DNA of 47,728 bases. Source: an uncultured Deferribacteraceae bacterium (GTDB lineage Bacteria > Chrysiogenota > Deferribacteres > Deferribacterales > Mucispirillaceae). This document shows positions 1 through 47,728 of the stretch, in pieces (position 1 is the first letter of the stretch; every line of letters begins with the position of its first letter). Where the stretch lies: positions 1 through 47,728 of the forward strand of contig CAMQYS010000015.1 in assembly GCA_947039395.1 (NCBI GenBank), given 5' to 3'. Under the pieces are notes generated by a model. That model saw nothing but the letters and a program-made list of their open reading frames with translations, was not told the origin of the DNA and searched no databases. The translations under genes were made by a program, and so were the position numbers.

Positions 1-92
1 CGATCACTTGTTTGATTATAATAACATTATCTAAACTACGATAGAACGATCACTTGTTTGATTGCAATAACATTATCTAAACTACGATAGAA
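1..92. repeat. Two tandem 46-bp direct repeats at the window edge
   Basis: Unit one (1-46) and unit two (47-92) are identical except for two adjacent bases (TA versus GC at unit positions 18-19). Both begin CGATCACTTGTTTGATT and end ACGATAGAA. A shorter echo, AACGATCA, recurs at 91-98 and 155-162. The array starts at the first base of the window, so it may extend upstream. There are no variable spacers, so it is not a CRISPR array. Function unknown. Confidence 0.85.
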
Positions 93-179
93 CGATCATA
101 TATTTTCTAATAATAAGGTATTGTATCTTAATATTATTTCAATAAATCTATCTTAACGATCAATTTTCTTTATAGAACA

Positions 180-218
180 GTTAAGAAAATAAAAGCTACA
201 GATTTTATCTCTGTAGCT
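180..218 (-). terminator. Rho-independent terminator of the phosphofructokinase gene
   Basis: A perfect 9-bp stem (AGCTACAGA at 194-202 with TCTGTAGCT at 210-218) has a 7-nt loop. Read on the minus strand it is followed by a T-rich run (TTTTATTTTCTTAA). It lies just past the stop codon of the minus-strand gene at 252, so it should end that transcript. No T-run follows on the plus strand. Confidence 0.85.
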
Positions 219-251
219 ATATCTATAATATTTAAAATTACATTTTATTGC

Positions 252-1466
252 TTAAAACATTCTATCATTGAACGATGTTATCTCTTTAACGATTGGTTCA
301 TATTTAACAGATTTTCTACCAAAACATATCCCTAGATTTTCATGATAAGCAACTTGACAAAGGTTTACATGTCGTTGTTTGATAGCTTCTTCTGTCAACA
401 TATATTGAATTTGTCCATCATAAGTTAGATTGGCAAAAGTAACTCCATAAATACCTTTCATAAGTAAAGCTACAGCACCAATCCCTGCTTCTTTTCCGAA
501 ATTAACATCTAAGGCTGTTGACTCACCACATCTCACAATGTGACTAGGGTTAATATCTCTAACTTCAGGTGTTTCAAATATCCCCTCAATATACATATGT
601 GCTTTTTTCATAAACTCTTTTACTTCAGGATCATCTTTCATCATATCTTCAATCATTGATTTAGTATGTTTAGCCGCACCAGATAGTTTAACATGTCCAA
701 ACGCATCAACTTTATTTCCCTCAGAGTAGAGGTTACCATCTTTATCTGTAATTCCTTCAGCAATAACCATAGTATATGTTCCTTTATAGACATCACTAGA
801 TAGAATACGTCTAAAAAGAGTATCTTTAATATGCCTATAAACTATATCAAAATCCACAGCTATTTCAGGTATAAGAATACAATCAGCATCAGATGCGATA
901 CCGCCTCTAAAAGCAGTATGTCCAGCGTATCGTCCAAAAACCTCCATAACGATTATTCTGTTATGTGTTCTTCCAGTAGTTTTAAGATCTTCTGAAAGTT
1001 TAGCTATACGGTTAATTGTAGAGTCTCCACCAACCGAGTATGTTTGAAGATCAAGATCCATTGTTTTAGGTGCATGAACAACAGGGAATCCATGTTTATA
1101 TAGATCAACAACAACTGATCCAGTATCATCTCCACCAGCAATAACTAATCCGTCGATATTAAACTTTTTTAATCCTTCAGATATTCTATTGTATTTATCA
1201 GCATCTTTAATTTTAGAGATTTTTACTCTAGAGTGTCCAGCTTCACTACCAGCTCTTGTACAATTTATTTCTTCAATTCTTTCTGTAGTAAGTCGACTTA
1301 ATTTTTCAATATCAACAAGATTGTATAAACCAGAATAACCGTTAGGTATCACATATGCTGCTATACCATTTTTTTCTGCATATTGTCCAGCGGCACTAAC
1401 GATCCCGTTTAAGCCTCCACAATCACCACCAGCTGTTATAATTCCAATGTTACGAATGTTAGACAT
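252..1466 (-). CDS. pfp: 6-phosphofructokinase, pyrophosphate-dependent type
   Basis: A 404-residue phosphofructokinase that phosphorylates fructose 6-phosphate in the cytosol. The phosphoryl-donor loop reads GGDDT (about residues 111-115). In this family the second Asp in place of the Gly of GGDGS marks PPi-dependent enzymes. The substrate loop is PKTMDLDL rather than the usual PKTIDND; it keeps the catalytic Thr and both Asp. The sugar-binding motif MEVFGRYAGH and the AEG motif are also present. The ATG at 1466 has a strong ribosome binding site (GGGGGAAG, minus strand, about 1472-1480). It stands alone, ends at its own terminator, and has a 430-bp non-coding stretch upstream. Donor assignment rests on the GGDD motif only and has not been tested. 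Confidence 0.93.
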   Translation of the reverse strand: MSNIRNIGIITAGGDCGGLNGIVSAAGQYAEKNGIAAYVIPNGYSGLYNLVDIEKLSRLTTERIEEINCTRAGSEAGHSRVKISKIKDADKYNRISEGLKKFNIDGLVIAGGDDTGSVVVDLYKHGFPVVHAPKTMDLDLQTYSVGGDSTINRIAKLSEDLKTTGRTHNRIIVMEVFGRYAGHTAFRGGIASDADCILIPEIAVDFDIVYRHIKDTLFRRILSSDVYKGTYTMVIAEGITDKDGNLYSEGNKVDAFGHVKLSGAAKHTKSMIEDMMKDDPEVKEFMKKAHMYIEGIFETPEVRDINPSHIVRCGESTALDVNFGKEAGIGAVALLMKGIYGVTFANLTYDGQIQYMLTEEAIKQRHVNLCQVAYHENLGICFGRKSVKYEPIVKEITSFNDRMF

Positions 1467-1480
1467 AATACTTCCCCCAT

Positions 1481-1815
1481 TTATAAATATATGATATTAA
1501 GATAATATATAATTATTAAATAATGATATGCCTTATCTTATTTGAATATAATACTGATGTCTATACATAATTTATTTAAAATGCAAATAAAATAAAAAAA
1601 ATACAAAGTTGTTTTATTTTTAATATAATAAATTATAATAATACGTTATATTATTTATCATTGAGTAATAGATTTATCAGAATATTAGAAGTAAATAATC
1701 TATTTAATGAGAGGGGTTATTTTATATAGTTGTAGAGAATATGTAATATTTTTAAAATAGTATCAGTAAATTAGTATAGGCTTTATATATATAAATATAT
1801 TGAGAAGTTGTTAAG
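1481..1815. other. AT-rich intergenic region without a recognisable gene
   Basis: This stretch lies between the divergent phosphofructokinase start and the 3' end of the lipoprotein cluster. It is extremely AT-rich and has no ORF with coding character on either strand. It should hold the phosphofructokinase promoter on the minus strand, but I cannot single out a convincing -35/-10 pair. Confidence 0.6.
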
Positions 1816-1872
1816 TAATCAGTATTAAATAGTAGCACTTCAACTAATTGTACTACTATTTAATACTGATTA
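1816..1872 (-). terminator. Perfect 20-bp inverted repeat downstream of the lipoprotein cluster, probable terminator
   Basis: The left arm is 1816-1835 and the right arm 1853-1872 (CTACTATTTAATACTGATTA). They are perfectly complementary over 20 bp with a 17-nt loop. It begins 28 bp past the stop of the minus-strand gene at 1900, the position expected of its terminator. The T-run after the stem on the minus strand is poor (CTTAACAACTTCT). The length and AT content would also fit a small inverted-repeat element. Confidence 0.6.
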
Positions 1873-1899
1873 AAGAAGAAGATATTTAGTATATAAAAA

Positions 1900-2478
1900 T
1901 CATAATTGATCTATTGTTGGTAAATTTAATGTTTTGCTAATACCAGAAAGATCAATAACGTATCCATTGAAAACTAGTGAGTTAAATATAGTTGCTTGAT
2001 CTTTTAACTCTATCAATTTCCCGTCCATAGTAAACATAAATACAGGTTTGTTACTCTCTGCAAAATTAAGGTATATACCTACCATCTCTTTAATTTGAAT
2101 AAGTTGACTGTTGTCTATAATAGATTTATTATCATTATTACTAATTTGATTTGTCAGTTTTGTTATATATATTGGAGATAAATATGCATACTTTTCAGCT
2201 TTCTTTATATCAATATAATTTCCAGTAACTTGTACATATTTAGTGTTGTTATCAATTTCTACAACTTCCCACTTACTATTTTTAAGTATTTTATTTATAA
2301 CAGTTTTATTTGTAACAGGTGTGATATCACTCATATTCTCTGTTAGTTTTTTAATATTGTCTAATTTTTCTTTAGGAATAGTAGGAGTCTTTTGAACATT
2401 AACTATCTCTTGACTTGTACAAGCAACAAATAATAAAAGTACAATTACTATAAAGATGTTAGTTACGGTTTTTTTCAT
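1900..2478 (-). CDS. Lipoprotein of a four-member tandem family, function unknown (copy 1)
   Basis: A 192-residue protein with a lipoprotein signal peptide: positive start MKKTV, hydrophobic stretch and lipobox LFVAC, so Cys 20 should be lipidated. The mature part is predicted to be membrane-anchored outside the cytoplasm. It shares with the three genes upstream a mid-protein motif like VTGNYIDIKKAEKYA and a C-terminal motif like LVFNGYVIDLSGISK followed by LP and a terminal acidic patch. It is the most divergent member and is separated from copy 2 by 268 bp. A GGAG ribosome binding site precedes the ATG. I do not recognise the family; no enzymatic motif is visible. Confidence 0.85.
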   Translation of the reverse strand: MKKTVTNIFIVIVLLLFVACTSQEIVNVQKTPTIPKEKLDNIKKLTENMSDITPVTNKTVINKILKNSKWEVVEIDNNTKYVQVTGNYIDIKKAEKYAYLSPIYITKLTNQISNNDNKSIIDNSQLIQIKEMVGIYLNFAESNKPVFMFTMDGKLIELKDQATIFNSLVFNGYVIDLSGISKTLNLPTIDQL

Positions 2479-2746
2479 ATGTATATCTCCAAGGAATATT
2501 AATTACTATTAGAGGCTATCATGAATATTTTGCTAGATCAATTTTTAGTTTACGGCAAATAATTAAGTTGTTTTAACTTTAGATAGTACGAGTTAGATAG
2601 TAGAACTTTACAAATATAAAGATAAATATATTAAGTATAACGTCATCTTTTTTATTTATAAATATAGGATTGATCTATATAGGGGACGTTATATATTTAG
2701 CGATATCATTAATATAATGAATTAAATAATAGTGTTAATATTTTTA

Positions 2747-3358
2747 TCAAAAAACATTTAACGGTGGTAACCCCATTTCTTTATCCATTCCAGATAGATT
2801 GATTGTACAGCCAAAAAAAACTAGAGAATGGAAGATAAATTCATCATCTTTATTTTCTTGAAAATCTCCGTTGTCATTGAACTTAAATATAACTTCACTA
2901 CTGTCAGCTAGTTTAAAAAAAGTGTTAGCAGTTTCTTTTGATAAGGTGATAGTTTCTGTACGTTCTTGATCACCTAGTTTATCCCATTCGACATATTCAT
3001 CAGAGAATATTGCTATAAAAAATAAAGGAGTTATAGAAGCATATTTTTTTACAAGTTCAATGTCTTTATATTTTCCAGTTGCGTATATCTGTATAGTTCC
3101 ATCTGCTAACTTATTTTCACTCCACTTTATATCGGTTAATATGGTGTTTACTATCTCTTCATTTGTAACGGTTGTTATCTTAGATATCTTATCAATAGGA
3201 GTGAAAGCTGTTAAGTAAAAATCTGTGTTTTTAACTTTAGTTATGTTTTCAGTTATAGAATTATTCTTACTTATAGAACTGTTTTTATCAGCACAAGAAA
3301 TAAGTAGCGATGAAATTACAGTTATACATATAAGTGTAACTATTTTTTTTATTATCAT
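2747..3358 (-). CDS. Lipoprotein of a four-member tandem family, function unknown (copy 2)
   Basis: A 203-residue protein with an N-terminal hydrophobic segment and lipobox LLISC (Cys 22). It has the family motif YATGKYKDIELVKKYA near the middle and the C-terminal motif FGCTINLSGMDKEMGLPP. It lies 30 bp after copy 3 on the minus strand, so copies 4, 3 and 2 are likely cotranscribed in that order. The start MIIKKIVTL uses an A8 run right after the first codons, which is relevant to the apparent frameshift in copy 4. Function unknown. Confidence 0.85.
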   Translation of the reverse strand: MIIKKIVTLICITVISSLLISCADKNSSISKNNSITENITKVKNTDFYLTAFTPIDKISKITTVTNEEIVNTILTDIKWSENKLADGTIQIYATGKYKDIELVKKYASITPLFFIAIFSDEYVEWDKLGDQERTETITLSKETANTFFKLADSSEVIFKFNDNGDFQENKDDEFIFHSLVFFGCTINLSGMDKEMGLPPLNVF

Positions 3359-3388
3359 AATCCAGCCTCTAAATTTTAATTATTTTTA

Positions 3389-3991
3389 TCAAAGTTCATC
3401 TACAGGTGGTAACTCCATTGCTTTATCCATTCCAGATAGATTGATAGTATATCCGTTGAAAACTAGAAAATTAAATACAAGCTGATCCTCTGTAGACTCT
3501 TTAAAAGTGCCGTCAATATTGAACGTAAGTGTAACCTCATTTATATCAGAGTTCTTAGTATCGGAGCTGTTGAAAAAGTGGGTTGAAGCTTGCTTTGCAA
3601 TTGAGAGTATGGTTATACGAAATTCCTCATTTTGTTTCTCCCAACCAGTATAATTACTATTAGCGTTAATCGCTATAAGAAATATTGTAGTGAGTGATGC
3701 GTATTTTTTTGCAAGTTCTAAATTTTTATATTTTCCAGTTGCGAGTATCTGCTTAGTTCCGTCATCTGCTTTTTTTTGTGTCCATGTTACATCAGTTAGC
3801 ATCGTATTGACTACTACTTCATTTGTAACAGTTGTAACAGTTGCTACATCTATAAGACCTTTTTCGCTTACCATATCTATCAAAATAGTATCTGCATTTT
3901 TAGTTGTATCTATATTTTTACCAGCACAAGATATCAGAAAAGATGAGATTAAACTTATACATAGAATTGTAAATATTTTTTTAGTTATCAT
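3389..3991 (-). CDS. Lipoprotein of a four-member tandem family, function unknown (copy 3)
   Basis: A 200-residue protein beginning MITKKIFTILC with lipobox FLISC (Cys 22). It has the family motifs ATGKYKNLELAKKYA and FNGYTINLSGMDKAMELPP. It is closest to copy 2: the C-terminal 25 residues are nearly identical, implying recent duplication or gene conversion. GGAG-type ribosome binding site (AAGGAGTTCTCT before the ATG on the minus strand). It sits between copies 4 and 2. Function unknown. Confidence 0.85.
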   Translation of the reverse strand: MITKKIFTILCISLISSFLISCAGKNIDTTKNADTILIDMVSEKGLIDVATVTTVTNEVVVNTMLTDVTWTQKKADDGTKQILATGKYKNLELAKKYASLTTIFLIAINANSNYTGWEKQNEEFRITILSIAKQASTHFFNSSDTKNSDINEVTLTFNIDGTFKESTEDQLVFNFLVFNGYTINLSGMDKAMELPPVDEL

Positions 3992-4043
3992 AGAGAACTC
4001 CTTAAAATAAAAAATAATAAAACCAGCAGTTAGAAACTAGAAA

Positions 4044-4682
4044 TCAGAAATTATCTATTATAGGCAGATCTAGCACTTTATCTATCCCGTTGAGTGAGAT
4101 ATCATATCCTATAAAAGTTAGATAGTTAAAAAGTAGAGACCTATCTTTAGGTTCTTGAATTTCACCACTTTCATCGAACATAAATGTACCTTTACTAGTA
4201 TCACTTAGTAGAAAAATATCATCTGTAGATTTTTTAAAACCGATCATATATTTTGTGTACATTATTGGATCTGCTTGATCCCAATCGATCCTTCCCATAG
4301 ATGAGATCACCATAAAAAACAGTTGAGTTAAATATGCGTTCTTCTTAGCTTTTTCAATATCTATATACTTGCCTGTTGCATAGATATATTTTGATCCATT
4401 ATCTATTATTTTCCCCGTCCACTTAACATCTGTTATAATATTGTTAATGACCTCTTTATTTGTTAGATTAACAATTTTAGTATTGTTATCATGTTCTATC
4501 ATTCCGCTTAACATACTATCTGTATTTTTAACGTAGGTTATCCCTGTGCTTACACAAGATATGAATAGCGATGAAATTAAAATCATACATAAAAGTGTAA
4601 CTGTTTTTTCATTATCATTAAGAACTCCCAATCTAGCGGTTATAATCAAAATTATTTTAATTATAAAGTTATATGTAACCAC
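4044..4682 (-). CDS. Lipoprotein of the four-member family with a displaced or frameshifted start (copy 4)
   Basis: The body has lipobox LFISC, the motif YATGKYIDIEKAKKNA and the C-terminal motif FIGYDISLNGIDKVLDLP, so it is the fourth family member. The open frame begins at 4682 with an atypical long N-terminus lacking a clear ribosome binding site. The start expected from the paralogues is the ATG at 4618 (minus strand), which has a good GGGAG site 6 nt upstream. It is out of frame by one base because the following A-run (4604-4609) has six A; one more A would restore a start MIMKKTVTLL like its siblings. It may be a recent frameshift, a slippage-controlled start or a sequence error. Confidence 0.7.
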   Translation of the reverse strand: MVTYNFIIKIILIITARLGVLNDNEKTVTLLCMILISSLFISCVSTGITYVKNTDSMLSGMIEHDNNTKIVNLTNKEVINNIITDVKWTGKIIDNGSKYIYATGKYIDIEKAKKNAYLTQLFFMVISSMGRIDWDQADPIMYTKYMIGFKKSTDDIFLLSDTSKGTFMFDESGEIQEPKDRSLLFNYLTFIGYDISLNGIDKVLDLPIIDNF

Positions 4683-4757
4683 TGTTAAATTTATCGTAGA
4701 TTATTCTTTAAGTCAATTATAATAAGTATAGATGTATTAAATAATGTTTTTAACTAC

Positions 4758-4786
4758 TTGACACAATATATGTATTGTACTAACTT
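4758..4786 (+). promoter_or_regulatory. Possible promoter for trpB2
   Basis: A perfect -35 hexamer, TTGACA at 4758-4763, is followed after 17 bp by a weak -10 (TAACTT, 4781-4786). It lies about 75 bp before the gene in the gap shared with the divergent lipoprotein genes. The -35 match is good and the -10 poor, so this is tentative. Confidence 0.35.
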
Positions 4787-4861
4787 AAAATGATTATCTA
4801 TATAGGTAAAATAATTTTAACGTAAAATGATATTACTATCAAGAATAAGGAGGCGGATAAT

Positions 4862-6235
4862 ATGAAAGAGAAGAAAATCTATTTAACAGAGCAAGAGATT
4901 CCAAATTCTTGGTATAATATGAAAGCTGATCTACCTAAACAGTTACCACCGATGATAATGGCTGATACTTTACAGCCACCAGCAGTAGAGATGTTAGAAC
5001 GTTTATTTGCAAAGCCTTTAATAGAGCAAGAGCTATCAACAAGTAGGTATATAGAGATACCAGAAGAGGTTAAAAAACTATATTCAATGTATAGACCAAG
5101 CCCATTGATTAGAGCGAATTTCTTAGAAGAGAAGTTAGGTTTAAAGTCTAAATTATACTTTAAAAATGAAGGAGTATCTCCATCAGGTAGCCATAAGAGT
5201 AATTCAGCTATTCCACAGGCATATTATAACAAGTCAATAGGGATAAAGCGTATCGCTACAGAGACAGGTGCAGGACAGTGGGGTAGTGCGTTATCAATGG
5301 CGTGTAAAGTTTTTGATATAGAGTGCGTCGTTTACATGGTTAAAGTTAGTTACAATCAGAAACCGTACAGAAAGATATTAATGGAAACATATGGAGCTAC
5401 AGTATATCCCTCTCCAAGTGATCATACATCAGCAGGTAGAGCGATATTAGCTAAATTTCCAGACACATCAGGATCATTAGCGATGGCTATCAGTGAAGCT
5501 ATAGAAGAGGCTTTACAAGATGAGCATTCAAGATATGCGTTAGGTAGTGTGTTATCACATGTTGTGCTTCATCAAACTATTATCGGTCAAGAGGCTAAGA
5601 AGCAGTTTGAACTTATAAATGAGTATCCAGATATCGTAGTTGGTTGTATAGGTGGCGGAAGCAGTTTAACAGGTATGGCATTTCCGTTTATACAAGATAA
5701 ATTAACAAAAAATAAAGATATAAGGGTTGTATCAGTTGAACCTAAAGCATGTCCAAAGTTTACACGAGGTATATACGCTTACGATTTCGGAGATGCAAGC
5801 AATATGACGCCGTTAATACCTATGTATACATTGGGTAACGGTTTTAGTCCATCATCAATTCATGCAGGTGGACTTAGATATCATGGTGGTAATGCAGAAC
5901 TATCATTATTGATAAAAGAGGGTATCGTTGAAGCTCATGCATTAGGACAGAAAGAGGTTTTTGCAGCAGCAGTATTATTTGCACAAACTGAAGGTATTAT
6001 TCCAGCACCTGAAAGTGCTCACGCTATCGCACAAGCGATAATAGAGGCACAGAACGCTGATGCAGAGGGTAAACCGAAGACGATATTATTTAATCTTACA
6101 GGACATGGACATTTTGATATGTCAGCGTACGATAATTATCTATCAGGGGAGATGCAAGATATTGTTCCAACAGATGATGAGATTAATGAATCGTTAAAAA
6201 CTATCCCTAAAGCACCAGATATAAGTAAGTATTAA
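4862..6235 (+). CDS. trpB2: Tryptophan synthase beta chain, TrpB2 type
   Basis: A 457-residue PLP enzyme that condenses indole with serine to tryptophan. The N-terminus (WYNMKADLP...LPP, then RYIEIPEEVKKLYSMYRPSPL) is characteristic of the longer TrpB2 subgroup rather than classical TrpB1. The PLP lysine is Lys 112 in GSHKSN, the catalytic Glu is about 134 in ETGAGQWG, and the phosphate-binding loop is GGGSS. It starts at an ATG after a strong AAGGAGG site. No trpA or other trp gene is next to it. TrpB2 is known to lack the usual tight coupling to TrpA and may salvage free indole. A possible weak hairpin (6266-6302) follows. Confidence 0.95.
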   Translation: MKEKKIYLTEQEIPNSWYNMKADLPKQLPPMIMADTLQPPAVEMLERLFAKPLIEQELSTSRYIEIPEEVKKLYSMYRPSPLIRANFLEEKLGLKSKLYFKNEGVSPSGSHKSNSAIPQAYYNKSIGIKRIATETGAGQWGSALSMACKVFDIECVVYMVKVSYNQKPYRKILMETYGATVYPSPSDHTSAGRAILAKFPDTSGSLAMAISEAIEEALQDEHSRYALGSVLSHVVLHQTIIGQEAKKQFELINEYPDIVVGCIGGGSSLTGMAFPFIQDKLTKNKDIRVVSVEPKACPKFTRGIYAYDFGDASNMTPLIPMYTLGNGFSPSSIHAGGLRYHGGNAELSLLIKEGIVEAHALGQKEVFAAAVLFAQTEGIIPAPESAHAIAQAIIEAQNADAEGKPKTILFNLTGHGHFDMSAYDNYLSGEMQDIVPTDDEINESLKTIPKAPDISKY

Positions 6236-6265
6236 TCATTTAGGGTTAAGTATTAAAGTTAAATA

Positions 6266-6302
6266 TGTGTATCGGCTACTTAATATTATTAGTTGATACA
6301 CA
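6266..6302 (+). terminator. Possible terminator after trpB2
   Basis: An 8-bp stem (TGTGTATC at 6266-6273 with GATACACA at 6295-6302) encloses a 21-nt loop and is followed by a moderately T-rich CTTTCTATCTCT. It lies between trpB2 and the rarD-like gene. The long loop and weak T-run make it uncertain. Confidence 0.35.
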
Positions 6303-6352
6303 CTTTCTATCTCTATAGAGATTAAGAGAAGTTGTAAATATAAAGAGTTTAA

Positions 6353-7264
6353 ATGAATATTAATAGTAAGGCGTTTTCATTAATTATTGGGTTGATAAGT
6401 TTTATTGCATGGGGTACATTGCCGATTTATTGGTCACAGTTATCTAATATTGATTATTTAGAGGTAATCTCTTATAGAGCTGTTTTCTCTATGATTTTCA
6501 CAGGTATTATCGTTTTTATAATGAGAGATAGAAGTCAAGTAATAGAAGTTTTCCGTAGTAAACGATTAACGATTTTATTTATGTTGTCAGCGTTTTTCAT
6601 ATTGCTTAACTGGTCGATATTTATCTATGCAGTTGTAACAAATCGGATAACTCAATCAAGTATGGGTTACTATATAAATCCTCTTTTAAATATTTTAGCA
6701 TCAGCGATCATATTTAAGTCAAGGATAAATAGGATACAGATTTTTTCAGTGGTATTAGTATTTATAGGAGTTATGAATCTTTTATTTAATTACGGTTCAT
6801 TTCCAACGATAGCTATATTATTGGCTGCCACTTTTTGTATTTATGGTATTATCCATAAGAAGGTTGATACAAAACCGATACCGGGTTTATTTATTGAGGC
6901 GTTCTTTATGAGTATCCCTGCAGTAGTTTATATTGTTTATCAATTCAGTTTAGGTAAGAGCGTTTTTTTTACAGGCACAGCGTATGAGATTACACTTATG
7001 TTACTATCAGGAGTAGTCACATCGTTGCCACTTGCAGGTTTTGCATTTGCAGTTCAACGTTTAAGTTTATCAACTATCGGATTAATGCAATACACAGCAC
7101 CAACATTATCGTTTCTAATAGGTGTTTTTATCTATAAGGAAGTTTTTACAGATGCACATTTAGTTTCGTTTATATTTATTTGGGCAGCAGTAATTATATA
7201 TTCATCTGATTCGTTTATAAGATATGAGTATCATAAACATAGATTAAGTAAGAAGATTTTATGA
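6353..7264 (+). CDS. rarD: RarD-type EamA-family transporter
   Basis: A 303-residue polytopic membrane protein of the drug/metabolite transporter superfamily with about ten predicted transmembrane segments. The first segment (GLISFIAWGTLPIYWSQL) and the motif GYYINPLLNILASAIIF are typical of RarD. The substrate of RarD is not firmly established in any organism. The ATG at 6353 lacks a strong ribosome binding site. It is followed by a convergent gene. Confidence 0.85.
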   Translation: MNINSKAFSLIIGLISFIAWGTLPIYWSQLSNIDYLEVISYRAVFSMIFTGIIVFIMRDRSQVIEVFRSKRLTILFMLSAFFILLNWSIFIYAVVTNRITQSSMGYYINPLLNILASAIIFKSRINRIQIFSVVLVFIGVMNLLFNYGSFPTIAILLAATFCIYGIIHKKVDTKPIPGLFIEAFFMSIPAVVYIVYQFSLGKSVFFTGTAYEITLMLLSGVVTSLPLAGFAFAVQRLSLSTIGLMQYTAPTLSFLIGVFIYKEVFTDAHLVSFIFIWAAVIIYSSDSFIRYEYHKHRLSKKIL

Positions 7265-7351
7265 TATATTTTAATTACTTATATGTATAATTTTCAGTAT
7301 ATGGCGAGTTGATAAATTATAAACTATGTTTTAATTACTTTATTATTGCTA

Positions 7352-7849
7352 CTATTTTAGATATTTATTAATTATAAAGTCAGCTATTTCTTCTGTATTA
7401 TTTATATCAAGTACGTTTGATTTGTCTTTAAATAGTTCTTTACTATCAGTAGCATAGGCAATTACATTTAAATCATGTATATCGGTTATTTCTTTAACAT
7501 TTTTTCTATACACTAATATTTTATCTATATTTTCATCTTTAAAACCTTCACCAACAATAATATCTATATCAGTTGGTAGGATCTCAATGAGTTCATGGAA
7601 AGATTTTCTACTATTACAATCAGCTATTAGTGCGTATTTGCTACTAGATGTGATAGCGACAGCTTTAGCTCCAGCTTTTTTTAAACGATCGGTATCTTTA
7701 CCTTCTTTATCCATTTCAAATGAGTGTCCATCGTGCTTGAGTGCTGCAACTCTGTACCCTCTCTCTGATAATAAAGAGATAATTTTTACAGCTAAAGTTG
7801 TTTTTCCTGAACCAGAAAATCCTGCAAAAGTAAAATATTTTGTTTTCAT
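7352..7849 (-). CDS. mobB: Molybdopterin-guanine dinucleotide biosynthesis adaptor MobB
   Basis: A 165-residue P-loop GTPase with Walker A GFSGSGKTT at residues 10-18 and the family motif GKDTDRLKKAGA, followed by the conserved GEGFKDE segment. MobB binds GTP and assists MobA in making the guanine dinucleotide form of molybdenum cofactor. Its start is ATG at 7849, divergent from the helicase gene and 76 bp from it. No other molybdenum-cofactor gene is in the window. Confidence 0.92.
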   Translation of the reverse strand: MKTKYFTFAGFSGSGKTTLAVKIISLLSERGYRVAALKHDGHSFEMDKEGKDTDRLKKAGAKAVAITSSSKYALIADCNSRKSFHELIEILPTDIDIIVGEGFKDENIDKILVYRKNVKEITDIHDLNVIAYATDSKELFKDKSNVLDINNTEEIADFIINKYLK

Positions 7850-7925
7850 CTAAACTCCTAAAAAATAAAAGTGTTGTAGAGTATAATTTACTTGCAAAAA
7901 ATATGCCTTATGCGTAATATAGCTG

Positions 7926-9710
7926 ATGTCAATTGAACGTTACTTTAAAGATAAAGAGTTTTTACCATCTCTTATTGTGAATTATAATTTAAGAGAAACT
8001 CAACTAGAAGCAGCAAAAGCTATTTTTTCATCTATAGAGAGGTTTGAGAACGCTTTAATAGAAGCACCAACAGGGTCGGGTAAATCTATGGCATATCTTA
8101 TTTCATCAATTCATTCTAAAAGAAAAGTTTTAATATCTACTAAGACAAAGCAGTTAATGAGTCAGTTACTATATAAAGATATCCCATCTATTTCATCGTT
8201 AATACCAGATGACTATACAATCGCTGAGTTAAAAGGTAGAAAGAATTATTTTTGTCATCACAGGTTCTATAAATATATAATGCCGAATGTTGCTTATTAT
8301 TTAGATGCTATAGAGTGGTTTGAGTCAATTGAAGATGAAGATGTAATATTAATTCCAGAGTCAAAATTTCAGAAAGAAGTGATTGATTTAATGAGTGCAG
8401 ATAGATATCAATGTTTATATTCAAAGTGTGGTTTTTACGATATCTGTTCATTTTATCGTGCAAAAGATATTGCTAATAATGCAGATATGATTATAACCAA
8501 TCATCATATGTTACTATCAGATATAGCACTTAAAGCAACAGAAGGAGTTGCTGGTATTTTTGATTTTAGGGATCATATAATATTTGATGAAGCACACTCA
8601 CTGCCAGATATTTATGCACAGTATGCAGGAGCGGAATTACTACTATTTTCTGTGATTTTATTTTTTAGAGATAATAAAACTTTAATGAGCATAGATACGC
8701 TTATGAAATTAGAGGAGCTATATTTTGATATAGTTAAGAAGGTTGAGAGTAAAAACCTTGATAGGTTTCTGTATGAAGTAATAGAAGATGAAGTTAAGCA
8801 GTTTATGGCTGTATGTGATAGGGTAGTTAGAGATGCAGATGATGAAGAGTTTTTAGATACATTTTTGCGTTACTATTCACAGATGGAGATTATAGATTCA
8901 GGAGAGGAAGGATTACGTCATGTTGATCGTATCGGACATAGATTAGTAGTTAAGTTTACTCCATTTTCAGTATCAGAGAAATTCAGTAGTTCATTAAATA
9001 GATTAGCAGTATCATCGGTTTTTTTATCAGCAACGTTATCTGTAGGTGGTAATTTTGATTATTTTATAAAAGAGACAGGAATATCAAATAACTCTAATAA
9101 ATTGATCTTAAAAAGTGCATTTAACTATAAGAAACAAGGCAGATTGTTTGTAAGTAAAGAGTTAACATCTAAGTTAAAAGATGATTTATATGTTAAGTTA
9201 GGTAGAGAGTCAAGCGGTTCTGTATTGATTATTGCTAATAGTATTGATAGAATGAGATATATATCAGAACTGTTAAAGAAAGAGGTCAAAAATAAGCGAG
9301 TTATATCTCAAGAGGAGGCGACGTTATCTAAGCTAGATTTAGATAGTGATATTATCCTTGTGGGGGTAGCTGTTGTTAGAGAGGGTATAGATCTATCAAG
9401 AGGCGATTTTAGATCGGTAGTTATTGATAAACTTCCTTTTGAATATTTTAAAGATTTATATTTATCTAGTAAAGTAGAGGTTTTAGAAGCAGATGGTGGT
9501 AACGGTTTTAGAGATTTTTTTCTACCAAGAGCTGTACTATACTTTAAACAGTCGATAGGCAGATTGATACGTCATGAGAGCGATAGTGGTGTTTGGTTAG
9601 TTTTAGATGAGAGAATATTAACTAGTAGTTACGGTAAATACTTTTTATCTGTTATAGAGGGTGTAGATAGATTAAATAGTATGGATAAGGTTTTAGAGTT
9701 TATTAATTAG
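7926..9710 (+). CDS. DinG/XPD-family ATP-dependent DNA helicase with Fe-S cluster
   Basis: A 594-residue superfamily 2 helicase. Walker A is APTGSGKS at 47-54 and the DEAH box is at 221-224. Four cysteines at 110, 163, 168 and 174 sit between them as in the 4Fe-4S domain of XPD, DinG and YoaA. The C-terminal helicase motifs (DIILVGVAVVREGIDLSRG and QSIGRLIRHESD) are present. It probably unwinds DNA 5' to 3' in repair or R-loop and replication-conflict resolution. There is no exonuclease domain as in some Firmicutes DinG proteins. The ATG at 7926 has no visible ribosome binding site. Confidence 0.9.
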   Translation: MSIERYFKDKEFLPSLIVNYNLRETQLEAAKAIFSSIERFENALIEAPTGSGKSMAYLISSIHSKRKVLISTKTKQLMSQLLYKDIPSISSLIPDDYTIAELKGRKNYFCHHRFYKYIMPNVAYYLDAIEWFESIEDEDVILIPESKFQKEVIDLMSADRYQCLYSKCGFYDICSFYRAKDIANNADMIITNHHMLLSDIALKATEGVAGIFDFRDHIIFDEAHSLPDIYAQYAGAELLLFSVILFFRDNKTLMSIDTLMKLEELYFDIVKKVESKNLDRFLYEVIEDEVKQFMAVCDRVVRDADDEEFLDTFLRYYSQMEIIDSGEEGLRHVDRIGHRLVVKFTPFSVSEKFSSSLNRLAVSSVFLSATLSVGGNFDYFIKETGISNNSNKLILKSAFNYKKQGRLFVSKELTSKLKDDLYVKLGRESSGSVLIIANSIDRMRYISELLKKEVKNKRVISQEEATLSKLDLDSDIILVGVAVVREGIDLSRGDFRSVVIDKLPFEYFKDLYLSSKVEVLEADGGNGFRDFFLPRAVLYFKQSIGRLIRHESDSGVWLVLDERILTSSYGKYFLSVIEGVDRLNSMDKVLEFIN

Positions 9711-9764
9711 AAGCATTGCTTAAAAATATAATTATTGCGATAGTATACTGTGAGGGATTGTCTT

Positions 9765-11126
9765 ATGAAAAATTTAAAGTTTGATTACAACTTTTCTGTT
9801 GATGCTCATATTAAGTCGGGGATATCATCTTCTGATATTGTTAAATATTTAGAGCGAGTAAAGGTTGGGTTACAGCGTTTAGAAGAGATGGTATCAACTG
9901 ATCAAGTTGGGTTTCCTAATTTATGTTCATCAGATATATCATCTATAAAAGATTTTGCAAAAGAATCTAAAGGTAAGTTTAATGACCTTATAGTTGTAGG
10001 TATCGGTGGATCAGCATTAGGTATAGAGATGTTGATTAATGCGTTGCTACCTAATGGTAGTAATAGTAAAAGTATTGCAGATCGTGGATTTTTTCCAAGA
10101 TGTTGGATAGCGGATAATATTGATCCATCTAAAATATTTAGTATAGTAAAGAAATGTAAAGCAGAAGATACATTAGTTGTTGTGATATCAAAATCTGGTA
10201 ATACGGTTGAAACGGCAGCGAACTATTCATATATCCATGATTGGTTACTTTCATCAGGTGTTGATATAAGTAAGCATGTAGTAGTAGTTACAGATCCAGA
10301 GAAAGGTCCACTACGAGAGTATGTTAATGCTAATAATTTAAAATCGTTTCCTATTATGTCATCAATTGGAGGAAGATTTTCAGTTCTATCTCCAGTAGGC
10401 TTGCTTCCAGCTGCACTGTTAGGTATAGATATAGATAAGCTTTTATTAGGTGCAAAAGAGTTAACATCAGAAGGATACGATCAACTTTTATTAGCATCGG
10501 CTATATATTTATATTTTATGGAACATGATAAGAGTATAAATGTTATGATGGCATACAGTTCTAAATTGGAGAAATTTTCAGAGTGGTTTTGTCAGTTATG
10601 GGGCGAATCATTAGGTAAGAAGTTAACGTATGATAATAAAGAGATAACTTTTGGTACAACTCCAGTTAGAGCAATAGGTGCAATAGATCAACATTCACAG
10701 ATACAACTTTTTAGAGAGGGTACATTAGATAAGCATGTATCATTTATAGGAGTATCATCTCATGATTTTGATAAAGAGGTAACAGGAAACTATTATCCAG
10801 CATTTAACTATCTTCAAGGGATAAAGTTAGGTGATCTTTTAAATGCAGAGTTAAAAGCTACAGAGGTTGCATTATTAACATCTAATGTTCCATCAGTTAG
10901 GGTTAATTTAGAGTTAATTGATGAGTATTCATTAGGGCAGTTAATAAACTTCTATCAGTATATAGTTCCGATAATAGGTTTAGCGGTTAATATTGATCCT
11001 TTTAATCAACCAGGAGTTGAAGAAGCAAAAGATTACGCTTACGGATTAATGAATAGAGAAGGGTATGAAGAGAAGAAAACTCAACTAGAGAAGATATATA
11101 ACAAGGATGAAAAATTTACGATTTAA
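9765..11126 (+). CDS. pgi: Glucose-6-phosphate isomerase
   Basis: A 453-residue enzyme that interconverts glucose 6-phosphate and fructose 6-phosphate. Visible motifs are VGIGGSALG, the sugar-phosphate loop SKSGNTVET, the catalytic Glu in WGESLGKK, the His in DQHSQIQLF and the terminal region with EAKDYAYGLM. I choose the ATG at 9765 because a GAGGG site (9752-9756) precedes it; a GTG at 9750 in the same frame would overlap that site. Length is typical of bacterial short-form Pgi. Its end overlaps tilS by 20 bp. Confidence 0.95.
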   Translation: MKNLKFDYNFSVDAHIKSGISSSDIVKYLERVKVGLQRLEEMVSTDQVGFPNLCSSDISSIKDFAKESKGKFNDLIVVGIGGSALGIEMLINALLPNGSNSKSIADRGFFPRCWIADNIDPSKIFSIVKKCKAEDTLVVVISKSGNTVETAANYSYIHDWLLSSGVDISKHVVVVTDPEKGPLREYVNANNLKSFPIMSSIGGRFSVLSPVGLLPAALLGIDIDKLLLGAKELTSEGYDQLLLASAIYLYFMEHDKSINVMMAYSSKLEKFSEWFCQLWGESLGKKLTYDNKEITFGTTPVRAIGAIDQHSQIQLFREGTLDKHVSFIGVSSHDFDKEVTGNYYPAFNYLQGIKLGDLLNAELKATEVALLTSNVPSVRVNLELIDEYSLGQLINFYQYIVPIIGLAVNIDPFNQPGVEEAKDYAYGLMNREGYEEKKTQLEKIYNKDEKFTI

Positions 11127-12354
11127 TGAACTAATATCATTATCGGTAGATAATATATTATATAAGGGAGCCACTGTTGTTGTTGCATTTTCAGGTGGTA
11201 AAGACTCATTAGCTTTGCTTGATTACTTAAAATGTAATCGTTCTATTATAGATATTAATCTTTATGCACTTCATATTAATCATAATTTGAGAGTTGATAG
11301 TATAAATGATGAAAATTTTTGTATAGAATATTGTGAGAAAAATTCTATTGATTTAACTGTAAAGAGTGTTATTATTGATAAGTTGATGATCTCTAAGTTA
11401 GGGGTTGAGGCAGCAGCAAGACAGACAAGATATACATTATTTGATGAGTATTTAGCATCAATTAAAGGCGATTTTATATTTACAGCACATACGCTTGATG
11501 ATCAGTTAGAGAGCTTTTTTATAGATGTGATAACAGGTGTATCAATTTATACATTAGGCGGTATATGGGAGAGAAAAGATAAGGTATTTAGACCGATGTT
11601 ATCTATCTCAACAGACGATGTTAATGAATATTTAATATTTCATAATTTGAAGCCGATATTTGATAGTAGTAATAATGATAAAAGATTTATTAGAAATAGA
11701 GTAAGGCTTGATATTATTTCGTTGATAAAAAAGGATAAAAGTAATATAGTAAATTCTATTCTTAATATTCAGCGAGAATCAAGGGAATTAAATGATATAA
11801 AATATAGTATGCTAAAGGGTGCTATATTAATAGAAAGAAGTGATTATATTGAGTTAGATAGAGACCTCTTTATTAACTTTGATTACGACGATAAAGTTTT
11901 TTTACTAGGTAAAATATTTTCTAGATTATTTAGATTTGGTAGAAATAATATAGAAGAGTCGTTAAAAATATTATCAAGTAGCACATCACGACGTATAAAT
12001 CTTCCAGATAGATATATTTTTGAAAGTTCGTATAATAAAATATACATATATATGTTTAAGATATTAGACTTGCCGATTTTAGAGAAAGAGGTTGGTATTT
12101 CTGAGATATTATATTTAGATAAGTGTATATACTTTGATGAGAGCATAAGTAATAGAAAACTTATAATTTCAGGAAGAGAGAGTGGGGATAGAGTAGGTGT
12201 TAAGAAGCTTAAAGATATATTGATTAATAAGCGTATCCCATTGATTGATAGGGATAGATTAATAGTTATCCGTGAGTTTGATAGTAACAAGGTTATTTTT
12301 GTTGAGAAGGTTTTTGAGAATAAAATGATAAAGGTAGTAGATGTTAGTTTATGA
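11107..12354 (+). CDS. tilS: tRNA(Ile) lysidine synthase
   Basis: A 415-residue N-type ATP pyrophosphatase with PP-loop SGGKDS at 29-34. It attaches lysine to C34 of the CAU-anticodon tRNA-Ile so that it reads AUA, a codon heavily used in this AT-rich genome. The N-terminal catalytic domain has LHINHNLR and EAAARQTRY. The C-terminal domain includes GDRVGVKKLKDILINKRIP, which matches the tRNA-acceptor-binding region of full-length TilS. It starts inside the end of pgi and overlaps hpt by 4 bp (ATGA), so translation is probably coupled. Confidence 0.95.
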   Translation: MKNLRFNELISLSVDNILYKGATVVVAFSGGKDSLALLDYLKCNRSIIDINLYALHINHNLRVDSINDENFCIEYCEKNSIDLTVKSVIIDKLMISKLGVEAAARQTRYTLFDEYLASIKGDFIFTAHTLDDQLESFFIDVITGVSIYTLGGIWERKDKVFRPMLSISTDDVNEYLIFHNLKPIFDSSNNDKRFIRNRVRLDIISLIKKDKSNIVNSILNIQRESRELNDIKYSMLKGAILIERSDYIELDRDLFINFDYDDKVFLLGKIFSRLFRFGRNNIEESLKILSSSTSRRINLPDRYIFESSYNKIYIYMFKILDLPILEKEVGISEILYLDKCIYFDESISNRKLIISGRESGDRVGVKKLKDILINKRIPLIDRDRLIVIREFDSNKVIFVEKVFENKMIKVVDVSL

Positions 12355-12875
12355 ATAACGAGATATTAGAATTATGTATTTCATCAGATGATATTGCATT
12401 AAAAGTTGATGAGTTAGCTTCTAAAATTAGATCGGACTATGTTTCAAAAAACTTATTAGTAATAGGTGTTTTAAAAGGTTCTGTACTGTTTGTATCTGAT
12501 TTAATTAGAAAGATAGATCTTCCGTTAGAGTTATCATTTATAGCGATATCAAGTTACGGTAAGGGATCTGTATCTGTAGGAGATGTTAGACTACGTTTTG
12601 ATATTGATCTTTCTTGTTTAGATAAAGATATTTTAATTGTTGAAGATATTGTAGACACAGGCTATACATTACAATTTTTAAAAACACATTTAAAAAATAA
12701 AGGTTCACGTTCAGTTAAGGTTTGTTCATTACTTGATAAACCATCAAAAAGAGTAGTAGATGTTGATGTTGATTATATAGGCTTTGAAGTAGACGATAGA
12801 TTTTTAGTTGGCTACGGATTAGATTACGATAATAGGTATAGAAATTTACCTTCAATTCATGCAGTAAAAATTTAA
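12351..12875 (+). CDS. hpt: Hypoxanthine phosphoribosyltransferase
   Basis: A 174-residue purine salvage enzyme that converts hypoxanthine or guanine plus PRPP to IMP or GMP. The PRPP loop is EDIVDTGYT at 98-106, preceded by the hydrophobic stretch KDILIV. An early LKGS motif (41-44) is the PPi-binding loop and the C-terminal segment has VDYIGFEVDDRFLVGYGLDY as in this family. It overlaps tilS by ATGA and is followed by ftsH, the common tilS-hpt-ftsH order. Confidence 0.95.
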   Translation: MNNEILELCISSDDIALKVDELASKIRSDYVSKNLLVIGVLKGSVLFVSDLIRKIDLPLELSFIAISSYGKGSVSVGDVRLRFDIDLSCLDKDILIVEDIVDTGYTLQFLKTHLKNKGSRSVKVCSLLDKPSKRVVDVDVDYIGFEVDDRFLVGYGLDYDNRYRNLPSIHAVKI

Positions 12876-12892
12876 GGAGAAGATTTAAAAGA

Positions 12893-14974
12893 ATGAGGAA
12901 AAACATGCTAAAGAGTCTTTCATTGTGGTTGGCTATAGGTTTAATAATGGTATTGGTATTTAATTATTTTAATACTAGTGATGAGATAAGAAAAGAGATA
13001 GCATATTCAGATTTTATAGATGATGTTGCAGCAGGTGAAATAAAAACAGTTGTTATTAAAGATAATAGTATCACAGGCGAGTTTAAGAAAGATGATACAC
13101 AATTTGAAACATACGCTCCAAGTGATCCAGATTTAGTTCCATTACTACAATTAAACGGTGTTGAGATCCATGCTAAACCTGCAGATAGATCACCGTGGTA
13201 TATGACAGTATTGGTGTCATGGTTTCCATTAATTTTATTAGTGGCGATATGGTTATTTTTTATGCGTCAGATGACAGGCGGAGGCGGAGGCGGTAAAGCG
13301 TTTTCATTTGGTAAGTCTAAGGCTAAACTTTTAACACCTGATAGTATGAAGGTAACATTTAAAGATGTTGCAGGTATAGAGGAAGCAAAAGAAGAGTTGA
13401 CAGAGATTGTTGATTTCTTAAAAGATCCGACGAAATATCAACGATTAGGTGGTAAAATTCCTAAAGGAGTTCTATTAGTTGGATCACCAGGTACAGGTAA
13501 GACACTTTTAGCAAAAGCAGTTGCAGGCGAAGCGGGGGTTCCGTTCTTCTCAATCTCTGGGTCAGATTTTGTAGAGATGTTTGTAGGTGTTGGTGCGGCT
13601 AGGATAAGAGATTTATTTGAACAAGGTAAAAAAGCAGCTCCATGTATAATATTTATGGATGAGATAGATGCAGTAGGTCGTCATCGTGGTGCAGGTTTAG
13701 GTGGTGGACATGATGAGCGTGAGCAAACGTTAAATGCGTTACTTGTGGAGATGGATGGATTTGACTCAAATGAAGGTGTTATATTAGTAGCAGCTACGAA
13801 CCGTCCAGATGTTTTAGATCCAGCGTTATTAAGACCTGGTAGATTTGATAGACAGATAGTTGTTCCACGTCCAGATTTAAACGGTAGAATACAGATACTT
13901 AAAGTACATGCTGAACGAGTTAAGATGGACGATACTGTAGATTTTGAAGTGATAGCAAAAGGAACTCCAGGATTTGCAGGGGCGGAGTTGGCTAATTTAA
14001 TAAATGAGTCAGCATTACTTGCGGCTAGAAAAAATCAAGATAATGTTACTATGGATGATGTTGAAGAAGCTAAAGATAAAGTTATGATGGGTGCAGAAAG
14101 ACGTAGTATGGTTATTCCTGAGAAGGAGAGACTTATTACAGCGTATCATGAAGCAGGTCATGCGATCGTTGCAGTTATGATTAAAGATTCTGACCCAGTA
14201 CATAAAGTGACTATTATACCACGTGGAATGGCATTAGGTCTTACTATGCAACTTCCTGATGAAGATACACATATGTATAATAAATCATATATATTAAGTA
14301 AGATCACAGTTTTACTAGGTGGACGTATAGCTGAAGAAGTGAAGTTTAAATCTATGTCAACAGGTGCTAGTAACGATATAGAAAGATTATCGTCATTAGC
14401 AAGAAAGATGGTAATGAGTTGGGGTATGACTAAATCATTAGGAACTATATCTTTTGGTAAGAGAGATGAAGCTATTTTCTTAGGTAAAGAGATTTCATCA
14501 CAGAAAGATTACAGTGAGAAAACAGCTGAACATATAGACTCAGAGGTAGAGAAGATAATTACCTTATGTTATAATAGTGCAAGAAAGGTTTTAGAAACAA
14601 ATGTTAAGCTTTTAGATGCAGCAGCTAACTTATTAATGGAGAAAGAAACCATTAATAGGCAAGACCTTGATGAGTTAGTTCAAAAATATGCAACTGGAAA
14701 GATGAATAGTTTTGCAGAGATGCTTGATGAAGTTAAACCTGCATCGATCATAGCTAAAAAAAATAAAGAGAAGGCATTAGTTGCAAGTAACACTTTAAAA
14801 GATACCTCTTCTGTAGTTGAAGCTAAAGTAAGTACAACTATGAAAGTAGGTAATACAACTAAAACTATAAAAAAGGATAGTACATCTAAAATAGGCACAA
14901 CTGCTAAAGTAAGCAAAACTACATCAGCTTCAAAAACTTCTAAAAGTAGTGCTAAGAGTAAGCCTAAGAAGTAG
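12893..14974 (+). CDS. ftsH: ATP-dependent zinc metalloprotease FtsH
   Basis: A 693-residue inner-membrane AAA+ protease that extracts and degrades membrane and regulatory proteins. The first membrane segment is at about 9-25, a periplasmic domain follows to about 100, and the second segment is at about 104-124. Walker A is GSPGTGKT at 197-204, pore loop FVGVG near 230, Walker B DEID at 256-259 and zinc-binding HEAGH at 419-423. After the protease domain the last 55 or so residues form a Lys/Ser/Thr-rich low-complexity tail ([19 protein letters not shown]), which makes it longer than the usual 610-650. An AAGGAG site lies 13 nt before this ATG; an ATG at 12905 with GAGG is an alternative. Confidence 0.97.
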
Positions 14975-15013
14975 TTTTAGTTATTATAGTTTATTAATTT
15001 TAGAAGGTAGAAT

Positions 15014-16189
15014 TTGAGATTTTATAAAATATCATCTGATAGGGATCGAGTTTATACGGAGTTACTTCGTATAGGCGTTGATCCCTATGCTATGCAAATG
15101 GCAGATAAAGGTGAGCAACTTAATATTGTGGTAACAGATGTAAAACACTCTCAAGCTAACCTTATCAAGCAAGAGTGTTTGGCATCAGGAATGGATACAG
15201 CTGTAAAACGAGGTGTTATAACAGCATCAGTTGATATATCTGATATTATGATAATGGGAGACTTAAACGATTATGATAGATTGCTTAAACGTTTAAAGTT
15301 ACAGAAACCTATATTGAAAGAAATTCCAGAAATGCTAGAGAAGTTTATTAATGTAGAACGTACGAATTACTTTATTTCAAGGGGAGATAAGATATCAATA
15401 GATACTCCTTTATTGATGGGAGTAATGAACTGTACACCTGACTCATTTTCAGATAGAGATAGGTTTTTAACAGAAGATGAACAAAGTATAAGAATTAAGT
15501 CGATGATAGAAGAGGGTACAGATATTATTGATATCGGTGGTGCATCGTCCCGTCCTAACGCTTTAGATATTACATCTGATGAGGAAATCTCAAGAATATC
15601 GGCAGCGATTAAGATATCATCTGAGAGTAAGTTATTTATGTCAATTGACACGAATAATTATTTAACAGCAAAATATGCTATAACTCATGGTGCTAAGATG
15701 ATTAATGATATTGATGGTTTATTAGATGATAATATGGCGCGTTTAGTTGCAGATAGTAAAGTTGCTATTGTTATTATGCATAAACGTGGAAGCAGTAAAG
15801 AGATGGCACAAATGACAAACTATCAAAACCTTATTCACGATGTGAAGATATATTTTTCAGAAAGGATAGAGAAGGCGTTAAAATTTGGTGTAGATATAAA
15901 GAGTATTATTTTAGATGTAGGTTTTGGTTTTAGTAAAACTTATGAGCAGAACTTACAACTATTAAGGTATTTAAAAGAGTTTAAATCGTTTGGTTTACCG
16001 ATATTATCTGGTTTATCAAATAAGTCAACAATAGGTGTAGCAACAGGAAGAGAGATTAATCAGCGAGCATACGGTAGTGTATCAGCAGATACGATAGCGC
16101 TATTAAGTGGTGCAGATATAGTTAGATCTCACAATATACGAGCTACAAGAGATGCTATAAAATTTACAAAAGCTGTGATGGATATTTAA
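15014..16189 (+). CDS. folP: Dihydropteroate synthase with N-terminal extension
   Basis: A 391-residue folate enzyme joining the pterin diphosphate and p-aminobenzoate. The catalytic barrel starts near residue 130: MGVMNCTPDSFSD (135-147), IDIGGASSRP (172-181), SIDT (Asp 212), ND at 231-232, DVGFGFSKT (301-309), SNKS (335-338) and the final RSH. About 125 residues precede the barrel, as in several related lineages. Several normally fixed positions differ: GGES is GGAS, DPGIGF is DVGFGF and SRKS is SNKS, although the pterin-binding Asp, Asn and Lys are kept. The start is TTG with an AAGG site 6 nt upstream. Confidence 0.9.
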   Translation: MRFYKISSDRDRVYTELLRIGVDPYAMQMADKGEQLNIVVTDVKHSQANLIKQECLASGMDTAVKRGVITASVDISDIMIMGDLNDYDRLLKRLKLQKPILKEIPEMLEKFINVERTNYFISRGDKISIDTPLLMGVMNCTPDSFSDRDRFLTEDEQSIRIKSMIEEGTDIIDIGGASSRPNALDITSDEEISRISAAIKISSESKLFMSIDTNNYLTAKYAITHGAKMINDIDGLLDDNMARLVADSKVAIVIMHKRGSSKEMAQMTNYQNLIHDVKIYFSERIEKALKFGVDIKSIILDVGFGFSKTYEQNLQLLRYLKEFKSFGLPILSGLSNKSTIGVATGREINQRAYGSVSADTIALLSGADIVRSHNIRATRDAIKFTKAVMDI

Positions 16190-16313
16190 CTTATTTAGTT
16201 CTGCTTTAAGTTGTTTATAGTAGTGAATATTTTAATTTAATATAATGTGTTGTTACTATAATTTTAATCAAACGTTAAGTGTAGGTTGTAAAATATAATA
16301 TAAGGATTAGTGA

Positions 16314-17093
16314 ATGGGTCCAACTCTTTTATCATTTTTATCATCAGTTAAGGTGAAGGATATAATAGATATTATTATTATAAGCTTTTTAGTTTATAAA
16401 ATTTTAATATTATTAAAAGGTACAAGAGCGGCTTATATGTTAATCACGATAATGTTAATAGTTATACTATTAGGATTTTCGGAGTGGTTAGGTTTACAGG
16501 TTACTTCATGGGTATTAAACAATCTATCAGGTTATTTATTAATAGTTTTAGTTGTTATATTTCAACCAGAGATAAGGCGAGCGTTAGCATTTATCGGTGA
16601 GTCCAATTTTTTTGAGAAGAAGGTTCCATTAAACTCAAGTATATTAGATATTCTTGTTAGATCAACAAACATTTTAGCTAACCGACAGCTTGGTGCGTTA
16701 ATTGTTATAGAACGTAACACAAAATTAAATCCATACTTTTCAGCTGGACAGTATATTGATTCGGAGATAAGCAAAGATATTATAATCTCATTATTTATTC
16801 CATACTCACCATTACACGATGGAGCTGTGATTATTTCTGGTAGTAGATTAGCTTATGCAGCAACGATATTACCTTTAACAGAGAAGGAAGATTTACCATC
16901 AGATTTTGGCACAAGACATAGAGCAGCGATAGGCATCACAGAAGAGACAGATGCTGTTGCAATTGTAGTAAGTGAAGAGAGAGGAGCAATTTCTGTAGCT
17001 CACAATGGTAAGATATATTCAGATTTAGATGCGAACAGTTTAACAGATATTTTAGAGAGTATTTTTAGAACAACAATACGTAGTAATGGATAG
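16314..17093 (+). CDS. cdaA: Diadenylate cyclase CdaA
   Basis: A 259-residue membrane-bound DisA_N-domain enzyme that makes cyclic di-AMP from two ATP. Three N-terminal hydrophobic segments (about 18-34, 40-58, 70-84) precede the catalytic domain. The diagnostic DGA (169-171) and GTRHR (199-203) motifs are present, as is the linker FQPEIRRALAFIGE. It is followed 7 bp later by its usual regulator-type partner YbbR and then glmM, the classic cdaA-ybbR-glmM arrangement. An AAGGA site precedes the ATG. The 124-bp gap upstream is one of the few in this block and may hold a promoter (TATAAT at 16241 and 16294, without good -35 boxes). Confidence 0.95.
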   Translation: MGPTLLSFLSSVKVKDIIDIIIISFLVYKILILLKGTRAAYMLITIMLIVILLGFSEWLGLQVTSWVLNNLSGYLLIVLVVIFQPEIRRALAFIGESNFFEKKVPLNSSILDILVRSTNILANRQLGALIVIERNTKLNPYFSAGQYIDSEISKDIIISLFIPYSPLHDGAVIISGSRLAYAATILPLTEKEDLPSDFGTRHRAAIGITEETDAVAIVVSEERGAISVAHNGKIYSDLDANSLTDILESIFRTTIRSNG

Positions 17094-17099
17094 ATAATT

Positions 17100-18098
17100 A
17101 TGATAGATAGAGCGGGAATAGTTAGATTATTTAAAACAATTTATTTACGATTAATGTCATATTTAAGTAAAGAGAGTCTTTCAAACTTTTTTTCAAAAAA
17201 CATATCGTTAAAACTGATATCAGTATTTGTTGCAATAATGTTATGGTTCATGGTTTTATCAGGACAAGTTATAACTAAGTCGGTATTAGTTCCAGTTAAT
17301 TTTATAGATACTCCTACTGGTTTTATTGCGTTATCAAGCAGTAGTAATCTTTCAGTTATTATACAAGGTTCAAAATCACTTTTAGACACATTTGAGTACG
17401 GTACATTATCATTAAACATTAATTCAAAATCATTATCACATGGTGCAAACAGTAGAAGTATTGTTCCATCAGAGATTATCGCTCCAATAGGTGTAGAGGT
17501 ATTGGAGATTACTCCAAGCAGACTAAATATATCGTATGAGCAATTAGAGTCAAAAAATGTTAGAGTAACTCCTATATTTATCGGTGAAGCTCCAAAAGGC
17601 TATAAGGTTATATCTATAAATATTGAACCAGATATAGTTGAAATATCGGGTGTTAAGTCGAAATTAAACTTAATAAATCATATAGAGACACATCAGATAA
17701 ATCTTTCAGATTTAGATATAAATAATGAGAAACACACAGGTTTATTTATACAAGATGGAGTAAAGTCAATAATACCAAACAACATTAAAGTTATAGCTAA
17801 ATTAGAACCTGTATTATTATTGAAAACATTTACAGATGTTGTAGTAGATTGTAACGATCTACCTTACGGTTTAGAGCTTAAAGAGAAGATAATTATAAAA
17901 GAGTTGAATGTAACAGGTTATATAGATAACTTATCAGATATAACAAGTAGCGGTGGTTTTTATATTGATTGTCTAACGGATAATAAAGCTGGAAAATATG
18001 TTGGCGAGATTATATATATAAATAACGTACAAGAGGTCATATTGGAAGATATAGATATAGACCCAAAGAATGTACGATACGAGATAGAAGATGCGTAA
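17100..18098 (+). CDS. ybbR: YbbR-domain protein, CdaA regulator-like
   Basis: A 332-residue protein with one N-terminal membrane segment (LKLISVFVAIMLWFMVLSG, about 37-55) followed by an extracytoplasmic region of repeated YbbR beta-domains (PVNFIDTPTGF..., then VRVTPIFIGEAPKGYKV...). In Firmicutes the equivalent CdaR modulates CdaA in the same membrane; that role here is inferred from adjacency. Its 3' end overlaps glmM by 8 bp. Confidence 0.9.
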   Translation: MIDRAGIVRLFKTIYLRLMSYLSKESLSNFFSKNISLKLISVFVAIMLWFMVLSGQVITKSVLVPVNFIDTPTGFIALSSSSNLSVIIQGSKSLLDTFEYGTLSLNINSKSLSHGANSRSIVPSEIIAPIGVEVLEITPSRLNISYEQLESKNVRVTPIFIGEAPKGYKVISINIEPDIVEISGVKSKLNLINHIETHQINLSDLDINNEKHTGLFIQDGVKSIIPNNIKVIAKLEPVLLLKTFTDVVVDCNDLPYGLELKEKIIIKELNVTGYIDNLSDITSSGGFYIDCLTDNKAGKYVGEIIYINNVQEVILEDIDIDPKNVRYEIEDA

Positions 18099-19461
18099 AT
18101 ATTTTGGTACAGATGGTATTAGAGGTGAGGTAAATGTTCCTCCTCTCACAGCAGACTTTACATTAAAACTGGGTAGGGCTGCTGCATTAAATGTTTTAAA
18201 AAATAGTAAAGATGATAAAAACAATCAACGTAAAATATTAGTTGGTAAAGACACACGAATATCTTCATATATGCTTGAGAATGCATTAGTTGCAGGTATC
18301 TGTTCAGCAGGGGTAGATGCAGTAATGGTTGGAGTTCTACCAACACCTGCGATCGCATTTATGACAAAATCAATAAGAGCTGACGCAGGAGTAGTAATAT
18401 CTGCATCACACAATCCATACTATGATAACGGTATAAAGTTTTTTGATAAGAACGGTTATAAGTTAGCCGATAGTGTTGAATTAGAGATTGAGGAGTTAAT
18501 AGACTTTTCAACTCCAGTAAAGTCAGACCAACATATAGGTAAAGCCTTTAGGATTGAGACTGCTATTGGAAGATATGTTGAGTTTGTAAAACAGACTTTT
18601 CCTAAAGCGTATACATTACGAGGAATACGTATAGTAACAGATTTAGCAAATGGTGCAGGGTATAGAGTTTGTCCTATGGCGTTAGAAGAGTTAGGTGCGG
18701 AGGTTATAGTTCTTAATAATGAGCCAAACGGTATGAATATCAATAAATCATGTGGAGCTGTATATCCTGAAAGTATGTCAGATATGGTTTTAAAATATAA
18801 AGCTGATATCGGTATATCGTTAGACGGCGATGCAGATAGAGTTATTTTTTCTGATAGTTTAGGTAACATTATTGATGGCGATAAAATTATGGGTATCTGT
18901 GCTAAAGATATGTTATTAGAGGGCACGTTGAAGAATAATACAATCGTTGCAACAGTTATGAGTAATTTAGGGTTTGAGAAATCTATGAATGATGCAGGAA
19001 TTAAAGTTATTCGTTCATCAGTTGGCGATAGATATGTTGTTGAAGAGATGATAAAGAGTGATTCAAACCTTGGAGGCGAACAATCGGGACATATTATTTT
19101 CTCTGATTTTAATCCAACAGGTGATGGTATTATATCTGTGCTTCAACTTTTAAAAGTTATGCGACGAACAGGTAAAACATTAACAGAGCTTGCATCAACG
19201 ATCACTTTATATCCACAGATATTAAAGAATGTATTAGTAAAAGAGAAAGTTCCCTTAGATAAGATGCCAAAAACTTTTGCACTAATTAATGATATAAAGC
19301 ATCGCCTAGATAAAAGAGGTAGAATATTAGTTAGATATTCTGGTACGGAGAATAAGTTAAGAGTTATGATAGAGGGCGAGCGTTTAGGACAGATCGAGTC
19401 ATACGCTGAAGAGATTATCACATTAATAAATGAAGAGATTACAACTTCAATAAACGATTAG
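18091..19461 (+). CDS. glmM: Phosphoglucosamine mutase
   Basis: A 456-residue enzyme that converts glucosamine 6-phosphate to glucosamine 1-phosphate for peptidoglycan and LPS precursors. The phosphoserine is Ser 106 in ISASHNPYYDNGIKFF, the metal loop DGDADR is at 245-250, the sugar loop GGEQSGH is present, and the phosphate-binding RYSGTEN is near the C-terminus. It starts within the last codons of ybbR, so translation is likely coupled. Confidence 0.97.
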   Translation: MRKYFGTDGIRGEVNVPPLTADFTLKLGRAAALNVLKNSKDDKNNQRKILVGKDTRISSYMLENALVAGICSAGVDAVMVGVLPTPAIAFMTKSIRADAGVVISASHNPYYDNGIKFFDKNGYKLADSVELEIEELIDFSTPVKSDQHIGKAFRIETAIGRYVEFVKQTFPKAYTLRGIRIVTDLANGAGYRVCPMALEELGAEVIVLNNEPNGMNINKSCGAVYPESMSDMVLKYKADIGISLDGDADRVIFSDSLGNIIDGDKIMGICAKDMLLEGTLKNNTIVATVMSNLGFEKSMNDAGIKVIRSSVGDRYVVEEMIKSDSNLGGEQSGHIIFSDFNPTGDGIISVLQLLKVMRRTGKTLTELASTITLYPQILKNVLVKEKVPLDKMPKTFALINDIKHRLDKRGRILVRYSGTENKLRVMIEGERLGQIESYAEEIITLINEEITTSIND

Positions 19462-19483
19462 GTTAGTAGAGGATTTAGAGAGT

Positions 19484-20200
19484 ATGTTATTTAATGTAAA
19501 TATAGATCATGTTGCAACACTTAGAGAGGCTAGAGGTGGTATAGAGCCATCAGTTCTTGATGCGGCATTAATTGTAGAAAAATGTGGCTGTGATGCTATA
19601 ACTGTTCATTTACGAGAGGATAGGCGTCATATACAAGATGATGATCTATTTACGATAATGAAAAGTGTAAATATCCCTATTAATCTTGAGATGGCATTAA
19701 GTGAAGAGATTATAGATATCGCATTAAAGTTAAAACCTAAGCAGATAACAATAGTTCCAGAAAGAAGGGAAGAGCTAACAACTGAAGGTGGTTTTGATAT
19801 TGTACGATATTTTGATAAAGCAACCAGTATGTTATCTGTATTTGCTGAAACAGGTATTTTATTGAGTTTATTTATTGATCCAGATGAGGATCAGATATCT
19901 GCATCAAAGGCGGCAGGTGTTGACATTATTGAGATTCATACAGGGGAGTACTCTAATTCATCAACATCAGATGCGATAAGTTTTGAACTTAATAGAATTA
20001 GTAAGGCAGCTATTAAGGGTAAGGAGTTAGATTTACAAGTTGCGGCAGGGCATGGATTAAATTATAGCAACATTGCACCGATTGTGAAAATTTTAGAGAT
20101 AGAAGAGTTGAATATTGGACACTCTATAATATCAAGATCGGTATTTGTAGGTTTAGAGAGAGCTATATTAGAGATGAAAAAATTAGTTGAGGTATTGTGA
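19484..20200 (+). CDS. pdxJ: Pyridoxine 5'-phosphate synthase
   Basis: A 238-residue TIM-barrel enzyme that makes pyridoxine 5'-phosphate from 1-deoxyxylulose 5-phosphate and 3-amino-2-oxopropyl phosphate. The N-terminus NVDHVATLREARGG-like stretch (here NIDHVATLREARGG), VHLREDRRHIQDDD, EIHTGEYS and AAGHGLNY are diagnostic. It lies 22 bp after glmM and overlaps acpS by 14 bp. Confidence 0.97.
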   Translation: MLFNVNIDHVATLREARGGIEPSVLDAALIVEKCGCDAITVHLREDRRHIQDDDLFTIMKSVNIPINLEMALSEEIIDIALKLKPKQITIVPERREELTTEGGFDIVRYFDKATSMLSVFAETGILLSLFIDPDEDQISASKAAGVDIIEIHTGEYSNSSTSDAISFELNRISKAAIKGKELDLQVAAGHGLNYSNIAPIVKILEIEELNIGHSIISRSVFVGLERAILEMKKLVEVL

Positions 20201-20543
20201 CATAATAGGTTGTGATATAATAGAGATAGATAGAATATCTAAATCTATCAATGATTTTGGAGACTCTTTTGTAAGTAAGATTCTTTCAGTAAAAGAGATT
20301 GAAGAGTATCTGTTTAGAAAAAAAAGCTTAACATATATATCTGGTAGGTTTGCAGCAAAAGAGGCTGTATCTAAAGCATTGGGTACAGGTTTTCATGCAG
20401 GTTTACTATTAAGAGATATCTCAATTCTTTCAAATCCGTTAGGTGTTCCAGAAGTTTACATCAAAAATAAGAGACGTGTTGACATTCATGTTACGATCTC
20501 TCACAGTAAAAACAATGCGATCTCTTTTGCACTTATAAAATAG
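20187..20543 (+). CDS. acpS: Holo-[acyl-carrier-protein] synthase
   Basis: A 118-residue enzyme that transfers phosphopantetheine from CoA to acyl carrier protein. It has the N-terminal GCDIIEIDRI with the metal-binding Asp and the second motif RFAAKEAVSKALGTG. The only possible start in frame is TTG at 20187, inside the end of pdxJ; no ATG or GTG lies before the conserved IIGCDII segment. Length is normal for the family. Confidence 0.93.
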   Translation: MRYCDIIGCDIIEIDRISKSINDFGDSFVSKILSVKEIEEYLFRKKSLTYISGRFAAKEAVSKALGTGFHAGLLLRDISILSNPLGVPEVYIKNKRRVDIHVTISHSKNNAISFALIK

Positions 20544-20596
20544 TAATTTTTGTGTTATAGTATTATGTATATTAATATAGAGGTTATGAGGTTATT

Positions 20597-21334
20597 ATGA
20601 GTGCAGTCATTATTCCAGCACGAATAGGATCGACTAGATTTCCTGCAAAAGTTTTAGCGTTAATAGATGGTGTTCCGATGGTTGTCAGAACAGCTATGCA
20701 GGCTATTAAATCTAAGGCAGATAAGGTAATTGTTACAAGTGATTCAGAAGAAGTTCTTAATCTGTTTAAAGATATAGATGAAGTTTCAACGGTATTAAGT
20801 GGTTCAGATATCAAAACAGGAACAGATAGAGTTGCTTTAATTACACAAAATATCCCTGATGAAGTTATTATAAATCTACAATCAGATGAACCATTTATAG
20901 ATTATAAACTTATAGATCAACTTATAGATGAATTATCTATTGATAATAGTAACTTTAAGATGATAACTGCAGCGACATTATTTAATGATATCAATGATGT
21001 TACTAATCCATCATATGTCAAAGTAGTTTTTAATAGTTTTAATTTAGCATTATATTTTTCAAGATCGGTTATACCGTACAATAGAGATAATATAGCTGGA
21101 GTTTCATACTATAAACATATTGGTATTTACGGTTATCGTAGAGATTTTTTATTTTGGATATTATCGAAACCACGTACATCACTAGAGATATCTGAAAACC
21201 TTGAACAGTTACGAGTTTTAGAGCATGGGTATAATATCAAGGTTGTAGAGACTGATTATAATCCAATATCAGTAGACACAGCAGAAGATTTAATAATAGC
21301 AGATAATTATTCAAAAAGTTTAAGAGGTAAGTAA
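20597..21334 (+). CDS. kdsB: 3-deoxy-manno-octulosonate cytidylyltransferase
   Basis: A 245-residue enzyme that activates Kdo with CTP for lipopolysaccharide core synthesis. The N-terminal signature IPARIGSTRFPAKVLALI, the DEP motif in LQSDEPFID and the segment HIGIYGYRRDFL are typical. The usual QGDEP is QSDEP here. It is 7 bp before pyrG, which makes the CTP it uses. Confidence 0.93.
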   Translation: MSAVIIPARIGSTRFPAKVLALIDGVPMVVRTAMQAIKSKADKVIVTSDSEEVLNLFKDIDEVSTVLSGSDIKTGTDRVALITQNIPDEVIINLQSDEPFIDYKLIDQLIDELSIDNSNFKMITAATLFNDINDVTNPSYVKVVFNSFNLALYFSRSVIPYNRDNIAGVSYYKHIGIYGYRRDFLFWILSKPRTSLEISENLEQLRVLEHGYNIKVVETDYNPISVDTAEDLIIADNYSKSLRGK

Positions 21335-21341
21335 AGCAGAT

Positions 21342-22964
21342 ATGTGTAAATATATATTTATCACGGGTGGAGTTTTGTCATCATTAGGTAAAGGGATAAC
21401 AGCAGCATCGTTATCATCATTACTTGAGTTACGTAACTATAAGGTAAAGATTAAGAAGTTTGATCCATATTTAAATTATGCATCAGGCACGATGAGTCCA
21501 TTACAGCACGGCGAGGTTTTTGTTACAGAAGATGGTGGCGAGGGCGATTTAGATTTAGGACATTATGAGCGATTTTTAAACAGTAAAACGGATAAGAGTT
21601 CAGATATTACATCTGGCAAAATATTTTATAATGTATTAGAGAAAGAGCGTAAGGGTGATTATGAAGGTGGTACAGTACAGGTTATTCCTCATATCACAGA
21701 TGAGATAAAATTAAATATATGTTCTGATAATGAAGGGTATGATATAGTTGTTGTAGAGATCGGTGGAACAGCAGGCGATATAGAAGGGTTACCGTTTTTA
21801 GAAGCGATTAGACAGATGAAGTTAGATAGTTCTGATGATATATTATACGTTCATGTAACACTTATTCCATATATTAAATCTGCGTTAGAGCTTAAAACAA
21901 AACCGACACAGCACTCTGTTAGACGTTTGCAAGAGATAGGTATTTCTCCAGATATATTGGTATGTAGAAGTGAATATCCGATAGATATGGAAATTAGAAC
22001 GAAGTTATCACTTTTTTGTAATGTTGATGAGAATGCTGTTATTTCATGTATAGATCAAAATACAATATATCAAGTACCTCTTGTACTTAATGAAGAGAGA
22101 ATGGATTTTGTTGTATTGCAAAAATTAAATTTACCTGATAGAGAAGTTGATCTATCAATATGGCAAGATATAGTGCGACGTATAAAACAGCCAAAAGATA
22201 GTATTAAGATCGGTATAGTTGGTAAATATCTTGGTACAAAAGACTCTTATATATCATTAAAAGAGGCGTTACTTCACGGTGGATTACCGAATGAGTTAAA
22301 AGTTGAAATAAAGTGGATTGATGCAGAAGTATTAGAAAATTGCGATCATGTTACAGATTATTTTGCTGATGTTGATGGTATTTTAGTTCCGGGTGGATTT
22401 GGAGAAAGAGGAGTAGAGGGTAAAATTATCGCTGCCAATTATGCACGAATGATAGATATTCCCTTTTTAGGTATCGGACTTGGAATGTGTGCAGCGGTTG
22501 TGGAATATTCAAGAAATGTATTAAAGATTAAGAATGCAACTTTAGCAGAATCAAAAGATACTACATCTAAAGAGTTAGTTATAGATTATCAGCATGATGA
22601 GTGTTACAATGTAGAGTTAGGTGCAACTATGCGTTTAGGTGGGTATAAAACAGAAATTATAGATAACACGCTTGCAAAATTGATATATGAAGAGGATACA
22701 GTTTTAGAACGACATAGACATAGATTAGAGGTAAACAATAGTTATAAAGATCAACTTGAACAGAATGGAATGATAGTATCAGGTAAATCTATTGATTGTG
22801 ATCTGATAGATATCATGGAGATTAAATCTCATAGATGGTTTATAGTAACTCAATTTCATCCAGAGTTTAATTCTAAACCGTTTGCTCCACACAAGATTTT
22901 CTCTTCATTTGTAAAAGCGAGTTATGAGTATAAAGTTAGTAAACGATCTACTGATATAAATTAA
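21342..22964 (+). CDS. pyrG: CTP synthase with glutaminase nucleophile position changed to glycine
   Basis: A 540-residue two-domain enzyme. The N-terminal synthetase domain is well conserved (GGVLSSLGKGITAASL, MSPLQHGEVFVTEDGGEGDLDLGHYERF). The C-terminal class I amidotransferase domain keeps PGGFGERG (oxyanion region), the lid RHRHRLEVNN and the His/Glu of FHPEF. The nucleophile elbow, normally GICLGMQ, reads GIGLGMC at 377-383. The catalytic Cys is therefore Gly at 379 and the Gln position has Cys at 383. Two codons differ from the canonical form (GGA and TGT). Glutamine hydrolysis is predicted lost or altered, and the enzyme may depend on free ammonia. kdsB lies 7 bp upstream. Confidence 0.95.
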   Translation: MCKYIFITGGVLSSLGKGITAASLSSLLELRNYKVKIKKFDPYLNYASGTMSPLQHGEVFVTEDGGEGDLDLGHYERFLNSKTDKSSDITSGKIFYNVLEKERKGDYEGGTVQVIPHITDEIKLNICSDNEGYDIVVVEIGGTAGDIEGLPFLEAIRQMKLDSSDDILYVHVTLIPYIKSALELKTKPTQHSVRRLQEIGISPDILVCRSEYPIDMEIRTKLSLFCNVDENAVISCIDQNTIYQVPLVLNEERMDFVVLQKLNLPDREVDLSIWQDIVRRIKQPKDSIKIGIVGKYLGTKDSYISLKEALLHGGLPNELKVEIKWIDAEVLENCDHVTDYFADVDGILVPGGFGERGVEGKIIAANYARMIDIPFLGIGLGMCAAVVEYSRNVLKIKNATLAESKDTTSKELVIDYQHDECYNVELGATMRLGGYKTEIIDNTLAKLIYEEDTVLERHRHRLEVNNSYKDQLEQNGMIVSGKSIDCDLIDIMEIKSHRWFIVTQFHPEFNSKPFAPHKIFSSFVKASYEYKVSKRSTDIN

Positions 22965-23045
22965 AGTGTATTATAATGCTATTGTAATGTATGCACAGTT
23001 AAGAGTTTATATAGAGAAAATGATGATATAAATTAAAGGGTATTA
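22953..23045. repeat. 21-bp direct repeat flanking the pyrG-kdsD gap
   Basis: GATATAAATTAAAGTGTATTA at 22953-22973 recurs with one mismatch at 23025-23045. The first copy spans the pyrG stop codon and the second precedes the kdsD start. In many relatives kdsA sits in this gap; here the 87 bp hold no gene. Confidence 0.6.
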
Positions 23046-23051
23046 AGCAGT

Positions 23052-24023
23052 ATGGAAAGAAAAGATATATTAAAAATAGGACAAGAAGCTTTACAGATAG
23101 AGATAGACTCATTATTATTAGTGAAGTCTAAGTTATCTAATTCTTTTATAGATGCTGTAGAAGCAATATATAATTGTATAGGTAGAGTAGTAGTTATAGG
23201 TATAGGTAAATCAGGACAGATAGCTAAAAAGATATCAGCAACATTAGCATCAACTGGAACGCCATCATTTTTTCTTCATCCAGCAGAGGGTATGCACGGT
23301 GATTTAGGAATGATTGTTAAAGGCGATATCGTTATCATGTTATCAAACAGTGGTGAGACAGAGGAGATTAAATCACTTCTACCAACTATTAAAAGGTTTG
23401 ATGTAACACTTATATCAATAGTAGGCAATGTAACCTCAACGCTTGCAAAGTTTGCAGATATAGTGATTGATGCAACGGTGGAGAAAGAGGCTTGTTCACT
23501 TAATTTAGCACCGACATCATCAACAACTGTTGCATTAGCGTTAGGTGATGCCTTAGCTGTAGCACTTGTAGAGAAACGAGGTTTTAAGGCAGAAGATTTT
23601 CTTAAATTTCATCCATCAGGAAGTTTAGGTAAAAAGTTGTTAGTAAAAGTTTCAGATATTATGCGTACAGGGAGCGATTTACCGATTGTTAATTATGACT
23701 CATCTGTTGATGTAGGCGTTAATATGATAAATGAGAAAGGTTTCGGTTGTACGGCTGTACTAGATGATGATAGAAAGTTGATAGGTATTATTACAGATGG
23801 AGATATAAGACGTGCAGCAAGTAGCAATATCTTAAATACAGCAAAAAGTGTAGAAGATATAATGACTAAATCGCCTAAAGTTATTTCATCAATTGAGTTA
23901 GTTGCAACAGCAGTTATGTTGATGGAGAAGCATAAGATTACGACATTATTTGTTGTAGATGATAATAAATATTTAGTTGGATTAATACATTTTCAAGATA
24001 TTTTAGTAGAAGGTATTATATAG
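23052..24023 (+). CDS. kdsD: Arabinose-5-phosphate isomerase
   Basis: A 323-residue KdsD/KpsF-family enzyme that converts ribulose 5-phosphate to arabinose 5-phosphate, the first step toward Kdo. It has an N-terminal SIS sugar-isomerase domain (GIGKSGQIAKKISATLASTG, HPAEGMHGDLGM, LSNSGETEEI) and two C-terminal CBS domains (about 205-265 and 270-323). Full length for the family. Followed by lptC without a kdsC gene between them. Confidence 0.95.
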   Translation: MERKDILKIGQEALQIEIDSLLLVKSKLSNSFIDAVEAIYNCIGRVVVIGIGKSGQIAKKISATLASTGTPSFFLHPAEGMHGDLGMIVKGDIVIMLSNSGETEEIKSLLPTIKRFDVTLISIVGNVTSTLAKFADIVIDATVEKEACSLNLAPTSSTTVALALGDALAVALVEKRGFKAEDFLKFHPSGSLGKKLLVKVSDIMRTGSDLPIVNYDSSVDVGVNMINEKGFGCTAVLDDDRKLIGIITDGDIRRAASSNILNTAKSVEDIMTKSPKVISSIELVATAVMLMEKHKITTLFVVDDNKYLVGLIHFQDILVEGII

Positions 24024-24068
24024 TAGATTGTTTAGGTAGTAGATAAAATATAAGAGAAAAATTTTAAT

Positions 24069-24659
24069 ATGAAAAAAGTTAGATTAAGAACTATACTTTT
24101 TGTTTTTTTATTTATAACACTTACAACTAATATTGTTATTGTTATTTTGCGAGAAGATACAGCTACTATGAGTTATATAACAGCAATTGAATCGAATAAA
24201 TTAATTATTACAGGGCTTGATTACGGTTATCTAAATGCAAAGGATTCATTTATTAGGATTATATCAGATTTAGCTTATGCAGATATTTTAGCGAATAAAT
24301 TTAAATTGGAAGATATAGATATTAGTTTTGATAACACTAAACTTAAAGTTAACGCAGAGGCAGAGAGAGGTAGTTACACACTTAATAAGATCCTTGAAGC
24401 ATCAGGCGATTTAAATGGAACATTAAACGACTTCTCTTTTACAACAAATAAAAATGGAAATTTAGTTTATTATTATAAAACAAGTAAGGGTTCAATTTTA
24501 AATGGTTTAGAAGTGAAACAGGGAGAGAATATGATTTATTCTGATTCAGTATTTTTTGATGGAGCAAATGATTTCTTTTTCTTTAAGGATAATGTTATTG
24601 TAAATTATACAAAACCTATTACCTTATCAGATGGAGAGAAAGTAATATCTAATGATTAA
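24069..24659 (+). CDS. lptC: LPS export protein LptC
   Basis: A 196-residue bitopic protein with one N-terminal membrane segment (ILFVFLFITLTTNIVIVIL, about 9-27) and a periplasmic beta-rich domain. LptC links the LptBFG transporter to LptA in the LPS bridge. Sequence similarity of LptC proteins is weak; identification rests on size, topology and its position directly before lptA and lptB. It overlaps lptA by 8 bp. Confidence 0.85.
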   Translation: MKKVRLRTILFVFLFITLTTNIVIVILREDTATMSYITAIESNKLIITGLDYGYLNAKDSFIRIISDLAYADILANKFKLEDIDISFDNTKLKVNAEAERGSYTLNKILEASGDLNGTLNDFSFTTNKNGNLVYYYKTSKGSILNGLEVKQGENMIYSDSVFFDGANDFFFFKDNVIVNYTKPITLSDGEKVISND

Positions 24660-25137
24660 TATATTTATGGCAACAAAATTATTGATAATATTTTTATTAA
24701 TAACTATCTCTATTGAAGTTACGGCAAAAGAGATAGATAATACACCGATTCGAGTTCAAGCTGATAGTATGAAGTATTTTGGTAAAGATAAACGTTCGGT
24801 ATTTAGTGGCAATGTTATTTCATTTAACGATACTTTTAATTTAACATCAGATAGTGTAACTGTTTTATTAGATGATAATTTAACTATATGGAAGATTATT
24901 AGTGATGGGAATGTAAACTTTAAAACGGATGATATAATATCTACTGCAAACACAGCAGAGCTTGATGAGAAACAAAAAATTATAATTCTTCAAGGTGGTG
25001 TAAAGGTTTGGCAAGGTGATAACCTTTTAGAGGGCGACAAGATGACTATTTACTATGAAGAGAATAAAATTTTAATTGATAAAGGAACAGACAGTAGAGT
25101 AAACATACTATTTAAACCAGATAAAAAAGAGGAATAA
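24652..25137 (+). CDS. lptA: LPS transport periplasmic protein LptA
   Basis: A 161-residue OstA-domain protein with a signal peptide (hydrophobic [16 protein letters not shown]) and mature start near [10 protein letters not shown]. The pattern [10 protein letters not shown]...[21 protein letters not shown] is the repeated OstA strand pattern. It forms the periplasmic LPS bridge. An in-frame ATG at 24667 (MATKLL) would give an equally good signal peptide. It overlaps lptC and is 1 bp before lptB. Confidence 0.92.
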
Positions 25138-25138
25138 A

Positions 25139-25858
25139 TTGGGAATATTCGTTGATAATATATATAAATCATTTAAAAGAAGATCGGTTGTGAATGGAGT
25201 TTCATTAACAGTTGATAACGGCGAAATAGTAGGGTTATTAGGTCCAAATGGAGCTGGTAAATCGACTATGTTTTATATAATTGTAGGGCTTTTAAAGCCT
25301 GATAAAGGTAGTATTTCTCTTAGTGGAGAGAATATTACAAAGCTACCGATATTTAAACGTTCAAGACTTGGAATAGGATATTTAGCACAAGAGAGTTCGA
25401 TTTTCAGAAATATGACAGTATACAATAATATTGTAGCAGCGTTAGAGTTTAGATACTCTAACAAGGCTGTAATAAAGAGTCGAGTAGAGGAACTGGTATC
25501 TGATTTTAATTTAGAGAAGATAACAAAGAGTTACGGTTATGCGTTATCAGGTGGCGAAAGACGTAGGGTAGAGATCGCAAGATGTCTTGCAACAAATCCA
25601 GATTTCATATTATTAGATGAACCGTTTGCTGGTATTGATCCGATTTCAGTATCAGATATTCAGTCGATGATATTTTCATTAAAAAATAGAGGTATCGGAG
25701 TACTAATTACAGATCATAATGTAAGAGAAACATTAAAAATAACAGATAGAGCGTATATAGTATCAGATGGCGAAATATTAGTTGAAGGTTCAGCAGAAGT
25801 TGTTCTTGATAATAATGAAGTAAAAAGCAGATACTTAGGAGATAGTTTTACTCTTTAA
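25139..25858 (+). CDS. lptB: LPS export ABC transporter ATP-binding protein LptB
   Basis: A 239-residue ATPase that powers LPS extraction with LptFG. Walker A is GPNGAGKST at 35-43, signature LSGGE at 135-139, Walker B ILLDEP at 156-161 and the switch His is in ITDHNVRE. The FAGIDP segment after Walker B is typical of LptB. The start is TTG with an AGAGGA site. lptF and lptG are not in the window. Confidence 0.96.
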
Positions 25859-25898
25859 CATTAATTTGTTAGTAGTAAAGGGAAAAAACAGTGTAAAT

Positions 25899-27359
25899 AT
25901 GAACAACATAAGACAAAACATAGGTATCAAAACAACGATACAAACAAGTATCATCATTACTCCAGAGATGAAACAATCTTTAGCGATGTTACAGATGCCT
26001 ATTCATGAATTAACTAGCGAGATCAATAATATTTTAGAGGATAATCCTTTACTTGAGATTATAGATAATGAACTTCAAACCGATACAGATGATCCAATAG
26101 ATGATACAGTTGATCGCAAAGAAGATATTTCAGATACGGTTACAAGTGATGAGTGGCAAGAATATATCGGTTACGATATAAAAGATGATATAAGTTATAC
26201 TCCTTCTAAAGATGATGAGTTTTACGATTATGAGCAGTATTTATCGGATACTCCGACATTATATGAACATTTGATGACCCAGTTAAAATCTAGTGGTATT
26301 GCAGAAGATATGATGTTTATTGGCGAGTTTATTATAGGTAATTTATCAGATGAGGGTTACTTTATTTTAGATAAGGAAGAGTCGGTAAAAGAGTTAAATT
26401 TAGAAGTAGATATTGATATAGATTTAGATGTTGATTTAAAGTTGTTTGAGAAGGTTTTATCGGTTATAAAAAGTTTTGATCCAGTAGGTGTTGCAGCAGG
26501 ATCATTAAATGAATCTATATTTATACAGATAGCGTTACTAGATGAACCTAAAGTTTATCTAGATTTAATTAAAGAGCTACTAAATAATTATTCAGATTTA
26601 CTTATAAATTATAGATATGATGATATATTAAAAAAGATGTCTATAGAGAGAGATACGTTTGATCATCTTCTATCTCTCATAAAGAAAACAGATCCAAAAC
26701 CTGGATTAAATTATGCTTCATCATCGGCAGATTATATTACACCAGATGTATATATTTTGAGAGAGAAAAGTAAGTTTGAGGTATCTATAAATGAGAGTGG
26801 CTTACCAGCGTTTAGGTTGAACAAATATTATATAAATATGTTTAATAAGAGTTCGCAGGATAAAGAATCTAAGCAGTATGTAAAAGATAAGATACGCAAT
26901 GCTTTATGGGTTATAGAGTCGTTGCAGAAGAGACAGAGTGCAATAAGAAGAGTTGTTATGGCGTTGATTGATGTCCAACGAGATTTTCTTATGAACGGTA
27001 TAGATTATATTAAGCCATTAAAACTAAAAGATATTTCAGAGATAACTGGATTACATGAGTCAACTATAAGTAGAGTAACATCAGGTAAGTATGCGATGAC
27101 TGAACATGGTTTGATAGAGTTAAAATCATTTTTTGTAAAATCGATAGATAACGGTGGCGAAGATGTTTCCACTACAAAAATAAAGAGTGTGTTGAGGGAG
27201 TTGATTGATAAAGAAGATCCGAGTAAACCATTTTCAGATCAGCGTTTAGTAGAAGAGTTATCAACGGTAGGATTAACAATAGCGAGAAGAACGGTTGCAA
27301 AATATAGAGATGAGCTTAACATAAAGACAATGTCTCAACGTAAGCGTTTGAAGGGTTAG
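25899..27359 (+). CDS. rpoN: RNA polymerase sigma-54 factor
   Basis: A 486-residue alternative sigma factor. Region I is the Gln/Leu-rich start (IQTSIIITPEMKQSLAMLQMP...LEDNPLLE). An acidic region II follows, then the core-binding and DNA-binding parts with a helix-turn-helix (LKDISEITGLHESTISRVTSGKY) and the RpoN box ARRTVAKYRDELNI near the end. I place the start at ATG 25899 (MNNIRQNIG) since AAAGGGA lies upstream and region I begins directly after it. A TTG at 25866 in the same frame has no site. Position after lptB and before hpf is the usual order. It would need enhancer-binding activators, none of which are present. Confidence 0.94.
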   Translation: MNNIRQNIGIKTTIQTSIIITPEMKQSLAMLQMPIHELTSEINNILEDNPLLEIIDNELQTDTDDPIDDTVDRKEDISDTVTSDEWQEYIGYDIKDDISYTPSKDDEFYDYEQYLSDTPTLYEHLMTQLKSSGIAEDMMFIGEFIIGNLSDEGYFILDKEESVKELNLEVDIDIDLDVDLKLFEKVLSVIKSFDPVGVAAGSLNESIFIQIALLDEPKVYLDLIKELLNNYSDLLINYRYDDILKKMSIERDTFDHLLSLIKKTDPKPGLNYASSSADYITPDVYILREKSKFEVSINESGLPAFRLNKYYINMFNKSSQDKESKQYVKDKIRNALWVIESLQKRQSAIRRVVMALIDVQRDFLMNGIDYIKPLKLKDISEITGLHESTISRVTSGKYAMTEHGLIELKSFFVKSIDNGGEDVSTTKIKSVLRELIDKEDPSKPFSDQRLVEELSTVGLTIARRTVAKYRDELNIKTMSQRKRLKG

Positions 27360-27400
27360 TTTTTTTTTGAAGAAGTAAAATAAAATTGGAGTATTTGTTT

Positions 27401-27937
27401 ATGAGAGTTAACATATTTGCGAAGAATATTACAGTTACGGATGCAATTAAAGAGTATTCTGAAAAAAAGATCAGCAAGTTAGAGAAGTATTTTGAAGATG
27501 GCGATGTTCAGATCAATTTTGAAGTAGTAAAAAATATTCACATAGTGGAAATTTTAGTTGATGTTAAAGGTATGTTTCTAAAAGGTTTTGATAGATCAGA
27601 GGATTTATATACGTCTATAGATTTTGCTATAGATAAGATTGAGAAACAGTTAGTAAAGTATAGAGATAAAATCCGTACAAGAAAACCGTACAATCATAAA
27701 CCAGAGGATACATTATTTATGGATGTTTACGATACAGAGACTATCCATGATGACTCACCATCAATAGTTATATCAAAATCTATCCCATCAAAACCGATGG
27801 ATATAGATGAAGCAGTTATGCAGATGAACTTACTTAATAAAGAGTTTTTTGTGTTTAATAATATTGATGGAAACGAGATCAATGTTGTATATAAAAGAGA
27901 TGATGGTAATATAGGACTGATTAAAGACGGACATTAA
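27401..27937 (+). CDS. hpf: Ribosome hibernation promoting factor, long form
   Basis: A 178-residue protein with an N-terminal S30AE domain (about 1-100) and the C-terminal dimerisation domain (KPMDIDEAVMQMNLLNKEFFVFNN...). Long-form Hpf pairs 70S ribosomes into inactive 100S dimers in stationary phase or stress. The ATG at 27401 has a GGAG site (27388-27391); the in-frame TTG at 27386 would overlap this site. The rpoN-hpf pair is conserved in many Gram-negatives. Confidence 0.94.
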   Translation: MRVNIFAKNITVTDAIKEYSEKKISKLEKYFEDGDVQINFEVVKNIHIVEILVDVKGMFLKGFDRSEDLYTSIDFAIDKIEKQLVKYRDKIRTRKPYNHKPEDTLFMDVYDTETIHDDSPSIVISKSIPSKPMDIDEAVMQMNLLNKEFFVFNNIDGNEINVVYKRDDGNIGLIKDGH

Positions 27938-27958
27938 TTAATATTATAGGGGTTTTAT

Positions 27959-28462
27959 ATGGGTATATTAGCATGTCACACATGTTTATCTGATGAAAAT
28001 CTCAAAGAGCTTATTAAAGTTGATGCAGAAGATTTAGTTGAAAAGGTTGAAGAGATTATTGAGGCTTTAAGTGACAGATCAATGCACTATGATTTAGATA
28101 AACTATGGGACGGATTACATTTCTTATTAACGGGAAAAACAGCAGGCGAGCCAATAGAAGGCGATCCGTTGAGTGAAGCTATTGTAGGCGTTACTAATTT
28201 TAATGAGGATGATTTTATAAGTTATATTAAGTCATCTGAAGTGGAGAAAATACTTAACTGTTTAAAAGCCGTAGACGTTGAGAAATTAAGATCTAATTTT
28301 TCTATACAAGATTTTAATAAGAATGAAGTTTATCCAAATATCTGGAAAGATGATGAGAAAGAGGAGTTATTCGATCGAATTATTGAAGAGCTTAACGGCT
28401 TGATTAAGTTTTATGAAAGAGCAATAGAGATGAAACAAAATGTTGTGATTTCTATTTATTGA
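27959..28462 (+). CDS. DUF1877 (YfbM-like) family protein
   Basis: A 167-residue soluble acidic protein. The opening MGILACH, the segment LDKLWDGLHFLLTGK, then GDPLSEAIVG and the C-terminal helix with LIKFYERAIEMKQNVVISIY follow the DUF1877 pattern. Its function is unknown. It follows hpf by 21 bp with an AGGGG site and is closed by the hairpin at 28564-28600. Confidence 0.8.
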   Translation: MGILACHTCLSDENLKELIKVDAEDLVEKVEEIIEALSDRSMHYDLDKLWDGLHFLLTGKTAGEPIEGDPLSEAIVGVTNFNEDDFISYIKSSEVEKILNCLKAVDVEKLRSNFSIQDFNKNEVYPNIWKDDEKEELFDRIIEELNGLIKFYERAIEMKQNVVISIY

Positions 28463-28563
28463 TTTATCAAGTGTTATTTATGAAAATCATATAGCTTATG
28501 TTTTAGTTAACTGTTTTGTGTATGTGTTTGTTTTTATGTTATATTAATTTTCTTTAAAATTAT

Positions 28564-28600
28564 AAATAGGTAACAGCTATGATATAGTTGTTACCTATTT
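28564..28600. terminator. Strong hairpin between convergent genes, likely bidirectional terminator
   Basis: AAATAGGTAACA at 28564-28575 pairs perfectly with TGTTACCTATTT at 28589-28600, and the stem continues inward by five pairs including one G-T. It separates the plus-strand DUF1877 gene from the minus-strand gene at 28591, whose stop codon lies in the right arm. T-runs are modest on both sides. Confidence 0.75.
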
Positions 28601-29169
28601 ATATCTAAAATAGTATTGAATGTATTTTCAAGTATCGGTTTTAATTCATCAACATTGTTCCATTTGAAATTGATATTATCGTTATATTTAATATCAATTA
28701 AGATATCGGATTTTTCTATTTCAGAGAAGTTAAGATGATTATTTAGTGCGATGATTTTTTTATGAGGTTCGCTTTCAGATATCATATAATTTATCGTACA
28801 GTTAAAAGCTTTAATATTAAATCTTTCTGTATTAAAATCAAATCGTGGAATTTCAGAAAATGTATCAGGGTGAGATATGGTTTTAATATATCTATCAAAT
28901 CCAAAAAGCAGAAAAATATCTAATACCGAGTTAGCTGAATAGACAGCAGAGTTATAGTTATCATCTCCACAGTTAAGAGCAATTACACCCATTATTAACG
29001 GTTTATATGCGAGTGCTTTATAGTTATCGTAACATCGTTTAAATTTTATTAGATCGTTACGGTTTAATTGTTCAACTTCATTTAAGATACTCATTATACC
29101 AGTTTCTATAGAGGCACTATTATATATATTTGCTTTAGCAATTATATCCCAGAATTTTATTTTATTCAT
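28591..29169 (-). CDS. DUF4240-like protein
   Basis: A 192-residue soluble protein. The start MNKIKFWDIIAKA, the segment LNRNDLIKFKRCYDNYKALAYKPLIMGVIALNCG and the later FLLFGFDRYIKTISHPDTF resemble the DUF4240 layout (FW.II near the start, a helical core, then a G...Y....HPD motif). The function of that family is unknown. No signal peptide or membrane segment. The match is by eye, so the family name is provisional. Confidence 0.65.
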   Translation of the reverse strand: MNKIKFWDIIAKANIYNSASIETGIMSILNEVEQLNRNDLIKFKRCYDNYKALAYKPLIMGVIALNCGDDNYNSAVYSANSVLDIFLLFGFDRYIKTISHPDTFSEIPRFDFNTERFNIKAFNCTINYMISESEPHKKIIALNNHLNFSEIEKSDILIDIKYNDNINFKWNNVDELKPILENTFNTILDINR

Positions 29170-29228
29170 ATTAATATATCTCCATGTAATTTTTAAGTAA
29201 TTTAATTATGATAATATTAAATTAATAA

Positions 29229-29876
29229 TTAATATGTAACTCCAATATATATGAAATATACTCCCATAAAGAGTAGTAATATAGTTGATATTTTTGATAG
29301 TATTTTCACATATTTTAGAGCAAGCGATCCGAATATTGCGATTGTAATCATAGCAACAGATGTTCCAACTCCGAATGCAAAGGTTTGTATAGCTCCAGTT
29401 ATAGCAGACTCAGATGATGCAGCACCGATAATAGCACCCATAGATAATCCACAAGGGAGCAACCCTAATATAAGTCCAGTGATAAATGGGTGAATCGAGT
29501 TTACAACTTTTATTTTTTTAAATATATTTATAGATTTTGTTGATATTTTAAATAATGATAGTATAGCGTATATGATAAGTAGCGATCCACCGATGATTGC
29601 AGCAAGCCCTTGTATCTGTACAAACGTTCCTGCGAACTGAATTACAGATCCTAGTAATCCAGCTATAGCTCCTAAAATAGAGTAAGTAATAATACGTCCT
29701 AAGTTATAGTATAGGTGAGGTATAATAAACTTTTTACCGGTTTTATTTATAGAAAACTTAGTAGATATAAATAGAGTGAATGGGTGACACATGAGTACAC
29801 AATGTCCAAACCCTCCAGACAATCCGATAAGGAAAAATGATGTTATAGTGATAATCGACATATTATATAGTAGCAT
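29229..29876 (-). CDS. SafE/COG2836-type membrane protein, possible copper-handling role
   Basis: A 215-residue membrane protein with about six segments. It has the family features GLSGGFGHCVLMCHPF at the start (usually G..HC..MCG) and a mid-protein LLPCGLSMGAIIGAA. Relatives called sulfite exporter TauE/SafE family are often beside cytochrome cbb3 or copper genes, and the paired Cys-His motifs fit metal handling. The two genes before it on the same strand may be cotranscribed, one encoding a Met-rich exported protein. ATG 29861 (MSIITITSF) is an alternative start; neither has a clear ribosome binding site. Confidence 0.8.
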   Translation of the reverse strand: MLLYNMSIITITSFFLIGLSGGFGHCVLMCHPFTLFISTKFSINKTGKKFIIPHLYYNLGRIITYSILGAIAGLLGSVIQFAGTFVQIQGLAAIIGGSLLIIYAILSLFKISTKSINIFKKIKVVNSIHPFITGLILGLLPCGLSMGAIIGAASSESAITGAIQTFAFGVGTSVAMITIAIFGSLALKYVKILSKISTILLLFMGVYFIYIGVTY

Positions 29877-29953
29877 ATTTAGATTTTATCAACAATATAT
29901 AAAAATAGGTATGATTAGAGATAGGTTAGATATAGATGAGTAGCTTTAAGTAA

Positions 29954-30217
29954 TTATGTTTCGATTATTTTTGTTTTATATCGGATAAGAATTGAGTTGT
30001 TTATATTACGTTTTAAATTTATAAAATTTATGAGTTCATTATTCTGAATTACATAAATAGCGTTTGCATATTGTGGTAAAAATATTATGTTTTTTTCATA
30101 ATTTATTTTAGCTACTTTTGTATCACTTAAACCAAGTATAGATATAAGAACATCTGTTAATTCATTACTCAATTGAATATATTTATCATTATTTTTATAC
30201 GTAATCATATTTGACAT
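29954..30217 (-). CDS. Small hypothetical protein
   Basis: An 87-residue protein starting MSNMITYKNND with no signal peptide, membrane segment or recognisable motif. It has hydrophobic/polar alternation like a small folded domain. It sits between two same-strand genes with gaps of 52 and 77 bp, which supports cotranscription, but there is no clear ribosome binding site. I do not recognise it. Confidence 0.5.
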   Translation of the reverse strand: MSNMITYKNNDKYIQLSNELTDVLISILGLSDTKVAKINYEKNIIFLPQYANAIYVIQNNELINFINLKRNINNSILIRYKTKIIET

Positions 30218-30268
30218 ATTATATTAATTTACTTTATCGTTTAATATTTTAGAGTAACGATATTTTGA

Positions 30269-30697
30269 TTAATTAAGATCAAAGAAGATATATCTTTCTT
30301 CTATACTATTATCTAAAAGTTTAATAGTTATTTTAGCGTACCATTTTTTTCTACCACTACCACATCTAGGAAGAGTAATAACTCTATTGTACTCGTTATT
30401 TTGAAAAGCTAGTTTATAGTTAAACTCTCCCATATTCATCGACATATTTAGATCAGCTACAACACTTATAACTTTACTATTATTAACAAATGCCACCATA
30501 AGTTCAAATGGGTATAGAGATCTAGGTTTATGAGAGTTAAGTTTTACAATCATAGTGTTGTTATCAGGTAGATTAAAGACAACTTTTTCATGATAAGTTA
30601 GATCGGTTAGTTGGTTATAAGGTGCAGGGAAATCAGAGTAAGCAGATTGTATGAATAGTGTAAATATAGCTACTGTAAAGAGGATTTTTTTCAACAT
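30269..30697 (-). CDS. Exported small protein with Met-rich and Cys motifs, FixH/YtkA-like
   Basis: A 142-residue protein with a clear signal peptide (MLKKILFTVAIFTLFIQSAYS, cleavage before DFPAPY). The ATG at 30697 has a CGGAG site; the longer open frame from 30790 adds an unlikely N-terminus. The mature domain has DLNMSMNMGEFNYKL followed by TLPRCGSGRKKWYAKI, a layout seen in small beta-sandwich periplasmic proteins such as FixH/YtkA. The Met cluster and Cys could bind copper. The SafE-type gene downstream on the same strand points the same way. Role is inference. Confidence 0.75.
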   Translation of the reverse strand: MLKKILFTVAIFTLFIQSAYSDFPAPYNQLTDLTYHEKVVFNLPDNNTMIVKLNSHKPRSLYPFELMVAFVNNSKVISVVADLNMSMNMGEFNYKLAFQNNEYNRVITLPRCGSGRKKWYAKITIKLLDNSIEERYIFFDLN

Positions 30698-30930
30698 TTT
30701 TTCTCCGTATAATAATGATTTTTTTATTAAGTATTTAATGCATAAATAATATATATATAGTATGATAACATAGATATTCTTTCTCAACAATATATAAAAG
30801 TAGGAGTTTCAATAATTATAAATATAGAGTTTAAAATAATTATAAATTAGTGTTATTTTTATATTACCTAGTTTTTTCAAATAAATGTTACTATATTTAG
30901 ATGTGTTAGAATGATATTAAAATACTTTAA

Positions 30931-30939
30931 TGATATAAT
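30931..30939 (+). promoter_or_regulatory. Extended -10 promoter before the first ankyrin gene
   Basis: TGATATAAT at 30931-30939 is a perfect extended -10 element (TGnTATAAT). It lies 60 bp before the ATG at 30999, with no matching -35 hexamer. It could start transcription of group I ankyrin genes. Confidence 0.45.
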
Positions 30940-30998
30940 TTATATGTATAATATTTAGATTTGTAAAGAGTTTTAGTTATAAATAATGGGGTGTTAAT

Positions 30999-31565
30999 AT
31001 GTTTATGTTTAGTAGTTTTAAAGTTTATACGGTGTTAGTTATTTTTATATTTATGTTTTTATTTACATCAACTATCTATGCGAAGCCGAGCCTTAATGAT
31101 CAGTTAATAACTGCAGCCTACGATGGAAATTTAGATAAAGTTAGATCACTTATTAATCAAGGTACAGATATAAATACTAAGGATAACAATAACGCTACGA
31201 TATTGATGTTAGCAGCACTTGGAAGCCATGTTGAAGTTGTTAGGTTTTTGTTACAATCAGGAGCAGATGTAAACCTTAAGGGTGATAAAGGTGTTACAGC
31301 ATTAATGGTAGGTATTTTTGCTAATAGCGATATTTTGGTGCGTATGTTTTTAGAGTCAGGAGCAAAGGTTGATGATAAGTTTAATGGTGTAACGGCTTTA
31401 ATGGTAGCATCAGAGATCGGCAATCTTGATATAGTTCGTATGTTAGTTGAAGCAGGTGCAGATATTAATCTTAAAAACGATCATGGTAAAACAGCTCTAA
31501 GTTATGCAGTGCTTAAAGGCAACGCTAAAGTTATTGAATATCTAAAAAGTAAGGGTGCAAAATAG
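30999..31565 (+). CDS. Exported ankyrin-repeat protein (group I, first)
   Basis: A 188-residue protein with a signal peptide (about residues 1-28, ending STIYA before KPS) and about five ankyrin repeats of 32-33 residues. They show the standard T-ALM-A-----VV--L---GADVN pattern, ending in EYLKSKGAK. Ankyrin repeats bind other proteins; no enzymatic part is present, so it probably acts as a periplasmic or secreted binding protein. GGGG precedes the ATG. First of the ankyrin array. Confidence 0.92.
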   Translation: MFMFSSFKVYTVLVIFIFMFLFTSTIYAKPSLNDQLITAAYDGNLDKVRSLINQGTDINTKDNNNATILMLAALGSHVEVVRFLLQSGADVNLKGDKGVTALMVGIFANSDILVRMFLESGAKVDDKFNGVTALMVASEIGNLDIVRMLVEAGADINLKNDHGKTALSYAVLKGNAKVIEYLKSKGAK

Positions 31566-31708
31566 TACCTATAAAAATGAGAAGTAATGTTTTATTTAAA
31601 AATATGTATAGATTAATTAATTAAGTATATATGGAGAGTTATGATGTTGATTTTAAATAAGTTAAAAGTTTTAGTTCTGTTAATGTTTTTGGTTTCATCA
31701 TTTTTATT
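31551..31708. repeat. Group I intergenic module, type 1, copy 1
   Basis: The 3' end of the preceding ankyrin gene (GGTGCAAAATAGTA), the spacer with TATAAAAATGAG and TATATATGGAGAGTT, and the first codons of the next gene recur almost base for base at 33641-33797. This is a large direct repeat that places the same ribosome binding site and signal peptide in front of two ankyrin genes. Confidence 0.85.
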
Positions 31709-32666
31709 AACAACGGTATCAGATGTTAGATCAGAGCAGAGTTTAGATTTACAGTTAGTGATAGCGTCAAGCAAAGGCGATTTAGAGAAAGTTAAATCTC
31801 TTCTAAAGCAGGGAGCAGATATTAATACTGTGTATGAGATTGGGAATACAGTATTGATGAATACAATATCCATGAATCAATTAGAGGTAGCTAAATTTCT
31901 GATTAATGAGGGAGCAGATTTAAGTATCAAAAATAATCATCATCTGACACCGTTAATGCTAGCTTCACGAGATGGTAATTTAGAGATTGTTAAACTTCTA
32001 GTCAAAGCAGGAGCAGATGTTCATGCTAAAGATAAGTATGGACAGACAGCATTGACGTTATCAGCAGATCATAGCCACAAAGAAATTGCAACTTTTTTAA
32101 TTAAATCAGGTGCAGATATTAAAGATGACTCAGCTTATAAGGCTCTTCAATCGGCAGTATTTAGCAAAGATACAGAGTATGTAAAACTATTAGTTGATGC
32201 AGGTGTTAATATTAATATCGTACCAGATGATGAAAGTTCAACACCACTTATGTGGGCATCAGGCGAAGGCTCTTTTGATATCGTAAAGGTATTAGTAGAA
32301 GGAGGAGCAGATGTTAATTTAAAAAATAAATATGGTTATACAGCTTTAATAGTTGGCTCATCTAGTATAGAAGGTATTGATGAAAACATGGATGTTATCC
32401 GTTACTTAGTAAAGCAAGGAGCAGATATCCACGCTCTTAGTAATGATAATGTAACGGCATTAATGTTTGCTTCACAGAGTGGGAATTTAGCAGCAGTTTC
32501 ATTTTATATTTCAAAAGGTGCAGATATGAATGCTAAGAATGATGAGGGTTTTACAGCACTTACTTTAGCAGAAAAAACGCTTGCTGATGCAAGTGAAGAA
32601 GAGTTGGATTATTATGAAGGAGTTCCATCAGTTATAGAATTTTTAAAAAAGAAAGGTGCAAAATAG
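31641..32666 (+). CDS. Exported ankyrin-repeat protein (group I)
   Basis: A 341-residue protein with a signal peptide (about 1-30) that is nearly identical to that of the gene at 33730, then about nine ankyrin repeats to the end (FLKKKGAK). One repeat is disturbed near residues 155-185 (GADIKDDSAYKALQSAVFSKDTEYVKLLVDAG). A GGAG site stands just before two consecutive ATG codons (31641 and 31644). Predicted exported binding protein. Confidence 0.9.
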   Translation: MMLILNKLKVLVLLMFLVSSFLLTTVSDVRSEQSLDLQLVIASSKGDLEKVKSLLKQGADINTVYEIGNTVLMNTISMNQLEVAKFLINEGADLSIKNNHHLTPLMLASRDGNLEIVKLLVKAGADVHAKDKYGQTALTLSADHSHKEIATFLIKSGADIKDDSAYKALQSAVFSKDTEYVKLLVDAGVNINIVPDDESSTPLMWASGEGSFDIVKVLVEGGADVNLKNKYGYTALIVGSSSIEGIDENMDVIRYLVKQGADIHALSNDNVTALMFASQSGNLAAVSFYISKGADMNAKNDEGFTALTLAEKTLADASEEELDYYEGVPSVIEFLKKKGAK

Positions 32667-32827
32667 TATCTATAAAAATGAGCAGGAATGTTTTTATCAA
32701 AAATATTTATAGTAATTTAATTGTTATTTTAGGGATATTATTATGATTTCAAATCGTATTAAAATATATCAAGTATTTGTGTTTAGTTTAATTATATTTT
32801 TGTTTTCAATAAATGTGAAAGCAGAAT
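32651..32827. repeat. Group I intergenic module, type 2, copy 1
   Basis: The segment running from GGTGCAAAATAGTA through TTTTTATCAAAAATATTTAT and ATTGTTATTTTAGGGA into a signal-peptide coding start recurs at 35071-35248. Here it leads into an orphan signal peptide; at the other site it leads into a complete ankyrin gene. Confidence 0.85.
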
Positions 32828-32862
32828 ATTATAAGCGAGGAGTTCAATATGGTTATAAATAA
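32743..32862 (+). pseudogene. Orphan signal-peptide ORF, truncated copy of the gene at 35164
   Basis: This 39-codon ORF starts MISNRIKIYQVFVFSLI and runs through NVKAEYYKRG to a TAA. Its first 27 codons match the signal peptide of the complete ankyrin gene at 35164 with few changes. The ankyrin body is missing and the sequence switches after codon 27-28 to the TATTATAAGCGAGG leader of the next gene (32849), which overlaps its end by 14 bp. It looks like the left end of a deletion or unequal crossover. It could still be translated as a short peptide. Confidence 0.8.
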
Positions 32863-33655
32863 TATTAAAATATTTTCTATATTAATACTCTATGTGTTTA
32901 TGTTTGCAACTGTAGAGAGAGTGTATGCGAATGAGAGTTTAAATAATCAGTTAATTGAGGCATCAAATAACGGTAATTTAGCTGAAGTAAAATCGTTAGT
33001 AAAACAGGGTGCTGATGTAAATTATAAAGATGATATAGGACGTTCGGCGATATATGTTGGATGTTGGAGGTTAGATATTGTCAAATTTTTAATTGATGCT
33101 GGAGCAGATGTTAATACTCGTTATGATAGTAATACTATTTTAATGGAAGCATCTTATAATGGAGATATTAGTATTGTTCGCTATATTATAAAACAGGGTG
33201 GAGATATTCATCTTAAAAATCATAGAGGTACAACAGCGTTACTAGAAGCGACTCGTGGTGGTTATTTAGATATTATAGAGTTTTTAGTTAATCAAGGAGC
33301 AGATGTAAATACTGCAGATCACAATTATTTCACACCATTAAAGTGGACGATTACAGAAAGTGGGGATATGGATACGATACGCTATCTTGTGAAATCTGGT
33401 GCTGATATAAATTATAAGGGTGATCTTGATGGTACAGCGTTGATGTACGCCTCTCGAGTTGGTAATCTTACTATAGTTCGTTTCTTAGTTGAGCAAGGAG
33501 CAGATGTAAATATTGTAGGTAGAAACAATATGGAGACTTTAACATCTAAAAAACTTGAAGGTTACGATAAAAATAAGTATACAGCATTAATCGCAGCCGA
33601 GCTAGAAGGACAAACGGCTGTAATTGAGTATTTAAAAAGTAAAGGTGCAAAATAG
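32849..33655 (+). CDS. Exported ankyrin-repeat protein (group I)
   Basis: A 268-residue protein with a signal peptide (MVINNIKIFSILILYVFMFATVERVYA, mature NES) and about seven ankyrin repeats ending EYLKSKGAK. GGAG lies before the ATG. One repeat is shortened (SAIYVGCWRLDIVKFL). The leader and first 120 or so bases are copied in the pseudogene at 34736. Predicted exported binding protein. Confidence 0.9.
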   Translation: MVINNIKIFSILILYVFMFATVERVYANESLNNQLIEASNNGNLAEVKSLVKQGADVNYKDDIGRSAIYVGCWRLDIVKFLIDAGADVNTRYDSNTILMEASYNGDISIVRYIIKQGGDIHLKNHRGTTALLEATRGGYLDIIEFLVNQGADVNTADHNYFTPLKWTITESGDMDTIRYLVKSGADINYKGDLDGTALMYASRVGNLTIVRFLVEQGADVNIVGRNNMETLTSKKLEGYDKNKYTALIAAELEGQTAVIEYLKSKGAK

Positions 33656-33797
33656 TATTTATAAAAATGAGCAGGAATGTTTTATTTAAAAATATGTAAG
33701 CGTAATTAATTAGGTATATATGGAGAGTTATGATGTTGATTTTAAATAAGTTAAAAGTTTCAGTTCTGTTTATATTTTTGGTTTCATCATTTTTATT
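33641..33797. repeat. Group I intergenic module, type 1, copy 2
   Basis: Second copy of the module at 31551-31708. Differences are few single bases and a short indel near AAGCGTAATTAATTAGG. Confidence 0.85.
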
Positions 33798-34731
33798 TGT
33801 AACGGTTTTAGATGTAAGTGCAAATAGTAGTTTAGATAGAGAGTTTATAGAGACGCCAATAAGTGGTGATTTACAACAGGTTAAATCTTTAGTTAAACAA
33901 GGTGCAGATATTAATGCTAAGGATAGAGAAGACAGAACAGCGTTAGCGTTTGCAGCAGTTTCTGGAAAGTTAGATATAGTACAATATTTAATAAAAGAGG
34001 GTGCTAATATAAAGGGCAATTTTGGAGCTCTTCCGCTTGTATATGCCTCTTCAGCAGGACATTTAAAAGTAGTTAAATATTTAGTAAAAAAAGGTGTAGA
34101 TGTGAATACTATACCAACTAAAGGCAGTAACGGATTTACAGCTTTAATGCATGCAGTACATAAAGGAAATTTAGATATAGCAAAATTCTTAATAAAGGCT
34201 GGAGCAGATGTAAATGGTAAAAGTAAATATGGTTATACAGCTTTAATGCAGGTTAGAACGTTAGAGATTGCAAAACTTCTAATAGATAATGGAGCAGATG
34301 TTCATGCTAAAAATAAAAAGGGTTATACAGCGTTACATCTTGCATCAGGTAATTCTCATATAGGTATAGATATGATACATTATCTTATCAAGCAAGGAGC
34401 AGATGTTAATGCTCAAAATTATGATGGTTATACAGCGTTACATCTTGCATCAGAAGTTGGTATTAAAGATATTGTTGAGCTTCTTGTAAAGAGTGGAGCT
34501 TCGATTAAAATTACAGCTTATGATGTTGAAACTAGAATGAATAAGAATGGTGTTACAGCTTTAATGATTGCCTCAAATGGAGGTTATTTAGATATTGTAA
34601 AATATCTTGTGCAACAGGGTTCAGATATCCATACTGAGACAGGTGGTGGCTACACAGCATTAATGTTTGCATCCGACAACGGAGAAATAGAGGTTATGGA
34701 TTTTTTAGAAAGTTTAGGAGCAACTCAGTAA
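33730..34731 (+). CDS. Exported ankyrin-repeat protein (group I)
   Basis: A 333-residue protein whose signal peptide (MMLILNKLKVSVLFIFLVSSFLF, mature near NSS) is a near-copy of that at 31641, followed by about nine ankyrin repeats with a more degenerate first repeat. The end is MDFLESLGATQ rather than SKGAK, so the 3' end differs from the other group I genes. GGAG site before tandem ATG codons. It is followed by a pseudogene. Confidence 0.9.
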   Translation: MMLILNKLKVSVLFIFLVSSFLFVTVLDVSANSSLDREFIETPISGDLQQVKSLVKQGADINAKDREDRTALAFAAVSGKLDIVQYLIKEGANIKGNFGALPLVYASSAGHLKVVKYLVKKGVDVNTIPTKGSNGFTALMHAVHKGNLDIAKFLIKAGADVNGKSKYGYTALMQVRTLEIAKLLIDNGADVHAKNKKGYTALHLASGNSHIGIDMIHYLIKQGADVNAQNYDGYTALHLASEVGIKDIVELLVKSGASIKITAYDVETRMNKNGVTALMIASNGGYLDIVKYLVQQGSDIHTETGGGYTALMFASDNGEIEVMDFLESLGATQ

Positions 34732-34735
34732 CATT

Positions 34736-35086
34736 ATATTATAAGCGAGGGTTATTATATTCAAACGGTAAATAATATTAAAATATTTTCTATATTAATA
34801 CTCTATGTGTTTATGTTTGCGACGGTAGAGAGAGTGAGAGTGCTGTTGAGAGTGCAATACTAATACTAAAAAGATTGTAAATGAGAGTGTGAGTGCTGTT
34901 GAGAGTTTAAATAATCAGTTAATTGAGGCGTCAAATAACGGTAATTTATAAGTTGTAAAAGTTCTAGTTGATAAAGGAGCAAGTGTCAATTATCAAAACG
35001 ATCAAAAAGAAACACCACTTACTGTTGCAGAAAAAAATAGACATTTTTTAGTTATAGAGTATTTAAAAAGTAAAGGTGCAAAGTAA
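34736..35086 (+). pseudogene. Mosaic ankyrin pseudogene
   Basis: The left part (to about 34948) copies the leader, signal peptide and first repeat of the gene at 32849, but the ATG is replaced (TTCAAACGG). There is an insertion with a repeated GTGCTGTTGAGAGT, and an in-frame TAA lies at 34949-34951. The right part (about 34952-35086) instead matches the last repeat of the gene at 35164 (NYQNDQKE, TVAEKN) with the ending SKGAK. Two different parents are joined in one non-functional copy. Confidence 0.85.
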
Positions 35087-35248
35087 TATATATAAAACAT
35101 TTTTCAGAATGTTTTTATCAAAAATATTTATAGTAATTTAATTGTTATTTTAGGGAGATTATTATGATTTCAAATCGTATTAAAATGTATCAAGTATTTG
35201 TGTTTAGTTTAATTATAGTTTTGTTTTCAATAAATGTGAAAGGAGAAT
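35071..35248. repeat. Group I intergenic module, type 2, copy 2
   Basis: Second copy of the module at 32651-32827, here followed by an intact ankyrin gene. Confidence 0.85.
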
Positions 35249-35781
35249 CTACAATGAACAGCAGTCGTACGCCAGTGAGACTACATATTAATGAGCTGAA
35301 TTTACAACTTGCTTACGCTTCGCATAGCGGAGATTTTGAACAAGTTAAATTATTTATCAAACTAGGTGCAGATGTCAATAATAGTGTGGATGAATATAAT
35401 GGCACGGCGTTAGGCAATGCAGCAGGTGAGGGACATCTTGAAATTGTTAAATATCTAGTAGAGAAAGCTCATGCAAATATAAACTTAAAACCGTTTGAGG
35501 GTGGGTATACTATTTTAGATACAGCCTCAAGGGGTGGAAATTTAGATGTGATAAGTTACTTAATTAATAAAGGCGCAGATGTAAATTTTACTGATAATAG
35601 AGGCGACACAGCGTTAATAAATGTATCAAGAGATGGCAATTTAAAAGTTGCTAAACTGCTGGTTGACGCTGGTGCAGATATCAATTATCAAAACGATCAA
35701 AAAGAAAGTGCAGTTACTGTTGCAGAAAAAAATGGACATAGTGAAGTTGTAATGTATTTAAAGAAACATGGTTTAAAGTAG
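35164..35781 (+). CDS. Exported ankyrin-repeat protein (group I)
   Basis: A 205-residue protein with a signal peptide (MISNRIKMYQVFVFSLIIVLFSINVKG) and about five ankyrin repeats beginning LNLQLAYASHSGDFEQVKLF. It ends VVMYLKKHGLK. GGGAG precedes the ATG by a short AT spacer. It is the full-length counterpart of the orphan leader at 32743. Confidence 0.9.
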   Translation: MISNRIKMYQVFVFSLIIVLFSINVKGESTMNSSRTPVRLHINELNLQLAYASHSGDFEQVKLFIKLGADVNNSVDEYNGTALGNAAGEGHLEIVKYLVEKAHANINLKPFEGGYTILDTASRGGNLDVISYLINKGADVNFTDNRGDTALINVSRDGNLKVAKLLVDAGADINYQNDQKESAVTVAEKNGHSEVVMYLKKHGLK

Positions 35782-35857
35782 TATCTATAACTTATTGATA
35801 GATAAGTTATCATTAAAATATTTACAGAAGTTATATCGTAAAATAAGAGGGTTTAAA

Positions 35858-37567
35858 ATGTTGATTTATAATTGTTTGAAAAAAATTATTATAGGGGTTT
35901 TATTTATGTTTTCATTTCTGTTTATGTCGGTTGATGGTGGTAGTGCTAATGATGATTTAAATAATAAATTATTAAATGCAGCAATCAGTGAGAATTTAAA
36001 AGATGTGAAAAAGTTTATCAAACAGGGTGCAGATATAAACGCTGTAGATGTAAATAATAAATCGGTGTTAATGTATGCTTCTGGTAGAGGCTATATTGAG
36101 ATCGTTAAATTTTTAGTTAAGTCAGGCGCTAAAGTTAATCATAAAGATATTGAGGGTTATACAGCGTTACGATGGGCATCATTTGAACGTAGAGCTGATG
36201 TTGTTAAATATTTAATTGATAACGGTGCTGATATAAAAGTTGTAGATAAAAGAGGTTTAACACCGTTAATGGAGGCTGCAAAATCAGGCAGTATTAAAAC
36301 AGTTAGGGTGTTAGTTGATGCAGGATCAGATATTAATGCAAGAACGGGTACAGGTTCAACTGTGTTAATGTTTGCCTCAAAAGGTAACAGTGTTGATAAT
36401 GTTGAGGTTGTTCGTTTATTAGTAGATAAAGGTGCAGATTTGAATGCTACAGATAAGAACGGTACAACTGTTTTAATAGCTTCCACATATTTGATGTCAT
36501 CATCACTAAGTGGCGATACGGCAATGACTAATCTGCTGATAGAGTTAGGTATGGATGTGAATATTAAAGATAATGATGGCAATACAGCATTAATAACGGC
36601 TGCGATGAATGGTAATAAAAAAGTTATACCTATACTTGTTAATGCAGGTTCAGATATTGATACTAAAAATAGGAACGGAGAAACTGCTTTAATATGGGCA
36701 AGTAGTGAAGGAGAGATAGATATAGTTAATATCCTTTTAGAGTTAGGAGCAGATGTTAATATTAAAGATAATAGTAAAAAAACTGCATTAGATTATGCGT
36801 CAAACGGTGGGTATGATGATGTTGTTAAATCGCTTGCGGCATCAAGTGGCAGTAAGGGTAAGGGTAGTAAGTATCTAAAAAAGTCAGAGAAAGTTAATCT
36901 TAATAAAGAGCTTCTAAAGGCATCAGAGAAAGGTGATTTAAAGCAGGTTAAATTGTTACTTAAACAAGGTGCAGATATAGAGAGTGTAAACGGTTTCGGT
37001 TCAACTCCATTAATCGTTGCGTCATCATCTAATCATATTGATGTGGTTAAGTATCTATTAAAATCAGGAGCAGATATAGAGTCTTACAATTATGGAACAG
37101 CACTTGTTAATGCAGCATATTCTGGAAATTTTGATATTGTAAAATTGTTGATTAATAAAGGTGCGAATATTAAAAGTCGTAATGGACAAGATATGACGGT
37201 ATTAATGGTTGCGTGCATTAATGGGCATTTAGATCTTGCACGTTATTTGCTTAAACTAGGTGTAGATGTGAATGATGTTGATAATAAAAATGGTACTGCA
37301 TTAATAGTAGCAGGTTTTGGTGGCAACTTAGATACTGTTAAATTGTTAGTAAAGTCAGGTGCAAATATAGATGATAAAAATGATGATGGCAGAACGGCGT
37401 TAATGCGATCTGCACGCATGGGACATTTAGAAGTTGTAAAATATTTAATAGATCAAGGTGCAGAATATAAAGGTAAAGATAAGTACGGCGTAACGGCGTT
37501 AGAGATGGCTGATGATAATGGTAATAAAGATATAGTTAAATATTTAAAAAGTAAAGGTGCAAAATAG
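35858..37567 (+). CDS. Exported large ankyrin-repeat protein made of two ankyrin blocks (group I)
   Basis: A 569-residue protein. I place the start at ATG 35858 because AGAGGG (35846-35851) precedes it and it gives a clean signal peptide (MLIYNCLKKIIIGVLFMFSF...GGSA, mature NDD). Two ankyrin blocks, about nine then six repeats, are separated by a Ser/Gly/Lys linker (SSGSKGKGSKYLKKSEK, about residue 330-346). The second block begins LNKELLKASEKGDLKQVKLLLKQGADI, the same N-cap that starts the other group I proteins, so two ancestral genes appear fused. It ends YLKSKGAK. Confidence 0.9.
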   Translation: MLIYNCLKKIIIGVLFMFSFLFMSVDGGSANDDLNNKLLNAAISENLKDVKKFIKQGADINAVDVNNKSVLMYASGRGYIEIVKFLVKSGAKVNHKDIEGYTALRWASFERRADVVKYLIDNGADIKVVDKRGLTPLMEAAKSGSIKTVRVLVDAGSDINARTGTGSTVLMFASKGNSVDNVEVVRLLVDKGADLNATDKNGTTVLIASTYLMSSSLSGDTAMTNLLIELGMDVNIKDNDGNTALITAAMNGNKKVIPILVNAGSDIDTKNRNGETALIWASSEGEIDIVNILLELGADVNIKDNSKKTALDYASNGGYDDVVKSLAASSGSKGKGSKYLKKSEKVNLNKELLKASEKGDLKQVKLLLKQGADIESVNGFGSTPLIVASSSNHIDVVKYLLKSGADIESYNYGTALVNAAYSGNFDIVKLLINKGANIKSRNGQDMTVLMVACINGHLDLARYLLKLGVDVNDVDNKNGTALIVAGFGGNLDTVKLLVKSGANIDDKNDDGRTALMRSARMGHLEVVKYLIDQGAEYKGKDKYGVTALEMADDNGNKDIVKYLKSKGAK

Positions 37568-37608
37568 TATAGATATAATAGTAATAATAAGTTATCAAGG
37601 GGATTATA

Positions 37609-38694
37609 ATGGAGTACATGGACAGAGTTGTAGTTAAGCGAAGTATAAAAACACAGTTAATATATCTAATCATTAGTTTATTTGTAGGATCGATATTTGG
37701 ATTAATTTTTTATTTAGATTTAAGTAGTGTTCGGTATATTAATATTTTAATAAATGTTTTTGCAGGTGCGTTTGTATTATTCTTTGGCTCATTAGTTCTT
37801 CACATATTGAGGAATTTCACAAAACCGTTGTTAGTTATTGATGCAGTAGGGTTTCTTAATAACGGTGCAAAATATGGCATGATCCCATGGAGTAATGTGA
37901 GATATGTTTATAATGCAAAATCTAAATCAAATAGGAGTAAATCATCAAAATATATCGGTGATTGCGATATCGGTATTGAGCTTCTAAGTTATGATGATTT
38001 TATGAATTCATTATCAAAATCTAAACGTAAGTCAGAGAGTTTATTTCTATCAGTTCTTATTCCAGTGATTATAATTGATGCTACTTTTGCAAAAAGAAAT
38101 ATTAAAGATATTGTAGATATAATGAGAAAATACCTTGCAGAGTATCAGCGAAGTAACGAGGGATATAGTGGTTATGAGTCTAAAAATAAAGTTGTAGAGA
38201 AATTTGATAAGATAGTTTTAGAGCGACGTGGTGGACGCATAATGATGGACTTCTGTTTAGTAATGGTTGCGATCTTTTCAATAATAATGTCAGTTGTTAT
38301 TATGGAGGGTATGATTGAAGTTGGTATCATGTTGCTACCATTTATCATAATTTTTGGATCGTTAGCGATTAGGGTATTTATCAAGGCTAAAAATAAAACT
38401 CCTGTGATGGTTATAGATAGAGATGGGTTTACTGATTATGAAAACAACGCTGGTTTAATTTTATGGCGAGATTTAGAAAGTATGGAAGTTGTATCAAGGA
38501 CACGTACCTCAAAGGATTCAGATGGCAGAGCAACTGTCACCGTAACTACGACTATTGACGTCAAGGTTAAGGGTATAGATAAATTGATAATGCTCACACT
38601 TTTCGGACCTAATGAAACTCATGAGGATGTAGCAGATGTAATGCGTAGATATCAGAGTGAGTATATAAAAAACAACCCAAGTTCAGAATATTAA
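37609..38694 (+). CDS. Duplicated membrane/PH-like protein (STM3941-like)
   Basis: A 361-residue protein with an internal duplication. Each half has two transmembrane segments (about 15-70 and 203-248) followed by a soluble segment with PLLVIDAVGFLNNGAKYGMIPWSNV or PVMVIDRDGFTDYENNAGLILWRDL. That pattern (two membrane segments, P-vlVID-dGf, W-d-) matches small STM3941/PH-like membrane proteins, by eye. Good AAGGGG site. It is the sister of the N-terminal part of the next gene, 17 bp away. Function unknown. Confidence 0.75.
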   Translation: MEYMDRVVVKRSIKTQLIYLIISLFVGSIFGLIFYLDLSSVRYINILINVFAGAFVLFFGSLVLHILRNFTKPLLVIDAVGFLNNGAKYGMIPWSNVRYVYNAKSKSNRSKSSKYIGDCDIGIELLSYDDFMNSLSKSKRKSESLFLSVLIPVIIIDATFAKRNIKDIVDIMRKYLAEYQRSNEGYSGYESKNKVVEKFDKIVLERRGGRIMMDFCLVMVAIFSIIMSVVIMEGMIEVGIMLLPFIIIFGSLAIRVFIKAKNKTPVMVIDRDGFTDYENNAGLILWRDLESMEVVSRTRTSKDSDGRATVTVTTTIDVKVKGIDKLIMLTLFGPNETHEDVADVMRRYQSEYIKNNPSSEY

Positions 38695-38711
38695 AAGAAG
38701 TGTGATTTATA

Positions 38712-40340
38712 ATGGAAAATACAGATAGAGTTATAATTAAAAGAAATCTAATTAAGCAGTGGTTATATATAATTACTTGTGGAGTGTTTTTGCTTATTTT
38801 TTTATCGTTCTTCACGGTGGATATTCTAGATACAGTAGATATTTTTACAACGTTTTTTAGTACTATCGGTATTATAGGAACATCAATATTTGGATATTTC
38901 ACTATCACATTATTAAGAAGTTCTTTCAGACCGTTAATGGTTATAGACGGAGAAGGTTTTGTAGAGACGGGTAGATTTATATGTTTTGTACCGTGGAGTA
39001 ATGTAGCCAATATATGTGAGGCTGGATCGAACTCTAAATGGTTTAGATTACGCAATCGTAATAGAGGTAAGGTAGAGATAGAGTTAAGAGATGCAACTGA
39101 GTTTTTAAATTCTTTATCAAGGTTTAGAAGATTGTTAGTTGGCAGAAGTTTATCTATTAGAAAACCTAAAATCTATATTAGCCTTAGATTTACAGCTGTG
39201 AGTGATGTAAATATAGTAGATGATATGAATAGGTATTATAATATTTATCAAACAACGGTTGGTGGTTATAACGCTTTAGAAAAAATTGATAATATTGTAG
39301 ATAATTTAGATAGGGTAGTATTTGCAAGATCATTTTTTAAAGGGTTTATAGCGATAGTTGGAGTATCTATTTTTATTACATTTTTTGTAACAGCAATGTT
39401 AATTACTGGTATACCTAAGGGAGTGTTTAGTTCTCTAGTGATACTTTTTTTCGGATTTTTGACATTTATACTTGGAAGAATTGCGATAAACTTGATCCGT
39501 AAAATATTATATAAAATACCTGTATTAGTAATAGATAGAGATGGATTTACTGATTACACAAATAAGAGAGCTGTAATTCTTTGGAGCGATGTAGAGGGTA
39601 TAGATGTTGTAACAAGAACAAGCAGATCAACAGACTCAGATGGAGAAAGAAGCACAACGTATAGTACAACAATAAATATTAAACGTATAGGTATAGATAA
39701 ATTGCTTAAACTTTCATTATCGTTTGCTAAAGAAACAGAGGAAGAGATTGCAGATATAATGGTTATATATTATGAAGCGTATAAGAAAGAGAAAGATGTA
39801 AAGAAAGAAGATATCAACCCACATAATTATTCATCTACCTATGAATATAATATTAATGATTTTGGAAAATCAAATGAGAAAAAGTTAGGGGTAGACACAA
39901 TAGTAAATACAGAGATAAATATTGAACCTGCACTTAAAATTATATTAGTATCTGAGGCTGAGCCAGATAAGATGAATATTATCGAATATGCTTGTGATTG
40001 CGATATAGAGAAAGTAAAAGAGTGTGTAGCAAATGGAGAAGATATAAATAGTATAGATGGGTATGGACAGACAGCTTTATTTTTTGCATCAGCAAATGGA
40101 GAATTAGAGATAGTAAGTTATTTAGTAGAAAACGGCACAGCAATAAATCATGTAAATCATGGTGGAGATATCGCATTAATATTTGCATCAGAGGCGGGTG
40201 TTTTAGATGTAGTTCAGTATTTATATGATCAAGGTGCAGATATTAATCATAAAAATCATAATGGCTATACGGCGTTAGATGTAGCAAAAGAGCGAAATAA
40301 TGATGATATTGTAGAGTTCTTAGAGAGTGTAAATAAATAA
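38712..40340 (+). CDS. Membrane/PH-like protein fused to C-terminal ankyrin repeats
   Basis: A 542-residue protein. Residues 1 to about 365 parallel the preceding gene: MENTDRVIIKRN start, two membrane pairs, and PLMVIDGEGFVETGRFICFVPWSNV and PVLVIDRDGFTDYTNKRAVILWSDV. A charged linker (about 365-415) leads to about four ankyrin repeats (IIEYACDCDIEKVKECVANGEDIN to EFLESVNK) that are closest to the cytosolic ankyrin genes downstream. The fusion would hold ankyrin repeats at the inner membrane, probably on the cytoplasmic side. No frameshift is seen at the junction. Confidence 0.8.
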   Translation: MENTDRVIIKRNLIKQWLYIITCGVFLLIFLSFFTVDILDTVDIFTTFFSTIGIIGTSIFGYFTITLLRSSFRPLMVIDGEGFVETGRFICFVPWSNVANICEAGSNSKWFRLRNRNRGKVEIELRDATEFLNSLSRFRRLLVGRSLSIRKPKIYISLRFTAVSDVNIVDDMNRYYNIYQTTVGGYNALEKIDNIVDNLDRVVFARSFFKGFIAIVGVSIFITFFVTAMLITGIPKGVFSSLVILFFGFLTFILGRIAINLIRKILYKIPVLVIDRDGFTDYTNKRAVILWSDVEGIDVVTRTSRSTDSDGERSTTYSTTINIKRIGIDKLLKLSLSFAKETEEEIADIMVIYYEAYKKEKDVKKEDINPHNYSSTYEYNINDFGKSNEKKLGVDTIVNTEINIEPALKIILVSEAEPDKMNIIEYACDCDIEKVKECVANGEDINSIDGYGQTALFFASANGELEIVSYLVENGTAINHVNHGGDIALIFASEAGVLDVVQYLYDQGADINHKNHNGYTALDVAKERNNDDIVEFLESVNK

Positions 40341-40350
40341 TATAATAAGG
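40331..40350. repeat. Group II spacer repeat, copy 1
   Basis: AAATAAATAATATAATAAGG at 40331-40350 recurs exactly at 41192-41211 and 42397-42416. Each copy covers the stop codon of one ankyrin gene and the ribosome binding site of the next, and each next gene starts with a related sequence (TATAACGATGATTTTATT or similar). Confidence 0.85.
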
Positions 40351-40361
40351 TAAGTTATGTA

Positions 40362-41201
40362 ATGAAAAGCTATAATGATGATTTTATTAAGAAAGTAAAA
40401 AAAGGTGATGTTATCGGAGTGCTTGAATGTATTAAAAAAGGTATAAATGTTAATACTATAATTAACGAGTATGAGATTACAGCTTTGATACATGCTTCGT
40501 TGAGTGGCAATTTAGAGTTAGTAAAAGTTCTTATATCTGAAGGTGCAGATGTTAATGCTAAAGATGATAAATGTTTTACAGCGTTAACATGGGCATCAGA
40601 AAAAGGCGTAATAGATATAGTAAAGTATTTAATTGAAAATGGTGCAGATGTTAATAATATAGATAGTAATGGATCAACTGCAATTATAAGAGCAGCAGAT
40701 CAAGGACATTTAGATGTTGTTAAATATCTAATAGATCACGGTGCAGATTTAGAAGTTGTAAATGGATACGGTATGGCATTATTAACGAGTGCAGTTAGTA
40801 ATGGACAGTTAGAAGTAGTAAAGTTTTTAGTAGAGCGTGGTGCAGATGTTAATATTAAAGATAGGTGTCACAATACAGTATTAATGTGGTCTGTCTTTGG
40901 TTCATATTTAGAAATAACAGAATATTTAGTTGAGAAAGGAGCTAATCTTAATGTTCAAGATAAAGATGGCAATACAGCTTTGATTGAAGCTGTAGCACAT
41001 AACAATATGAAGATAGTAAAAATATTAGCTGAACAAGGAGCTGATATTAATATTAAAAATAATGAAGGTATGACAGCCTTAGATATAGCTAAAGAACGTA
41101 TAGATTTTATATTCGATAAAGATCAAGCAGGAGACGCTACAACTGAAGAAGTTGAAATAGTAAAAGAAGTTATAAAATACTTAGAGAGTTTAAATAAATA
41201 A
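40362..41201 (+). CDS. Cytosolic ankyrin-repeat protein (group II)
   Basis: A 279-residue protein without a signal peptide, starting MKSYNDDFIKKVKKGDVIGVLECIKKGINVN. About eight ankyrin repeats end in YLESLNK. An AAGG site precedes the ATG. The N-terminal 60 or so residues match the genes at 41223 (broken) and 42429, so the three are tandem duplicates. Confidence 0.9.
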   Translation: MKSYNDDFIKKVKKGDVIGVLECIKKGINVNTIINEYEITALIHASLSGNLELVKVLISEGADVNAKDDKCFTALTWASEKGVIDIVKYLIENGADVNNIDSNGSTAIIRAADQGHLDVVKYLIDHGADLEVVNGYGMALLTSAVSNGQLEVVKFLVERGADVNIKDRCHNTVLMWSVFGSYLEITEYLVEKGANLNVQDKDGNTALIEAVAHNNMKIVKILAEQGADINIKNNEGMTALDIAKERIDFIFDKDQAGDATTEEVEIVKEVIKYLESLNK

Positions 41202-41211
41202 TATAATAAGG
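41192..41211. repeat. Group II spacer repeat, copy 2
   Basis: Exact copy of the 20-bp spacer at 40331, here before the broken ankyrin gene at 41223. Confidence 0.85.
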
Positions 41212-41222
41212 GGAGTGATGTA

Positions 41223-41509
41223 GTGCAACGGTATAACGATGATTTTATTCAGAAAGTAAATAATGGTGATATTATCGGAGTACTTGAATGTATTAAAAAG
41301 GTGTAGATGTTAATACTATAGTTAACGAGTACGATTTTACAGCCTTAATGTATGCTTCTTATATTGGCAATTTAGAGTTAATAAAAACTCTTATATCTCA
41401 AGGTGCAGATGTGAATATAAAGGATAAATATGGTTCAACTGCATTGATGGTAGCTTTACTACAAAAACAATCAGAGGTAGCAATTCATTTAATAAATTTA
41501 ATGAGTTAA
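41223..41509 (+). pseudogene. Frameshifted, truncated ankyrin gene copy (group II)
   Basis: The sequence matches the first 290 bp or so of the gene at 42429 (CAACGGTATAACGAT..., TACTTGAATGTATT). Its start is GTG instead of ATG. An A-run at 41295-41299 has five A where the intact copies have six, giving an immediate TAG at 41304-41306. The ankyrin frame then continues one base over (VNTIVNEYDFTALMYAS...) until a TAA at 41507-41509, after which similarity is lost. Confidence 0.88.
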
Positions 41510-41566
41510 ATAATCTTAAAAAAAATCAGATAAATGAAGATTGATAATCATATAAGGAGCAGGTAG

Positions 41567-42406
41567 ATGAAAAGATTTTTCATGTTTTTATTAGCAAGCA
41601 TAAGTATGTTTGCCTGTAGTAAAGTTGATACAAAAAATGTAGAGGCTAATCTCATGCTAGAGAAAGTTGCAGATCGTGATTTTAGTGGAGTAGAGACGTA
41701 TATTAAAAACGGTTCAAATATTAACGCTAAAAATCGAGATGGTATGACAATAATGATGTATGCGTCAGTGTACGGCAATATTGATGTTTTAAAATATTTA
41801 ATCGCAAATAAAGCTGATATAAATTTAGAGGATAATAATGGTAGAACAGCTCTTATGTGGTCAGCTAAATCTACTCATACAGATTTAGAGTTCGTAAAAT
41901 ATTTACTAGATAATGGTGCTGATCTGAAGGGTATGACTATTATAGAATGGGCAAGTGTTGGCTTACTTGAAAAAGTTAAAGAGTCTACTGGAAACGGTGC
42001 AGATATTAATCAGAAAAACGTGAATGGTTGGACGCCATTAATTGCTTCAATATTTAGAGATCATTTAGATATAATTAAGTTTCTGGTTAAAATAGATGTA
42101 GATTTGAATATAGAGGAAAATCGTGGTTTAACAGGTTTGATGATAGCATCGGAGAGAGGAAATTTAGAGATTGTTAAAATTTTAGTTGAGAATGGTGTTG
42201 ATATAAATTATCAAAACAAAGATGGTTCAACTGCGTTAAGTAGAAGTTTGGTACATGTTCGACAATATCCAGATGTTGTAAAATTTTTAGTAGATAATGG
42301 TGCTGATCTTTCTATTAAAAATAAGAACGGTAAAACAGTATTGGAAGTGGAAAAAGATAATGGACATACAGAAGTTGTAGAGTTCTTAGAGAGTTTAAAT
42401 AAATAA
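41567..42406 (+). CDS. Ankyrin-repeat lipoprotein (group II)
   Basis: A 279-residue protein with a lipoprotein signal peptide (MKRFFMFLLASISMFAC, Cys 17 as lipidation site), the only ankyrin protein in the window with a lipobox. About seven to eight ankyrin repeats follow, ending in EFLESLNK. One shortened repeat begins GMTIIEWASVGLLEKVKE (from 41930) and has a close match in the next gene. The AAGGAGCAGG site is good. Confidence 0.9.
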   Translation: MKRFFMFLLASISMFACSKVDTKNVEANLMLEKVADRDFSGVETYIKNGSNINAKNRDGMTIMMYASVYGNIDVLKYLIANKADINLEDNNGRTALMWSAKSTHTDLEFVKYLLDNGADLKGMTIIEWASVGLLEKVKESTGNGADINQKNVNGWTPLIASIFRDHLDIIKFLVKIDVDLNIEENRGLTGLMIASERGNLEIVKILVENGVDINYQNKDGSTALSRSLVHVRQYPDVVKFLVDNGADLSIKNKNGKTVLEVEKDNGHTEVVEFLESLNK

Positions 42407-42416
42407 TATAATAAGG
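42397..42416. repeat. Group II spacer repeat, copy 3
   Basis: Exact copy of the 20-bp spacer at 40331, before the gene at 42429. Confidence 0.85.
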
Positions 42417-42428
42417 GGGAGTGATGTA

Positions 42429-43904
42429 ATGCAACGGTATAACGATAATTTTATTCAGAAAGTAGAAGAGTGTGATTTATTAGGAGTACTTGAATGTATT
42501 AAAAAAGGTGTAAGTGTTAATACTATAATTAACGAGTACGATTTTACAGCCTTAATATATGCTTCTTATATTGGAAATTTAGAGTTAGTAAAAACTCTTA
42601 TATCTCAAGGTGCAGAGGTGAACATAAAGGATAAATACGGTGGTACAGCGTTGATGATAGCTTTGCTAGAAAAACAATCAGAGATTGCAATTTATTTAAT
42701 ATCAAGTGGTGCAGATGTTAATTCAAAAAACGATAAGGATTGGCCAGTATTAATGAGTGCTATAAATAACGGAAGTTTAGAAGTTGTTAAGTATATGGTA
42801 GAGCACGGTGCAGATATTAATGTAAGAGATGATAAAGGTTTTACAACTTTAATGTATGCTTCGTATACAGGAAATTTAGAGTTAATAAAATATCTAATAG
42901 ATCAAGGTTCAGATGTTAATATAAGAATTAATGATGATGGTATGACAACATTGATGACAGCATCAATGGGTGGACATTTAGATATAGTAAAATATCTAGT
43001 AGAACAAGGTGTAGATATTAATGCACAGAGCGAAGATATTTTCACAGCTTTATCGTTAGCGTTAAAATATAATAAGTTAGATGTTTTCACATATCTTGTA
43101 GATAGTGGCGCAGATATTAATTTCAAGGATAAATTCGGTTTTACAGTATTAACACGAGCATCACAAGAAGGCGTAATAGATATAGTAAAGTATTTAGTCG
43201 AGCGTGGTACAGATATTAACAATATAGATGGTAATGGATCAACGGCACTTATGAGAGCAGCAGATAAAGGACATTTAGATGTTGTTAAATATCTAATAGA
43301 TCAAGGTGCAGATTTAGAAGTTGTAAATGAATATGGTATGGCATTATTAATGAGTACAATTCATGAAGGGCAGTTAGATGTGGTAAGGTTTTTAGTAGAA
43401 CACGGTATAGATATAAGCAAGATGACGATAGTAGAATGGGCAAGTGCAGGTTGGTTAGAAAAGGTTCAAGAGTGTATAGAAAATAGTGTTGATATTCAGT
43501 TTAAGAATTATGAAGGAGATACAGCTTTAACGATTGCAACAAGAGAGCTAAAGTTTGATATTGTTGAGTATCTATTAAGTCAAGGAGCAGATATCAATCA
43601 TCAAACAGATTTTGGTAAGACAGCATTAGTCTACGCTTCGTCAAAGGGAAGTTTAGAGATGGTAAAATATTTAATAGAGCATGGAGCAGATGTTAATTCA
43701 AGTGGCGAAAAGTCAGACACGGCATTAATTGAAGCAACAGTTATAAACGATCTTGAGATTATGCAATATCTAATAGATCATGGTGCTGATTTAAATGGTA
43801 CAGATTATGCGAACGCTACAGCATTAGACGTTGCGAAGAAATATGAAATTACAGAAGCTATCGAATTTTTAGAGAACCTTAATAATCGAGATGATAAACA
43901 GTAA
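42429..43904 (+). CDS. Large cytosolic ankyrin-repeat protein (group II)
   Basis: A 491-residue protein starting MQRYNDNFIQKVEECDLLGVLECIKKGVSVN with about fifteen ankyrin repeats and no signal peptide. It includes the atypical short repeat KMTIVEWASAGWLEKVQE (from 43419) shared with the lipoprotein upstream. Its 3' end overlaps the next ORF by one base (TAATG), so the following short gene is probably translationally coupled. Confidence 0.9.
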   Translation: MQRYNDNFIQKVEECDLLGVLECIKKGVSVNTIINEYDFTALIYASYIGNLELVKTLISQGAEVNIKDKYGGTALMIALLEKQSEIAIYLISSGADVNSKNDKDWPVLMSAINNGSLEVVKYMVEHGADINVRDDKGFTTLMYASYTGNLELIKYLIDQGSDVNIRINDDGMTTLMTASMGGHLDIVKYLVEQGVDINAQSEDIFTALSLALKYNKLDVFTYLVDSGADINFKDKFGFTVLTRASQEGVIDIVKYLVERGTDINNIDGNGSTALMRAADKGHLDVVKYLIDQGADLEVVNEYGMALLMSTIHEGQLDVVRFLVEHGIDISKMTIVEWASAGWLEKVQECIENSVDIQFKNYEGDTALTIATRELKFDIVEYLLSQGADINHQTDFGKTALVYASSKGSLEMVKYLIEHGADVNSSGEKSDTALIEATVINDLEIMQYLIDHGADLNGTDYANATALDVAKKYEITEAIEFLENLNNRDDKQ

Positions 43905-44086
43905 TGAAAAGTAGTAATGAGAAACTTATAGAGAGTGCAGAGAGTGGCGATATAGAAGCTGTAAGGGAGTGTATAACATTAGGAGCAGATGTTAATACTA
44001 AAGATGATAAGGGTCAAACAGTTTTAGATATAGCTCACGAAAAAGAATATACGACTATCGTTAAATACTTAGAGAGTTTTAAATAA
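43904..44086 (+). CDS. Very short ankyrin protein (group II, last)
   Basis: A 60-residue ORF starting MKSSNEKLIESAESGDIEAVRECITLGADVN and ending KYLESFK. It holds only an N-cap and about one and a half repeats, far below the usual minimum for a stable ankyrin fold. It may be a remnant formed by deletion of the middle of a longer gene, but both ends are intact and it is coupled to the previous gene by TAATG. The terminator at 44105 follows. Confidence 0.7.
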   Translation: MKSSNEKLIESAESGDIEAVRECITLGADVNTKDDKGQTVLDIAHEKEYTTIVKYLESFK

Positions 44087-44104
44087 AAAATCAAATTTTA
44101 AGAG

Positions 44105-44128
44105 AATACCTACGCGGGTATTTTTTTT
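44105..44128 (+). terminator. Rho-independent terminator after group II
   Basis: AATACC (44105-44110) pairs with GGTATT (44117-44122), and an uninterrupted T-run follows. The same element recurs at 46784 after group III. Confidence 0.9.
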
Positions 44129-44158
44129 ATCATATTGACTTATTTTAGTGGTAGAAGC

Positions 44159-44188
44159 TTGAGAAGAATTTAAAATCAAGGTTATAAT
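44159..44188 (+). promoter_or_regulatory. Promoter of the group III ankyrin genes
   Basis: -35 TTGAGA at 44159-44164 and perfect -10 TATAAT at 44183-44188 with an 18-bp spacer. An AGGAG site and ATG follow at 44221. The whole block is duplicated at 46839-46867 with a 17-bp spacer. Confidence 0.75.
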
Positions 44189-44220
44189 TTTATGAGTGTA
44201 AAACAAATTAGGAGTTTAAT

Positions 44221-45093
44221 ATGAATACTAATAATCTTATTAAGAGTGCGAAAGATGGAGACTTAAAAGCTGTACAACAATGTATAGAAAATGGAGCAGA
44301 TGTTAATGCTAAAGATGATGAGGGAGATACAGCATTGATGTTTGCTTCACAAAAAGGACATGTTGATATTGTGAAGTATTTAGTAGAGAACGGTGCAGAT
44401 ATAAATAGTATAGATGGGTACGGACAGACAGCTTTAATTGATGCATCAGGACACGGAAATTTTGATATTGTGAAGTATTTAATAGAGAATGGTGCTGATA
44501 TTCATATTAAGGACGGAGAAGGTAAAACAGCATTGACAAATGCTTCTAGTTGGAATTATATAACAATAGTAAAATTTTTAATAGAGAACGGTGCTGATGT
44601 TAATGCTAAAGATGATGAGGACTTCACAGCATTGATATATGCTTCATTTGGAGGAAATTTTGATATTGTGAAGTATTTAGTAGAGAAAGGGGCTGATATA
44701 AATGCTAAAACTGATGAGGAATGTACAGCATTAATGTATGCATTCCGTTTTGATATTGTGAAGTATTTAGTAGAGAACGGTGCTGATGTTAATGCTAAAG
44801 ATGATGAGGACTTCACAGCGTTGATGCGAGCGTCATATAATGGACATTTAGAAAATGCTAAAGATATTGTGAAGATACTTGTAGAGAACGGAGCTGATGT
44901 TAATGATAAAGATGAAGATGGTAAAACAGCATTAATGTTTGCTTCACAGAGAGGACATTTAGATATTGTGAAGATACTTGTAGAGAAAGGTGCTGATGTA
45001 AGTGCTAAAAATAAAAAAGGTGAAACAGCATTAGATTTGGCTAGAGAATCTGAACAAACAGAAGTTGTGACATATTTAGAGAGTTTTAAATAA
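44221..45093 (+). CDS. Cytosolic ankyrin-repeat protein (group III)
   Basis: A 290-residue protein without a signal peptide, starting MNTNNLIKSAKDGDLKAVQQCIENGADVNAKDDEGDTALMFAS, with eight to nine ankyrin repeats ending in VTYLESFK. Two repeats are irregular: one has lost about eleven residues (LMYAFRFDIVKYL) and one has four extra (HLENAKDIVKIL). Several repeats are nearly identical at the DNA level to repeats in the two genes downstream. Confidence 0.92.
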   Translation: MNTNNLIKSAKDGDLKAVQQCIENGADVNAKDDEGDTALMFASQKGHVDIVKYLVENGADINSIDGYGQTALIDASGHGNFDIVKYLIENGADIHIKDGEGKTALTNASSWNYITIVKFLIENGADVNAKDDEDFTALIYASFGGNFDIVKYLVEKGADINAKTDEECTALMYAFRFDIVKYLVENGADVNAKDDEDFTALMRASYNGHLENAKDIVKILVENGADVNDKDEDGKTALMFASQRGHLDIVKILVEKGADVSAKNKKGETALDLARESEQTEVVTYLESFK

Positions 45094-45112
45094 AACAAAT
45101 TAGGAGTTTAGT

Positions 45113-45982
45113 ATGAAGACTAACAATATTATTAAGAGTGTGGAAGCTGGAGACTTAAAAGCTGTACAACAATGTATAGAGAATGGTGCTGATGTAAATG
45201 CTAAAGATGATGAGGACTTGACAGCATTGATGCCTGCTTCACAGAATGGAGATTTTGATATTGTGAAGTATTTAGTAGAGCATGGTGCTGATGTAAATGC
45301 TAAAACTTATAGAGGGGAATGGACAGCATTAATGTATGCATCACGGAACGGACATTTAGAGGTGGTTAAATATTTAATTGAACATGGTACAGATGTTAAT
45401 ATGAAAGATATTTACGATAGTACAGCTTTGATAAAATCTTCACAGAATGGACATGTTTATGTGGCTAAATATTTAATTGAACATGGTGCAGATGTTAATG
45501 TACAAGATGTATTGGGTGGTAACACAGCATTGATGTATGCATCAAGAAATGGGTTTTTAGAGATAGTAAAATATTTAGTAGATCAAGGTGCAGGTGTAAA
45601 TGCTAAAAATAATCAAGATAAAACAGCATTGATGTTGGCTTCTAGGTATGGACATTTAGAAATTGTGAAGTATTTAGTAGAGAAAGGTGCTGATGTAAAT
45701 GCTAAAGACAAGTATGGTTCAGCAGCTTTAATGTCTGCCTCACTTTTTGAGCATTTAGATATTGTGAAGTATTTAGTAGAGAGTGACGCTGATCTTAATA
45801 TTCAAGATATGAATAAAAGAACAGCATTAATGTTGGCTTCAAATAATGAAAATTTAGATATCGTAAAATTTTTAGTAGAGAATGGAGCAGATGTTAATGC
45901 TAAAGATAATAAGGGTAAAACAGTTTTAATGTATGCTAAGAAACGCACAGAGATTATTAAATATTTAGAGAGTCTTAAATAA
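45113..45982 (+). CDS. Cytosolic ankyrin-repeat protein (group III)
   Basis: A 289-residue protein starting MKTNNIIKSVEAGDLKAVQQCIENGADVN, with eight to nine ankyrin repeats ending in IKYLESLK. The sequence before it (AAACAAATTAGGAGTTTAGT) and its first 120 or so bases are near-copies of the gene before. The last repeat is shortened (TVLMYAKKRTEIIKYL). Probably cotranscribed with its neighbours. Confidence 0.92.
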   Translation: MKTNNIIKSVEAGDLKAVQQCIENGADVNAKDDEDLTALMPASQNGDFDIVKYLVEHGADVNAKTYRGEWTALMYASRNGHLEVVKYLIEHGTDVNMKDIYDSTALIKSSQNGHVYVAKYLIEHGADVNVQDVLGGNTALMYASRNGFLEIVKYLVDQGAGVNAKNNQDKTALMLASRYGHLEIVKYLVEKGADVNAKDKYGSAALMSASLFEHLDIVKYLVESDADLNIQDMNKRTALMLASNNENLDIVKFLVENGADVNAKDNKGKTVLMYAKKRTEIIKYLESLK

Positions 45983-46001
45983 AACAAATTTGGAGTTTAA
46001 T

Positions 46002-46763
46002 ATGAATAGTAATAATCTTATTAAGAGTGCGGAAGATGGAGACTTAAAAGCTATACAACAATGTATAGAGAATGGTGCTGATGTAAATATTAAAGATAAT
46101 TATGGTCAAACAGCATTGATACATGCTTCATGGGGAGGAAATTTTGATATTGTGAAGTATTTAGTAGAGAACGGTGCTGATGTTAATGCTAAAGATGATG
46201 AGGACTTGACAGCATTAATGTATGCATCACAGAACGGACATTTAGAGGTGGTAAAATATTTAATAGAAAACGGTGCTGATATAAATGCTAAAACTGATGC
46301 GGAATGGACAGCATTAATGTATGCATCACAGATAGAAGTGGTAAAATATTTAATAGAAAACGGTTCAGATGTAAATATAAAAGATGATGAGGGATTTACA
46401 GCATTGATGTTAGCTTCAAGTAATGGATTTTTTGATATTGTGAAGATACTTGTAGAGCATGGAGCTGATGTCAATGATAAAGATGAAGATGGTAAAACAG
46501 CATTAATGTTTGCTTCACAGAATGGACATTTAGATATTGTGAAGTATTTAGTAGAGAATGGTGCAGATGTAGATATAAAAAACCCTATAGGAAAGACAGC
46601 TTTAATGAGTGTTTCTTATAAAGGACATGTTGATATCGTAAAATATTTAGTAGAGAATGGTGCTGATGTTAATATAAAAGATGATGAGGGAGTGACAGCA
46701 TTGATGCATGCTTCATGGGGAGGACATTTAGATATCGTAAAATATTTAGAGAGTCTTAAATAA
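46002..46763 (+). CDS. Cytosolic ankyrin-repeat protein (group III)
   Basis: A 253-residue protein starting MNSNNLIKSAEDGDLKAIQQCIENGADVN, with about seven to eight ankyrin repeats ending in VKYLESLK. I take the ATG at 46002 because the conserved TGGAG site (45991-45995) precedes it as in the sister genes; a TTG at 45990 would be upstream of that site. One repeat has lost residues (LMYASQIEVVKYL). About 110 bp around 46433-46546 are almost identical to 44871-44962 in the first group III gene. Confidence 0.92.
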   Translation: MNSNNLIKSAEDGDLKAIQQCIENGADVNIKDNYGQTALIHASWGGNFDIVKYLVENGADVNAKDDEDLTALMYASQNGHLEVVKYLIENGADINAKTDAEWTALMYASQIEVVKYLIENGSDVNIKDDEGFTALMLASSNGFFDIVKILVEHGADVNDKDEDGKTALMFASQNGHLDIVKYLVENGADVDIKNPIGKTALMSVSYKGHVDIVKYLVENGADVNIKDDEGVTALMHASWGGHLDIVKYLESLK

Positions 46764-46783
46764 GAAATCAAATTTTAAGAGAG

Positions 46784-46809
46784 AATACCTATGCGGGTAT
46801 TTTTTTTTA
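46784..46809 (+). terminator. Rho-independent terminator after group III
   Basis: AATACC (46784-46789) pairs with GGTATT (46796-46801), followed by a long T-run. It is a copy of the terminator at 44105. Confidence 0.9.
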
Positions 46810-46838
46810 TTATATTGACTTATTTTAGTGTTAGAAGC

Positions 46839-46867
46839 TTGATAAGAATTTAAAATCAAGTTATAAT
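46839..46867 (+). promoter_or_regulatory. Duplicated promoter before a dead ankyrin copy
   Basis: -35 TTGATA at 46839-46844 and perfect -10 TATAAT at 46862-46867 with a 17-bp spacer, a copy of the promoter at 44159. The gene it should drive is broken; it may now transcribe the SMI1/KNR4 gene. Confidence 0.7.
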
Positions 46868-46899
46868 GTTATGAGTATCAAACAAATTATGAGTTTAAT

Positions 46900-47092
46900 A
46901 TGAATACTAACAGCTTTATTGATAGTGCAAGAGATGGAGACTTAAAAGCTGTATAACAATGTATAGAAAACAGTGCAGATGTAAGTGCTAAAAAATAAAA
47001 AAGGTAAAACAGCATTGAGGTTTGCTTCACAGAATGGACATTTAGATATTGTGAAGTATTTAGTAGAGAACGGTGCTGATATCAATATAAAA
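46900..47092 (+). pseudogene. Nonsense and frameshifted ankyrin gene remnant (group III)
   Basis: It begins ATGAATACTAACAGC like the gene at 44221. A glutamine codon CAA has become TAA (46954-46956) after 18 codons. The ribosome binding site is degraded (ATGAG for AGGAG). An A-run at 46990-46995 has six A where the parallel run at 45007-45011 has five, shifting the frame. The middle of the gene is missing; the final repeat ([12 protein letters not shown]) then merges into the AAGGAG site of the gene at 47107. Confidence 0.9.
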
Positions 47093-47106
47093 AGGAGTAT
47101 AGAATT

Positions 47107-47728
47107 ATGTGTTATGAAGAGGTATTAAGCAAATTGGCGGTTTTAAAATCAACTTATGAGAAAATTGATAAAACTGTGACACTTGAAATAGAAGAACCTG
47201 CAACAGAAGATGAAGTTGTAGCTGTTGAAAAAGAGTTAGGTACACCTTTACCGATACCTTTGAGAGAGTTCTTTTTAAATTGTTCTAGTAAAATAACTTT
47301 ATGGGCAGACCTACCAGAAGATTTTGAACTTCCAACTAATTTAGGCGATATATTTAGAGCTGTTATAGTACTCTCTTTAAATGATATTGTATTTATTGAG
47401 GACCGTAGAAAATCGTGGGAAGTAGATCTTTTTCAGATATAGATGATGAGAGTAGTAAAGATTATAATCTTGTATGGCATAATAAATTAGGTATTATTGA
47501 CGTTGGTAACGGAGATGTAATTGCGATAGATTTAAATAATCAAAACGTTGTTTATTTGAGTCACGACGGTGCTGATGAGCATGGAGCAGTTTTAGGAAAT
47601 GATTTCGCTGATTATTTAAATAATGTTTTTTTAATCGGAGCTAGTGGAAATGAGTCTTGGTGTTTAGCACCATTTTTAACAGAAGATAATATACTTGATA
47701 GCGATTGTGATAATGCTAAAGAGTATAG
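47107..47728 (+). pseudogene. SMI1/KNR4 (SUKH) family gene with a frameshift, cut by the window end
   Basis: The first frame (47107-47442) encodes [19 protein letters not shown]...EPATEDEVVAVEKELGTPLPIPLREFFLNCSS, the N-terminal part of an SMI1/KNR4 domain, then stops at 47440. The C-terminal half continues in another frame from about 47434 (SDIDDESSKDYNLVWHNKL, VGNGDVIAIDL, YLSHDGADEHG) to the window edge without a stop. One extra T in the T5 run at 47429-47433 joins the two frames seamlessly. Many bacterial SUKH proteins are immunity proteins against toxins; no toxin is visible here. A strong AAGGAG site precedes the ATG. Confidence 0.85.

Follow-up and report, generated by a model that had tools for sequence, protein, structure and literature searches.

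CTP synthase (PyrG) has been described as dependent on glutamine but also able to take ammonia. Across the 800 genomes of one survey, all PyrGs (100%) carried a fused glutaminase (PMC3376133). In the E. coli enzyme, residues 354-362 form the lid (L11), Leu109, in the L4 loop, links the hydrolysis of glutamine to the formation of CTP, and the L109A, R429A, and G352P variants are damaged in glutamine use but keep NH3-dependent activity (PMC9138612). Human CPS1 carries Ser294 at the position of the lost nucleophile Cys and uses free ammonia (PMC4655335). NAD synthetase (NadE), an amidotransferase, occurs naturally in glutamine-using and ammonia-using forms (PMC3376133). Among the open-access papers searched, we found no report of a natural Cys-less CTP synthase.

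We analyzed a stretch of 47,728 nucleotides (the window) from an uncultured Deferribacteraceae bacterium, which contains a pyrG gene, here called copy A. Copy A shares the two-domain architecture, the fold, and the synthase residues of E. coli PyrG (PDB 1S1M/5TKV/8SBR), from which it differs by the replacement of Cys379 with Gly, Leu109 with Glu, and Asp48 with Ala. The E. coli L109A, R429A, and G352P variants are laboratory mutants that keep Cys379, whereas the change in copy A is natural, old, and conserved. As in human and tetrapod CPS1, a class I glutamine amidotransferase (GAT) domain is kept and the synthetase domain is intact, with the nucleophile Cys gone; by this analogy copy A would work like CPS1 without being a member of it. 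CPS1, however, makes carbamoyl phosphate, and its ammonia dependence is experimentally established, whereas that of copy A is predicted. Copy A would also parallel ammonia-dependent NadE, which, however, has no glutaminase domain at all, whereas copy A retains its GAT domain.

Domains and nucleophile site of copy A

The gene and its parts are located in the window as follows.

21342..22964, + strand: pyrG copy A, CTP synthase of 540 aa lacking the nucleophile of its glutaminase
21342..22136, + strand: synthase (amidoligase) domain, residues 1-265 (PF06418, residues 3-264)
21480..21482, + strand: codon 47, Ala at the E. coli Asp48 position (alignment)
21663..21665, + strand: codon 108, Glu at the E. 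coli Leu109 position in the L4 loop (alignment)
22197..22961, + strand: class I GAT domain, predicted inactive (PF00117, residues 300-525)
22476..22478, + strand: codon 379, GGA for Gly at the nucleophile Cys position (codon reading, alignment)
22488..22490, + strand: codon 383, TGT for Cys, Gln in canonical PyrG (Ser in one congener)
22857..22865, + strand: His506 and Glu508, the remaining catalytic triad, kept in the window's genus (alignment)

Copy A matched CTP_synth_N (2.5e-116) and GATase (1.4e-30) in Pfam, and passed TIGR00337 (NCBIfam) over its full length with 731.5 bits against a curated cut-off of 462.75. The ATP, UTP, and Mg2+ residues K18, K40, D42, D72, E140, D147, K187, Q192, and K223 (E. 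coli numbering) are all kept. A predicted model of copy A, built with an alignment of 40 natural sequences, had a mean pLDDT of 90.5 and a TM-score of 0.94 to E. coli CTP synthase 8sbr_A, at 49% identity. By every sequence and fold criterion tested, copy A is a CTP synthase.

The nucleophile elbow gave a different picture. Codons 377-383 (22470-22490) read GGT ATC GGA CTT GGA ATG TGT, which encodes GIGLGMC; of the Cys-His-Glu triad, His and Glu are present, and Cys379 is replaced by Gly. Residue 379 of the window coincides with E. coli Cys379, and His506 and Glu508 correspond to E. coli His515 and Glu517. The E. coli reference sequence had Cys379, Arg470, His515, and Glu517 at the expected numbers, and it agreed with PDB chain 5tkv_A over the compared stretches. 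Every one of 42 canonical PyrGs, taken from the order, the phylum, other phyla, and E. coli, has Cys379. The original prediction of Gly379 and Cys383 in this motif stood when the codons were read directly. Its statement that the other motifs are intact also held for the oxyanion motif PGGFG, His, and Glu in the window's genus, but RHRHRLEVNN, which it had taken for the lid, is not the lid; the actual lid, L11, is intact as well. Judged from these residues, copy A lacks what defines an amidotransferase as glutamine-dependent.

In the window's genus, the synthase domain of copy A had a dN/dS of 0.037 and its GAT domain one of 0.106, close to the values of 0.033 and 0.085 for a second, canonical PyrG (copy B, see below). 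The frame of copy A is open in all genomes, and neither relaxed selection nor a broken frame, the marks of a pseudogene, was observed. Because it is under strong purifying selection, copy A is not a pseudogene.

Loss of Cys379 and gain of a second PyrG

The original prediction had proposed alignment with close relatives, and this revealed a lineage-wide loss: in the window's family (f1), Cys379 was absent from all 14 genomes in which copy A was found. Residue 379 is Gly in the window's genus (g1) and Ser in the two sister genera (g2 and g3). All four genomes of the window's genus have Gly379, encoded by GGA or GGG; since the congeners share the residue with synonymous codon differences, it is not a sequencing error, as the prediction had also argued. 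This draft assembly holds two pyrG genes that differ in origin, as a chimera or contamination might produce, but both copies recur over three genera, including one single-contig genome, and together with the independent congeneric genomes this leaves an artifact of any of these kinds with a negligible probability.

Variation around the elbow also bears on whether the nucleophile has moved, with Cys383 (or Ser379 in the sister genera) hydrolyzing glutamine instead. Cys383 (TGT) is present in three of the four species of the window's genus, a genus that retains His506, Glu508, and an intact oxyanion motif. In the fourth species, however, residue 383 is Ser (AGT), and outside the genus it is His in one sister genus (G004) and Gln in the third; on this natural variation we rejected Cys383 as a relocated nucleophile. 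In the model, moreover, residue 379 occupies the strand-helix elbow (strand 375-378, helix 380-392), which puts residue 383 one helical turn away. In genus g3, Ser379 is accompanied by loss of the catalytic His (His515Cys) and by Gly351Ala in the oxyanion motif. Two genomes of a second family of the order, f4 (G017 and G031; loci L046 and L048), have Ser, a one-residue insertion at the elbow (GLGSLG), and His515Leu. Any Ser-His dyad would be broken by these His515 changes, and a moved nucleophile is very improbable. The insertion and His515Leu of the f4 enzymes constitute, as far as their motifs tell, a second form of glutaminase loss, and in both genomes the Cys-less enzyme was the only PyrG found.

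In a tree from which the motif columns were excluded, the Cys-less enzymes of f1 and f4 were sisters (support 98) within the vertical PyrG clade of the order. Most simply, Cys would have been lost once before the f1/f4 split, first to Ser and later to Gly in the window's genus. In three other f4 genomes, the PyrG is canonical and falls on a separate branch, as if it had replaced the earlier gene.

The neighborhood of copy A was also informative.

19484..20200, + strand: pdxJ, conserved neighbor marking the ancestral locus (synteny)
20187..20543, + strand: acpS, conserved neighbor (synteny)
20597..21334, + strand: kdsB, CMP-Kdo synthetase, directly upstream of pyrG (PF02348, 1.2e-45; synteny)
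23052..24023, + strand: kdsD-like arabinose-5-phosphate isomerase (SIS + CBS), directly downstream of pyrG (Pfam, synteny)

The order pdxJ-acpS-kdsB-pyrG-kdsD is the site of the single canonical PyrG in the other families of the order. Since copy A shares this locus and lies within the clade of those enzymes in the tree, it is the native, vertically inherited PyrG. The kdsB product, CMP-Kdo synthetase, consumes CTP, so that the native enzyme keeps its place in a Kdo/lipopolysaccharide cluster.

Elsewhere in the window, about ten or more ankyrin-repeat genes lie nearly head to tail (30999-46763, + strand); Pfam confirmed three, and several of the proteins have signal-peptide-like starts. At the end of this run is a gene for an SMI1/KNR4 (SUKH-1) domain protein (47107-47442, + strand; Pfam); members of this class frequently act as immunity proteins. 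A tandem set of four genes, apparently paralogs of one another (1900-4682, - strand), encodes lipoprotein-like proteins of about 200 aa, and the one that was scanned had no Pfam match.

A further pyrG, whose product has GICLGMQ as well as His and Glu, lies on a different contig (C57) of the window's genome (G000).

L002, 1501-3084: copy B of the window's genome, in the order guaA-pyrG-glmS (further copies, L053-L064)

Copy B was found in 13 of the 14 copy-A genomes of the family, the exception (G008) being a draft. It is less than 50% identical to copy A, lies in a separate operon, and groups with family f66, outside the phylum (support 100, 60-61% identity). Because of this grouping with an unrelated family, copy B is, on the tree, a horizontally acquired gene, the transfer direction being our interpretation. 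In Mucispirillum schaedleri, a deferribacterial gut organism that probably belongs to the window's family, more than half of the genes are reportedly shared by transfer across phyla (PMC5285517). The presence of canonical copy B means that the organism probably keeps glutamine-dependent CTP synthesis. The L4 loop of copy B is altered (R104M/I, D107Y/Q/H, L109K/N), and its nearest outside relatives already lack Leu109. D107 and L109 changes in E. coli uncouple glutamine hydrolysis from CTP formation, and copy B may perhaps be leaky.

The synthase domain of copy A also carries a change. Asp48, invariant in the 42 canonical PyrGs, is Ala, Gly, Ser, or Asn in every Cys-less copy of the order. This change of an otherwise invariant synthase residue may be a counterpoint to ammonia use by copy A. 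Together with the loss of a neighboring Pro and of Cys, the further loss of His515 in sister genera, and the presence of canonical copy B, it would fit a pseudo-enzyme that regulates or senses UTP/CTP, all CTP being made by copy B. Against this reading, which we regard as improbable, the ATP, UTP, and Mg2+ residues are intact, constraint within copy A is strongest in the synthase domain, and no other PyrG was found beside the related Cys-less enzyme of G017 and G031.

Recurrence across bacteria

We scanned 84,980 species genomes with a degenerate DNA pattern of the PyrG GAT motif, which covers Gly, Ala, Thr, Arg, and Ser(AGY) at position 379 and excludes Ser(TCN). This gave 94 loci (L072-L165), all of them PyrG by alignment; the number is a lower bound because Ser(TCN) is outside the pattern. 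By NCBI taxonomy they fall into eight phyla (82 in Bacillota; also Chloroflexota, Spirochaetota, Verrucomicrobiota, and others), and three, recorded under uncultured Deferribacteraceae, belong to the genus of the window. Many record titles, taken by themselves, refer to rumen, gut contents, or digesters. The Cys state changes at least 10 times on the tree, a rough figure, as few canonical Clostridia are included, and some of the changes are perhaps regains (L170, L180, and L181 were excluded from this count, and their Cys motifs were included in the reading of second copies).

The Cys-less enzyme was the only full-length PyrG of 69 genomes out of the 94, with no second match of note. Another 18 had a second full-length PyrG, with Cys present in every one, and the remaining 7 had fragments as further matches. 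Two of the sole-copy records, those of Allofustis seminis DSM 15817 and of Tepidanaerobacter sp. GT38, carry no MAG label. If a sole PyrG were dead, the cell would have no de novo CTP. Apart from rare single exceptions, the full-length Cys-less PyrGs of all eight phyla, like those of f1 and f4, keep the substrate and metal residues in their synthase domains.

The GAT domains of these enzymes bear signs of silence. Among pairs of similar synthase divergence, the ratio of GAT to synthase divergence was 1.83 for Cys-less and 1.36 for canonical enzymes, so the GAT domain is under relaxed constraint in the former. Leu109 is kept in 21/82 Cys-less PyrGs versus 20/26 canonical ones, and Phe404 in 29/82 versus 24/26. 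Gly352, Arg356, and Gly357 are kept in Cys-less PyrGs, which indicates more than plain decay of the domain; a structural, ammonia-entry, or assembly role has probably been retained. Conservation of the lid, His, Glu, and Arg470 suggests that residual ligand binding or an allosteric function may also persist.

The frequency of sole copies also bears on the possibility that copy A is mainly a partner of copy B, forming mixed tetramers or filaments in which it tunes copy B or receives its ammonia. CTP synthase acts as a tetramer, and a neighboring protomer lends its L4 loop to the GTP site (PMC9138612). This loop is altered in copy B, and at Leu109 in copy A of the window's genus, and the two copies are kept together in nearly all genomes of the family. 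However, the Cys-less enzyme stands alone in the 69 genomes above as well as in G017 and G031, so that a partner is not required; copy B comes from a distant lineage and a different operon, with low identity to copy A; and Leu109 was already missing in its outside relatives. A partnership of this kind is unlikely, though it deserves more weight than a regulatory pseudo-enzyme.

Nitrogen supply and the role of copy A

Glutamine synthetase went undetected in 23/50 Cys-less genomes, compared with 37/293 for a class sample (Fisher p = 2.5e-7), but the test ignores relatedness, and a 90% completeness filter was requested for the class sample and not for the Cys-less MAGs; we treat a tie between its absence and the Cys loss as a lead only. 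The window's organism itself encodes a type III-like glutamine synthetase, which rules out glutamine auxotrophy or shortage as the cause there. General glutaminase decay in this genome was ruled out too: HisH and GuaA retain Cys, so the loss is specific to PyrG.

Class I GATase matches in the whole genome were limited to four, namely GuaA, HisH, and both PyrGs. A carA-like match was absent from the window's genus, and a 369-aa CarA-sized match was present in g3, suggesting that the window's genus has lost carbamoyl-phosphate synthesis.

A type III-like glutamine synthetase is reported for Mucispirillum too, and this organism reduces nitrate fully to ammonium (PMC5285517). Given complete nitrate reduction in Mucispirillum, ammonia should be plentiful at times. 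The window's genome encodes a cytochrome c552-family protein.

We therefore consider it quite probable that copy A is a native ammonia-dependent CTP synthase with a silent GAT domain, working alongside the acquired, glutamine-using copy B. With its nucleophile lost, copy A would probably be unable to hydrolyze glutamine and would make CTP from UTP and ATP by taking free ammonia instead, the GAT domain being retained as a structural shell. Ammonia use is supported by the E. coli variants, which are blocked for glutamine and still use NH3. After the single loss before the f1/f4 split, f1 would have gained copy B horizontally, and one cell would then hold an ammonia-using and a glutamine-using enzyme, the latter presumably serving when ammonia is low. 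The same loss would have been repeated in other anaerobes, often in the sole CTP synthase. Of the two outcomes foreseen by the original prediction, relocation to Cys383 was not borne out, and ammonia dependence, still a prediction, draws good support from the family-wide and repeated loss, the intact synthase domain, strong purifying selection, and the many sole copies.

More broadly, we lean towards the view that repeated nucleophile loss, mainly in gut, rumen, and digester anaerobes, has given rise to natural ammonia-only CTP synthases that are the sole de novo CTP source in many species, and that a family of Deferribacterales then gained a glutamine-dependent enzyme horizontally, resulting in a two-enzyme system matched to nitrogen supply. 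The large natural set of Cys-less enzymes could show which parts of the GAT domain are kept for reasons besides glutamine hydrolysis. DON is a glutamine analogue that attacks the Cys. If the view is true, these enzymes would offer a natural means of testing what GTP and the ammonia tunnel do and how glutamine analogues act, and essential CTP synthesis in many anaerobes would be uncoupled from glutamine.
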